A stretch of DNA of 64,000 bases, taken from assembly GCA_010015655.1 (NCBI GenBank), contig ML976726.1:336058-400057 (forward strand), read 5' to 3'. The notes beneath the pieces were generated by a model, which was given only the letters and a program-made list of their open reading frames with translations, was not told the origin of the DNA and ran no database searches. Shown piece by piece: positions 1 through 64,000 of the stretch. The position numbers and the translations under genes are program-made. Within the stretch, counting starts at the first letter, position 1; each line of letters starts with the position of its first letter. The DNA is from Bimuria novae-zelandiae CBS 107.79. Taxonomy: Eukaryota > Ascomycota > Dothideomycetes > Pleosporales > Didymosphaeriaceae.

Positions 1-109
1 ACGTACTAGAGACCTCGCCTACGGCCAATCTCCATCACTCAATCAATCAACTTCATCAACTATCAAGATCACACCATCTCAAAGTGACAGAATACCATTA
101 AATCTCACA
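1..109. repeat. End of a Copia-type LTR, cut by the window edge
   Basis: The last 30 bases (80-109) resemble the end of the solo LTR at 39308-39506: both read AAAGTGACAGAA, then ATTAAATCT, then a terminal CA. The stretch is GC-normal, whereas the sequence after 109 turns abruptly AT-rich and stop-rich. I read it as the inner end of an LTR retrotransposon inserted in the Pogo remnant that follows. Its other LTR and target duplication lie outside the window, so full element versus solo LTR cannot be decided. Confidence 0.5.
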
Positions 110-1065
110 CCAAGCTAGGCCTATGTCGTCGTTTAACTAGCTTATTAGAGATAATAAGATAAAGACCTTATGTTCTCCTGCCTTAATATCCTTTATTTAA
201 CTTAATTATATAGCTCCTTTTTTAGTTGCGTAGATAAGGCTTAGAGGCAGCGAGCTCCTATTAGCGTAGTAATAGGCTAAGAGTGTTAGGAACTCGCGTA
301 ATTTATTTTAAAGAGATACTTAAACCTCCTTCTTCTCTTATTAACGCTTACTAAATATCCTCTTACTTCTACCTATTAAGCTAATTAAGAAGCCCTTCTT
401 ATCCATATTATATATATCTTAAGCCTTAAAGTGATATTTAGTGATCTTTCGATGCAGTAGCTCGAAATAGAGATAGTATTTTAACTCAGAATTAGCCAGG
501 TGGCGAACACGATCTATGGCGGTGGTCTACTTTAAGATTATATAGATCTAGTGTCTAGTAATAAAGCGAGAAACCCATCGATCGCTTAGCTACTAATAGG
601 CTACTTTAAATAAGAAATTCCTAATTATCTCTCTCGTAGGAGGAAGGCCTCTCTCTATAAGCTTTATAATATATTGTATAAGCTCTAGCTCTTATTATTA
701 GTTAAGAGCTTATTAATTTAAGTATCTATCCTCCTAAGACGCTGTCACGCCTCTCTACCTTCGCCCTAGCGTTAAGCGGTTAACCTTATATTTCTTAGCA
801 ACTTCCCTTAACGTAAAGTGTTCTCCTAGATTACGCGATTTCAAATCTTTAATTGCATCGTTAATAGGTGCCATGGCTGTAGCGTTATAGTCTGTTGAAG
901 TTGTGGTGTTGAGACGCGGCTTGGTGTTCGGCGGGGCACGAGGTGTCTCCGGGCATGAGCTGTCCGTGCACGTTACTCTAGTTCGCGTCATGGATACCCT
1001 ATGATCGCGCTTGGGCGGTGGCTGCACGAAATGCAGGGTCGCCAGCACGTTGGAGTGCTGTAGAC
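110..1065 (-). pseudogene. pogo-1: RIP-mutated Pogo/Fot1-type transposase remnant
   Basis: On the minus strand an ATG at 874 opens a frame beginning MAPINDAIKDL and containing AKKYKVNRLTLGRR, the N-terminal helix-turn-helix typical of fungal Pogo/Fot1 (DDE_1) transposases. Further on, around 390-420, the frame reads IYNMDKKGF, the first catalytic block (normally MDEKGF) with Glu changed to Lys, a G-to-A change. The frame between is broken by many TAA/TAG codons. Only about 255 codons remain before the LTR end at 109 cuts it, roughly half of a normal transposase. The right end, near 1050-1065, is not resolved because its partner end is missing. Not functional. Confidence 0.65.
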
Positions 1066-1106
1066 CGTGTTATCCGAACGGTCAAGACTACCATACATAG
1101 ACAATG

Positions 1107-1251
1107 TGTGACGGTTTTAGGACATGAAGCTTGGGTCACCCGCGTACGTGCGGCCCGTGCATGTGATCCACGTGATCCACAGTATATAGCTCCATAGAGT
1201 AGCTTCTCAATCAAAAACAACGATTGCCTCAACACTCTTTTCGACGTCACA
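1107..1251. repeat. Solo Copia LTR, 145 bp, TSD CAATG
   Basis: The segment begins TGTGACGG and ends CGTCACA, and is flanked by CAATG on both sides (1102-1106 and 1252-1256). Its sequence matches the LTRs of copia-1 (6785-6925 and the split copy 11901-11984 plus 17370-17426). There is no internal region, so it is a solo LTR left by recombination between two LTRs. It is hardly mutated, unlike the copia-1 5' LTR. Confidence 0.92.
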
Positions 1252-1717
1252 CAATGCAATGACGGTGGATTGATCGCACCATGCTGCTGTCGGGATTTGA
1301 TAGATCTTGCGTCGTCCCGGCGTTTTCTTCTTTTTCTTTGGGGCCAGTCCACTGCGCTTGTATGGAACAATGCACCGTGTTTGCATGAAGGTTACAGGGG
1401 CGACTGGTCCTGGAAGTTCCAGTCCTTACGGTTACGTATCAATTCAAGCATGGTCTGGTTGCTTTTTGTGGCGCTGCAGCCCATGCGGCAGCATGCTTGC
1501 GAAGCACTGCAAAAATGCTCCGCGTTGTTGACAATTCTGCGCGGCGGCAGCCTTGTACCAGGACACATGTAGTATCTCTCGGATTTTATGATGCATTTAA
1601 CAGGACATTGATACATATTCTAGTGCCGAGCTGAGGAAAATGAACGTGCATAGGAAGCGTGGTGTTGTAAGTCTTTCGAGCTGCCGCAGGTGGTGTTTGC
1701 AAGGCGCACACCACTTA
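1252..1717. other. GC-normal spacer, no gene recognised
   Basis: After the solo LTR there are about 465 bases of ordinary composition up to the Pogo element. Short overlapping reading frames on both strands (for example 1270-1572 plus and 1392-1616 minus) have no recognisable motif and no sign of splicing. I see nothing else in it. Confidence 0.5.
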
Positions 1718-3853
1718 CCGTGTTTTATCAGATGACGCACGGGCATCACTTGGCGCACGATTTCCGAATGCCCACACCCACTGCTTTTGAGGCTGTAGAG
1801 CTCTATATAAGAGCTATTATCGCGAGATTTTCTAGTGGAGAGGTCTATAGAGCTTGAACAATTGATTGCTTATAATAATTTACATACGAAACCTTTGTGG
1901 GAGGCGTATATTTCTTGTGCGCGTGCTAGGGCCGGGTGTAGGCTCCTTATTAATAATAGAAGAGAAATCAACCTTAGTAATGTTAGGCGCTTTATATAGA
2001 CAAGACAGAGTAGTAGAAGCGATTAGCTAACGTCTTATACCCCTTTAGGATAATTATATATCTTTTTAGAGTTATTTTTTAGCCTTATGTATAATACGTG
2101 CTTCTTCACGCGCAGCAGCCTTGCTACGCTGCTCTTAGAGGCGGATTTCTTTAGCGGCAAGCCTTATACGCTTCCTTTTCTTAAGTATAGCTTATTTCTA
2201 TTCTTTCTGCTGCTTTCGTAGAGCAAGTTTCTCCTCCTTCTATTGTTGTTGCAACTGCTCGTCGGCATCCTTCTGCGCCTGCCTATCTCGGGCGTCTTAG
2301 ACTTTAGCAGGCGACTAGAGAATAGCGCCTCTATTATACTCTAGCGGTGCTTTAAGTAGTAAAGGCTTACCACGCTGTCGCCGCTTTCTCTTATTAATAA
2401 GAGCTTCTTTAAGGCAGTTATTTTCGTGCTAGAGAAGCTACTTCTATATAGCTATATAATAGATCGTCTAAGAGAGCTGCTGCAAGTGTTTAAAATAAGT
2501 ATTTTTAACAACCTCGCGCAGTAAGCGCTCTATCTTTCTTTAATCTAAAACGCTAAGTACTAATAAGCTACTTTTAGAGGACGATAGCCTCTCTGCTTCC
2601 GCCTTTTAAAACTTTTGTAACACTACCTCTGCGTTTAATGGTGAGAGGCTAGTGACCTTAAAGGACTTAATAATCGTCTTATATTTAAACGCTATATTTT
2701 AGGCGCGATAAAATATGCGGAAGAAGTCGCGCTTTATAATAGAGGTAAGGCCTTAATAGCTATACATAAAGTCTAAAAGCTCGGTGGAGTATGCGCTAGA
2801 GAGAGGCTTAAAGAGGTAAATATTAAGTGGCTAGAGAGTATAGGTAGCGTGAGGAGGAAAGATGGCTAGGAGAATTTAATTCTTATTATAATACTTAATA
2901 AATTCCATTATTATATAGGAGCCGTGGCTATTAAGGATAAGGAGACGCTAGGAGTAACGCGCCTTTGCCTTTATCTCGCGATTAAACACTTGTTTTAGCT
3001 ATTATATACCAATCTTGTTGTTTGTCTATCTACTAGCTAAGGAAGTAAAGAAACAGTTATACTCTTGTAAGTTAAAATCTTAAAGCTATAAGTCCTATAT
3101 ATTACTAAAAATAGCCTAGTAAATTAAGGTTAGCGTAAGAGCACTGCCGTTAGCGCAAATATATATAATTATTATTATCTACTCTTTATTACTATCTTAT
3201 ATAACTTACTTTACTCCGCTATCCTTATATTTTTGGCGGGAGAAGATGCGCTTTATCTTTAATAGTATCCTAATTAAGAAGCCTTTTTCGTCTATATTAT
3301 ATATATATTGCGGTTCTACGTTATACTGTTCGATCTTCTACGCTAAAAGCTTAAAGTAGAAGCTATATTTAAATGCTAAATTAGCTTCGTGCCGTGACGC
3401 GTCCATACTAGAGCTCTAATATAATATAAGGTTAATACGATATTAAGTAATAAAGTAATTAACTTAGCATTTTCTAGCAGTTCTTCTAGCTATTTCTAAG
3501 GCGAAATTCTATATTATTTATCTTATAGGCGATAGACCTTGTTAGTAAAAATTATTAATATAAGTTATAAGAGCTTTCTCTTACGTGGTGTTAAGGAGGC
3601 GTATATTATTAATTCGCTAAGCATGGGTGCCTTAAACCCCGTAGTGACGCTTTAACAGCGTTGTTCGATTATAACTATACTTTTTCGCAACTACAGTGTA
3701 ATTAGGTGTTTCTCCAGGATTCAGCGATTTCAGCGACTCTAACGCAGCCTCAATTGGGTCCATATTGGTGTAGTTATGAGAGGGTGAAGAAGTCGAAAAT
3801 TTGGCGGTGAGCGTGCGCCAAGTGATGGCTGTGCGTCATCTGATAAAACACGG
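1718..3853 (-). mobile_element. pogo-2: complete but dead Pogo/Fot1-type transposon
   Basis: Terminal inverted repeats of about 43 bp lie at 1718-1760 and 3811-3853. The first 23 bases, starting CCGTGTTTTATCAGATG, are identical, and the remainder differs at two or three positions. TA stands directly outside both ends, the target duplication of the Tc1/mariner-Pogo group. The interior is minus-strand transposase. The repeats and both subterminal parts are GC-normal while the coding centre is AT-rich, as expected if RIP acted mainly on the body. Length is 2136 bp, normal for a Fot1-type element. Confidence 0.85.
1860..3763 (-). pseudogene. pogo-2 transposase, RIP-inactivated
   Basis: The ATG at 3763 starts a frame beginning MDPIEAALESLKSL, with VVAKKYSYNRTTLLKRH as the DNA-binding helix-turn-helix. 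It stops after 43 codons at a TAA. Downstream in register, near 3280-3320, it reads NIYNIDEKGF, the first DDE block of the family with the catalytic Asp kept. The remaining frame is crowded with TAA and TAG codons. The boundary at 1860 is approximate. A transposase of some 500-600 residues would have filled the region. Confidence 0.75.
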
Positions 3854-4869
3854 TAGGACCCACACCAAAGCCACGCAAGCTCCACCAGCCGGTCGTTCCG
3901 CGTCACTCGGCCCCCACAACTCTGTTTTTCCAGTTCATATACCCAACACAGCCCGTACATAGGCCAAGACTCCGGTCGCAACCTGTGTGATCGCTGTAGT
4001 GCTTCATAGCTCACACCATGAATGGTGTTAGACTCCAACAACACGAGGACGGGCAGGATGCGCATCGGGACATTGCAGCCAGGTTCCACTTTAACCGCTG
4101 AGCCAGCGAGTCATTACGGGGACAAGCGACCCCTGTTCACGCATCTCTTTCGTTCATTGCATGCCTGGCTCGGCGCACTGTTTTAAGTACGACCGTTGAG
4201 CCAGCCAGCTGGGACCGTCCCATCGTATGACGCATATGTACACCTGGAGATCTCCAGCTAAGCTGCGCGACACTTCCACGATTGCGCGCCCATCTCGACC
4301 GTCCGTTCCCGACCCTACAACTTCACTTACAGCACCATTGCCAATAATTTTCTATTAAAGGGACGAGACCTCGATCTTATAATTGGGGTTAGTCAAGATT
4401 AGGGAGCGGGCGGGGTCCTGCAATCAAATTGATAAGGCTAGCAACTTCAGAGAAAAAGAGAGAGAATCTTTTGAGACACAAAGAGGCAAAAGGGACCGAG
4501 TTCTCCTCGGTAAGATCCAGTCGGCATCTGGCGACATCACAAGATTCGAATCCTAGGCTGGACGTGTATAGGCCTCTTGAGCCCAATCGGGAGGACCGCG
4601 CCGTACCAGAATTGCCACTGGGCCTCGCCGTACGCAAGAGGTTTTAGATTACGCCATCAATGCTCTAAGTGCATCTCGTCCGACTCCGGCCCAAGCAACA
4701 AGCTCGGTGGTTTCGATACCGCCCAAACCGCGTATGCAACACCTACGCTATCTGCAGAGGACTCATCGACCACATTTTGGGCAGGGTTGAGCCCTGAAAG
4801 ATTACTCTGCGTGTCGTATGGTCTGAGGCTGTTTACGTCGAAAGCATCCACCCTGCACTCGTTGTCAAC
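3854..4869. other. GC-normal upstream region of the Zn2Cys6 gene
   Basis: About 1 kb between pogo-2 and the regulator gene. Several short frames exist (4429-4647 and 4577-4918 plus; 4657-4962 minus) but none shows a family motif or runs on through a plausible splice. It probably holds the promoter and leader of the gene at 4870; I cannot point to a clear TATA box. Confidence 0.5.
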
Positions 4870-6665
4870 ATGCCACGAAGAACGCGAGCCTGTGCAACTT
4901 GCCGACAGAAACGCATAAAATGCGACGCCACAAGTGAGTGTTGCCGTTGTAGTAATAAACAATTGAAGGAACCACGTGACTAACGAGAGCGAACTACCGC
5001 ACAGTGCCTCATTGTCTTATGTGCCAGAAGTTCAACAGGAAATGTCCAGGCCCCACGGATGCGCCCCTTCTTTTTGTAGACACGTCGTCTTACCCATCTG
5101 GCAAGAAGCCTCGAGCTAAGAAATCCTCTGTACAAGCCACTTCTCTTGAAGTTGCTCAACGGTTCGATGATGGAAGAGGCATAGCCGTTGGGGTGGGAAA
5201 CCTGCCGGAAGAAATGGCGGACGTCTTGAGTGTGCATATTAGTCCGCGACATATGTGGGGTGAAAGATTCTTTCAAAATTTGGTCGCGTTCTTCTGTGCA
5301 GAGGGAAGGCACTCCCCAGGTGCTCCACGTCGAACCCCGAACTGGTTGTACGCCGTGCCTCGAATGGCTGCGACACCTCCCCAGTCTTTTACGCGGAGCC
5401 CATCGGTCGCACGCCGGAACGAGGCTTTAGATCTGGCGCTTCGAGCTACGACTGCGGCATTTAGTAGCTTGGAGATGAGAAACGATGCACTTCTACATCA
5501 TGCTTACGGTCTTTACGGCAGTAGCTTGCGCTTCCAAGGAAGAGTTTTGCAAGAGGGAGGGAACAAGGTTGGAGACTTGTACATGGTGATGACAAGTTTG
5601 ATACTGAGCTTATTCGAATCAGTGGTAGCCACTACCGGCGAGGGCTTTGCATCGCACAACATTGCTTGCGCTAAAATGATCGACGACGCGTTGGTACAGA
5701 CGACGAAGAACCAAGAACGTACCCGAGGAAACGGGGCAAATGGGCCAGGTCCCATAGTCGTAAACGTCTTCTTTCATATAAGAGTCCAGCTATGTTTCGT
5801 CTACCTTACAACGTCTGATCCTCGCATACGCAACGATACCGCGATGAAATCCGTTCTTCTGGAGGCTTGTGGCTGGGATAAAGAAAGGCTCCCTCTCAAC
5901 ATGCAAATAATCACGCCATTTGCAAGGCTTCTCGAGCTCCAGGCCCAAGCTGGTGAGGCATTGGCATTGCCGCCTACGGACCTTGCGAGGAAAAGAGCAG
6001 AATACATGAAGGCGAAAAAAGAGGTAGACCATATGTGGCACGAGTACGAACAGCAAAGTAAAGGCCAACAGCTGTGCTGGACGAGCCCTGGGACTGGACA
6101 CACCGATTTTAGAGACCCCTTCACGAGTCTCATATACGCTTATTTCAGCGCATGCTACATTCTGATCGATCTGCTGGCGCCCACATATGCGGTATTTGTA
6201 ATTGAGCCGACGGTAATACTGCCTTTCATGCCTTCGGTCCCAAGGTCAAATTCGATTTCACCTGCCTCTTCGTCATCCAGCCACACCATACAATCGTGGA
6301 CACCGACTCATCCAAGCACATCCGACATGTTTTCGTCCTCGGCTACCAAAAATGTGTTCCATGATCCATCATTTCCACCACCGGCTACTACCAATCACTT
6401 CGCGCTCATATTGTCCGTCTCGTGGTATTTGAGGCTTCGCGACACTGGCTTTGCGTATCTTCGACTGCACGCCCCGCTTTTCCTCGTGGCCATGTACGCA
6501 CCGAGTTTGAAGCAAAGGAGTGTTGCCAGGATGGTATTCGAGGACTGGAAAGTTGGCGCTTTGAGAGGTATCGGATGGCTGGCCATTTCGAAGCTGGACA
6601 AGTCAGGGAGGAATATAGGCAGGATCGAGCTTGAAGAGCAGCCAGCTTCTCATAGACATTCATAA
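4870..6665 (+). CDS. Zn(II)2Cys6 fungal transcription factor
   Basis: A predicted nuclear DNA-binding regulator of 574 residues in two exons: 4870-4933 and 5005-6665, with a 71-bp intron (GTGAGT donor, CACAG acceptor) splitting a codon. The start is fixed by the zinc cluster, which lies at the very N-terminus: C8, C11, C18, C25, C28, C35 (CX2CX6CX6CX2CX6C), with RQKRIKC between the second and third cysteines. The intron falls between the third and fourth cysteines, so the unspliced frame from 5005 lacks half the finger. The remaining ~530 residues are helical and resemble the Fungal_trans_2-type middle region of C6 regulators; that assignment is by general look only. Targets are unknown. The stop is 119 bp from the copia-1 insertion, so its 3' untranslated region may be shortened. 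Codons are clean, without RIP damage. Confidence 0.88.
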
Positions 6666-6784
6666 GTAGGAGTTCTTTCAATTCTATACATGCTGATTTT
6701 TGGCAGACAGCTGCCTGAGCCATGGACGATGGCTCTGGATGAAGCCCTTGAGACACGAAGTGGTTGAGCATATTACAAGCTCAA

Positions 6785-6925
6785 TGTGACGGTTCAGTAT
6801 AGAAGCATGGGCCACCCGCGTACGTGCGGCCCTGTGCACATGATCCACACTATATAGCTCTATAGAGTAGCTTCTTAATTAAAACAACGATTGCCTTAAC
6901 ACTTACACTCTTTTTTAATATTATA
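6785..6925 (+). repeat. copia-1 5' LTR
   Basis: It starts TGTGACGG and is 141 bp long, homologous to the solo LTR at 1107-1251. Its last ten bases are RIP-converted, while its first 100 bases are nearly intact. TSD CTCAA is at 6780-6784. Confidence 0.88.
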
Positions 6926-9900
6926 GTTATAAGCCTAGTTTGCACTTGCTAAGGCTGCTACTACTTACTTATAATTATTTATAATAATTTTATAATACCT
7001 GCTATATATAACTTATATAATAGCTATATAACTTTATAATAGTAATAGAATCTAATCTTATAATAACGCGTGTTATAGTAGTCCTTAATAAGCCTAAGGA
7101 CTAGTAGGCATAGATCTTTCTTTATAAGGATACCGCGCAGCAGCACGATCTATAGTAGTATTATAACCCTAACGTTATTATAGCTAACCTGCCTCTACTT
7201 ATAGAGCTTGTCGAGCCTATGCACACTAATATAAAGTTACTAAAGTACATAGTATAATATGCTAACGCTAACCTTAATAATACTAAATTTTAACGCTATT
7301 AATTTACGTATAATTAATATATAGAGTAATTTACTCGCTATCTTAAATAGAAGCAGGTATTTTAAAACTTAAATATAAATATTAGTACGATGGTCGCTAA
7401 GCGCTATATTTACTTACTATATAATAAGGATACGCTGTACGCGTAGCTTATCTTTCTTAAAATGGATTTTACGCTATTAATAGTAGTTTATTAATATAAC
7501 CTAATTAATTACTATAAGCGCTTATATGCCCTTGCTAAAGTTACGTAATTTAAAAAACTAGCTATAATTATAAATTAAAGTTATTAGCTAGTACGCTAAA
7601 ACTAATGTATTTAATGTAAAAAGTACGTGCGTATAAGAAGACTTTTTAATAATTATTAAAAATATTAACTTTAAATATACTACCCCTAAGCTAATTAAGC
7701 TATTTAAGTATAAAAATAATAATACGTAAATAGTTACGCTAAAGAACTATATCTTTATATACATAATATATATTTAATGAGTCTAACCTAGTTCCTAGAA
7801 GCTTAATAGTATAGCGGATAATCTTTAAGTAGCAAAAACATAGAATATTAATAAGGCTATAAGTTAAGCGCTAAGGAGCCTATATCTCTATAATAACAAA
7901 TACTAGTATAGTTCGTGCCACTATCTTAATAAAAACTTTTACTTATAACTAAGTAACTTTTAAGAAGATCCTACTACGCGCTAGCGTATTAATTAAGATT
8001 TATATAATAAATTTAGCCTACTTACGCGAATATAAAAGGTAGTAAATAAAATAAATAGGTTTTTTCTAAAAATAACACTAACTACTATAGCTATCTAACT
8101 TAATAATAAACGTCTACTAAGTAATAGCAGCTTAGCTTTTATAATAGGCTTATATAGTATAATAAATAAAGTCTTAACTACTCTAATTAATAACTACAAC
8201 GTAATCCTGCTAGATAAGTTAACTATTACTATAATTAATAATTATACTATAACTCTCTAAAACCAATAGATCCTTAACCTAGATTCTAATACCAACGTTA
8301 TTAATATAACTAATTAAGTAGGCTAGGAACAGGAGTGCGTTAAGAATACTAATATAACTATTAAAGTAAGTAAGTACTACTAGAAAATTAAAACCTAAAG
8401 TAAGATAACTCTTATAGTTAACACACTAATAAGCATAGTACTAACGCTAATTACTTATATTACTTTAGTACTTAGTTTTATTATAAGCGTAGTTAGTCTT
8501 AGACGCTATTATAATATTAGTATTTACTTTAACTTAAGTTAAGATACGCTATATAATAAACACGGCGTTATTACTTACTTAGAGTACTATAAAAGCTACT
8601 AGCTTATTAACGTAAATATTTCTTATACTCTTATAAATTTACCATTACTTATAATAATTATTTAAACTTGCTTATTAAAGGCACTAAAAACCTAAGAGAT
8701 TTCTTTAATATTAGTTTATAAAATTTAGGGCTATCTAAGGCGCAAGGTTATAAATTACCTAACTAATAATATTAAAGTAGTAAGAGTAATAGGCCTAGCT
8801 AATTAAGACTTTTATTAAATCTATATAGAATTAAAATTAATAAAGTAAGTCTCTTACTATACGCTAAAGGATGCCGTTTATCCCTTTTATTAAACTTAAT
8901 TAACTTTATCTAACTATAATAATAGAGAGAGTCTTATTATAATAGTAATAAGTAACGTACTTATACTATCTATTAACACTTAAGTTAGCATAAAGTAGAG
9001 TCCTTTTTAATATTGTTAAAGGCTTAGCTAGGCTACTAGCTGTAAAATACTATATAATAAATCTAGCGTTAGTATAATTATAACGTAATTACAATTAAGC
9101 TTAACGCTAAATATAGTATTATTAACTTTATAAAATGCCTTTACGCTAACCTAAGTATATACTTTAAGCTATACGCTTTAGATACTCTTATATAAAATAA
9201 GAGTGCTAAGATTACTAATAAGCTAATTATAATAAAGTCCCGCGCCTTACACCTCTAGGGTATTCTTTTAAAGTAATTAATAAAAAAGTTAATAAAGATA
9301 GTAGTATATCTATTTAATTAAATATTATTTAAAGTCCTTAATTAGCGTACGCTATATAAAATTATTTAGAGTAAAAAGCTTATAATAAGCTATTTTTAAC
9401 TAATTAGTTATCGCGCGTATATTCTTAATAAATATCTATTACGTGAAGTAAAGATAGTCTTACGCGCCCCAATTACCCATTTTGTAGGCTATAATAGCAC
9501 TAATATCTTTTAGATTTAGCTACTAATAACGGATTAAGTTATTCGCACGCGAGACGTGGTATTTAATATATTTATCTTTTATAAAGACTAAGATAGTTAT
9601 ATATATAACTTAATAATTAAGGATGTTATTAAGTTGCTTAAGGTCCCTAAGGCGTATAAGGATAACAATATATCTATTAAAGAACTTATAATAACACGTT
9701 AGCAATATCTCTATAACGAGGCTAAATCTATAGTAATACTAATACTAACGCCTGCCGTATAATTGTCTAAGCTATTAGTAGGGGGTGACACTAATAGACT
9801 ATTAACCTCTTAATATTAATTTACTTTTAATAACTTTATAAATATATTAGCTTCTTTTAACTAGATAATAAATTGTTCTATAGGATGCTACTACGCTTGC

Positions 9901-11888
9901 AACTTTTATTTTACGCCCTTATAATAAAAGGCTACTAATTAATTAGCTAACGAAATTAAAGAATATATATTTAACTAAGGAAGTAATAACGCTCTATAGC
10001 GTTAAAATGTAAATATTTTATAAAAGAATATGCTTAATATAAAGCGTGTTTAAAAGCTAATAAACCTAGGTAATCTATAAACTTACACTATTTAATTAGG
10101 AGCTTAAAACTTTACTAATTACTTATATAACTGTACTATAATAGCAATTGCTAGCAATAAAAAAGTAAATAATTTTTAAATTTATTAAAACTAGTTACTA
10201 CCTACTCTAAAATATATTAACTAATTAAAGTTATATTTATATAGCGCTAAGTTTATAAAAGCTATTAAGCGTAAGTATTAAAAGGCCTAGGGTAAAGACT
10301 GCTTTTATAAGACCTTGGTAATATATTAAACTACGTAGGCTAAAGGCGTTAAGGTAATCTTACTTATATAAGTATTTAAATATAAGTTTAATAAAGATAA
10401 TTATTTTTATAAGTATAACACTTAACTTATCGTACGCGGAGACCTATAAGAGTAGTTTAATAATACTTACGCTACTATTTTCGCGGCTTACACTTTTTAA
10501 AATAGTTATTATAGTTACTAACTATTTTAGCTTAGAGCTAAAATAATATAACGTACGTAATACTTTTCATAATTTAATGCTTAATTAAAAGCTATACGCT
10601 AAGACTTTTAGTATTTTTAAGGAAGTAAATAGTAACCTTCTAGAGATACTTCGCGCCATTTACGGCCTAAAGAATATACTACTTCTATAGTATAATACGT
10701 TTAAGCTATAGTTAAGCTACTAAGGCTTAAGCGCCTTAAAGGCTTTTTATATTTATATATTAATAATTAGCTTATCTTATTTATTTATATTAATAATATA
10801 ATAATGGCGTATTATCTAATAAACGCTTATCCTTATTAAGAATTCAAGAATAAGTTAAAGGACTAATTTAGACTTAAGGTAAAGACCTAGCCTAGTTTCT
10901 AGACGTTTAAGTCATTCGCGATTACTAGAAAAAGAAGATCTAGCTTATTTAAAATATATATATTAATAAGATTTGTAAAAAGTTTAGTATATAGCTAGTA
11001 GGTTATAGGAAGCCTACCTTTCTACTTAATCTTAACTCTCTTAATAAGTTAATTAAGGAGACTAACGTTTAACTTATAATGCTATATTAGGAGCTTAATA
11101 GCTACCTAGCCTATATTACTTACTAAATACGACCTAACGTTACTTGCAGCCACGTCGTCCTTACTTAGTATCTTACTAATCTAAGATAATTATATATTAT
11201 AGCTATATAACGCGTCTAGCGATACTTGCTTATAACTTAATACTATGCTATTAAAGGTTTCTATAATAACTTAATTATAGAGGTTATCTTTAATAATAAT
11301 AACTATTATAATTCTTTATTCTTTAGTGCGTCAGACGCCTTATACGTAGATAATATAAAAATACGTTAAAGCTTATAAGGATAATACTTTTTCCTTTATA
11401 AAATAATTATTAACTAGAAGACGACTATCTAGCATACTATTACTAAGTTTATTACTAAATTAAAGTTAATTTTAATCTCCTTTATTAGCTTATAGATAGC
11501 AAAGTAGCTTTACTTTTTTAATAGTATCTTATTAAACTTAGGCATAACGCCTACGATCTACTATAATAATTAATAAATAGTAAGAATTATTAATAAGGAT
11601 CTAGATTAGCTTTACATTAAAATTTAACACGTTAATATTTATTAGATACAGATTTAATAAAAAGCAAAGGCTTAATAACTTATTATTAAATAAATTTTTA
11701 TAAATAAGATAGCCACTAATAGGCTAACTAAAGTCCTTTTAACGGCTAAATATTAAGAGTTTATTTAATAGCTTTATTTTATTAATATCGCGTAACGCCT
11801 CTGGAGTAGCGTTCATAATAATAATAATTTTATATAGTTAGTTACCTAATTAAGCAAGATTTTAGCTTTAACTCTTAATTAATATAAA
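6926..11888 (+). pseudogene. copia-1 gag-pol, heavily RIP-mutated
   Basis: This is an AT-rich stretch with stops every few codons in all frames, yet Copia landmarks remain in order on the plus strand. An integrase C-terminal part reads TRDVVFN near 9550-9580. The reverse transcriptase catalytic block reads LFIYINNIIM near 10786-10815, where the family has YVDD. The RNase H end carries NLGITPTIYYNN and LTKVLLTAKYQEF around 11530-11760. The order integrase then reverse transcriptase is the Copia order. No protein can be made from it. Confidence 0.8.
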
Positions 11889-11984
11889 GCTAAGGGGGTG
11901 TGTGACGGTTCAGTATAGAAGCATGGGCCACCCGCGTACGTGCGGCCCTGTGCACGTGATCCACACTATATAGCTCCATAGAGT

Positions 11985-12232
11985 TGTTAGATTAAAGGGT
12001 GTTTTTAATAAGAGGGAAAAGTAATTAATTCTTGTGTTGTGTCTTTATAAGAATGTAAGGCTCTTTTATTCTTACGTCTCACGTTAAGACGCTAATCTAT
12101 TTCCGTTAAGTAAGGAGAGTCGCCCTTTGTCCTGCCTAGAATCGTGCGGATGAACCGGACTGCTAGCAAAGTCTCTTTATGTAGGGTTGCGCCAGCTACC
12201 TTCGTGTGTGCAAAGGGCTATGTAATTGGACA
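11985..12232 (-). repeat. copia-2 3' LTR (left copy)
   Basis: 248 bp, aligned base for base with 17117-17364; differences are mostly C/T and G/A. Flanked on the left by the duplicated AGAGT. Confidence 0.9.
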
Positions 12233-12249
12233 CACCCCCTTAGCTTAGG

Positions 12250-15200
12250 CTTATTCTTAAGCTAGAGACCATTCGTTAGTGATTAGATAGTCCTATCTTA
12301 GTTTAATTTTAAAGGCTTCTATCCTTTGCTCTAGCTCGAGCAGATTAACTTCTTTATTCGTAATTATGTCCTTAATCTCTATAAGTCCTAATTTATTTAG
12401 GAACTTGCTCCACTTGTTAGCTAGCAAGGCCTTTATAAGTCTATCCGTAACTATGTCCTCTAATTGTTAATAGTCTACCTTAATTGTCCTAAATGCGACT
12501 TCTTGTCTTAGCTAGTAATTATAGATATTAACATAACGGAGCTTCGTCTGTAGCTTGGTGATCTCTTTAGTAATAAGTTAGATTGTTTGCTAGTTATTGC
12601 AATTAATTGTAATAAGGGAATCGCTAAGGTTGATCTTTAGCTCCTTTAGCAATCGGGATGTAAATAAAGCCTCCTTTGCCACCTATAATAGTGCTAGTAA
12701 TTCGGCTTTAGTTATTAATATAGTAACTATGTCCTGCTTATTTGCTTTCCAGGCAATTAGGCTGCTAAATAGCTTAATAATGTATCCTTGCAAGCTCTTG
12801 CGGTTGAGCGTATTATTAGCAAAGAACGCGTTACTCGCCACTTCTAAAGTATCTACACCCCTAAGCTAAAGGCCTAATAATCTAGTATTAGCAAGGTAGA
12901 GGAGAACTTAATTAGTAGCTACTTAGTGCTCTTTGCCTAGGTTAGATAGGAATCGTAATAATTAAGAGCTTACAAAAGCAATATCTAGTCGCGTATTTAC
13001 CGTAGTATAGAGGATTAATCCTATCTTTTGCTAATATCGATTAACTTTAGCCTTGCTGGCGAGCCCTAAGCGTAGGAGCAGTTTAACTGCTACTATTAAG
13101 GTATTATAGTAAATCTTATAGTGATTAATAAGGCGCGATATTTTATCGATGTATAAGGCTTGTAAAAGCCAAATCTTTCTATTTAGGCAATCCCTAATAA
13201 TTTTAATCTCTAGGAACTATTGCAGATCTTTCCTGCTAGTAAGAGAGAACTTAGTACTTATTTCTACTATAGCTCCTTTAGCTACGTGCTCTTAATTCTT
13301 ATAGTAGGCGATAATTAGGTTGTCCACGTAAAAGAAAAGAATAAGGCCATCTTTAATAAGACAACACGGCTTATAGGGGACTGTGGTGAAGCCCATGTTG
13401 CGGAGCGTAGATGTGAACTCCCTCTGCCATAGTAATGGAGAGATACGTAATCCATAGAGCGCCTTATGCAATTACAGGACTGTGCCTACTCGCGTATATC
13501 CGCGGGGCATCCTCATGTAGATCTCTCTATCGAGCTTTGCATGTACGAAGGCGTTCGTGACGTCGTATTAAATTAGTTTTAGGTTAAATTGTGCAGCTAT
13601 TGCCATGAGCATGCGAAATAATCGTCCTGCCAGCGTTGCGGCATAGGTTTCTTATAAGTTAAGGTGCCGCTGTTAATCGCCTCGCACTACTAATCTCGCC
13701 TTACATTTCTGTAATTAATAGTGCTTGTTAAACTTATAGGTATATACCCACATGCAGTCGAGAATCTAATAACCTAATGCTCTTATTAGAGCTGTTGTAA
13801 CCTCACTCCAGGACTTCATTTCCTTATAGCTTTGGAGATGAGATCGCTCGGCTTCCTTCCACATATTATGGAGTGGGTGATCCTCGAGCTTGCTTCGACA
13901 TGTGGGTGGCTCTAGGAGTACACTTCGATGTGGTTTCTTGCCCGATGTGATTATTCGTCGAAGCTGCGCCTTATTAAGAGCCTTGCCTTTATATTTGCCA
14001 CTACTGCCGGCTTCGGTGCCTGCCATAAAGGCTGCGGCCCATGGGCTTATTTGTAACTGCCCTGTTTGCACTACTGGCGATAGTTTAAGCTAATTATCTC
14101 CTGCCATTAATTATGCAAGGAGTGTTACTAGTAGCAGCGTTAAGAGAGGCGTTAGATATTTGTACCTAACTTTCCTATCTTACCTATACTCAGGAGCTCC
14201 TTTAACCTCTTCCTCTAACGCTTTACTAATTATCTTATTTTTAAAGAAAGACTCGGTGGCTTGCTCTTATTAAAGTAAGGGAGGTAACTTTACTAATTAT
14301 ACCTAAGCTGCTATTTCTTCTAATATACTATATATAAGGTTGTCTATTAGGTCTTTAGTTTTGCCTAAGAACATAGTATCCTCGTCGAATATTACGTCGC
14401 GAGTACTAATTGTCTTTACTAGGGAGGGGATCTATATCCTCTAGATATTAGTTAATCTATAGCTAACTAGATAGCCTATCTAAGCTTTAGGGTCTAGCCG
14501 TTAGAGCTTGCTCTTGCCACGTTTAGTGTTATTAGTTATAGCGAAGGCTTTACAGCCATAGGCTTTTAAGTAAGCTTAATTAGGCTTCTTTAGTTAAGTA
14601 ACAACGCTATTCTAAAGAGCTACTATTGTAAAGAATACTTCGTATAGTAATTGCCATTAATTAGCGTAGTTCGGGGTTTAATTATAGAGGTAGACTACAG
14701 TTCGGGTGATCTTAGGCTATATCTATTAGGGTAGGTTAGAGTTAAGTTGCATCGCACGCGCTTTCTCCTTAATTACACCCCCTAAGCGTTTAGCCCCTCT
14801 ATTTTATGCTTAAGTATCAGGTGCTAAAGGCTCGATTCTAATACCTTATGCTAAGCACCACTTCTTAATATTTACCTTAATAAAGAAGATCTTGTTGTTA
14901 GATTTAATTACTTTTACCGTAACATTATATTATACTTTTATAAATAGTATAAAGGTGCTAAGTTGCTTAATAATAGATCGTGCTGGGCGATTATCCTTAA
15001 AATAAAAGTCTTATATAAAGCTAGAGAATTAATTAGTAATTAGCATTTAGCTCTTCTTTCTTGTTAAGCTATCTGCTTTATAGTTGTAAAAATTAATTAC
15101 GACTCGCTTACTAGGGCCTTTAGTTAGGTCTCTAGCTTGCTAGCGTATTTGCTATTTTAGTTTTACTTTACCGCAGGCGTCACACTTAATAGTAAGTAGG

Positions 15201-17100
15201 CCTTTAATCTTTACTCCCTTAGATTACTATACAAGATGTTTAAGAGCCTAAGGGCCTAAATAGCCTAATTATTAGTGCTAGGTTAATGCGTCTACCCTCT
15301 ACGGTCTTCGTTTAGTGCGTGTGTTAGTCTTGTGGGTGGCATGCGCAGCTTTAGTAGGAGTACCACCTGCTAGCCTTGTCCTGTGTTCTAGCACCTACTG
15401 TCTATGCAACTCTTAAAGTTCTACTAGTATAGTATTGTCTCTTCTCTTTAGAGTCGTTAGGTCTGCCCTTATATCCCACTAAAGGCCTTGCCTCCGGAGT
15501 AATTGGAACGATATAAGGTTATAGAGCAGGTTAGGGCAATAGGTAATATTATCTAACTATATTATTTAATTACTGCTTGCACTCTATACGTTAAGATAAA
15601 CGCTCTTGTATCCTTTAATCTATATTTACGTATTCCCTGCTCATATAAAGTCTCCCGGCGCCGGTGGCTGGTAGGAGATAAAGCGATTAATGTTGTTAAA
15701 AATATGGCAAGTTATGCCTAAATTAAGTATAGCTGAGCATCGCAATAGGTACGTGTTTAGGTTAGTGTGGACGGATGCGGCTTTAAAGCTCGCTAGGATT
15801 TTAGTAATCTTGCGTCCATCTAGTTACTTATTATTAGCCTTAGTGATTTAAGTTGGAGTAGGAGTATGCGATAATTTAATTTTAGGTATTTAAGACTTTA
15901 GTCTTTTTACTATTCTTAACTTCTCTTAGAAGTTGGTATCATGTTCTAGCCTAAGCTTAACTAGCTTTACCATGAGAGGGTTCGCTCTAAACTAGTCTAG
16001 CTACTTGTCTAGAAAGGCATAGAAATAGTCTTAAAGACTATAGCGTAGTTTATAAGTAGGGCAATAATTGCCACTAACTATTATTAGTTTAAGGCTCTAA
16101 GGCAACTGCTTAGATTTAGTACGTTAACTATTATTTTATTATTTATAATTCTAAGATCTTCCCTGACTTTTAGATAATACTGCTTTATCCATAAGAGAGG
16201 CGTCCCTGTCTGTAGCCTAGGTGGATTTATCACCGTTAGCGAAAAATAAACCTGCAATAGCAAAAGCGCCCTTTTATTTACCCTTAATTAGGTGCTACAG
16301 GATTATGTAGTCTTAAAAGAGTTTTATTATATTCTTTCGTAAGATAGCTATATCTCTGCTTCTATGTTGCTAGAAGGTTATTACCTATATAGGTGCGATA
16401 TAGACAACTGCCTTTATAAAGTCTTCTTTAACTAAGTCTAGCCTTTAAAGCTCTAAGACCTAATTAGTCTCTGCTTTTGTAGCTGCATAATCGTACTTAG
16501 ATAGCCATGTAGCCTATAATCTAGCTATTCTTATTAGCTTAAGGGCTTCTTAGTATCTTGCCCTTGCTCGTCGATGTTTGTCTTAATAGTTAACCCTAAC
16601 TATAATCGTGAGGTTATTAATCTATTGCTTTATTGTACCTCTAGGGATGCAGCAGTTACTCTGTAGGTGTACGGAGATTGTTAATTAGAGAAAGGTAACC
16701 ACCTTATCAAGGTCTGCCTTTTGTTCTTGGTAGTCTCGGTCTGTAATCTTATAGATCTCGAGCTGTTCTTTATAATAGTCGCTATTATCTTTGTATGCTT
16801 TCGCACCTGCCGTTAATAGATAGGATGGCAATATTGGCACGTTATTCGGGTTCGCGGTCATATAGGCGGCGCTTAATTGGTAGTTGCTTATTAGCGGCGG
16901 CACCGGCATCGCGGGTTTCTGTTTTAGTTCATCTATTAGCGCTAGGTCAATAATATTCCAGACCTTTAGGAATTGGCATCTTGTTTTAAGCTATTTTAGC
17001 CATGGCGTGTAATTTGTGTAATTGGTCAGGATAACTGTAGGATCTCTAAGGGTCGATAGAGCCATTGTGATTGGCTTAATTAAGGCAGTATCGGTTAAGG
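12250..17100 (-). pseudogene. copia-2 gag-pol, RIP-mutated
   Basis: On the minus strand, from right to left: a gag part with an open 74-codon stretch at 16685-16909 (DRDYQEQKADLDKV); integrase remnants around 15500-14400; the start of the Copia reverse transcriptase domain at 13766-14071 with HNMWKEAERSHLQSYKEMKS, then WVYTYKFNK and CKARLVVRG; the catalytic block FYVDNLIIAYYKN at about 13295-13350 (canonical Asp-Asp changed to Asp-Asn); and RNase H with AWKANKQD and KAELLAL around 12660-12750. Stops (CAA/CAG to TAA/TAG) break the frame many times. Some stretches stay open for 70-100 codons, so the decay is lighter than in copia-1. Confidence 0.8.
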
Positions 17101-17116
17101 CAGTGAGACTCTTAAT

Positions 17117-17364
17117 TATTAAATTAAAGGGTGTTTTTGATAAGATAGAAAAATAATTAATTCTTGTATTGTGTCTTTGCAAGAATGTAAGGCTCTTTTA
17201 TCCTTACGTCTCACGTTAAGACGCTAATCTATTTCCGTTGAGTAAGGAGAGTCGCCCTTTGTCCCGCCCGGAATCGTGCGGATGAACCGGACTGCTGGCA
17301 AAGTCTCTTTGTGTAGGGTTGCGCCAGCTACCTTCGTGTGTGCAAAGGGCCATGTAATCGGACA
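17117..17364 (-). repeat. copia-2 5' LTR (right copy)
   Basis: 248 bp, less mutated than the left copy in its inner two thirds. Its outer end joins the remaining 57 bases of the copia-1 3' LTR through the AGAGT duplication. Confidence 0.9.
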
Positions 17365-17431
17365 AGAGTAGATTCTCAATCAAAACAACGATTGCCTCAA
17401 CACTCACACTCTTTTTCGACGTCACACTCAA

Positions 17432-17730
17432 CACCAAACTTCCAAGAAATCCCCTGCGCCAAATATATCAGCGAACGATACCGCAATCTCTTATTGGCCC
17501 TCATCATTCCGGAATCAGATTAAAATAAACGAAAGAGCTTACACCGACTTCCACAAACCCCACTTCCAATACGGCTAGCTCACTCCCGAGTCGGGACGGA
17601 AGGCAAGGCAGTCTCCGTCCCGACTTCTCCCACATTCATAACGTGCTCTGCGAACATGGCCATTTCACAAATACCGACTTAGACTCCAACGACACCAGAA
17701 TTAGCTCCCGCTTCTTGCCTCCCACCCACC
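17432..17730. other. Upstream region of the PfpI gene
   Basis: About 300 GC-normal bases between the Copia duplication and the PfpI start codon. Pyrimidine-rich stretches near 17560-17720 resemble a fungal core promoter. No gene recognised. The Copia insertion sits 300 bp from the start codon and may have replaced distal promoter sequence. Confidence 0.5.
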
Positions 17731-18435
17731 ATGTCTTCCCCCCTCAACGTCGGCGTATTCATCTACGCCAACGCCGACATAATGGACTTCAGCGGCCCCG
17801 TAGAAGTCTACTCCACACGCCCACCCCCCAACACGCCAAAAGTCTTCAACGTAACCACCTTCGCGCACACGAACCCCGTCGGCGGCGAGCACAGCGTACT
17901 AGTCTACGTTCCCGGCGCCAGTTTCTCCGCCGTCGAGCGCGAGCTCGAAAACTACGACATCCTCGTGATCCCCGGCGCTCACCCAGATGTTCTCGAGGAA
18001 TTCCTTCCCACCGAGTATGGACAGAAGTTGCTGGCGCTGCTGAGGAGGTTCGCGACGCTGCCGCCGAGGAAGGAGACGGGACATCGCATCTTGCAGTCGG
18101 TGTGCTCGGGTGCGATTATTTTGGGGGCGGCGGGTGTGTTGGAGGGTAGGACGGCGACGACGCATCATTCTTGCTATGGCATGCTGAAGGAGTATGCGGA
18201 TAAGGCGGCTGGAGGCGATTCCGGGATCAATGTTGTGAAGAAGAGGTGGGTTGATGGCGGGAAGACGGAGGAAGGTGTGAGGATAGTGAATGCTGGGGGA
18301 GTGAGCTCAGGGATTGATGCGAGTCTGTGGGTTACGGAGTTGGTAGGCGGGAAGGAGCTGTATAAGTTCACGGAAGAGATCATGGAGTTTGAGAGGAGGG
18401 GTGAGGGTCAGGCGTGGGGAGTGGTGGAACGTTGA
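17731..18435 (+). CDS. DJ-1/PfpI-family protein (isonitrile-hydratase-like)
   Basis: A single-exon, 234-residue protein of the DJ-1/PfpI (class I glutamine amidotransferase-like) fold. Landmarks: NVGVFIYANADIMDFSGP at the N-terminus, with acidic residues at positions 16 and 19; DILVIPGA at 76-83; and the nucleophile elbow SVCSGAIILG with Cys115, followed by TATTHHS (His135/His136). This layout is that of the group containing bacterial isonitrile hydratase and many fungal relatives of unknown substrate; the substrate here is not determined. The start ATG has a good context (CACC before it), and no in-frame ATG lies upstream. Length is normal and no membrane or secretion signal is seen, so it is likely cytosolic. 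It neighbours the pectate lyase gene tail to tail (150 bp between stops). Confidence 0.88.
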   Translation: MSSPLNVGVFIYANADIMDFSGPVEVYSTRPPPNTPKVFNVTTFAHTNPVGGEHSVLVYVPGASFSAVERELENYDILVIPGAHPDVLEEFLPTEYGQKLLALLRRFATLPPRKETGHRILQSVCSGAIILGAAGVLEGRTATTHHSCYGMLKEYADKAAGGDSGINVVKKRWVDGGKTEEGVRIVNAGGVSSGIDASLWVTELVGGKELYKFTEEIMEFERRGEGQAWGVVER

Positions 18436-18585
18436 GGTGGCTTTTTCGAGGAGTTGGTGCGAGATGTTCATATTGGTACGTGGTTTTGAAGCTAATAGGA
18501 ACATGCTTCTCAAAAAATGCGACTTATATACAAAAGTTTTACCGAATGCTATGGTGACGAGCCCGAGCCCGAAGTACGACCAGGT

Positions 18586-19824
18586 CTAGCAGCTGCTGGT
18601 GAAGCTGCTCGCCACCTTGCAGTACTGTCCATCATTACCCGAGCTCACCTTGGAAGGCTCCGCTCCGCTGTTGTTCCCCTTGTAGTTATCACAATTCTTC
18701 CCGCTGTTCTGGCAAGTGTTGGTGATCGTGCAACTATCCCCATAGTTACCATTGATGCCGCAAATTGCGCCACCGTTGCGCGCAATGACGTTGTCGAAGA
18801 TAAGGTGGCGTGCTCCTCCATTGTTAGAACAGTTACCGCAGCTTCGGCTAACCTTGCCATAGTCCTGTGCATAGAAGTTTTTCACGTTGACGGTACCGAA
18901 CCCGTTGAACTGGATGATCTTGTCTGAGGCGGCGAACGCACCACCGCCGTTAATGTAGGATGTGCCGCTGCTTTGCTTGAAGGTGCTGGAGCATGTTAGT
19001 TCAATGCTCTCATGTTGATTGATTCTGTGCGAGGGGACTTACATCGCATCCTCGCAAACGTCTTTCCACCAGACGTTATTCACAGTGCTAGTCTTCGCGT
19101 CAGGACGTTGCGGACATGATCCAATACGAGAAGTCTTACCAAGTACCCTTGTAGTGGATACCTTCGGCCTGGCCAGGTCCAATGATCACGTTGGAAATCG
19201 TAGCTCCCTCCTCGAGAATGAAGATGGTGTCCGCTTCTCCGGTCTCATCCTGCTCTGCGCAAACCTTGGCTGGTAGCTCGTTAGCACTGCTGGATGGTAA
19301 CTTGGGGGCTACCCAAGGGAGCAACGTACGATAACGGTCATATAGCTTCATGCCTCCGTCGAAGTTCTGACCCGCTGACACAGGGATGGGCTGGCTGGTG
19401 GAGACCGCGCCCTGAGAGGTTGGTAACGTAGTGGTGATGCCTGTCGGGGTCGTTCCACTTCCAGCTGTGGTAGGCGTCGCCTTTGATGTGGTAATCGGTG
19501 CGGCACTAGATGCAGCACTGGTCTTGACGCTGGTCTGAACGGTGGTGGCGACACCAGTGTAGCAGCTCTGGGACAGAGCACGTTAGGTTCGGTCGTCATG
19601 CTCATGTTCGAGGAAACGCTTACGCATTCTTTGGAGATCGCACTAGGCTTATTCGAGCACGCTGTTGCCCATGCTGGTAGATTCGTAGTTGTCGTGATCT
19701 TGGTCGACAAAAACGTGCCACAGCTCGCTACATTAGCTTTGATAAAGCTTGCGCAGCTGTTGCTGCTTGGGTCCGCGCAACCCAACACTGCTGGGACAAA
19801 AGCAAGGATGACCGAGGATCGCAT
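18586..19824 (-). CDS. Secreted pectate lyase, PL3 family, with N-terminal Cys-rich module and Ser/Thr linker
   Basis: Four exons on the minus strand: 19824-19624, 19567-19140, 19087-19043 and 18985-18586. The introns are 56, 52 and 57 bp, with GTAAGC, GTAAGA and GTAAGT donors and CTAAC or CTGAC branch sites. Splicing gives 357 residues in one frame. Residues 1 to about 15 (MRSSVILAFVPAVLG) are a signal peptide. To about residue 70 follows a Cys-rich segment ending KECSC, then a Thr/Ser/Pro-rich linker to about 130. The rest is the PL3 domain: AGQNFDGGMKLYDR, IFILEEGATISNVIIGP, GIHYKGTC, VWWKDVCEDA, NFYAQDYGKVSRSCGNC and RNGGAICGINGNYGD. The family cleaves de-esterified pectin by calcium-dependent beta-elimination outside the cell, so the host likely lives on plant tissue. 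A front module plus linker is more than the usual ~230-250 residues. Confidence 0.92.
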
Positions 19825-20629
19825 ATTGACAGATGAGGAAGTCTTTCGTGCTCGAGATGGATTGAATCTGGAAACTTAGGACTTTTGTGAAGCTTTATAG
19901 TTGCTTCACAACAGTCCAAACTCCACTGCGAGCAGACACGGTATTGCTTCGACAATGTTTATTGGAGGAACCTGCACGGAGTTATTTCTCCCTCCAACGA
20001 CTTCGTTGAGCATCCCATCGCAGATCATTCTGCCCAAGACATCTGGAGCCCCCTTTCTATATTATAATGTATGCTTGTCTCGCAAGCCACCTCCAGAATA
20101 TGCACCCGATTACCCTAGGATTTATCCCAGACTATATTTCGCCCATTATAGTGGATGCATATGGACCAGAAGGAGGAATAGCGCGCATGCTAATTAGCGT
20201 ATCTGGTCTTGATCAATTCTCACGGCGTTGGTGTGCGTGTTGTGACACAGTAAAGCCACCACCAGTGTTGCAGCTCCACCAATTCCAGAGCGTCACCGCC
20301 CAGTTCGAAGAGAGTCTGCGCGAATCCTAGATTTAAGGTTTGAATAGAATTAACTCCGCAATAATAGTAATTTGTGATATTGTGCGCGACTGAAGGCATT
20401 GATCATGGAAGAGCACCGCCATGAATGCGTAAACAGCGACACCACGGCAAGGTCACGAGAAACACAAAGTCAATGGTTTTGGGAAATCTGTGAGGCACTC
20501 GTCTTCAATGATTGGGACTTTCTATGTCGAGTCGGTCGTACATCTCAGACGAATGTGAAGTCCTGGATCCGATATTTATAATTGATCCACCACTCCTTCA
20601 CAGAATCAAACATACGTTTCGAGAACAAA
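19825..20629. other. Intergenic region, divergent promoters
   Basis: About 800 bases between the pectate lyase start (minus) and the 2EXR-like gene (plus). Short frames at 19901-20197, 20067-20330 and 20399-20581 have no recognisable features. It should contain the pectate lyase promoter; no specific site is claimed. Confidence 0.5.
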
Positions 20630-21720
20630 ATGTTTCTCGAGGATACCCCGCCCTCGCACTTACACCTGCAACAAGACAAACGCCCTTATCCATCACCCTC
20701 ATGCTCTCCATCTCATGCTCTCCATCTCATGCTCTCCATCCAATCCACCACCCGCACCGCCGAGTCCACGTCCGCCCGTCCATCATCTCTCCGAACCCGT
20801 CAAAAGTGCCTCCTACGCGTCAGTGTCCTTAGCCTTCAATCTAACATCTCGCGCCTAAAGCGAAAAGTCCTCCCCGACCCACCCCGCTCAGGCACGATAT
20901 TCCACTTCCTCGACCTGCCTTTCAAGATCCGTGTACGTCCCTCCTTCCCTACCCTCTACAAATCACAAAAGCCCTATCAATCACCATTATCCATCATCAG
21001 CTTTCTAACTTTCACTATTCTCGAAATTATCTACAACATCGGCTAACCATTCTTATAGCGTATGATTTATATACATTACGCCGCTCTCCACCTCCTCGCA
21101 ACCCTCACCATCACCCACGCTATAGAAAAAACCAACCCACCCTCCCTCACATCCCTCTGCCGCACCGAACTAACCCCCCACCCCTCCTTCTCCACACAAC
21201 ACTATTTATCCCCTCCGTCCGCGCCGCTGTAGCACTAACGCACTACCGTTCCCATTCCCCTTACACGCTCCTCATCCCCGGCATCCGTACCCTCGCCTTC
21301 GGCGCAGATATATCTTGGGCCCCTAGCGTAACGCACACAACGCGCGCTCTGCTCTCCGCGTGCCCTGCGCTACGCCATCTGCAAGTGTGCGCTCCGGCGA
21401 GCTTGTGCGTGGAAAAGCTAGTCTCTACACGCAGGGACGTCGATGGTGGTGGAGCAGCGCATATAACAGCGTGCACAAAGCAGGCGTGTGAGGCGTGTCA
21501 GAGATATACCGTCTCGCGGTACCGGATACGCTCGAAGAAGGAGGTGATAGAGTGCATGGACCTGTGCTGTGTTTTAGACTGCGCGGCGCTGGAGGAGCTC
21601 ACGCTGGAGTGCTTAGGCGGGGAGGTTATGGCGAGGAAGTGTGGGGGGGAGCAAGGAGGTCGTGATTATGCTACTGATTACGTGGGTGAGGAGAGATTTG
21701 TGCAGGGGAGGGAAGGTTAG
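20630..21720 (+). pseudogene. 2EXR/F-box-like gene with a broken frame
   Basis: The frame from ATG 20630 reaches FHFLDLPFKIR and, after a 126-bp intron (20933-21058, GTACGT donor, GGCTAACC branch, TATAG acceptor), continues RMIY. Together this is the FLDLPxEIRxMIY signature of the fungal 2EXR/F-box-like family. The spliced frame ends at 21230-21232. A second frame (+1) then carries LIPGIRTLAFGADI and LLSACPALRHLQV, as expected of the same family further on, to a stop at 21720. No splice site joins them, so a one-base shift near 21200 (mutation or assembly error) is likely. Within 20700-20740 the coding sequence has a 14-bp tandem repeat. If intact, it would be a protein of about 320 residues and of unknown partner. 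Confidence 0.45.
20700..20740. repeat. Tandem repeat, 14-bp unit, nearly three copies
   Basis: CATGCTCTCCATCT is repeated head to tail 2.9 times inside the first exon of the 2EXR-like gene. Because 14 is not a multiple of three, a change in copy number would shift the frame. Confidence 0.85.
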
Positions 21721-22138
21721 GTTGAGGGTGGAGTATGGGGGGAAGAGGGTCGTTGGGGGGGACGCCGTTGTACTGATCTAGCGAGTAGTGAGATAGGAGA
21801 GGAATAATGGTCCTGCGAGTGAGGGTTTTGTAATAATTTTGTGTTTTTATGTATATGGAGGGGTTACTTTGCTGGTTTTGTAGCGAGTTACTCCGTTATC
21901 TGGAGCTTAGTGACTGTCTGCGAGGTGGGAGGCTAGAGTCCTTGGTGAGCAAGGTAATTCCTGAGCTGGGTTTAAACATTACGATTTTGCTGTTAAGTTT
22001 ACCGCCAACGCCGACGCTCTCGAAGTCCGTTCTGCTAATGAACGGCTGCGCAAAAAAAAAAAAAAAAAAAAAAAAAATTCAATGCACTCTGTGCCTGTCC
22101 GAGAATCAAAGCGATCGAACCTAGATACCTTTGGCAAC
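21721..22138. other. Convergent intergenic region with an A26 run
   Basis: This stretch separates the 2EXR-like gene and the second Zn2Cys6 gene, which converge here. It contains 26 consecutive A residues at 22052-22077, 62 bases beyond the stop codon of the regulator (a T run on its strand). No gene seen. Confidence 0.6.
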
Positions 22139-24947
22139 CTAATGCGGCTGCTGGTTTCGCGTCTGTTGGTGCTCATCTATGTGCTGAAAGTTCGGGTAAT
22201 CAGAAATATGCTGCTGTGACAGGTCTCCGTTGCCCAAGAACCCAGATTGTGGATTTAGGTCATCGAGACCCAGACCGAATGGTTGGTACACATCGAATTG
22301 GCTGGTGAACGGATTCGCGAATAGATATTGAGTGGTGAAGGGATCCTCCTGAAACTGAAGCTGCTCCATCTCCTCCGGCCGAGGATGGTTCAGAAGGGCC
22401 GCAATCTCCGGGTGCATTGGTGGCTGTCCAAAACCTGCCTGAAGAAGCGGGTCTGCTTCTGTATGATTGAAGCCGACCTCTCCGCCTTGGCTTTGGGCCG
22501 GATAATAACCGCTATGCCATGCACTCGGAAGAGGTGTTTGGAAGGCTTGACTGCTGTTAGAGCGGGGCTCCTGCGCCTCCGCTGCAGTGTAAAGGAAATT
22601 TTCTTGCCTTGAACCCTCGTCCGATAGAAGATCACTAGCGATAGCTTGGAATTTGCCCAGCTGCAGTAATTTGGTAAGTACTGCATAGGCTCGTACTACG
22701 ACAGCGTCGTGACGCATCAGACGCATCCGCCGTAGGATCCTCTTGAAGCGGTCTTTGGTGTGATCATGATCCTCTCGCCTTGACTTTTCGCCATAGGATA
22801 ACTCCAGGAGCAGTACAGCGATTGCCTGCATGACTTGATTCGTTGTCAGTACCGAATCTAGATGCTCACGAATGTACTCACAGTTATGAACGATAGACCA
22901 CCATGGTCCCATTCTATACAAGTGAGCAACGTCTGGAAAGTTTGGCAATAAATCGGCCATTCCGAGTGCCGCATCCACGCATTCGTCCGCCATACGCTGG
23001 TAGAATTCATCAAAACATTGGTTTTGATCCTGCGTTCCGCGTGCAGATCGACAAAGACATGGTCGCGTAATCAATATCCTAGTACTGAAATAGGAGAAGC
23101 TTAGTAGAAGAATCTCGCGGGGGCCGTCCAAAGACGGGTATAGCTTTGCGCGGAGACGGTCATCCTCAGGCAGCGCGCCTTGCTTCCATTCATCTAACTC
23201 ATGAAGCAGACTTGAAATGGCGCTCTGAATATCCGTCGGCGTGTGCTGAGCAGTCCGCGGGGAGTATAAGGAAGACATAAGCTTCTGTGTGATTAAGCCG
23301 ATGTTAAGGTGTGCGTCTAGATACGTCCGCGGCTCTTGTAGCCGGCGAAGTTGCGCGGAATTGTTGCTGCTGGCTGGTATTGGAGAATGGCTCTGCTTCT
23401 TAGAAGGGTTATCCCAGGTTGCGGAGCTAGCTGATCGCGACATCTCTTCTGCGAATGCCAGCGGAAGGGGGACCGTGCAGTCTTCATGAGCAAGAACGCA
23501 AGGACGTCCTGTGATAGTACTGAGAAGGCACTCGATCGCATGAAGACTCCACCATGTTCGTAGGAGCGTTTCTTTTCGGGTGACTGATGTCTTTGGGTCT
23601 TCGTTGCGTAAATGAAGACCGAGGGCTAGAGCTAAGCGAATGGCAATGCCGATCATCACCCAACCCCTAGAAACGTGCCCGATAACTTGGTAGTAGAACG
23701 ATAACAAGCCGGTCTGAAATTCGTTAGTATCAGGTCGCACGATGATTCATGCTGGTTGGTGCAACCTTGTCCACTGCAACCGATCGTGGACTGTGAACTT
23801 ACTACTTGTATCGTCGCTAAGCTGGGCGCGGTTGCAAACGGCCATGAGCCCAACAGACGAATAGCCCTCGTCATGTATGTCAAATGGTCACGCTCTTCAC
23901 CCCGCCATTCAGCGCCTATCAAATGCGAATAACGTGCACCTATAGCAAAGACTACGTTAAGTATAGCCAGCCATTGGTCCGGGACATTGAGGAGAGGACG
24001 TCCGGATTTGACAGCTTGGAAATAACCCTGAAACTGGTCTTCAAATCGATCGGGAAGGATGGGAAAAGACTTGTGAATCGTTATCATATAGCATTCCAAG
24101 AGCTTCTCTGCAATGTGCACAGGTGGCAGCTAGATTTGTTCGTCAGTCGTATGATGCGTCAAGGCCCGTCATGAAATGGAACACTCACATCTCTAGGATT
24201 CACTTCCATTTGTAACTCGGCACTGTCTGAGTCCAGATAAAAGGTAGCATCTGTAACAGAAGCGGCCGGATTGGCTGTTCCTTCACGAGCGCGTCCGAGT
24301 GATGTGGGGTTGCCACAACTTCCTTGGCCGTCTTGATCAGGCTTGCTTGCACTCATTTGATCCTGAAGGGAGTGGAGCCAATGCACTTCCGCACCTTTGC
24401 CCACGTATCCAGTTTCCCGTGACTTTCGGCTGCGCAGCAGGTCTTCGTTGACATGGGCTATTCCTTTCTCAGACCGAGAGCTCGGTGCACGGGCTGTTGC
24501 TGAAAGGGGGAGTCCGTCTTTATCACCTTCGTGCTCTTCCGGTGACGATAGCTTCCTTCGCTTCGCTGAGCTGTTCGAAACGGCCGATGTAGAGTCATCT
24601 TCGTAACCCTCAAGAGCGTCCTGAATCAAGGCTCGGTCAGCGTCGTCCACTCGTGAGCTGAGATCCCTAAGCAACTGAGCAAGTTCTCTGTTCCTGCTGG
24701 TGGCTGACTTGAGCCGGTCCCGGCGGGCTTGGTCATATACGCAATCAAGGTCGCTCGCGATGCAGTTGGCACAACGTGGTGAGTCTCCCGTGCACTTGAT
24801 TTTACGGTGTCTACAGCTAAGGCAGGCTCGTCCAACGCGCGGCTTGCGCGGCTCCTCCTTCTTCTCGCTGGGAGGCTCTTCGGGACCATGGCGTTGCAAT
24901 CTAGATATGGCTACCTTGCTCGTGCCCAGCGGACTGAGCTCCGCCAT
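22139..24947 (-). CDS. Zn(II)2Cys6 transcription factor with Fungal_trans domain
   Basis: A nuclear regulator of about 870 residues. Exons on the minus strand are 24947-24189, 24129-23803, 23713-22882 and 22833-22139; the introns are 59, 89 and 48 bp with GTGAGT or GTAAGT donors. The zinc cluster is at C42, C45, C52, C59, C62, C69 (CX6C between third and fourth), with RHRKIKC and then a basic linker YDQARRDRLK and a coiled-coil-like segment. The middle homology region (Fungal_trans) starts near residue 254 (LPPVHIAEKLLECY), runs through GWVMIGIAIRLALALGLH, and includes LRTWWSLHAIECLLS and TGRPCVL. The Gln/Pro-rich C-terminus may be an activation region. I chose ATG 24947 rather than 25181 because the extra 78 codons look like leader. 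The 48-bp intron is in frame and without stops, so it is easily missed. The regulon is unknown. Confidence 0.88.
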
Positions 24948-26136
24948 GGCTCGTATAGGGTGCACAGGCGACCGGGATTGCGGGTTGCCGATCTCAAGGT
25001 GAGGGCAGCTGCGAGTTCGCCGGGACCAGCTTGACCTAGAGATGAGGGTGGTAAGCAGGTAAACTTTGAGTTTGATGGGTACGGCAGGACGAGTGGTACG
25101 AGCGGTAAGTTGGCGTGGATAAGGAGGGACTTGAGGCGTTGCCCCGCCGGCGTGTCCTCGGATGATATTTGCTTCACCCATTCTCTAAGCTCGGAAGGCA
25201 CGCCCGGTACCTATGGGCGAAGAGACGACGATAGCACTTCTGGCCAGTTGTAAGTCAAGACGACGAGTCAATTAAATCGACCAAACTAGGGCATTTACTC
25301 GGTCCAGTGGCATATGCTCCCGGTTTACAGGCCCTAATTTTTCTGGGGTAGCTCTATGCAGGGCCCTTCTCCTTACTTGGTACCTGGTCCTCAAAGGTTC
25401 AGGGTCCGAACGATTCGCTTTTCAAACTCGGATTGTCGACCTAGCCAATAGCATGGCGTAAAGCTTGTGGTTATGTAGGTGTGCACAAGCTTTCACGTGA
25501 GTGAGACTTGTCCACGGGTCCACTCCAAGATACATTCGATGTTCGTTTTAGTATCAGAATTCGCCACGATTATGTCGAGATACAACACAGCCCAAGGGCC
25601 TGCGCGTGGGAGGCCCGCATCTACTGGTGCCACGGAAAGTCCTGTCTTACCAAGGTCGCGCATGACGCGTTTACATTGTCGACTACGGAAATGCCGCACT
25701 TGTGGCGTCTGCCTCCCCTAGAAGTTAGAACTGTTGCTGGTTCGCGTTCGACTGCGTAGAGATATAATGAGATTTTCCGACCCCGCTCCGGCCCTCAAAA
25801 CTTCCACGTGCTGTCCCAAGCTCCAGGGCTGCAACATCGGCAATTCTTTCGCGCCCCAAAAACCACCGCGCCTCGCCCGTTGTGACGTACCTCCTCGAGT
25901 CGGCCCATTTGGTGCAGATCGCACAAGCTGCTGACGCACACCATCCTAACAAAGGTTTTGTACGCGAATGCGCTGATTTCCAAGCAGGAGGCGGCAAGTA
26001 AGCCCTTAGCCCACCCCCTGCAAGGACAGCAACTGGGGGTCTGGAGGTAGGGAAGGTGCAGCCCGCAGTCGGGTGGCGGAATTTATGCCGCCGACGTTCC
26101 ACCGCAGGTCGAAAGGTGTGGCTGTCGCGAATAACG
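24948..26136. other. Upstream region of the Zn2Cys6 gene, no gene recognised
   Basis: About 1.2 kb of GC-normal sequence between the regulator start and the PiggyBac end. Frames such as 25479-25721 (plus) and 25718-25939 (minus) overlap each other and lack motifs. An unspliced upstream frame of the regulator begins at 25181. A CACGTGAG motif stands near 25494. Confidence 0.5.
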
Positions 26137-26934
26137 GCATATCCCCGCATGGCGAAGTGCGCCCTGGCACGGGCCATCCCCTGAGGACCAATCGGATGAA
26201 TTGCTCCGGCCTGGCAGAACACCAAATATTATGCTGAAATAGGCCAATTTTGTATGGAGATTGCATTTCTGAAGGTATTGAGATAGGTTTACATGATGGA
26301 TGAGCTTGCTCTTGTGTCTGTTGAGATGATTGTTTCATGCCGGCGGAGGTGCTCCTCCCAGCACGTAGGAGTGACTTCTGGCCTACACAAGGGCAACCGG
26401 CAGAGCTTACAGCCATAGCAAGTACGTAGGGGACGCTGAGAGCCATGTCTTGAGGAGCGTGAATTACCTATAACACATGCTAGAGGTGTCCGAGATAGGT
26501 CCTTTCTATTAGTTATACGCCTAGTTGCCGCATAATTAATATAGCTTTTATCCTCTATAAATAACTTTATAAATATATAAGAGCTTTAGAGAGCGTCCTT
26601 TTTACTAGTAAGCACCTTATTAAGACGCTGATATTTTAATAAGCCTAAAGTAAAGTAGTCTTTACGTTTAAAGAGTTACTTAATTAACTTATATATAAAC
26701 TTCTTGTAGCTAGATTATTTAATAGTAGTAGGAGAGGAGTACAAAAATAGTCTATAGTAGTTATTAAGCGTAAGATCTATTAGAAAGTACTAAAGTAGTT
26801 ACTAAGTATACTAATAGGCCTACTATATAAAGTAGTGGCTCTGCCTCTAATTAAAGTAATTTACCTTACTCTTATAATAATTATAGTTATTTATTATTGA
26901 AGGGATGCGAAGTAGCTTAATAGGTTTATTATTA

Positions 26935-28781
26935 ACGTGGTTCACCACCGAGCGGGCCAACCCCACCGAGCGGGCCACTTTTTAAAAGTTAGTCTATTGC
27001 GAAGCGCCTCCTACAACACCACTACAATTTACTATAATTTGCAGAACATAGAAATACTATTCAGACTTATCGCTATTAGATGCATCTATAATTTCTACTA
27101 CGCAGGTGCGAGCGTTGTGGCCAGCTTCGCCACAACGTCCGCAGCGCCTCTGCCCACGCACCCTCTTTACAGACTCTTCACCCTCCTTTTGCCCACTACT
27201 ATCCTTTTTAGCTATTAAATTAACTACCTCTCTTACTATAAGTGTCTTAGCTGCCTAAATATACTTCCTCTTTTAACTTTTTACTTCTATTACTATTTCT
27301 ACTACCTTGCAAAGCCCTGCTATTTTTTATTATATTAACACTATTTCGTGCCCTATTAATACAACACCTTTATTAAGCTGCTTAATAGCTCTAAGAAGCG
27401 GAGAAACTAGTGAATCTCTATACTTCTATACACGCTTATAAACTAGCGTTAACTAAGCCTCTATCTCGCGGAGGTTACTTAGTGTTTTTAATTTCTGTAG
27501 AGTATCCTCTGCGTTAGGTGGAGTTAGCGTACAAAGAACCATATTAAGTCTTAATAACACTACCTCTAGGTTATATAGGACTAATTTAGCGCCTTTAAAG
27601 CCTGCGTAGATGTTCGCCTTTGTTATTACCTTCTTAAAAGCTACTTTAAAGGCTAGTAAAAAGGCCTCCTTCTTAATTTACTTAGTGCCGTACTGTGCTA
27701 AGCTACTAATCTTATTGCTGTACGCCCGCTTTAAAGGCAAAAAATAACCTACATTAAGTGGCTGCAAGAGGTGTGATGAGTGTAGAGGTATATAGAGAAT
27801 AATAATCTTCTGTTCCTTATAGTATTTATAGAATTCGTGTAAGCAGTGGCTCTTGTGGCTATTTATAATTAGTAACTAGTGTGCACCTAAACTACGCGCC
27901 TTAGTATAGGTATTAAAGTACCTTAGCTAGGTAAGGCTAAGATTGTTTAACGTCTAGCTATTAGGACTAACTTTAATAACCTAGTCTCGGGGTAGATTAT
28001 AAAACCAGGACGTAATTAGAACCTTGCTAAGGAAGATAAGAAAGGGTAGTAGAGTCTAGCCTTTAGCGCTAACACCCTAAATATTAGTAACCTACCTATA
28101 GTTACTAGGTTAAATCTTTTTTAGGTTGCTTCGCTTTTTAGAGCCTGTAAAGACTATCTAACCCTGTATTACCCCTATTATAAAGCCTGTCTCGTCGAAG
28201 TTATACGTGTCGTTATTAGCGATACCGTACTTAGCCTTAGTATTAGCAACTAGCTTAAACTAGGGCGTTATAATACATAGATCTTTGTTTAGGGCTTGCT
28301 AATAATTATATAGATAGCTCCTTTAAAGCTTAATTTCTGGCGTACGCGTCTTAAGCCTGTCTATCTAGTGCTTACTAATAGGCTATCTACCACGCTTAGT
28401 AAGTAGATTATTAGCTATATCTTAGACTATATCCCTTGTTGCACCTATTCCTCGCTAGTTAAGCTTAAGTATACGTTAGACTAGAGCCTCCTCCTCTAGC
28501 TTAGTTAGCTTTTTTAAGTTAGGCTTGCGATCGCGTCGAGAGATAGCTCCTTAGCGTTATTATTATACTATTATTTAAGGCACGCTAAAGGCTATAATAA
28601 CACGTCTTTTACTCTTATTATAATCTTTAATTATAGCTTAAATAGCAAGCTATAGTGCGCTTTTAATATAAGGTTATTACGCGTTATATTGTGATGGCAT
28701 TATAGTATAAGCTAGAGGTGGGCTGCATTTAGCAAAGTTGGCCCGCTCGGTGGGGTTGGCCCGCTCGGTGGTGAACCACGT
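26935..28781 (-). mobile_element. pogo-3: Pogo-type transposon with perfect 43-bp TIRs
   Basis: Perfect inverted repeats lie at 26935-26977 and 28739-28781, beginning ACGTGGTTCACCACCGAG, with TA outside both ends (26933-26934 and 28782-28783). Each repeat contains CACCGAGCGGGCCA twice. Removing the element restores a continuous PB-3 sequence. The interior encodes a minus-strand Pogo-type transposase. The repeats have no RIP changes though the interior is saturated. Confidence 0.9.
27010..28700 (-). pseudogene. pogo-3 transposase, RIP-inactivated
   Basis: The start ATG is at 28700 (MPSQYNA, then two TAA codons at once). Further in register come ISRRDRKPNLKKLTKLEEEALV, cut here to the parts RRDRKPNLKKLTKLEEEAL, typical of the HTH/CENPB-type front of fungal Pogo transposases. 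The catalytic part is obscured by stops; the left boundary is approximate. Confidence 0.65.
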
Positions 28782-29574
28782 TAAACGCCTTTTCAAAAAG
28801 TTTTTATTATTTTAGGCTATCTTTAAACGTTAATAAAGCTTTATAATAAATTAAGTAGCTAAGTAATAACTATTATTACTGTAGTTTTAGTATAGTATTA
28901 ACGTTGGAGACTTACGCTTAGTAATAGTACTTATAAAAACAACTTAATTATTTTTTAAGCTACTTATAGTACTTACTTACCCTTTAAAAGCGCTTAATAT
29001 ATATCTCCCTACTCTAGCTTATGCGTGTGTTGTATTTTAAGCTTTATTAAATTACTATTAAAACGCTACTTTAAGAGCTTTACCTGCCTATATTAGCTAA
29101 TAATTAAAAAATTTGTTTAAGGCTTTGCTTTTACTATTATTTTAAAAGTCTCCTCTATTACTATATTTATTATATAGACTGTCCTAGCGCAGCCTACACC
29201 TTTAGATTTAAAGTATTTAAATATAGGTATAGTGTTAAAGAGATTATTGTCCTATAAAATATAGAAATTTAGTAAAAAAAGGCACTAGCTAGTAGCGTTA
29301 ATAGTAAGTATAAAAGTAATAAAAACAAATTTTATAGAAGTAAAAGCTAGCACGTTACCTAGTAATTTAAATAAATTAATAAATTTTCTCCTTTTAGTAT
29401 AAAATAACTAATTTAGAATTACTTTATTATTAACTAAATATTAAATCTTAAAGCCCTCTAGCGTAGGCTTTATTTTAATTATTATAGTTTTACTTACCTG
29501 CCTAGTAAATTTAGTAATTACTTTATTAATATAAAGAAAAATCCTTAAGGCCTAGTATTTAAAGCTCTGCTTAT

Positions 29575-30004
29575 TGTTATGACCCAGGAACATCGGGGCA
29601 AGCGAGCCTTATGACGGTACACGAGCCCCACCAAGGATGACGTAATGTCTCAGGCTGTTCTAAACGCCAAGCCTATGGGACACCGTGGGACCACGTGACG
29701 TCCCCAGAAATCCCAAGAAATCCCATGACCACGAGGCATAGGACACTATAAGACTTTATAGGACAGGAGGGATATTTATACAAGGCAGTTTCCTATATTA
29801 CGCTCCTTATAGTTAACTTATATATTCTCTATGCGAGTACGTTCTCCTATATAGACTAATAGTTATTTTATTTATTATAAAATTAAATTATATAGCTACG
29901 CGTCAAGTGTCGTATTAACTTATATTACTAAATAATCTATAAAGTGCTACTTTAGCCTTACTATCCTAATCTGGATCGGACTAAGGTGTGAGCGCCTTAT
30001 AACA
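29575..30004 (+). repeat. Solo Gypsy LTR, 430 bp, TSD CTTAT
   Basis: It begins TGTTATGACCC and ends GCGCCTTATAACA, with CTTAT duplicated at 29570-29574 and 30005-30009. In reverse orientation it matches the LTR of Gypsy C (40019-40288 plus 47358-47536). It carries CACGTGAC at 29692-29699. Its first 190 bases are GC-normal and the rest is partly RIP-converted. It is inserted in PB-3. Confidence 0.9.
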
Positions 30005-30719
30005 CTTATAGAGCGTCTCTAAGAAATTTTATACTTTACTAAATAGTAACTTAAAGCTTTAGTTAATCTTAGTATTGTATAAGTATTAATCTAGCTACTA
30101 CTACCTATTTCTTAATATATAGTAATTAATTTTATACTAAGGCGCTATCCTATAAAGTTTCCTTTAAGATTTAATAAGTAGGGGCTCTTAGTAGACGCCT
30201 ATATAAATAATAATTATAAAATAGGTATAGAGCTCTATTATAGATATAGGCTTCTAGGTATAATAGATAGGCATTAGAAGGAGCTTAGTACAGAGACTTT
30301 TAACGTACTAATTTATATAGTATATAATTTAGTTAGGATACATATATTAAAAAAAAGTTAAATAATACTATAGGCAAGTTTATATCTATACCTTTAGATA
30401 TTAGTATAGCTCCTAATTTACGTAGGTTAATAATTTCTAGAGGTTACTACTTAGACGGAGGCTTAGTTAGCAGGTTAGGCAAAATATTAGCTTTTTAGCT
30501 AAAGATTATAGATTTTACGAAGTTAGAATTGTTGCTTAATAGCCTTACACGTTTTAGCATAATCGCAGATGCAAGAAAGTACAAAATATGCGTGTTTTAG
30601 CTGGTAAACAATATTTGCTAACATCATGATACATGTTTTTGTGTTGCAGAGCATTATCATCCGATTGGCCATCAACAGGTGGCCCGTGCCAGGGCGCTTT
30701 CAGCTATGTGGGGGATACA

Positions 30720-31182
30720 ATTTCCATGATGATGTGTGGGGTGCGTTAGGGAGAGGAGCCCGTCGCGCGCGACTGGGAACGTTTTGGAAGGCACACTGCA
30801 AAGTGCGTCTCTTCACCATGCTGAGGTTCATTCAAGAGATGACGAAGCAACTTATTCGACTCTAACAAGCTACGTCTACAAGCGGCCGGCCTCCTCGCTC
30901 CGGCCTTTTCTTTTTCGTTTCTCCATCTCTCCACCGTAGCGACGTCCTCGTCCACCTCGCAATCATACATGCAATCATGGCTTCTACGGCCTTGCTCCGC
31001 GGCAGGCCGATCCTCGAAGCAATCGCAGACGGAAATGCGCTCGAGGATGCGGAGAAATTCTCGCATCTCAAATGTAAACAGGCTTTTGAACAAATGTTCG
31101 GGTATCATAATTCGTGAAGAGACCGGCGTCGAAACCTGCGCGTCGGCCGTGACAGAAGACAAGCAGATAAGGAGTGTCACCT
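30720..31182. other. Intergenic region 3' of the bZIP gene
   Basis: GC-normal, 460 bases between the PB-3 end and the bZIP stop codon. Short overlapping frames without motifs; it probably holds the 3' untranslated region and poly(A) site of the bZIP gene. Confidence 0.5.
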
Positions 31183-32166
31183 TCATTGACCATCCTCTTC
31201 GTCGATGTCCTGGAGGAAGTCGAGCCCATCGAAGTCATCGTCGTCGGGCGAGGAACCGAGACTGAATACCGATTCAGCACCGGATGGGCGACGAAGAGCG
31301 TCTAACCCGAGCGACGCAGTGCTGTTCACGGGACTGGCCTTGGGTCTCGGGGGTTGTTGGAAGCCATTCATCGTGGGCGCCTCCATACCCAGGAGATCGC
31401 CTGCGCATCGTGCCAGGTACTCATCGACGGCCCAGAAGCCACAGCCGGCGTGCCGTAGTACTTCATTCTTCAGTTCGAGCACCTCTTCGCGAAGCATGGC
31501 CACGTTGTCCTTGAGAGCCTTGTTTTTGGTAGAGAAGTCGCGTGCGCGCGATTCGAGGTTGTTGATGTACTCCTTCTTGCGTTGTCTGCACTTGTGGGCA
31601 GCGACGCGGTTCTTCTCGAGATGCGACTCGCGCGCTGACGATACCTGGAACGGAAAGCCATCGGCAGTGTAGTGCTCTACGAGCTGCGGTGTCGATTTCG
31701 GCCTTCCTCGCTTGCGCTTGGGTGGTTGACCTTCTTGTTGGGGCTGCTGGGCCTGCGTGGGAGCGGGGTCCTTGGCAGATGGCTGGCGCGACGTACGGCG
31801 CCGCTTTGCCGAAGGCTCTTGGGTTGCTTGTTTGGGGTCATAATTTTGTAGCGCCTGGACCTGGTGGTCGGGGAAGAGAGCCTCGTTTTGGAGCTCCTCG
31901 AGCGGAATTGAGCTTTCCCGCGCAGTGTCGTTTAAGGGCTCTGCAGGTGATAATTCATTGGGCGGAGTAACTTGGCCGTAGCGCTCGACGGAGCCGGCAG
32001 TGAGCAGGGAAGGTGGGATCGTGAAGGCTGACTGCTGGTAAGAAGGCGCGTTGCTGTAGGCGGGCCACTTCTCGGAGGGTGCATCGCCATTGTTGTCGAG
32101 ATCAAGGTAGGGGCTGGACCACGAGGGGTTGCCGAAGCCGTGTTGATTATTAGTATCGACCTCCAT
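31183..32166 (-). CDS. bZIP transcription factor, ATF/CREB type
   Basis: A single-exon nuclear regulator of 327 residues. The open frame extends to 32253 but begins there with TTG; the first ATG is at 32166 (MEVDTNNQHGF), and I take that as the start. An AT-hook-like basic stretch KRKRGRPKS lies at about 140-148. The bZIP follows: HLEKNRVAAHKCRQRKKEYI at about 172-191 (NX2AAX2CR as in ATF/CREB proteins), then a leucine zipper NNLESRARDF...LKDNVAMLREEVLELKNEVL to about residue 217, then GCGFWAVDEYL, conserved in the fungal AtfA-like group. The C-terminus is acidic (DDDDFDGLDFLQDIDEED). Such factors act in stress response and sporulation; which one this is I cannot tell. No RIP damage, although PB-3 ends 460 bp away. 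Confidence 0.9.
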   Translation of the reverse strand: MEVDTNNQHGFGNPSWSSPYLDLDNNGDAPSEKWPAYSNAPSYQQSAFTIPPSLLTAGSVERYGQVTPPNELSPAEPLNDTARESSIPLEELQNEALFPDHQVQALQNYDPKQATQEPSAKRRRTSRQPSAKDPAPTQAQQPQQEGQPPKRKRGRPKSTPQLVEHYTADGFPFQVSSARESHLEKNRVAAHKCRQRKKEYINNLESRARDFSTKNKALKDNVAMLREEVLELKNEVLRHAGCGFWAVDEYLARCAGDLLGMEAPTMNGFQQPPRPKASPVNSTASLGLDALRRPSGAESVFSLGSSPDDDDFDGLDFLQDIDEEDGQ

Positions 32167-35023
32167 TGTGGCCTGTTGATGTGGTAGGTTGATGGATTGA
32201 TGAGGAAGAGTGGTGGGTGTCGAGGGGTTGGGTGTGGATGTTTGCTTGCTCAAGTGCTACCAGGCAGCACTATGTATGATATAGCAGTTTGCGGGCGGCC
32301 AAGGCATGCAACGCAGGAATGAACTCTATGTGGCGAGCAGCAGAACAGCTCAGAATTACAAGAGGGGAAGAGGGGCTAGCTATAGGGACAGGAAAGAACG
32401 CCGGGCTAAAAGGGCATCGGAATTGGCGCGACAATGGTGGGAAATACCATGCGGCAGCAAGAATCGCATCGTCCAGAACGCTGCAGCGGATCGGCCGATG
32501 ACGAGACCAGCGGGCGATCGAGCCAATCAGCGTGCGCGACGCGCCATGGTAATCAGGAAACAGGCTTCGTCGCTATGCTATGCTATTTTCTGCAAATCCT
32601 ATACAGATCGCAATCGCTTGCAGCAGACGTCGCCGTCCGGTTCGCTGCACGCAGCCCACCACGAAACCGCGAAACCGCTCTACTGCGGAGCGTGTGTTCA
32701 GCCGCGGCGCGGACCCGCTGCTCTCTCGCGCGTCCAACGAATCCCTTTCGTCGTCGGCGAAGAGGTCCGCAGTGACATCATTGGTGGCCGCCCTCTAACC
32801 GTTCTCCCGCACGCCAGGACGCATTCACGGCTGATGCGCACAGTCACGTTGTCTCGTCCAGTTCATGACCCGCACATGTGCGCTTCCAAATGCCGGTGCG
32901 CTTCCAAATGCCGGTGTCGCTCTGCTCCTCCTTTTCGACGCCTCTGAGATTGTCCCCAGGTTCAATGGTAGGCATCCTTATCGCAGACCCGGACGCTCTG
33001 GGACGGCTGAACGGCATCTCTGCATTCCCCAGAAACCGCACCTTTCCAACAACGGACCTGCCGTCGCGCAATCGGTTTAGAAACCCCACCGAGCCCAATT
33101 GGGTGACGAGCAACGCGTAGCTCTTCCGCCACACGCACACCTGACAAACCTAATGCTCCAAACCTCCCTAATACAAAATCTCGAAAGGAACGGTACAGGA
33201 CACCGTGGCCAATCAGCACGCAGGACGCTCAACTCTCGGCTGCAGTTTAAAGAGCGGAAATGTCCCACACTTTGTCTCGAGGGCCAGCTCAACAACCCTA
33301 GCGAACCGTTTAACAAACATCTTCATAGCAACCTAATTCTGCGCAACAGTCTGGAGATTCGCCAAAGATTGAAGTGCAATCGCAAGTGCTGTGAGAGCAG
33401 GGCGCCTACCGGTGCTCCACGCGAAGTCCTGATCCTGGCCTGGTATGACCCACATGCTGAGCCTTCGTAGGGATCTTCATGTCGGTTGACGTGGAAGTAG
33501 GACTATCGAATTCTCGATTTCGCCATGACGATCGCCTCACATATCGATCTCTACGGATGGGAAATAACTGCTTTTCCCATGAGCAGCCGTGCGCCCACCC
33601 CACCATGGCGTCAACACCATAAAGGGACACGCAGAGCTGAAAAGCCCGGCTGCCGTCACCCATGCACGAACATCTGTGCCGTTGATGACTTCAATCGCTG
33701 GGAAGCGGGCTGTTGCGCTACGGACCCTGGCGCGAACTCTGCTTCACCCCCGCGGGTTTCGCATACCTTCGAAAGTCGAGCAGCTGTTATGACCATAGAT
33801 ACCTGGGATTATTCGAACGCACTCGTGTGTCCCGAAAGTAACCACTACTCACCGGTGACACCCCATTCAAACCCGAACCCAACTTCGCAGAGCGTCATCG
33901 CTCGTCTGCAGGGCCATTCAACCCTGGGCTCAGAGGGGCAAAACCCCCGGGTATGAGATACGCGATCCCTGCTGATACTTAAGCGGTATTGCATTCCTTG
34001 TGGCGACAAGGCCAGAAGAGGAAAATTGTATACGTGACGTGTGACGTATGAAGTCGCCAAGATCCCACGTCAGACAAAATACCAATCCAACTACATAGAT
34101 CTGACCGTTACCCCTCCCCACAGAAAACCTTCGCGAAGAACATCACATTCAGCTATCAGTCCTGATCTTCTATCGGGGGCTGTGTCCCCATACCCTGGTG
34201 GGACAAACTTAGACATCACCCCACGTTCGGATTTATTCAACGTGCTTGCAGCTCACGGCATTCTTATCCAACGCACAAAATTATCCCACTACAGTAAAAC
34301 GAGATAAAACCGTTGCTCTCGGCATACGTAGGATTGTCATATCCCTGCACGTTTTTAGCGAGGTATTAGATGCAATTAGCTGGAATAGAGTTCCGAAAGT
34401 TTTAACGCCACTGTCAGAATCTTAAGAAAACCTACAGCATTCAGCTGATTGTGAACTCGGGATTAGACCTTTAGGATCTACGACTGATAGCACGGACTCC
34501 AATCCACTTAATAGGACTGTATGCAATACTTACTTCATATTACCAGAATCGCTCATGGCGGCACTCACTAAGGACAGTGCCCATCCGCTGGACTAGAGTA
34601 AGGCGGACCACCCAAAGAAAGGCATTATGCAACTTCTATCATGCTCACGGCGTAGCTCTCCGTTTTTCCTCGCGCTCAAGTTTCGAGATCTCGATATCTT
34701 CACCATCGCACACCGACGGACCTGTTAAAACATAAGAAAAGTCGCGTGCTATATTCAAATCAAGCAAGCTCAGCAGGTCGCAAAGCGTTACATGCGTCTG
34801 CTCACGATAAACGTTCCAGGATCGTGCTGTTCGCCGCATTCAGCGTATAGTGGTCTAAAAGATTTGGCTTAGCTTGTGTCACTGTGGGGAACACCGTGCA
34901 ACTCCCACTGGGTGAACAATTAGACGCCGATTAGTTCAACGTTGTCTTCCAAGTCTGGTAGCGAGGAGCTACCATTCACTTGGCTTTGTCTGGAGTAGTG
35001 TTATTAGGGCCTGTTCGGTGGCC
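32167..35023. other. 2.9 kb without a recognisable gene
   Basis: This stretch contains the bZIP promoter and leader and then GC-normal sequence up to an LTR fragment. The longest frames (32306-32947 plus, 213 codons; 33525-33956 plus, 143 codons; 33099-33470 plus) are Arg-rich or Pro-rich, lack family motifs and overlap frames on the other strand. A noncoding RNA or species-specific gene cannot be excluded. Confidence 0.5.
32881..32916. repeat. 18-bp unit, two tandem copies
   Basis: CGCTTCCAAATGCCGGTG occurs twice head to tail (32881-32898 and 32899-32916), in the bZIP upstream region. Confidence 0.9.
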
Positions 35024-35200
35024 TGTTAAGATCTGTTGAGACCCAACATGATGAGGGCGGGGCACTGGCACTTATCCGTGCGCCCGGCCAAGATTCCTAA
35101 CTCAGCTACGAGTCACGTGACAAGTCACGCGTCCCAGAAGTATCGGACGTCCCAGAGATATCTTGGCACGTAGGATTTTAGGACTCTCGAGACACTTAGG
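35024..35200 (+). repeat. Fragment of a Gypsy B-type LTR
   Basis: It begins TGTTAAGATCTGTTGAGACC and follows the U3 part of the Gypsy B LTR (47545 onward) for 177 bases, including CACGTGAC (35114-35121) and the CGTCCCAGAAGTATC motif. It then stops abruptly where PB-2 begins. The remainder presumably lies beyond the far end of PB-2, outside the window. It is scarcely mutated. Confidence 0.78.
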
Positions 35201-35514
35201 ATTTATCCCCCGCATGGCCAAAATCTGCCGCATACGGGCCACATGGAAATGGCCAATCAGGACAGCTGCCAAGAAAACACCAAATCTGTATCGTGATATT
35301 AGCAATTTCTGTTTACTAGCTAAAATACGCCTTTTTTAAAATTATTTATACTTATAAATAAGCTAAAAGCTGCTAGCCTACTTAGTAATAACTCTAACTG
35401 TAAAAATGGCCCCGACTGCGGGTCACTAAATCTATCAACAGTGCTAAGGCGATCCCTTAGGGAGGAAAGAAGGGCTAGGGCGAGGGGGATAAATAGGGTG
35501 AGAACCCTGACAGC

Positions 35515-35625
35515 GCTAGTCGATCCCTGTCTTGCGCTGTTACGCGCTCGTCGAGCACTGTCATGCGCTGTCATGCCCCGTCTAGCGCTGTCGTGTGCTG
35601 TCATGCGCTGTCGAGTGCTGTCCAT
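35515..35625. repeat. Imperfect 10-12 bp tandem array in PB-2
   Basis: Variants of GCGCTGTCATGC and GCGCTGTCGTG follow one another about eight times. The array lies in the subterminal part of PB-2, in a GC-normal patch between AT-rich blocks; it has no counterpart in PB-1. Both strands stay open across it (DSARRGMTAHDSARR on the minus strand), a by-product of the repeat. Confidence 0.75.
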
Positions 35626-36040
35626 GGCTATCGTCAGCTCTCAACCCACGCTTCGTGACACTAACTTTATAAAATATATAAAATATATAAAATATAGTAA
35701 ATCTAACGCTAAAAAGCCTAATTTACTAGTAAATTTGCTACTTAATTAGAAACCTCTTAATATTAGTAATATATATATTTTTAGAGAGGCTAACTTACCT
35801 AAAAATATTAATTATAATAATTTAATTATTTTATTTTATTTATACTTCTCTACTAACATTATAAACTATACAGTATCCCCCGCAGGGCCTGAATCTGCCG
35901 TACACGGGCCACATATGAATGGCCAATTAGATGAAAGCGTTCGAAACCTCCAAACCTTGCATCGTGATGTCAGCAATTCCCAAAAATCGTCAATTACCAG
36001 CTAAAATAAACCTTTTTTAGAAGCTCTACCATCTGCAACT

Positions 36041-37951
36041 ATGCCTAAAGGTGCCGTGACGCTGAGCAATGATGCCGACTTCGTCAGGTACACAAAGTAC
36101 TCGAAAAAAGCTGGTGTTTTGCCCAATCTGCCAAAGGATCCGCCACCCGACTGGCAACCGCTCAAGATCAACAACCCACGTATTTTTGGTGAGGCGGAGA
36201 TACCTGAAGGTATCGCGGGGGATCCTATTTCCCTATTCGAGTTGTTTTTTGACGTCGACGTCCTCGATAGTATCGCCCACCATACGAATCGCCACGCTGA
36301 GTTGCTCCGGCAAGCGCCCTCGCAGGAATATTGTAGAGACTGGAAACCGACGTCACCGGCAGAGTTGTACACGTACTTTGCAATCATCGTCTATATGGGA
36401 GTCCATCGCGAACCGTCACTGAAGGAGTATTGGCAGCCGGGCCATGTGANNNNNNNNNNNNNNNNNNNNNNNNNNNNNNNNNNNNNNNNNNNNNNNNNNN
36501 NNNNNNNNNNNNNNNNNNNNNNNNNNNNNNNNNNNNNNNNNNNNNNNNNNNNNNNNNNNNNNNNNNNNNNNNNNNNNNNNNNNNNNNNNNNNNNNNNNNN
36601 NNNNNNNNNNNNNNNNNNNNNNNNNNNNNNNNNNNNNNNNNNNNNNNNNNNNNNNNNNNNNNNNNNNNNNNNNNNNNNNNNNNNNNNNNNNNNNNNNNNN
36701 NNNNNNNNNNNNNNNNNNNNNNNNNNNNNNNNNNNNNNNNNNNNNNNNNNNNNNNNNNNNNNNNNNNNNNNNNNNNNNNNNNNNNNNNNNNNNNNNNNNN
36801 NNNNNNNNNNNNNNNNNNNNNNNNNNNNNNNNNNNNNNNNNNNNNNNNNNNNNNNNNNNNNNNNNNNNNNNNNNNNNNNNNNNNNNNNNNNNNNNNNNNN
36901 NNNNNNNNNNNNNNNNNNNNNNNNNNNNNNNNNNNNNNNNNNNNNNNNNNNNNNNNNNNNNNNNNNNNNNNNNNNNNNNNNNNNNNNNNNNNNNNNNNNN
37001 NNNNNNNNNNNNNNNNNNNNNNNNNNNNNNNNNNNNNNNNNNNNNNNNNNNNNNNNNNNNNNNNNNNNNNNNNNNNNNNNNNNNNNNNNNNNNNNNNNNN
37101 NNNNNNNNNNNNNNNNNNNNNNNNNNNNNNNNNNNNNNNNNNNNNNNNNNNNNNNNNNNNNNNNNNNNNNNNNNNNNNNNNNNNNNNNNNNNNNNNNNNN
37201 NNNNNNNNNNNNNNNNNNNNNNNNNNNNNNNNNNNNNNNNNNNNNNNNNNNNNNNNNNNNNNNNNNNNNNNNNNNNNNNNNNNNNNNNNNNNNNNNNNNN
37301 NNNNNNNNNNNNNNNNNNNNNNNNNNNNNNNNNNNNNNNNNNNNNNNNNNNNNNNNNNNNNNNNNNNNNNNNNNNNNNNNNNNNNNNNNNNNNNNNNNNN
37401 NNNNNNNNNNNNNNNNNNNNNNNNNNNNNNNNNNNNNNNATTACTCCACGCAGCAGGTCAAGCATCGTACTTGGCGACCTCTACTCTACTTTCTACTCGA
37501 TTTGAGCCTCAATAACGCGTATAGACTCTCCTCGTACTCCTCCGCCGTCCATACCAAACAATCGGGCCACAAGAAGTTCCTATACAAGCTTATAGAGCAG
37601 CTCTTTGAGCGTGGCACCAGCCTTTGCCACGGGTCAAAGAAGCGGGCAAGAGTCGACGACGTCGTCGTCACTGAGGAGAGCGCCCACAAGTCTATCAAGC
37701 TATTTGCAGAGGCAAAGACTTGTGCTATTTGTGCTACAACTGGGCGTAAGAGCAACAGCTCAGCGCCTTCAAGGATGCCTCTCAAGACGACTTCAGGCAA
37801 CAGACGTACTCCGAGGACGTTGTTTGACTGCTCCGTCTGCAAGTTGCCTTTGTGTAGGCCAGAAGTACGCTCTGAGTGCTGGCAAGAGCACCTACGACGT
37901 CACCGAACGATCAAGCAAGTTGACACGAAAATAAGCTCAAGTATCAAGTAA
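36041..37951 (+). CDS. PiggyBac-type transposase (DDE_Tnp_1_7), open frame across an assembly gap
   Basis: This would be a transposase of about 636 residues that cuts and pastes the surrounding element. Residues 1-136 contain the family front: LFELFFDVDVLDSIAHHTNR and SPAELYTYFAIIVYMGVHRE. Residues 137-467 are unread (N). After the gap come HRTWRPLLYFLLDLSLNNAY and then a C-terminal cysteine domain: CAIC, CSVCKLPLC and CWQEHLRRH, the zinc-binding end domain known from PiggyBac proteins. The frame stays the same across the 990-base gap if the gap size is real. The catalytic aspartates would lie inside the gap, so activity cannot be judged. No RIP-type stop is present in the 921 readable bases. 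Start ATG is at 36041, 170 bp inside the element. Confidence 0.85.
   Translation: MPKGAVTLSNDADFVRYTKYSKKAGVLPNLPKDPPPDWQPLKINNPRIFGEAEIPEGIAGDPISLFELFFDVDVLDSIAHHTNRHAELLRQAPSQEYCRDWKPTSPAELYTYFAIIVYMGVHREPSLKEYWQPGHVXXXXXXXXXXXXXXXXXXXXXXXXXXXXXXXXXXXXXXXXXXXXXXXXXXXXXXXXXXXXXXXXXXXXXXXXXXXXXXXXXXXXXXXXXXXXXXXXXXXXXXXXXXXXXXXXXXXXXXXXXXXXXXXXXXXXXXXXXXXXXXXXXXXXXXXXXXXXXXXXXXXXXXXXXXXXXXXXXXXXXXXXXXXXXXXXXXXXXXXXXXXXXXXXXXXXXXXXXXXXXXXXXXXXXXXXXXXXXXXXXXXXXXXXXXXXXXXXXXXXXXXXXXXXXXXXXXXXXXXXXXXXXXXXXXXXXXXXXXXXXXXXXXXXXXXXXXXXXXXXXXXXXXXXXXXYSTQQVKHRTWRPLLYFLLDLSLNNAYRLSSYSSAVHTKQSGHKKFLYKLIEQLFERGTSLCHGSKKRARVDDVVVTEESAHKSIKLFAEAKTCAICATTGRKSNSSAPSRMPLKTTSGNRRTPRTLFDCSVCKLPLCRPEVRSECWQEHLRRHRTIKQVDTKISSSIK
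36450..37439. other. Assembly gap (990 N)
   Basis: A run of 990 undetermined bases lies entirely inside the PB-1 transposase. Its length is a multiple of three, so it may be an estimated or masked length. A gap here suits an element present in near-identical copies that short reads could not place. Confidence 0.95.
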
Positions 37952-39307
37952 TTCTATGTTAAAACCTCCAAGAATGCAATCTCTATACAAATTTGCCCTA
38001 CAAGCTCATATTATTTGGTTTTCATGCAGAGTCGGAGGGTTCATCCTATTGGCCACTTACATGTGGCCCGTGTACGGCAGATTCAGGCCCTGCGGGGGAT
38101 ACTATATAAATTAGTATGCTAAGGCCCTCCGCGCAGCAATGCCTAGTAGTTATTATAGTTAAAAACTAACGTCTTTAATAGAGCTATATACGTACTTTAT
38201 AATTATTATTTATATAGACGTCTACTAGGAGCCCTTATTAGCAAAGTACTAAAAGAAGGACTACTAGAACGCTCCTATATATAAAATTAATAACTTTATA
38301 TCCTGCTAGCGCTGGCAGTAGCTAGATTAATACCTATATTATATTAAAGTAGAGTAGAGCTTTTACTCCTTATTTAGCCACGTTTAGGATCTCTTTTAGC
38401 TACTCTGTAAGCGCTTGCTACTATACTAAATGCCTAGTAAGCACCTTTACGTTAATAAAGTAATTATAAGATTTACTAGACGTGCGTTAGAAAAAGTAAT
38501 AATTAAAATAAAGTCTATATGTAAGAGCTATAAGATTTAGTATTTAGTAAATAATAAAGTAATACTTAACTAGCTTCTTTATGCCCGTAGTAAAAGACCT
38601 ATTAATTTAATTAAAATTACTAACGCTAACGCAACTAGCAGGTTTTTAACTTTAATAAAGCTTGTTCCTATTACTCTTATATTTGCTAAGGATAACGCTA
38701 AAATGAGGCTTTTCTAGCTAGATATTATATTATTTAGGGTAATAACCTTTTTAATATAATATTTATACTTAAATATTTTAAATCTAAAGGCGTTAGCTGC
38801 GCCAGCACTATTAAAATAATAAAGATAATAAAATAGAAGATCTTTAAGTAGGCTACGAAGGTAGAACTTTAAATAAGTGATATACTTATTACCTATAAAA
38901 AGCTATCTAAAGAGCGCTTTAATAGTAATCTTATATAGCTAAAAATACACGCTTAGTAGTCCTTAAAGTAGGGTGAAATACGCTAGGCACTATTAGCGTT
39001 AAAGAAAGTACTAAAAGTAGCTTAAAGAGATAATTAGGTGGTGCTTTTTACTAGTATAGTTATAAATTATAAGTATTAACATTATCTCTAAGCATAGTAT
39101 TAACTTTTATATAGCTACTTAGTATGTTAAAAAGCTCTATTAACGCTTTAAGATAGTATTAAATAATAAAAAATCTTTACAGACGCCTTTAATAATAATA
39201 CTATTAAGTTACTAGGGATACTAATAATAATAAATAATTATAATACCTATAAGAGCAAGGTTCATTAATTTATTTAGTATAAAAGCTACTACTTTATTTA
39301 GTAGGCT

Positions 39308-39506
39308 TGTCCGATTACATGGCACTTTGCACTAAACTCAAAGTGTAAAGGTGGCTGGGCAATCCTACGCCAAGAAAAGAAGACTTCGGTAGCAGTCTAA
39401 CAGAACACGAATAAGACACAACACGAACATTATTAATTAATTATTATAACTATTAATTCTCATCATTGCATTAGCTTAAAGTGACAGAACACTATTAAAT
39501 CTAACA
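39308..39506. repeat. Solo Copia LTR, 199 bp, TSD AGGCT
   Basis: It begins TGTCCGATTACATGGCAC and ends TTAAATCTAACA, with AGGCT at 39303-39307 and 39507-39511. The first 25 bases match the reverse-oriented LTR of copia-2, and the end matches the LTR piece at 1-109. It interrupts the PB-2 transposase remnant. Confidence 0.9.
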
Positions 39507-40288
39507 AGGCTAAATAGTATATTTAGCGCCCTTTACTTTACTTTTTACTTAATTTAGTACTAAATAACGCCTATAAGCTATTATTGTATTTGTCTTAGCT
39601 ATCTATAAAAAAGGCGGGTTATAAAGACTTCCTATATACCCTAATTAAGTAGCTTTTTAAGCGCGGAGGCCGACTTTGCAACAGCAGTAATAAACGTTAG
39701 CACGTAGATAATATTGTCAGCAACGCTGGTAGTTCCCACACGTCTACAAAGCTATTTAGAGAGGGCAAGACCTGTGTATCTTATACGACGTCTAGGCGTA
39801 AAGTACACAACTTAGGACCCTTACGGCAGCCTCTTAAGACTACTTTTTGTAATTATAAAGCTCCTCCACGTACTCCGCATAGCAGCTTTAGCTATAGGGC
39901 GTGTAGGCTACCTTTATATAGACTAAAGGAGTGTCCTAAGTCCTAGCAAGAGTACCTATAGCGCTATTAAATAATTATATTAAAAGATACTTCTTAAAGC
40001 TAAACTATTAAGTAGTTTTATTATGGGGCACTCTCCTTTAATCCGATCTAGGTTAGGGTAATAAGGTAATAAGGTGCCTTATAAATTATTTAATAGGATA
40101 AGTTAATGCGACACTTAGCGCGTAGCTAGATAATTTAATCTTATAATAAATAAAATAACTATTAATTTATATAGGAGGACGTACTCGCACAGAAGATATG
40201 TAAGTTAACTATAAGGAGCGTAGAAAGGAAATTGTCCTGTATATATATATATCCTCCTTATCCCATAGAATCCTATGGTATCTCATAT

Positions 40289-40738
40289 TGTTATGAGGCT
40301 CTCACACCTTAGTCCGGTCCGGGTTAGGGCGGTAAGGTATCGTGGTGCTTCACGGATTATTTAATAGTATAAGTTAATGCGACACTTAGCGCGGCTAGAT
40401 AATCTAATCTTATAATAAAGTAAAATAACTATTAGTCTGTATAGGAGAACGTACTCGCACAGAAGATATATAAGTTAACTACGAGGAGAGAAATAACATA
40501 GGAGAATTATCACACTATATACTAGTCTATTTCCTCCTTGTAGTTCCGCCAAGACTCTGTAGTCCCAGGGACTCTGGTAGTCCCATGGGACTTCCTTTTA
40601 TGCGGGACTTTATTACGTAACTACTAACATAAGCTACCCTGCGCCTCTTTATATTTTATTATTTTTACTATCCTGTTAATAATTACTTTCTTAGCGTAAT
40701 TACCTAGCTTCCTTCTTTTAGTCCTTGTAGTCGTAACA
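40289..40738 (-). repeat. Gypsy A 3' LTR
   Basis: 450 bp, the same length as its partner. The CACGTGAC motif of the partner is converted here to TACGTAAC, a RIP-type change. Confidence 0.9.
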
Positions 40739-40887
40739 CTATCCTCCTTTTTAAGGTTGTTGTCCTGACACCTTGCTTCGCTATACTATACCGTTGGCGC
40801 GTAGGTGCTAATTATTATAAAGGTGCGTCCCCCCCGCGTCCTAAGGCAGGCTATAGCCTCTCCTTAATTCCCCTCGCCTTACTAACT

Positions 40888-41331
40888 ATGCCGAGAACCC
40901 CTTATTCGTCCCTTGCGACCCGTCGTGCCCGTGCGTAAAAGGTAGAAGCTTAGGGCCTAAAGATAGCGTCTAGTTATAAGCGTTATTAGAAGAAAAAGTT
41001 GCGGTGTTTTATTAACGCTGCCTCTAGGCAGTATGCGGGCTGTCTCGTAGCCCATGCTAAATATAGTCTATAGATTCTTAAGAAGGATTGGGAGCGCGTT
41101 TAAAAGGAGAAGCGTAAAAAGCGCCTTAAGCTTCTTTATGCAAAGGAGCTAGCTACTCGCTTAGAGCGTGAATTAGTGGAGGTAGAGGAGAAAGAGCATA
41201 AGTATACTTAATATAACCTGCGCATAGCTAATGTAATTAAGGCGTTAGAGTAGCTAGAAGAAGATCTAAAGGGTACGACTAGTATTCGCGAACCATCGCC
41301 ACACGTACCTCTAAGGGCTAACTTAGGCTAG
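40888..41331 (+). pseudogene. Antisense ORF of Gypsy A: Zn2Cys6-like cluster plus coiled coil
   Basis: On the strand opposite to gag-pol, an ATG 149 bp inside the 3' LTR starts a 148-codon frame (MPRTPYSSLATRRARA) that ends with TAG at 41331. It is broken by seven TAA/TAG codons, each explainable by C-to-T or G-to-A from Gln or Trp. At 40975-41064 it reads YKRY, stop, KKKLRC, eight residues, YAGC, six residues, Y. With Tyr taken as mutated Cys this is CX2CX6CX8CX2CX6C, the Zn(II)2Cys6 spacing with the usual K-K-x-L-x-C signature. A coiled coil follows (KKDWERV, KEKRKKRLKLLYAKELATRL, ERELVEVEEKEHKY). The same design occurs in B-prime, B and C. Function is unknown; a DNA-binding regulator is inferred. 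Confidence 0.72.
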
Positions 41332-41339
41332 TTATAGGC

Positions 41340-44300
41340 TAACTTGTTTATTTCTTTTAACCCTTCCGTGTCCTTTAACCTCTTTAAGTTCCTTGCTAAT
41401 CTAGTCGCGGCGCCTTTAGATGTTCCTTGTGGAACTTCTCTAGCGCTGTCCTGTAGTTCGTGAGGTTTTGTACTAGTTCCTATATGTTGTGGTCCTCTGG
41501 CCATCCTTCCCACTTCACTAGATACTTGTACTGACGCCCGATTTCTTATAGGTCCCTAATGGCTTCGACCTCGTACTCCTCGTCCTCGAGTTCGAGTTAT
41601 GTTTCTAGTTCGGCATTTGGTGGTGCTGGTTCTAATAATAACTTGTGGAAGACTGGGTAGATTCGTGTATCTATAGGTAACTGTAGTTTAAAATTAACTA
41701 GTCCTCTAACCTCTTAAATTTTAAATAGTCCTTTTTAAAGGTTATCTAGTTTTTTGCTTAGCCTTGTTATCTTAAAAAATTTTTATAAGAGGAGGACTCT
41801 ATCCCCTTCCTTAAAAGTTAGTCCTATAATCTTTTTTTTATTTACCTATCGCGCTGTTTATTTATTACGCCGCGTAATATTCTCGTGTAGTGTCCTATGC
41901 AGGTCCTATATAAGTTTGGCTTTATTAGCTACGTTCTTCGCAATGCTCTAGATGTCTAATAGATCCCGGTAAGTCGTCGGCTCACATCCATGGTTGGCAT
42001 AATATGGCGAGTACCCCGTAGTCGCCGATCTTGCGCTATTGTATGCCAGCTAGGCTATTGGTAATAGCTCGACCTAGTTATCTTAAAGCTTATTTATATA
42101 CATCCGGAGATATTGTTCTAACGTTTAGTTTATTCGCTTAGTTTAGCTATTTATTTTAGGATAGAAGCTCGTCGTGAGCTTGTGCTTAATCCCTAATTTA
42201 GCTATAAACGTAGTCTAGTACAATAATATAAATATCTTGGCCCTATCTGTAATAAACTCGTTAGGTTGTCTAACCTGTAATATTAGTTCTTGTTTCACCA
42301 CGTAGGCTAGTTCTTCTGCTGACATAGCCTCCCTAATTGGCATAAACCTTAACTCCTTAGTAAGTTAATAGATTATAACTAGAATTAAGTCGTAGGGATC
42401 CTTGTTCCCTAGTGCTAGTAAGGCTAGTAACTTCACGATGAAGTCCATGGTTACGCTTAACTATGGTCTTGGGGGCGGCTTTAGTGGCTGTAAGAGGCTA
42501 TAGGGCTTATGTCTCTTAAGCTTATTCTTATAACAGGCTAAACAGTTACCTAAAACCTTCTATACCGCCTGGCGTAGCCTAGGGATAGTATATTCGTTTG
42601 CAATTTAACGCGTCGTTTTAGCAATCCCTAAGTATCCCTAATCCTTATCCTCGTGTAACTTTTTAATTAGCAGTAGAGCTATCTGCTTACTAATCTAAAT
42701 ATAGTTTTAATAGTCCCGTGCTATTAATTTCGTAGCTTAGTAGAGATTATACGCTTGGCAATCCTCGTCTATAAGCCTATTATAATCCTGTATCCCGTCC
42801 ACGACTGGCCTGTAATAGGCGAGATCCGCGCGCCATACTTCCAGTGCTGGCGTAAGCTATGTCTTATTATAGCGAAGGGTTCTATCCTTCGCGTAGGTTA
42901 GGATTATAATATAGTTACCACTATCGTCTTCTTCTACGAGGTTTAACTATCTACTAAGTGCATTTGCCATAGCGTTTGCGTTTCCTAGCAGATGCGTAAT
43001 ACGGAAGTTAAATTCTGCTATCTATTTAGACTATCTAGCCTGTCGCCGATTAAGCTTCTTAGTCGTTATAAAGCGGGTTAGATTAAGGTAATTAAAAAAC
43101 ACCTCTATCTAATACTTAGCTCCCTTAAGCTATACTTTCTATTATTTAAAGCAGTTAATAATAGCGAGTAATTCCTTATCGTAGATTTTATAGTTAAGCT
43201 CCGCTCCTAAGAGCTTTCTTGCATAATAAAAGACGGGTCTCTACTTCTAGTTATTGCATTCTTGTAGTAGTACAGCCCCTAACGTATAGTCCGATACGTC
43301 TGTGTAGATGCGGTGTTGCCGCTCCAGGTCGTATATCTATAGTAGGGGTGCCGTTAGGAATAGGCGCTTTAGTTATTTAAAAGCTTCCTTCTCTATTTCC
43401 TGCAAAGGACGCTATTTCCCTATCTTTATAAGTTCTATTAGTAGAGTGGTAACCTTTAAGTAGTTCCTAATAAATTTACGATAGAAGTTAGTAAAGCCTA
43501 AAAAGGATTAAATATTCTTTACTAATTCTAGTAGTAGCTATTCTTCTATTATCGCGATCTTCTTTAGGTCTATTTTAACACCTTCTCGGGATATCACAAA
43601 TCCCAAATATTCCGTCTCAGTAACATGAAACTCGCATTTCTTAGGGTGTAGGAGTAATCGATACTCCTGTAACTTTTGTAGTACTTTTCACACATGCTCC
43701 TTGTGTTCTTCCAGGGTCCTATATAAATATATTAGGATGTCGTCGAGGTACGCCGTGCAAAATACGTCTAAGTATTTATATAGTACTTAATTTATTAACT
43801 CCTAGAAGGTTGCTGGTGCGTTGGTTAGCCCTATAGGCATAACTATGTACTCGAAAAGGCCGTATCGCGTGCGGAAAGCCATTTTCCACTTGTACCCTTT
43901 TATAATTCGAATTCTATGGAATCTATTCTAGATATTAAATTTCGTAAAGTATTTAGCTCCTCGGAGTCTATCCATAAGCTCCGTTATTAGTAGTAACAGG
44001 TAGCGATTCTTAATCGTCACGGCGTTTAGCTATCTATAATTTACATAAAGTTATAGCCTGCCATCCTTCTCGCGAACAAAGAGTATAGGGAAGGCTGTAG
44101 GGCTCTAACTAGGCCGCTATTTCCCGGAGCGTAGGTTTTTCTAGATAAGCTCCTTTAACTCTTTTTCTTATTTATATGTAAGGAGCCTTAGGTGCTCTAG
44201 CTATAGCTTGGCTCCTTCTATTAATAGTATCTTATAATCCTATTCCTTATGTTCGGGTAGGATAGTCTCGTTATATTCCTTAAATAGGTCTGTAAATTCC

Positions 44301-46880
44301 TTATATTCTTCTAGTAGACTAGGGTTGTCTAGGACCATCTTAGTCGCCTAGACCTATATGCAGTATACCTATCCTAGGTATTACTTTAAGATCCTGTCTA
44401 TCTTGTATACTAATATTTCTTATATCTTAGATAGTTAGCTCTCCTTCCTCGCCTAAGGTTTTCGTAGAGTTTCCCTTCCACTAGGGCTCTCCTGAGCCAT
44501 CGCTAGTGGCCTTTAGGGAAGGATTATTTGTTTAATCTAGTCTATCTATAGATTGTGTTGCTCTAGCCATTCGTATCCTATAATGGCTTTAATGTCTCCC
44601 ATTTCTGCGATGGTAAAAACATGTTAGCTCTCTAGGCCTGCTATGTTAACTTATACCGGCGCCGTCTTAAGGCGTAGCCAACTATTACTATATCCTTACG
44701 ATCGGGTCCCGTTCGCGAGTCCTATTTATAGTAGTATCCTTTTGTTGCGATATAGCATATCGTATTTCTTAACCACTTATGGGGCGATTAGACACGCGTC
44801 TGCCCCTGGGTCGATTAGTGCTGTAACACGATGTCTATGCACCGTAATGTCTTTAATTAAGCGCTTCTTAACTCTACGAGTATCCACTTAATAAGCCATA
44901 ATAATCGCACTATCACTAGTGTGGCTCGTTACCTAGTAATAATTTAGTTTTTTAAGTCTTCAGATTCGTTTTAGACCTCCTATAAGGCCTTTACCTTTTA
45001 GATCTAACCTTTAAGTCGTGCTAGCTTTAAGACTTCCTTAATTTAGTGCCACTTATATTGCTATTAATATAGTGCATAGGTTTCTCTAATCCTATTAGGT
45101 TCGTATACTCTCGGTATCTCATGTTGCGGGCAGTTTAGAGTAAGGCACTCGTTTTAGGCTAATACGTTGTGCCCTAGGTAACTGTTTAAAGAAGCTGCTT
45201 CTTCTTATAGGCTCAGATATATAAAGCACTATAGGTTACATTGCTCTTACCTAATTAATAAGTAGTCCGCGTCTCTTCTTAGCTACGTACTCCTTATTAT
45301 TATGCTAGTGTCGCAAGGGCCTAAGCCCTAAGGGAACTAGCCTATTTTAAACTTTTATTACCTATGTACCTCGCAAGTAATATTAAAATATTAATACTAA
45401 CTATTCTATTTATAGTGCTTAGCCTAATAGGCTAAAAAGTGCTCGTGGCAATTGTTAGGCACGCTGCACTAGCTCTGCTTTAGCCTATAATATTCTAAAC
45501 CTCCTGGAAAATAGGAGGCCCTAACTCTAGCCTTAGAGTGTTGTCGGCATCCTTTGCGCGTGCATTGCCACCACTTGGCGTATTCATGTCGTTCCTGTAT
45601 CGTGATCTGGCGTAGGTATTACTTTAGGCGCCCTTGTAGTTTTTTCGCTAACCAGTAGGCGTCCCATGCGTATGCCCCTTGGACAATTACTTTTGCCTCA
45701 CACTAAGACAATTAATATAGCGCACTACTGCACATCCAGCAGGTGTCGTTAGCTAGTCTTTAGAAGATCTAGTACTTAGGAAGGGTCTTTCGTTCCTCTT
45801 CCTCTTTTATTAGCTCTAGGATCTCCTGCGTAAGATCTACTTCGTTGGCTTCTACCGGCGTGAGGGTGGCTATGGCCACTTATAGGAGGTTAGTCGTATT
45901 AATCTTGGTTTCCTAACCGTCGCAGTCTTTGGCGAAGTGGCCTTATTTACCACATTAGAGGCAGGCTTTATCTTTAAACCTCCGTTTTTATTCTTCCTGC
46001 AAGATACCGTTCTTGCCCTAGTAACTCTTCTTTAGTCTGTACGGCTGTTTTCCCTTGCCGTTTTTCTTTTTATACTATCGGGCTTTATTAGTTATAATAA
46101 TATCTCTATCCTGGTCTCTTCCTGCAGGCCTGGATCGATTTTCTTTTCTAGTAAGTAGCCTAGTACCGTGCTATTTCTCCAGCTTGCGTTCGTACAGGCG
46201 ATTATTTACTTTAATTATATTATTAATAAGTTCTTCTAGGTCGTTTGCTTTTCCTTAGTGGACTAATTTGTCTTTGACTAATTCTTTTAGTCTATTATAG
46301 TAGGCAATCATGAGTGGGGCTTCCCCCTATTTATTAAGTTCTACTACGATCTGTTTAAACTCCAGCGTATAGAGTACTGCCGATTTTTCCTGGCGCAGGC
46401 GCTGGAGGCGTAGTTTGGCTTAATATCCCTTATTAATAGTGCTAAATATTCCTTTTACGGCCTTGTAAAAGGACTCTTAGTCCTTAAAGGCGTCCTTAGT
46501 AGCGTCTAAGTTATAATCCTCTACTTTACTATTCTCGAGGAAGTTATTAATTATTAGTCTAGCCTACGCGGCTGCCTTGTCTTGTATATTTATATAGGTA
46601 ACTAGGATCTTATCTTATTCTATGTTAAACTTTCCTAGGTTATAGCAGATAAATAGTTCTATCTAGGTTAGGAACGTTCCTGGGTAGCCCTTTCTAGAAT
46701 AGGGTTTAGGCTTCGGGACCTTTAGTTAATGCTTCGCATTTTCCTATTAGCTTATCTTCTCGCTTATTTAGTTAATGATTTCCTATAACTAGGCTATCTA
46801 AGCCGCTTATTCGATAACTATCTCTCCTAGGGTCTTTTCCTTGGGTGCTGGAGCTGCGATGGTCAAACTAGGTCCTGCTA
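41340..46880 (-). pseudogene. Gypsy A gag-pol with chromodomain, RIP-mutated
   Basis: On the minus strand from right to left: gag with a CCHC zinc knuckle at about 45943-45968; protease ALIDPGADAC at about 44785-44825 (Asp kept); reverse transcriptase CTAYLDDILIY at about 43725-43760 (catalytic YLDD intact); RNase H around 43250-43300; integrase around 42900-42000; and a chromodomain at about 41390-41545 with QYKYLVKWEGWPEDHN. The last contains a TAG for Trp. Several catalytic motifs are intact but scattered stops make it non-coding. Chromodomains of this family guide integration to marked heterochromatin, which fits the nest of insertions. Confidence 0.85.
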
Positions 46881-46902
46881 TTATACTATAGGGTAGTTAA
46901 AG

Positions 46903-47352
46903 TGTTATAAGGCTCTCACACCTTAGTCTAGTCTAGGTTAGGGCGGTAAGGTATCGTAATGCTTTACAGATTATTTAGTAGTATAAGTTAATGCGACACT
47001 TAGCGCGGCTAGATAATCTAATCTTATAATAAAGTAAGATAACTATTAGTCTATATAGGAGAACGTACTCGCACAGAAAATATATAAGTTAACTACGAGG
47101 AGAGAAACAATATAGGAGAATCGTTACACTATATACTAGTCTATTTCCTCCTTGTAGTCCCGCCAAGACTCCGTAGTCCCAGGGACTCTGGTAGTCCCAT
47201 GGGACTTCCTTTTATGCGGGACTTCATCACGTGACTACTAACATAAGCTACCCCGCGCCTCTTTGTGTTTTGTTATTTCTATCGTCCCGTTAATAATTAC
47301 TTCCTTAGCGTAATTACCTGGCTTCCTTCTTTTAGTCCTTGTAGTCGTAACA
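46903..47352 (-). repeat. Gypsy A 5' LTR
   Basis: 450 bp, flanked on the right by CATAT. It contains CACGTGAC at 47228-47235 and an array of GGGACT/AGTCCC words at about 47155-47215. Confidence 0.9.
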
Positions 47353-47357
47353 CATAT

Positions 47358-47536
47358 CCTAGCCTCATGGGATCCCATAGGATATCCTGGGACGTCACGT
47401 GACTAGGGTCACGTGGTCCTATAATGTCCTATAGTCTTGGCGTCTAAGATAGCCTGGGACGTTACGTAAGCCTAAGGTAGGGCCTAGTTATTATCATAAG
47501 ATCTATAATCTTACCTTTAACTTCTAGACTATAATA
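47358..47536 (-). repeat. Second half of the Gypsy C LTR
   Basis: It continues the LTR interrupted at 40288 and matches the reverse complement of the solo LTR at 29575-30004 (shared blocks CACGTGAC, CTTGGCGT, AGCCTG). It ends CTATAATA, a RIP form of GTCATAACA. Confidence 0.75.
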
Positions 47537-47544
47537 TTATCCAC

Positions 47545-47976
47545 TGTTAGGATCCGTTGAAACCCCAACATGATGCGGGGCGGGGCAAGGAGACTTATCC
47601 GTGCAACCAGCCAAGATTCCTGACTTAGCTACGAATCACGTGACTTAGTCACGCGTCCCAGAAATATCGGGCGTCCCAGAAGTATCTTGGCACATGGGAC
47701 TTTGGGACTCCTGGGACTTATGGGATCCATGGGACTAGTCATGTATATAGGGACGCGATAATAGTCTTCTATTATCGTGTCTAATCTGTTTATTAATCTA
47801 TTATTTAGATCTAAGAAGTAATCTTATTAATTTAATTATGCTATATATATTTTTAATACTAATATCCTAGTAATAAGCGCAAGCTATTACTATACCTTTT
47901 TATTTATATTACTAATACTCTTACCTAAAAACTAACCTTAGCCCTTTAGGACTAGCTATCCTTTTAGGATTTAACA
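47545..47976 (+). repeat. Gypsy B 5' LTR
   Basis: 432 bp. U3 carries CACGTGAC (47637-47644) and an array of GGGACT, CGTCCCAG and GGGATCC words (47655-47745). The last 190 bases are homologous to the B-prime LTR, the first 240 are not. The 3' half is AT-converted. Confidence 0.88.
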
Positions 47977-50900
47977 TTTTAAATACCCTTAACATAAGCG
48001 TCAACGATACCTTTTTTTACTAATATAATAAATACTAAAATAGATACTCTTAATAGAATAGGCATTACTATAGCTAGAAAAGGAACTAAAAGCTTTTATA
48101 AAAAGCTTAATTTCTTCTATAGTAAACGTAATTATATAGAACTATAGATCTTGCAACTTAACCTATACTTTTATAAAATAAAGAAAGAATAGGAAGATAC
48201 TAATAAGACTATATTTACTTTTACCTATATAAAGGGAGATACTTTTTAAGTAGATTCGTCTTTACGTTAATTAATACCTATCTAGAGCTAATATAGAAGT
48301 CGACGCTATAGATAAGATTATAAAAAATTATAATACCTTTTATATTAAGGTTAAATAATATTTTAAAATTACGACTAGAAAACTATCGCTAAACGAAATA
48401 TTAAATAACTTAGACAAATCTATTTAGTAGCTAAATATAAATTTAAGTTCCTTAAGAATGCCAATTAAATTATATAAAATAATAATAGTCTTATAACAAT
48501 ATTCTAAAAAGAATTAAAATAGTATATACGTAAAGAACTATTGCATAGCGGAGTAAAGACTAATACCTTAAAGGAACTTATAGTAGAAGTAACTTAAATT
48601 AATAATAAATAGTATAAATTAGAACAAGACCTACGCTAGAACTAAAATAGAAAGGGCTATAGGCTACCTACGATAAAAGATAACTATTATAACTTTAAAT
48701 AGTAATTATAGTAGAAAAACTAAGCTAATTATAGTTACTAACTAATAGAAGGGATCTAGAACTATTAAGTTAACGTAATAGAGAAAAGAATAGGAAAGGC
48801 AAAAGGCTTCTATAAGCCTAAATAAGGACGTACCCCCGATGGAACCTACAAGCAAGGGACTGGGACACGACTTTACTATACATGTGGCAAACCGGGCCAC
48901 ATAGCCAGGAACTGCAGATCTAAGAACAAGATTTCTAGGCAGCTAAACGTACTAACTATTAATAAAAAAGAAATAACTAATAAAGAATAGCAGGTAGTAA
49001 ACACTATTAAATAAATTAATATCTATAATAAGGACTTAGAATAATTAAGGTTACTTAACTTATAACTCTATGAGGATGCATACGAAGGTTTAAAAAAAAA
49101 GAGCTAATACCTTAATTTCTTACACCTTACCCTAGCTAGAGTAAACTAGTTACTAGTAAAATAATAATCGTTTTCGACTTCTTAGAGGAACACTAACTAA
49201 GAGAAAAAAACTTTAGTTTTATAGTAATAAAATAATAAGACTATATAGTAGTATTTTACTATATATATTAACCTAATCTAGTTAGTAAGGCAGCATGTGA
49301 AATAGTAGATTATTATTACGCCTATAAAGACCTTAAGAAGAAGTACCTAAACAAAAACCTAAACTACAAACTATAGTACGACCTAGACTACCGTAACCCT
49401 ACGCACGGTTCTCTACGATAGACCCTCTATAGAGAAGATTAATATACCTTTTATTACTAAGCTAAGGAATATAGTTACTTTCCCTAAATATATCGCAAAT
49501 ATAGATAGGAGTAGTTTAACTACCCTATTACTAATTATAATATTTATCTTTAGGATAAATATAAAACACGATACTTTTTACACTTTAACTAAGTAATTAA
49601 CTAAGTAATATTGTTACTAGTTAACAGAAAATACGCGTTAAATATATAGTAAACGTGCTTACACCCTAACTATAAAGAATATAGGGAACAAAAGAAAAAG
49701 TACGGATTTAATTATATATTAAAAGGGACTACGACCCTTAAGATTAAATTAGTAATAAAAAAAGAAGATAGTAAAGCTTCCCTAGAAAAGGCTTAATAGT
49801 AGCTCTAGGAGAAGAATAGAGAAGGACACCTTAAACCTATAAAACTAGTAATAAAGAAAATGTGTTTTTTAGACCTAGACTTAGGCGGGAAGACGCCTTT
49901 AAAAAAAGTAAATACTACTAATAGTTAGGTATTAATTACGCTACTAGTATAGCTTAAAGAAATATAGATAAAAGCCATGCTAGACTTAGGAGCACAAGAG
50001 AACTATATATTAAAAAAAGCACTTAATAAAGCAGGACTCTACAAGCGTAAGAAGGCCATACCCTATGCTATTTATATTACGAATAGGTAACTAATGCCTG
50101 GTAAAGCAACAATCGAATACAAGGTTAAGATAACTATTACGATTTATAGATACTAGGAATTAATTACCCTTAATATTATTAAGGAAGCTAACAACAATAT
50201 AATTTTAAGATTACCCTAGTTAAGGAAGCATAACCCTATAATTAACTAAGAAAAATAAATACTATTCTTTAAGCGCTGTAACTACGCGTTATATGTAAGG
50301 TCTACGCATTAATAAATATAATAGTAAATAAAAGAGCTATTAATAATATATTCTTGCAATTAAAAGTTAATAAACACGAAATTAACTTAGTAGACGCTAA
50401 TAGGAACTACTAAGTTATAAAGCGTAAGTATAATAAGAATAGCACGTCTCTTAATAATCCTAATAAATATAAAGAATAGAGTTATTTATTTTAGGAATAG
50501 AAAGGAGTAAAAGCCCTTCCTAAACATATATATTAAGATTATTATATTATTTTTAAAGAGGGAAAAACGCCGCCCTTTAGACTACTATATAGCTAGAGTA
50601 AAAAAGAACTCTAATAGACACGTAAATTCCTAAAGAAAGCCCTTAAAAAGTAATAAATACGTAAATTAGAATTGCTAGTTGCATTACCCTTAATATTTAC
50701 TACAAAGAAGGATAGAATATAACGTCTATACATTAACTAAAGAAAACTAAACAATATAATAATTAAAAATAAATACCTACTACTAAATATATAAGAATCT
50801 TAAGACAGACTAGGACAAGTAAGGATATTTATATAATTTAACCTATAAGATAGATACCACCTTATACGGATAGTAGTAGAAAATAAGTAGAAAATAGTCT

Positions 50901-51747
50901 TTCGAACTAGATATAGACTATTTAAGTACTAAGTTATGCCCTTTAGACTTACGAACGCACTAGGAACATTTTAAGTAATAATTAATAACGTACTAAGGAA
51001 ATACTTCAATATATTTATAGTTACCTACCTTAATAATATTCTAATATTCTTTAAGTAAGAAAAAGATCATGTGCAACACGTATAAATAGTATTATAAATA
51101 CTAAATAGCGCTAACTTATAATTAAAACAAAAAATATATAAATTCTATATTATAGAACTAGAGTTCTTAGGATATGTTATTAATACTAAAGGTATTAAAG
51201 TAAGTCCTTTAAAAATTAAGGAAGTAAGAAAGTAGAATACACTTACTCACTTTAAAAAATCATAAATATTCCTTAAATTTAGTAGATTTAATAGATAATT
51301 TATCACGGACTACTTAAGGATTACACTACTATTCACGAACCTTATAAAGAAAGATAGACCCTTTAACTAGATAACAAAATACGAATAAGTATTTAAGACA
51401 CTATAAGAAGTATATATTACACCACTAGTCCTTATGCATTTTTAAAGCAACAAACTATTACGTATTAAAATAGATGTAAGCGACTTAGTAGTTAGAGTAT
51501 GCATGAAGTAAGAGAAGAATAGTAAATAGTACTTAATTGTATATTACGCACACAAGTTTACACCAGAAGAGTTATAGTATAAAGTACATAATAAAGAACT
51601 ACTAGCAATAGTAAAAGCTATAAAATACTAAAGGATCTATGCACATAGCTGCTTAGAACCTACTATTTTTATAAATTATAAGAACTTTATACGTTTTACG
51701 ACTATAAAAGAACTAACTTAACGATAAGCAAGATAGTAAAAGATATT

Positions 51748-52203
51748 TGTTAGGATCTGAACGAGCGGCAGTAAAGGAGGGCCAACGGCGGCCATGGCGG
51801 GGTAACCTATAGTGGGACCGCACTACCGAGGTCACGTGATGTACCCTCACGCCAAGCCACACCATCACGCCAAGACAGTGATGGCAGTACCATCACTAAT
51901 GCCAGTACCATCAGACCAAGGTCATGATGGCACAAAAACGGGTGATGACAGAAGAAAGCCTACGGGTATATAGAAAGCTCGAATATCCCTCTAGATATGC
52001 GTGTTTAACCTGTTTATTAATCTATCGTTAGGATCTGAATAAGCAACCTTGTTGATTTAATTATACTATACACACCTTTAATACTAACGCCCTTAGTAAC
52101 AGGCGCAAGCTATTACTATAACCCTCTCCTGTCTTACTAGTACTCCTGCCCGAGAACTAACCTTAGCCCCTTAGAGAATAGCTACCTCTTTAGGATCTTA
52201 ACA
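51748..52203 (+). repeat. Gypsy B-prime 5' LTR
   Basis: 456 bp; CACGTGAT at 51833-51840. The first 263 bases are unrelated to the Gypsy B LTR apart from the terminal TGTTAGGATC; the last 193 are homologous. An internal array of CATCAC, GCCAAG and AGTACCATCA words lies at about 51845-51935. Confidence 0.9.
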
Positions 52204-52204
52204 T

Positions 52205-55200
52205 CTTAAACACCCTTAACATAAGTACTACTAGGACCCCTACCTCTTCTATAGCTTCGGACAACCACGTCACCCCTATAGGGGATGGCAAGAACAAGGC
52301 ACACAAACCTAACTTATATAATAGTAACCATACCCTCCTTAACACCTAACTATTACAACTAGACCTCTACTTCTTTAACTAAAACTAAGACCTTAAAGAT
52401 AAAAAGAAGGTTATCTTCGCAGCGACCTATATGCAAGGAAGCGCTAAAGAATAAATCTATCCTTACCTAGTTAAATACCTAGACATGGATCACGATAACG
52501 AGGATAAAGACTACATTAACAGCAACAAAGATGCTATCAATATTATTAAGGACTACGCCAACTTCAAGAAATGCCTCTAATAGATATTTAGAATTACTAA
52601 TAAAACCGCTATCGCTAAGCGTGCGATCTAGATAATCTGATAGCAATAATCCGCAGCTAAGTATGCAGTCGAATTCCGCAAGTACGCTATATAACTTAAC
52701 TAAGAGGATAAATCTCTTAAAACAATATATAAATAAGGACTTAAACGCAACGTGCGCGAAGAACTACTACGTAGTAGTGTAAAAGTAAAGACCCTAAAAG
52801 AACTATACAAAGAGACTATCCACATTAATAGGGAATAATTTGCCTTGTAAGAAGAATTCCGCAAGAATCTAAGGAACGTTAGTTTCAGACGACAGGCACC
52901 TATAGTCTACAAGGCGCTACTAAAAACACCTCGACGCCAGCAACGCAACTATTACGGGCCCTAACCTATAGAAGATATTTAGTTTAACAACCTAGAAAAG
53001 GAAACAGGAAAAGTTACAGGCTTCTAAAAGCCTAATTAACGTATCTTAGATAGAACCCGACGATAGGGGACCGAGACGCGTAAATGTTTTATATATAGCA
53101 AACTAGGCTACATAGCCAGGAACTGCAGATCTAAGAACAAGATTACTAGGTAACTAAACGTACTAACTATCAACTAAGAAACAACCGACGAAGAATAGCA
53201 AGTAATAAACGCCATTAAATAAGTTAATATCCACAACAAAGAATCGGAACGATTAGAGTTACCTAACTTATGACTCTACGAGGATGCATATAAAAGTTTA
53301 GATAAGAAAGAGAAGGAGCTAACACCTTAATCTCCTACACCTTACCCTAGCTAGAGTAAACCTATTACTAGCAAGACGACGAATGTTTTCGACTTCTTAG
53401 AAAGATACTAACTAAGGGAAGGAGACTTCGGGTTTATAGTAATAAAATAACAAGACTATATAGCCGCATTTTACTACGCCTACTAACTTAATCTAGTTAG
53501 CAAGACAGCACGTGAAATGGCAGACTATTGCTATACCCACGAAGACCCTAAAAAGAAGTACCTAAACAAAAACCCGAACTACGAACTATAGTACAACCTG
53601 GACCACCGCAACCCTACGCATAAGACTATACAATAGACCCTCTACAGAGAAGATTAATGTACCCTTTATTACCGAGCTAAGGAATACAGCTACTTTCCCC
53701 GAATATACCAACGATGCAGATAGGAGTGGTTTAACTACCCTATTAACTATTACGACGTTCACCTCTAGGATAAACGTAAAACGCAATACTTTTTACACCT
53801 TAACTAAGTACTAAACTAAGCACTATTGCTACTAGTTAATAAAAAATACGCGTTAGATAAATGGCAAACATGCTTACACCCTAACTATAAGGAACACAAG
53901 GAGTAAAAAGAAAAGCATGGGTTTAATCGCGTACTAAAAGGGACCACGACCCTTAGGATTAAAAGAGTAATAAAGGAAGAAGACGGTGAAGCTATCCTAG
54001 AAGTGGCCTAGTAGCAGCCTTAAGGGAAGAAGAAGGAAGGACACCTTAAACCTACAGAGCTAGTTACAAAGAAAATGTCTTTTTTAGACCTAGGCTTAGG
54101 CGAGAAAACGCCTTTAAGGAACTAAATGCTATAAATAGTTAAGCATTAATTAAGCTACCGGTATAGCTTAATAGAACATAGATAAAGGCTATGCTGGATT
54201 CTGGGGCGTAGTAGAGCTACATGTCCCGAAGTGCACTTGATAGAGCCGGACTCTATGAGCGCAAGAAGGTAGTAGCATACGCTATCTATGTCGCGAATAG
54301 ACAACCCATGCCAGGCACGCCACGAATAGAGTACGAGGTCGAGACGACACTTAAGATCTATGGACACCAGGAACCGATTACCCTTGACATACTAGAGGAA
54401 GCCAATCACGATGTGATATTAAGACTACCCTGGTTTAAGAAGTACAACCTAACAATTAACTAGGAATAACGAAAGCTATCCTTTAAGCACTACAACTATG
54501 CATTGTAAGTAAAGCCTATGTATTAATAGAGTATAATAGTAGATAAGAGAGCTATTAATAATATAGTCTCGCGATTAGAAGTCGATAAACACGAAACCAA
54601 CTTGGCAAACGCTAGCAGGAATTACCAGGTTATAAAGCGTAAGCACGAAGAGAATAACACACCTCTTAATATCCCTAATAAATATAAGGAATAGAGTTAT
54701 TTATTTTAGGAAGAGAAAGGAGCCAACGCCCTTTCTAAGTATATATACCAAGATTATCGCATTGTTCTTGAAGAGGGAAAGACGCCACCCTTCAGACCAC
54801 TATACGGACAAAGCGTAAAAGAACTCTAATAGACACGCGAATTCCTAAAGAAAGCCCTTAAGAGGTAATAGATACGTAAGTTAGAATCGCTAGTAGTATC
54901 ACCCCTGATATTTGTTACAAAAAAGGATAGAACACAACATCCATGCATTATCTATAGAAGGCTAAATAACATGACGATTAAGAATAGATACCCACTACCG
55001 AATATACAAGAATATCGAGACAGGCTAGGACGAGCCAAGATATTCACATAATTTAACCTATAAGACGGATACTACCTCATACGAATAGCAGAAGGTGACG
55101 AGTGGAAGATAGCCTTTCGAACCAGATATAAACTATTTAAGTACTAAGTTATGCCTTTTGGACTCACGAACGCACCAGCAACGTTCTAAGTAATAATTAA

Positions 55201-57480
55201 TAACGTACTAAGGAACTACCTTAACATATTTATAGTTGCCTACCTCGACGACATCCTGATATTCTCTGAACAAGAGAAGGATTATGTATAATACGTATAA
55301 ACGGTACTACGAGCACTAGACAGCGCCAATCTACGATTAAAACTTAAGAAATATAAATTCTATGTCACAGAATTAGAGTTTCTAGGACATGTTATTAATA
55401 CCAAAGGTATCTAAGTAAGCCCTTCGAAGATTAAGGAAGTAAAGAAGTAGAAATTACCTACTAACCTTAAGAAAGTATAAGCCTTCCTTAGATTTACTAG
55501 ATTTAATAAATAGTTTATCATAGACTACTCTAGAATTACGCTACCACTTACGAACCTCACAAAGAAAGACAAACCTTTTAATTAGACAAAAGAATGCAAG
55601 CAAGCATTCTAAACGCTATAGAAAGTATGTATTACGCCACTAGTCCTTATACACTTCCAGGATAACAAACCCCTGCGTATCAAAATAGACGCAAGCGACT
55701 TAGTAGTTAGAGCATGCGCGAAATAAGAGAAGAATAGTAAATAGCACCTAATTATATACTACACACACAAGTTTACACCCGAAGAATTACGATACGAAGT
55801 ACACGACAAAGAACTACTTGCGATTATAAAAGCCATTAAACACTAGAGGATCTACGCATATAGTTACTTGGAACTTACAATCTTCACAGACTACAAAAAC
55901 CTCACACGTTTTACAACCACGAAAGAACTAAACCAACGACAAGGAAGATAATCAGAAACACTAGGACAATACAAATTTAAAATTGTATACACCCCAGGCA
56001 AGGAAAACGGACGAGCAGACGCTTTTAGCAGAATAAATAATAATAAAGAAAAGGTTAAAACCTACTCCGTAATACTAAAGAAGAATCCTAACGGTTCCCT
56101 AGAACTAACGGCAGAACTTAATTAACTCCTTGTACTTACACGAGAAGTACCTAAGGAACAACAGACAGAGGTTATATAATAATACCACGACGACCCTGTA
56201 TATAGACACCCTGGAATTAGAAAAACAATAGAGCTAATCCAAAGGAACTATAGCTTCAAAGGAATTAAGGAAGCAGTAATAACCTATATACGCAAATGCG
56301 TAAATTGCCAGCGCAACAAACACGCAACACATCCTAAGTACAGAGAAATACAAGCTATCCAGATACCTACAGCACCATAGGAAGACATCGTAATAGACTT
56401 TATCACAGAATTGCCAAAGTTAAAGGATCCCACAAACAGAGTAAGTTACAACGTAATACTAGTAATCGTGTGTAGATTTACTAAATATATGGAATTACTA
56501 TCGTGCAAAAAGGTAATAACAGCAACGGAACTAGCGTTCCTTATCCTAGATTAACTTATACGACATCATGGCATTCCCAAGACAATTATTAGCGATAGAG
56601 ACAAACTCTTTACTTCGAACTACTAGACAACACTCATAGCACTTATTAGAACGAAACGAAAACTATCAACAGCATACCACCTACAAACGGACGGACAAAC
56701 AGAACGTACGAATTAAACAATAGAGACGTACCTACGCATCTACTGCAACAACTAGAAGAATAACTAGACTTCCCTATTACTAATGGCATAATTAGCATAT
56801 AATAACAAGATATTAGTAGTAACTAGATATACACCGTTCTATGTAAACCACGGAAGACATCTACATCTCTTTAATTAGATATTTCTTACTACTATTAGAA
56901 CGGAAGAAGCCATCAACACGGCTATAAAAATAAAAGAAATATATCAATAACTCTAAGAGAACCTTAAGAAAGCTTAACAGCAAAGCATTTCCTACACGAA
57001 CTAAAAAAGAAAAATGGCACCTTAGCTAAAGAAGGGGGATAAAGCATATCTGCTTACGAAAAATCTTCGAACCTAGAAGAAAAAGCATAAGAAACTAGAT
57101 TATATTAAGGTCGGGCTATTTTTCATTTCCGAACAAATATCACCGGTCAACTACTAATTAGAATTACTACCAGACGCCAAAATACACCTAGTATTCCATA
57201 TAGACCGATTAGAACCAGCGGACCTAGAGACACTAGTCGAAACCACCTTCTATCACCAGCCAGAAGAAGAAACCGAATTCGAAGTTAAAAAGATACTATA
57301 ACACACGGATTAGCCACGAACCTACCTAATTAAATGGAAGGGATATCCACACTTAGAAAACACATAGGAACTAGAAGCAAACCTTAGAAACTGTCGCTAA
57401 GCGTTGGCGCAGTACCATCGTTAAACCAAGAAGCAAAAGCAGCGGGAGGAGAACCAGTTAAGAACTTATTAAGAAGAAGA
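52205..57480 (+). pseudogene. Gypsy B-prime gag-pol with chromodomain, RIP-mutated
   Basis: Plus strand: gag; zinc knuckle CFIYSKLGYIARNCRS at 53088-53135 (Cys and His positions mutated); protease LDSGA at about 54195-54210 followed by an open stretch 54221-54463 (MSRSALDRAGLYERKK, LPWFKKY); reverse transcriptase YLDDILIFS at about 55243-55270 intact; RNase H KIDASDLVVRA at about 55680-55715; integrase zinc part with HPGIRKTIELI and CVNCQRNKH (56208-56325), then VIDFITELPKL, RFTKYMELLS, ISDRDKLFTSN, LQTDGQTERTN (56390-56720); and a chromodomain with YLIKWKGYPHLENT at about 57325-57368. Many catalytic residues persist, but CAA/CAG and TGG stops are frequent. Confidence 0.88.
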
Positions 57481-57995
57481 TCCATCGACGGATCGAGAGG
57501 AAGATTGTTGGCCTGTGACCAGCCTGGATCAGCGAAGAGATCGACGTCTCGGGACGGAATGGCCACACTCGAGCTATCCGCCTCTTAAGTCCGTTGCACC
57601 TTTGCTATCGCCAAATCCCGACGCGCAAATTCCTGTTCACGACTCCTTACCTCTAATAACTCTACGTCACTCTTAGCAAGGCGAGCGCCTATCGACGCAG
57701 CCTCAGCCTTTAGACAAGCAATCTCCAGCTCCTTCTCACGTTTTTCCTGCTCCACCTTTTCCCATTCCTCTTTGGGAACGAACAATTCGCAATCAGCGCT
57801 TACGGCGATACAACCAACGCAACAACCAGACGCGGTATCCATAAAACACCGCAAGTTTTTCTTTGTACATCTTTCGCAGCAAAATACTATTTCTTTTAAC
57901 GACGCACAAACGCGAGCAGCACGATCGTGTCGTTCTTAGGTTAAAGTCTTTTTGCGAGGCGCGCGCGCTTTACGGGGCTTAGAATCCTTTAGCAT
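57384..57995 (-). pseudogene. Antisense ORF of Gypsy B-prime: Zn2Cys6-like cluster plus coiled coil, nearly intact
   Basis: On the minus strand, opposite to gag-pol, an ATG at 57995 (129 bp before the 3' LTR) opens a 204-codon frame ending at 57384. Only two codons are stops (positions 20 and 137, both TAA, one C-to-T step from CAA). Residues 1-30 are basic (KPRKARAPRKK). All six cysteines stand: C40, C43, C50, C59, C62, C69, spacing CX2CX6CX8CX2CX6C, with CERCTKKNLRC as first half and CVGCIAVSADC as second. Residues 75-125 form a coiled coil (KEEWEKVEQEKREKELEI, LAKSDVELLEVRSREQEF). The tail (WSQANNLPLDPSMDLLLNKF) is unlike anything I know. The order zinc cluster, linker, coiled coil is that of fungal C6 regulators. 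The 3' end overlaps the end of pol tail to tail. The region is much less damaged than pol. Role inferred only. Confidence 0.78.
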
Positions 57996-58124
57996 AGTTA
58001 GGGAGGCAATCAGTTTCAGAACAAAATTAGGACAGCCTACGGTATTTATGTTCGCTAGCCACTTATGCAGCCACAGGGCACGGCGCAGGGATATCGGGAC
58101 GATATCTGGAAGGAGGGGAGGTGA

Positions 58125-58580
58125 TGTTAGGATCTAAACGAGCGGCAGTAAAGGAGGGCCAACGGCGGCCATGGCGGGGTAACCTATAGTGGGACCGCAC
58201 TACCGAGGTCACGTGATGTACCCTCACGCCAAGCCACACCATCACGCCAAGACAGTGATGGCAGTACTATCACTAATGCCAGTACCATCAGACCAAGGTC
58301 ATGATGGCACAAAAACGGGTGATGACAGAAGAAAGCCTACGGGTATATAGAGAGCTTGAATATCCCTCTAGATATGCGTGTTCAACCTGTTTATCAATCT
58401 ATCGTTTAGATCTGAATAAGCAACCTTGTTAATTTAATTATGCTATACACACCTTCGATACTAACGCCCTCAGTGACAGGCGCAAGCTATCACTACAACC
58501 CTCTCCCGTCCTACCAGTACTCCTGCCCGAGAACCAACCTTAGCCCCTTAGAGAATAGCTACCTCTTTGGGATCTTAACA
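58125..58580 (+). repeat. Gypsy B-prime 3' LTR
   Basis: 456 bp, near-identical to 51748-52203. Read on the minus strand, its U3 lies just upstream of the antisense ORF starting at 57995 and may serve as its promoter. Confidence 0.9.
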
Positions 58581-60124
58581 ATATTAGGATAGTATAAATT
58601 TAAAATTATATACATCCTAGGTAAAGAAAACGGACGAGTAGATACTCTTAGTAGAATAAATAATAAAAAAGAAAAGGTTAAAATACTCTTTATAATATTA
58701 TAATAAAACCCTAATAGTTTTTTAGAACTAACGGCTAAACTTAATTAACTCCTCGTACTTACACGGAAAGTACCTAAGGAACTATAGATAGAAATTATAT
58801 AATAATACCACGATAACCTAGTGTACGGATACCTAGACATTAGAAAGATAATAGAACTTATCTAGCAGAACTATAGCTTTAAAGGAATTAAAGAAGCAGT
58901 AACTATATATATCCGCAAATATATAGATTGCTAACGTAACAAGTATATAACACACCTTAAGTATAGAGAGATATAAGTAATCTAAATACTAGTTACACTA
59001 TAGGAAGAAATCGCTGTAGACTTTATTATAGGATTACTAAGATTAAAAGATCTTATAACAGGAATTAGCTACAACGCAATACTAAATAGTATCTATTAAT
59101 TTATTAAATACGTAGAATTACTACTATATTAAAAGATAACTATAGTAAAGGAACTCGCATTCCTTATCCTAGATTAACTTATATAATACTATAGTGTTCC
59201 AAAGATAATTATTAGTAATAGAGACAAACTATTTACCTTAAAGTACTAGATAACACCTATAGCACTTATTAGAATAAAACAAAAACTATTAACAGTATAT
59301 TATCCGCAAACTAACGAACAGACAGAACGTACGAATTAAATAATTAAAACGTACCTATGCATCTACTACAACAACCAGAAGAATAACTAGATTTCTTTAT
59401 TATCTATGGCATAGTTGGCATATAATAACAAGATATTAGCAGTAATAGGATTTACACTATTCTATACAAACTACGAAAGATACTTATATCTCTTTAATTA
59501 AACACTTCCTGCAGTAATTAAGATAGAAGAAGTAATAAATATAGTAAAAACTATAAAGAAAATATATGCACAACTCTAAGAGAATCTTAAAAAAGCTTAA
59601 TAGTAAAGTATTTCCTATATAAACTAAAAAAAGAAAAAAGGTACCTTAGCTAAAAAAGGGGGATAAAGCATATCTGCTTACGAAAAATCTTTTAACCTAA
59701 AAGAAAAAGCACAAGAAACTAGATTATATTAAAATTGAACTATTTTTTATTATTAAATAAATATTACTAATTACCTACTAATTAGAACTACTACTAGACG
59801 CGAAAATACACCTAGTATTCTACGTAGACTAACTTAAACCTATAGACCTTTAGATACTAGTCGAGACAACATTCTATTATTAGCTAGAGGAAGAAAATAA
59901 ATTCAAAGTTAAAGTAACTTTAAGATATAAGGAAGTTAAGTAAAAAGATTTTTAAAATAATAAGTTTTTATAAGAATAGTTAGTTAAGTAAAAGGGATAC
60001 CTATACTTAAAAAATATATAAGAACCTAAATCTAAACTTTGCAAGAACTGCTAACAGTTCTTAAAGAAAACGCGAAACAAGATCTATAATTACTACTACT
60101 ATACTAAAATAACGCGAGAAAGCT

Positions 60125-60700
60125 TTAAAGGAAATAAAACTTATAATATAATAATACTAAAAGAAAATACTATACGGCAGAAGAGGAAGGCTTTAACTAA
60201 ATAATAGACTAGTCTATTACCTTAGCACCTAAAGTAGTATTAGGATTAACTAACACTATTACCTAAGCTAGTTCCTTACGAGCCTCTAAGGCTTCTAACT
60301 TATTTATAGTAGACATACTATAATTAAACAACTCTTCTTCCTTTTAATATAACTTCTTGCGCTAATTACGTAAACGCGTTATCTTTTCTCGTGCTAGACA
60401 AGCACGTAAGAGCGCTGCATAAGCGAGCTCCTCTTTTACCTAAAGTTTCACCTCCTCCTTAGCCTTTAACTTTTCTAACTTTTCTAACTTAGTATTAATT
60501 TTTAAATAATTTAATAAAGGAATATCCTCTAGCTTATACTTTTAATTACTATACTAAATATAATTCGTGTACTTTAAGTATAGTAAAGATAGTTAGCAGG
60601 ACAGTTACTTCTTAGTATAGTACGTATAAGTAACTATAATAAATATATAACTTTACTTAAGATAATTAGCTTACAAATAAAAATATTAGGTGGATTAGGA
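60125..60700 (-). pseudogene. Antisense ORF of Gypsy B: mutated Zn2Cys6-like cluster plus coiled coil
   Basis: On the minus strand between the end of pol and the 3' LTR. The cluster is at 60536-60628: YTYY, T, KK, stop, LSC, eight residues, YTNY, seven residues, Y, i.e. CX2CX6CX8CX2CX7C when Tyr is read as mutated Cys; one Cys codon (TGC) survives. In the same frame follow KYKLEDIPLL and a coiled coil (KLEKLEKLKAKEE, KEELAYAALLRACLAREKI, INKLEALEARKELA), ending at 60125. The start is not determined, and 60700 is approximate. Stops are Gln- or Trp-derived. Confidence 0.62.
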
Positions 60701-60757
60701 AAGCGGCTTTATAAGTAGTTAACTTATAAGGATATTAAGTCTAGAAGAGGGAGCTAA

Positions 60758-61189
60758 TATTAAGATCTATTAAAACCTTAATATAATGCAAGGCGGGGTA
60801 AGGACACTTATCTATATAACTAGCTAAGATTCCTAACTTAGCTATAAATTACGTGACTTAGTTATGCGTCCTAGAAATATTAGGCGTCCTAGAAGTATCT
60901 TGGCATATAGGACTTTGGGACTCCTGGGACTTATAGAATCTATAGGACTAGTCATGTATATAGGGACGCAATAATAGTGTTCTATTATTATATTTAACTT
61001 ATTTATTAATCTATTATTTAGATCTGAAAAGCAACCTTATTAATTTAATTATACTATACACACTTTTAATACTAACGTCCTAGTAATAAGCGCAAGCTAT
61101 TACTATATCCCTCTACCTATATTACTAATGCTCTTGCCCCAGAACCAACCTTAGCCCTTTAGGACTAGCTACCCCTTTAAGATTTAACA
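60758..61189 (+). repeat. Gypsy B 3' LTR
   Basis: 432 bp, aligned end to end with 47545-47976; right flank TCCTC. RIP has changed its CACGTGAC copy to TACGTGAC. Confidence 0.88.
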
Positions 61190-61207
61190 TCCTCCTCCTT
61201 CCTTTGC

Positions 61208-61648
61208 ATGTCCCTATATAGTAGCTAATATTCTTTTAGAGTATCCTTTATTATTATTCCGTTAAAGACTAAATAAACTTAGTTAATTAGATAGCTATAG
61301 TGTCTTATAAGTGCTACGCGAAGAAGGGCTTAACTTATAAGCTATTTTTTTAAGGCGTAGTGTAGTAATTATTATAAAAATAGTATTATAAAGTATAAGC
61401 TACTAGAACCCGTGGTTCTTAACATCTTTTAAATTAATTTTAAAATAGATTGGCTTAAGCGCCTAGAAGAAGTAATAGTAGTTAAGAAAAAAATAGCTAT
61501 AGTAGTCCTTTAAGCTACTTATGCTAAAAAGAAAAAGTTATTAAAATAAAAGCATCTACTTAAGGAGCGTAAGAAGAGGCTTCTTACTAACTTAATAAAA
61601 TTTATTAAGAAGATTAAGCGCCTTAAGGGGCTAGAAAAGTTAGGCTAA
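61208..61648 (+). pseudogene. Antisense ORF of Gypsy C: mutated Zn2Cys6-like cluster plus coiled coil
   Basis: A 147-codon frame from ATG 61208 to TAA 61648 lies at the place and on the strand (opposite to pol) of the 148-codon ORF of Gypsy A. In it CSNYYKNSIIKY fits the second half of the cluster (CX2CX7C). The first half, YKCYAKKGLTY (CX2CX6C with K-K-x-L-x-C), lies just before it in the next frame, so a one-base indel in the T run near 61345 is likely. A coiled coil follows (DWLKRLEEVIVVKKK, KHLLKERKKRLLTNL, KKIKRLKGLEKL). Many RIP-type stops. Confidence 0.55.
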
Positions 61649-61699
61649 GATATTACGTAACTAAAGGGGGGCCTTATACTTAGTACTATTACTTTAGAT

Positions 61700-64000
61700 T
61701 AGGCTACTTTTCCCCCGCCCTTTAACCCTAATAATTTTAAACCTTTAGCCTTAGCTTCTTTAAATATTTCTAATAGAACCTCTCTAAGGCCTCTTTATAG
61801 TTAGTAAGATTTCTTACTAGTTCTTATATATTATAGTTCTCTAGCTATTCTTCCTACTTTACTAGGTACTTGTACTAATATTTAATTTTTTTTATAGATT
61901 TCCAATTACTTTAACTTTATACTTTTTATTCTTAAGTTCTAGATGCGATTCTAATTTAGTGTCTAGTAGTACTAGTTCTAATAATAATTTATAGAAGACT
62001 AGGTGTATACGTGTATTTATAGGTAATTATAGCTTAAAATTTACTAGTCCTTTAGCTTTTTAGATTTTAAATAGTCCTTTTTAAAGATTATTGAGTTTTT
62101 TACATAGTCTTATTATCATAGATATTTTTGTAAGAGGATAACTCTATCCCTTTTTTTATTTTTTTTTTATTTTAAAATTAGTCTTTTAATTCTTTTCTTA
62201 TTTGCCTATCTTACTATTTATTTATTACGTTATATAATATTTCTACGTAGTGTTTCGTGTAGATCTTATATAAGTTTAGCCCTATTAGCTATATATTTTA
62301 TAATACTTTTAATATCTAATAGATCTTAGTAAGTTATTAGCTCACATTCGTGATTAGCGTAGTATAGCGAGTATCCTATAGTCGCCGATCTCGTGCTATT
62401 GTATGCTAGTTAGGCTATTAGTAATAGTTTAACTTAATTATCGTAAAGCTTATTTATATATACCTAAAAATACTATTCTAACGTCTAATTTGTTCGCTTA
62501 GTTTAGCTGTCTATTTTAGGATGGAAGCTTGTTATAGGCTTATGTTTAATTCCTAATTTAGCCGTGAACGTGGTCTAATACGATGATGTAAATATTCTAG
62601 CCTTATTTATAATAAACTTATGTAGTTGTCTAACCTATAATATTAGCTCTTATTTTACTATATAAGCTAATTCTTCTATTAATATAGCTTTTTTAATTAG
62701 CACGAACCTTAACTCCTTAGTTAGTTAATAGACTATAACTAAGATAGAGTTATAGGGTTCCTTATTCTTTAGTGCTAATAATGCTAGTAATTTCACAATA
62801 AGATCTATAGTTACGCTTAACTATAGTCTTAAGAGTAGCTATAATAGTTATAGAAGGCTGTAGGGCTTATATCTCTTAGGCTTATTTTTATAATAGGCTA
62901 AATAGTTACCTATTACCTTCTATACCGCCTGGCGTAGCCTAGGGATGGCATATTCGTTCGCGATCCTACGCGTTATTTTAGTAATCTTTAGGTGTCCCTA
63001 GTCCTTATCTTTGTATAGTCTTTTAATTAGTAGCGGGGCGACCTACTTACTAATCTATATCCTGTCTTAATTATCTCGTGCTACTAATTTTATAGCCTTA
63101 TAAAAATTATATGCTTATAAATCTTTATTCTTAAGTTAGCTATAATCCTAAAAGTCCTTTATAAGTAGTTTATAATAAGTAAAGTCTACGCGTTGTACTT
63201 CTAGCATTAGCGCGAGTTACGTTTTATTATAGCGTAATATTCTATTATTATCTTTAGTAAGGACTGTATTATAGTTAAAGTTACTTTCCTCTTTTATAAG
63301 ATCTAATTATCTACTAAGAGTGTTTACTACTCTATTAGTTATTCCTGCTAGATAGGTAATGTAAAAGTTGTATTTTACTAATTATTTTAACTATTTAGCT
63401 TATTTATAATTTAGCTTCTTTATTATTATAAAGCGCGTAAGGTTTAGGTAGTGTAAGAATACTTCTACCTAATATTTTACTCCTTTAAGCTACGCTTCCT
63501 ATTACTTAAAGTAGTTAATAATTACTAAAAGTTCTTCATTATAGATCTTACTGTTAAGCTTTACTCCTAAGAGCTTTTCAGAATAGTAGAACACTAGTCT
63601 CTATTTCTTATTATTATATTCTTATAGGAGTATGGCTCCTAGCGCATAGTCTAATGCGTTATTGTATATGCGATGTCGCCGCTCTAGATTATATATTTAT
63701 AGTAGTGGCGGCATTAGGAATAAGCGCTTTAGCTTTTTAAAGGCTTTCTTTTTTATTTTCTACAGTAGTCGCCAATTGCTAGTTTTTATAAGTTCTATTA
63801 ATAGGGTAATTGTCTTAGAGTAGTTCCTAATAAATTTGCAATAAAAGTTAGTAAAGCCTAAAAAGGATTATATATCTTTTACTAATTTTAATAATAATTA
63901 TTCTTTTATTATTATAATCTTCTTTAGATCCACCTTAACACCTTCTTAGGATATAATAAATCCTAAGAATTTCGTTTTAGTAATATAAAACTTATATTTC
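61700..64000 (-). pseudogene. Gypsy C pol C-terminal part, heavily RIP-mutated, cut by the window end
   Basis: The minus-strand remnant aligns in order with Gypsy A 41350-43650: chromodomain region at about 61790-61880, integrase 62000-63250, RNase H and the start of reverse transcriptase from about 63500. The catalytic YLDD region is beyond the window. Stops are denser than in Gypsy A, so this copy has decayed further. Confidence 0.75.

What the first reader, a model, noticed from the sequence alone, without database searches (positions are those of the whole stretch)
40888..61648. The same antisense design recurs in all four chromoviruses (A, B, B-prime, C)
Clusters: A 40975-41064, B 60536-60628, B-prime 57789-57878, C about 61300-61400. 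All fit CX2CX6CX7-8CX2CX6-7C once Tyr codons are read as RIP-mutated Cys, all share K-K-x-L-x-C before the third cysteine, all are followed by a coiled coil, all lie on the strand opposite to pol beside the 3' LTR. The ORFs of A and C are 148 and 147 codons. Outside these key positions the proteins differ widely, so the pattern is not just recent copying. Conservation of the cysteines and strand across diverged elements suggests selection.
Basis: partly seen in the sequence, partly recalled or inferred. Interest (0 to 1): 0.9.

Follow-up and report, generated by a model that had tools for sequence, protein, structure and literature searches.

The report
Antisense zinc-cluster gene in fungal retrotransposons
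Fungal retrotransposons in this stretch carry, on the strand opposite to their other genes, a small gene that looks like a miniature fungal gene switch of the Gal4 type and, in the best-preserved families, has been kept by natural selection, so these genome parasites probably encode a regulator of their own or of host genes.

Summary
With Cys or Tyr allowed, the six-site motif occurs in the window only at A, B, B-prime and one host Zn2Cys6 gene; the half motif only at A, B, B-prime and C. A and B-prime encode one homologous protein (E 3.5e-35, 3.1e-56) with 228 public relatives, the named ones from Pleosporales. In 46 of 46 copies examined it is convergent with pol. Of 276 cluster codons 233 are TGY, 43 TAY, none else. 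dN/dS is 0.13-0.42 in 27 of 28 pairs, below all simulations in 13 of 15 pairs tested. B and C resemble each other but show no detectable homology to A/B-prime; B's antisense frame has a codon-phase signal, C's is only suggestive. AlphaFold models match PUT3, GAL4, HAP1 and PPR1, weakly but nearly exclusively. The protein has a basic N-terminus, Zn2Cys6-like cluster, coiled coil and acidic-aromatic tail. The antisense gene follows a different family tree from pol. Best reading: an element-encoded Gal4-type regulator, analogous to HTLV-1 HBZ and plant Retand TRP28. Expression, DNA target and function are inferred.

The parts
40289..40745 (-). A element 3' LTR (pol on minus strand); partner LTR 46903-47360, 92.4% identical
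   Evidence: self-BLAST
40888..41420 (+). A antisense gene (broken by stops), ATG at 40888, about 140 bp from the 3' LTR; right end approximate
   Evidence: profile match 40900-41361 E 3.5e-35; ATG
40975..41064 (+). A six-site cysteine cluster (YKRY*KKKLRC...), Tyr at RIP-hit sites
41402..42199 (-). A pol 3' end with chromodomain (Pfam Chromo 32.5 bits, cut-off 25.1), convergent with the antisense gene
51748..52203 (+). B-prime 5' LTR
56300..57440 (+). B-prime pol 3' end with integrase C-terminus and chromodomain (Chromo 36.8 bits)
57384..57995 (-). B-prime antisense gene, 203 codons from ATG to conserved stop, two in-frame stops in this copy
57789..57878 (-). B-prime cysteine cluster CERCTKKNLRC...C..C......C, all six Cys present
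58125..58580 (+). B-prime 3' LTR (95.4% to the 5' LTR); putative source of the antisense transcript (inferred)
59000..60060 (+). B pol 3' end (B is split by the B-prime insertion)
60200..60760 (-). B antisense region, heavily RIP-mutated; motif frame shows third-position transversion bias
60536..60628 (-). B cysteine cluster CX2CX6CX8CX2CX7C with Tyr at most sites
60760..61190 (+). B 3' LTR (84% to 47547-47977)
61189..61202 (-). C polypurine tract (by eye), where the similarity of C copies begins
61306..61400 (+). C cysteine cluster (first half at 61306 YKCYAKKGLTY; second half in the next frame in this copy)
61850..63992 (-). C pol 3' part, convergent with the antisense region

Best explanation
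Ty3/gypsy chromoviruses of this fungus carry an accessory gene between pol and the 3' LTR on the antisense strand; homologous proteins are found in many Pleosporales. It encodes a protein of about 200 residues built like a small Gal4-type regulator: basic N-terminus, Zn2Cys6-like binuclear cluster, long coiled coil, acidic-aromatic disordered tail. Shown here: the gene, its place and orientation, conservation of six cysteines, purifying selection (A/B-prime type), the composition of the tail, a different family tree from pol; predicted only: the fold. Inferred: it is transcribed from a promoter in or next to the 3' LTR, enters the nucleus, dimerises, binds DNA and regulates transcription, most likely of the element's own LTRs (activation, or timing and limitation of copy number), comparable to HBZ of HTLV-1.
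For: Profile matches in the window; at least 150 copies scored in the genome from 325 candidates and 228 public homologs at E <= 0.01, 120 listed; 46 of 46 flanks examined convergent with pol; 276 of 276 cluster codons TGY or TAY; dN/dS 0.13-0.42 in 27 of 28 pairs against simulated means 0.61-0.86; transversions per codon position A vs B-prime 0.229/0.168/0.371; exact motif in 123 of 131 public proteins held; AlphaFold helix after each Cys pair plus a long helix; Foldseek top hits PUT3 and GAL4, and 12 of 13 VIA-align entries Zn2Cys6 domains; tail net charge -7 with 24% W/F/Y/L/M and 1.6% K/R in 60 full-length proteins; antisense gene A~B-prime z 14 and B~C z 7 although pol pairs A~C z 71 and B~B-prime z 70, with stable family linkage.
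Confidence: 0.62

Rival explanations
1. The protein is a Gal4-type DNA-binding factor but acts mainly on the host: on host genes, on chromatin or against silencing, favouring the element indirectly.
For: Same fold and composition evidence; no enrichment of inverted or everted CGG pairs near the element's own LTR.
Against: Linkage to the element next to pol in 46 of 46 copies examined is what one expects of a self-regulator, but it does not exclude this.
Confidence: 0.22
2. The cluster is a zinc-binding accessory module of the particle or of integration (RNA or DNA chaperone, integration targeting together with the chromodomain), not a transcription regulator.
For: Retroelement Zn modules such as the zinc knuckle bind nucleic acid without regulating transcription (established knowledge, recalled); the gene lies next to the chromodomain end of pol.
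Against: Antisense orientation keeps it out of the gag-pol RNA (inference); acidic-aromatic tail and coiled coil fit a regulator; the structures matched are Zn2Cys6 domains, none a zinc knuckle.
Confidence: 0.12
3. The antisense frames are chance or copying by-products, without function.
For: All four window copies are broken, and only 2 of 46 copies are free of stops in the matched part.
Against: dN/dS below simulated neutral and RIP-like change in 14 of 15 pairs (13 below all 200 simulations, one with 3 of 200 as low), third-position bias of transversions, conservation across genera.
Confidence: 0.04

Closest known systems
Antisense TRP28 (PF04195) genes of plant Retand Ty3/gypsy elements (PMC11963269; abstract and passages read)
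   Same: Antisense to gag-pol, between pol and 3' LTR, in 97% of clusters of recent elements, predicted to bind DNA, function unknown
   Different: Plants, non-chromovirus elements, domain named differently (not compared here), far longer pol-LTR region (2.9-6.6 kb against about 0.8 kb in B-prime)
HTLV-1 HBZ (nuclear antisense protein, as described in passages of PMC11963269; bZIP nature and 3' LTR promoter recalled)
   Same: Antisense gene near the 3' LTR coding a nuclear dimerising regulator
   Different: bZIP, not Zn2Cys6; a retrovirus of people, not a fungal element
Fungal Zn2Cys6 regulators (Gal4, Put3, Hap1, Ppr1; PF00172)
   Same: CX2CX6CX8CX2CX6C spacing, helix after each Cys pair, coiled coil, basic and acidic flanks
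   Different: Below the Pfam cut-off, about 200 residues, carried antisense by a retroelement, E-E between Cys2 and Cys3 in most public members
[quoted passage not shown]
   Same: Extra ORF in fungal chromodomain elements; its Pyggy clade includes elements of Pyrenophora and Alternaria
   Different: Orientation and sequence are not told in the passages seen; the figure is not held

Membership tests
Zn2Cys6 (PF00172) regulators | CX2CX6CX5-12CX2CX6-8C (consensus recalled) | tested here: met
   exact CX2CX6CX8CX2CX6C in 123 of 131 public proteins; 46 copies TGY/TAY at all six sites
Zn2Cys6 (PF00172) regulators | Pfam Zn_clus score above the curated cut-off of 21 bits | tested here: not met
   13.4 bits for B-prime; in A3 17 of 21 members match at E <= 1, best E 7.1e-4
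Zn2Cys6 (PF00172) regulators | binuclear-cluster fold | tested here: inconclusive
Zn2Cys6 (PF00172) regulators | binds two Zn ions and CGG-type DNA | not testable with these tools
   lack of CGG-pair enrichment upstream is only indirect
Ty3/gypsy chromovirus | integrase followed by a C-terminal chromodomain in pol, between LTRs | tested here: met
   A and B-prime: LTR pairs, Pfam Chromo above cut-off. For B and C only the integrase SH3 domain (under its cut-off) was found in the frames tried, the chromodomain was not; they align to B-prime and A pol
Antisense accessory gene of an LTR element (Retand/HBZ type, by analogy) | antisense ORF between pol and 3' LTR, conserved in most copies | tested here: met
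   convergent with the pol end in 46 of 46 copies examined; the 3' LTR side was checked for the window's A, B, B-prime only
Antisense accessory gene of an LTR element (Retand/HBZ type, by analogy) | transcribed from its own antisense promoter | not testable with these tools
   no RNA data

The most novel reading that the evidence does not exclude
Fungal chromoviruses encode, antisense, their own Gal4-type transcription factor that controls the LTRs, and this regulator gene is a module exchanged between element lineages, so that regulator and polymerase have separate histories; HTLV, plant Retand and fungal elements would then have arrived three times at the same antisense-regulator design.
Probability: 0.45. 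Interest if true: 0.88.

Novelty: new variant of a known kind. Interest (0 to 1): 0.78.

Why it matters
Many 'hypothetical' or 'Zn(2)-C6' proteins in Pleosporales databases would be retroelement genes rather than host regulators, which matters for annotation. A small, element-encoded, Gal4-like factor would make transposon self-regulation in fungi directly testable with yeast tools, and its exchange between lineages would be a striking case of modular retroelement evolution.

Full report
What was checked. The window is G000:C71:336058-400057 of an unnamed 77.4 Mb genome, by its content a fungus. Self-BLAST gives A with LTRs 40289-40745/46903-47360, B-prime with LTRs 51748-52203/58125-58580, and B (LTRs 47547-47977/60760-61190) split by the B-prime insertion; C pol lies on the minus strand from about 61850 rightwards. 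Pfam Chromo passes its cut-off in the pol ends of A (32.5 bits) and B-prime (36.8); in B and C only the integrase SH3 domain appears, under its cut-off. A scan of the whole window for the cysteine pattern, Tyr allowed, returns A, B, B-prime and one host Zn2Cys6 gene; the half motif returns A, B, B-prime and C and nothing else.

A and B-prime are one gene family. A profile from 25 public homologs of the B-prime frame matches the window at B-prime (57498-57995 minus, E 3.1e-56) and A (40900-41361 plus, E 3.5e-35); the next match, at E 0.81, is the host Zn2Cys6 domain at 24741-24824. The B-prime protein has at least 150 relatives scored in this genome from 325 candidates. I examined flanks of 46 copies: 8 from the A DNA search, the 30 best of the 150 B-prime hits (both sets include the window's own copy), and 8 of the other 120 chosen by hand to span identities. 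In 46 of 46 the pol 3' end lies on the opposite strand and points at the gene, 39-292 bp from the matched part. The matched part begins with ATG in 36 of 46 copies, 36 of 37 B-prime-like; 29 of 37 B-prime-like copies end at an equivalent stop 35-42 codons after the match (a thirtieth match of that script, 349 codons on, is spurious). Two of 46 are free of stops in the matched part, so open copies exist.

Selection. Over 46 copies, 233 of 276 cluster codons are TGY and 43 TAY, none anything else. B-prime-like copies have Cys in 33-36 of 37 at each site; A-type copies in 2, 0, 7, 6, 6 and 3 of 9, so that site 2 of A rests on analogy. Among eight copies with at most one stop, 27 of 28 pairs have dN/dS 0.13-0.42 and one near-identical pair 0. 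Simulated change with the same numbers of transitions and transversions, uniform or in RIP context, gives means 0.61-0.86. I ran it on 15 pairs of six of these copies (a near-duplicate and a short copy left out): 13 lie below all 200 simulations, one has 3 of 200 as low, one 46 of 200. Transversions, which RIP does not cause, fall 0.229/0.168/0.371 per site on codon positions 1/2/3 between A and B-prime, and 0.070/0.050/0.097 within B-prime-like copies. These counts pool related pairs.

B and C. In 35 copies of each (15 from the search loci, 20 of the next 25 listed places), 30 B and 21 C copies have the full motif on the antisense strand, 30 and 31 the half motif, and none on the other strand. 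TGY is present in 1, 1, 4, 24, 2 and 9 of 35 B copies and in 18, 10, 1, 2, 0 and 6 of 35 C copies at sites 1-6; 5 of 210 codons in each family are neither TGY nor TAY. Columns with a transversion shared by three or more B copies fall 12/2/0 on the three phases, with the maximum at the third position of the motif frame (p 8e-5); with two or more copies 18 of 30 (p 0.002). C gives 9 of 17 (p 0.08) and 16 of 33 (p 0.05). B and C thus look like the same design in ruins, B firmly, C less so. RIP indices are raised in the loci of all four families, most in A, B and C; the window's B-prime gene itself is little affected (TpA/ApT 1.07, against 2.07-2.25 in A, B, C).

Separate histories of pol and antisense gene. 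With only transversions counted (eight copies per family, 64 pairs per comparison, 40 shuffles each), the antisense region is alike in A~B-prime (median z 14.2, 64 of 64 above all shuffles) and B~C (z 7.2, 64 of 64), and at noise or near it in A~B (2.2, 22 of 64), A~C (1.4, 3 of 64), B-prime~C (0.9, 1 of 64) and B-prime~B (-0.1, 0 of 64). The pol ends of the window copies pair the other way, A~C z 71 and B~B-prime z 70, against 14-26 for the rest. Each antisense type sits with its own pol type in 9 of 9 A, 35 of 37 B-prime-like (2 nearest to B), 14 of 15 B (1 without a hit) and 15 of 15 C loci. Unequal rates alone would not produce both pairs; exchange of the pol-LTR segment, or long retention of two gene versions, would. 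This is an inference from four families, without a tree.

How it probably works. Inferred: a promoter in or beside the 3' LTR (130-143 bp from LTR to ATG in B-prime and A) makes an antisense mRNA; the dimeric product binds DNA and regulates the element's LTRs. Not supported so far: CGG pairs are not enriched upstream. Known parallels are the antisense TRP28 genes of plant Retand elements and HBZ of HTLV-1 (abstract and passages). [quoted passage not shown] No paper listed by ten searches describes this gene.

Noticed in passing
P0027 (Exserohilum turcicum, 251 aa): One public homolog carries two cysteine clusters in tandem.
   Followed up: no
window 47547-61190: B-prime is inserted inside B, whose halves lie at 48887-51735 and 58585-59913.
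   Followed up: partly
window 36005-37951: An open frame resembling a piggyBac-type transposase by eye, with a withheld stretch of N at 36450-37439.
   Followed up: no
window 61160-61202: The C copy lacks its own 3' LTR at its polypurine tract; B's 3' LTR abuts it, as if B had inserted at that junction.
   Followed up: partly
window 24720-24830: Host Zn2Cys6 gene on the minus strand (PF00172, 43.4 bits), also the next-best match of the antisense-protein profile (E 0.81).
   Followed up: no
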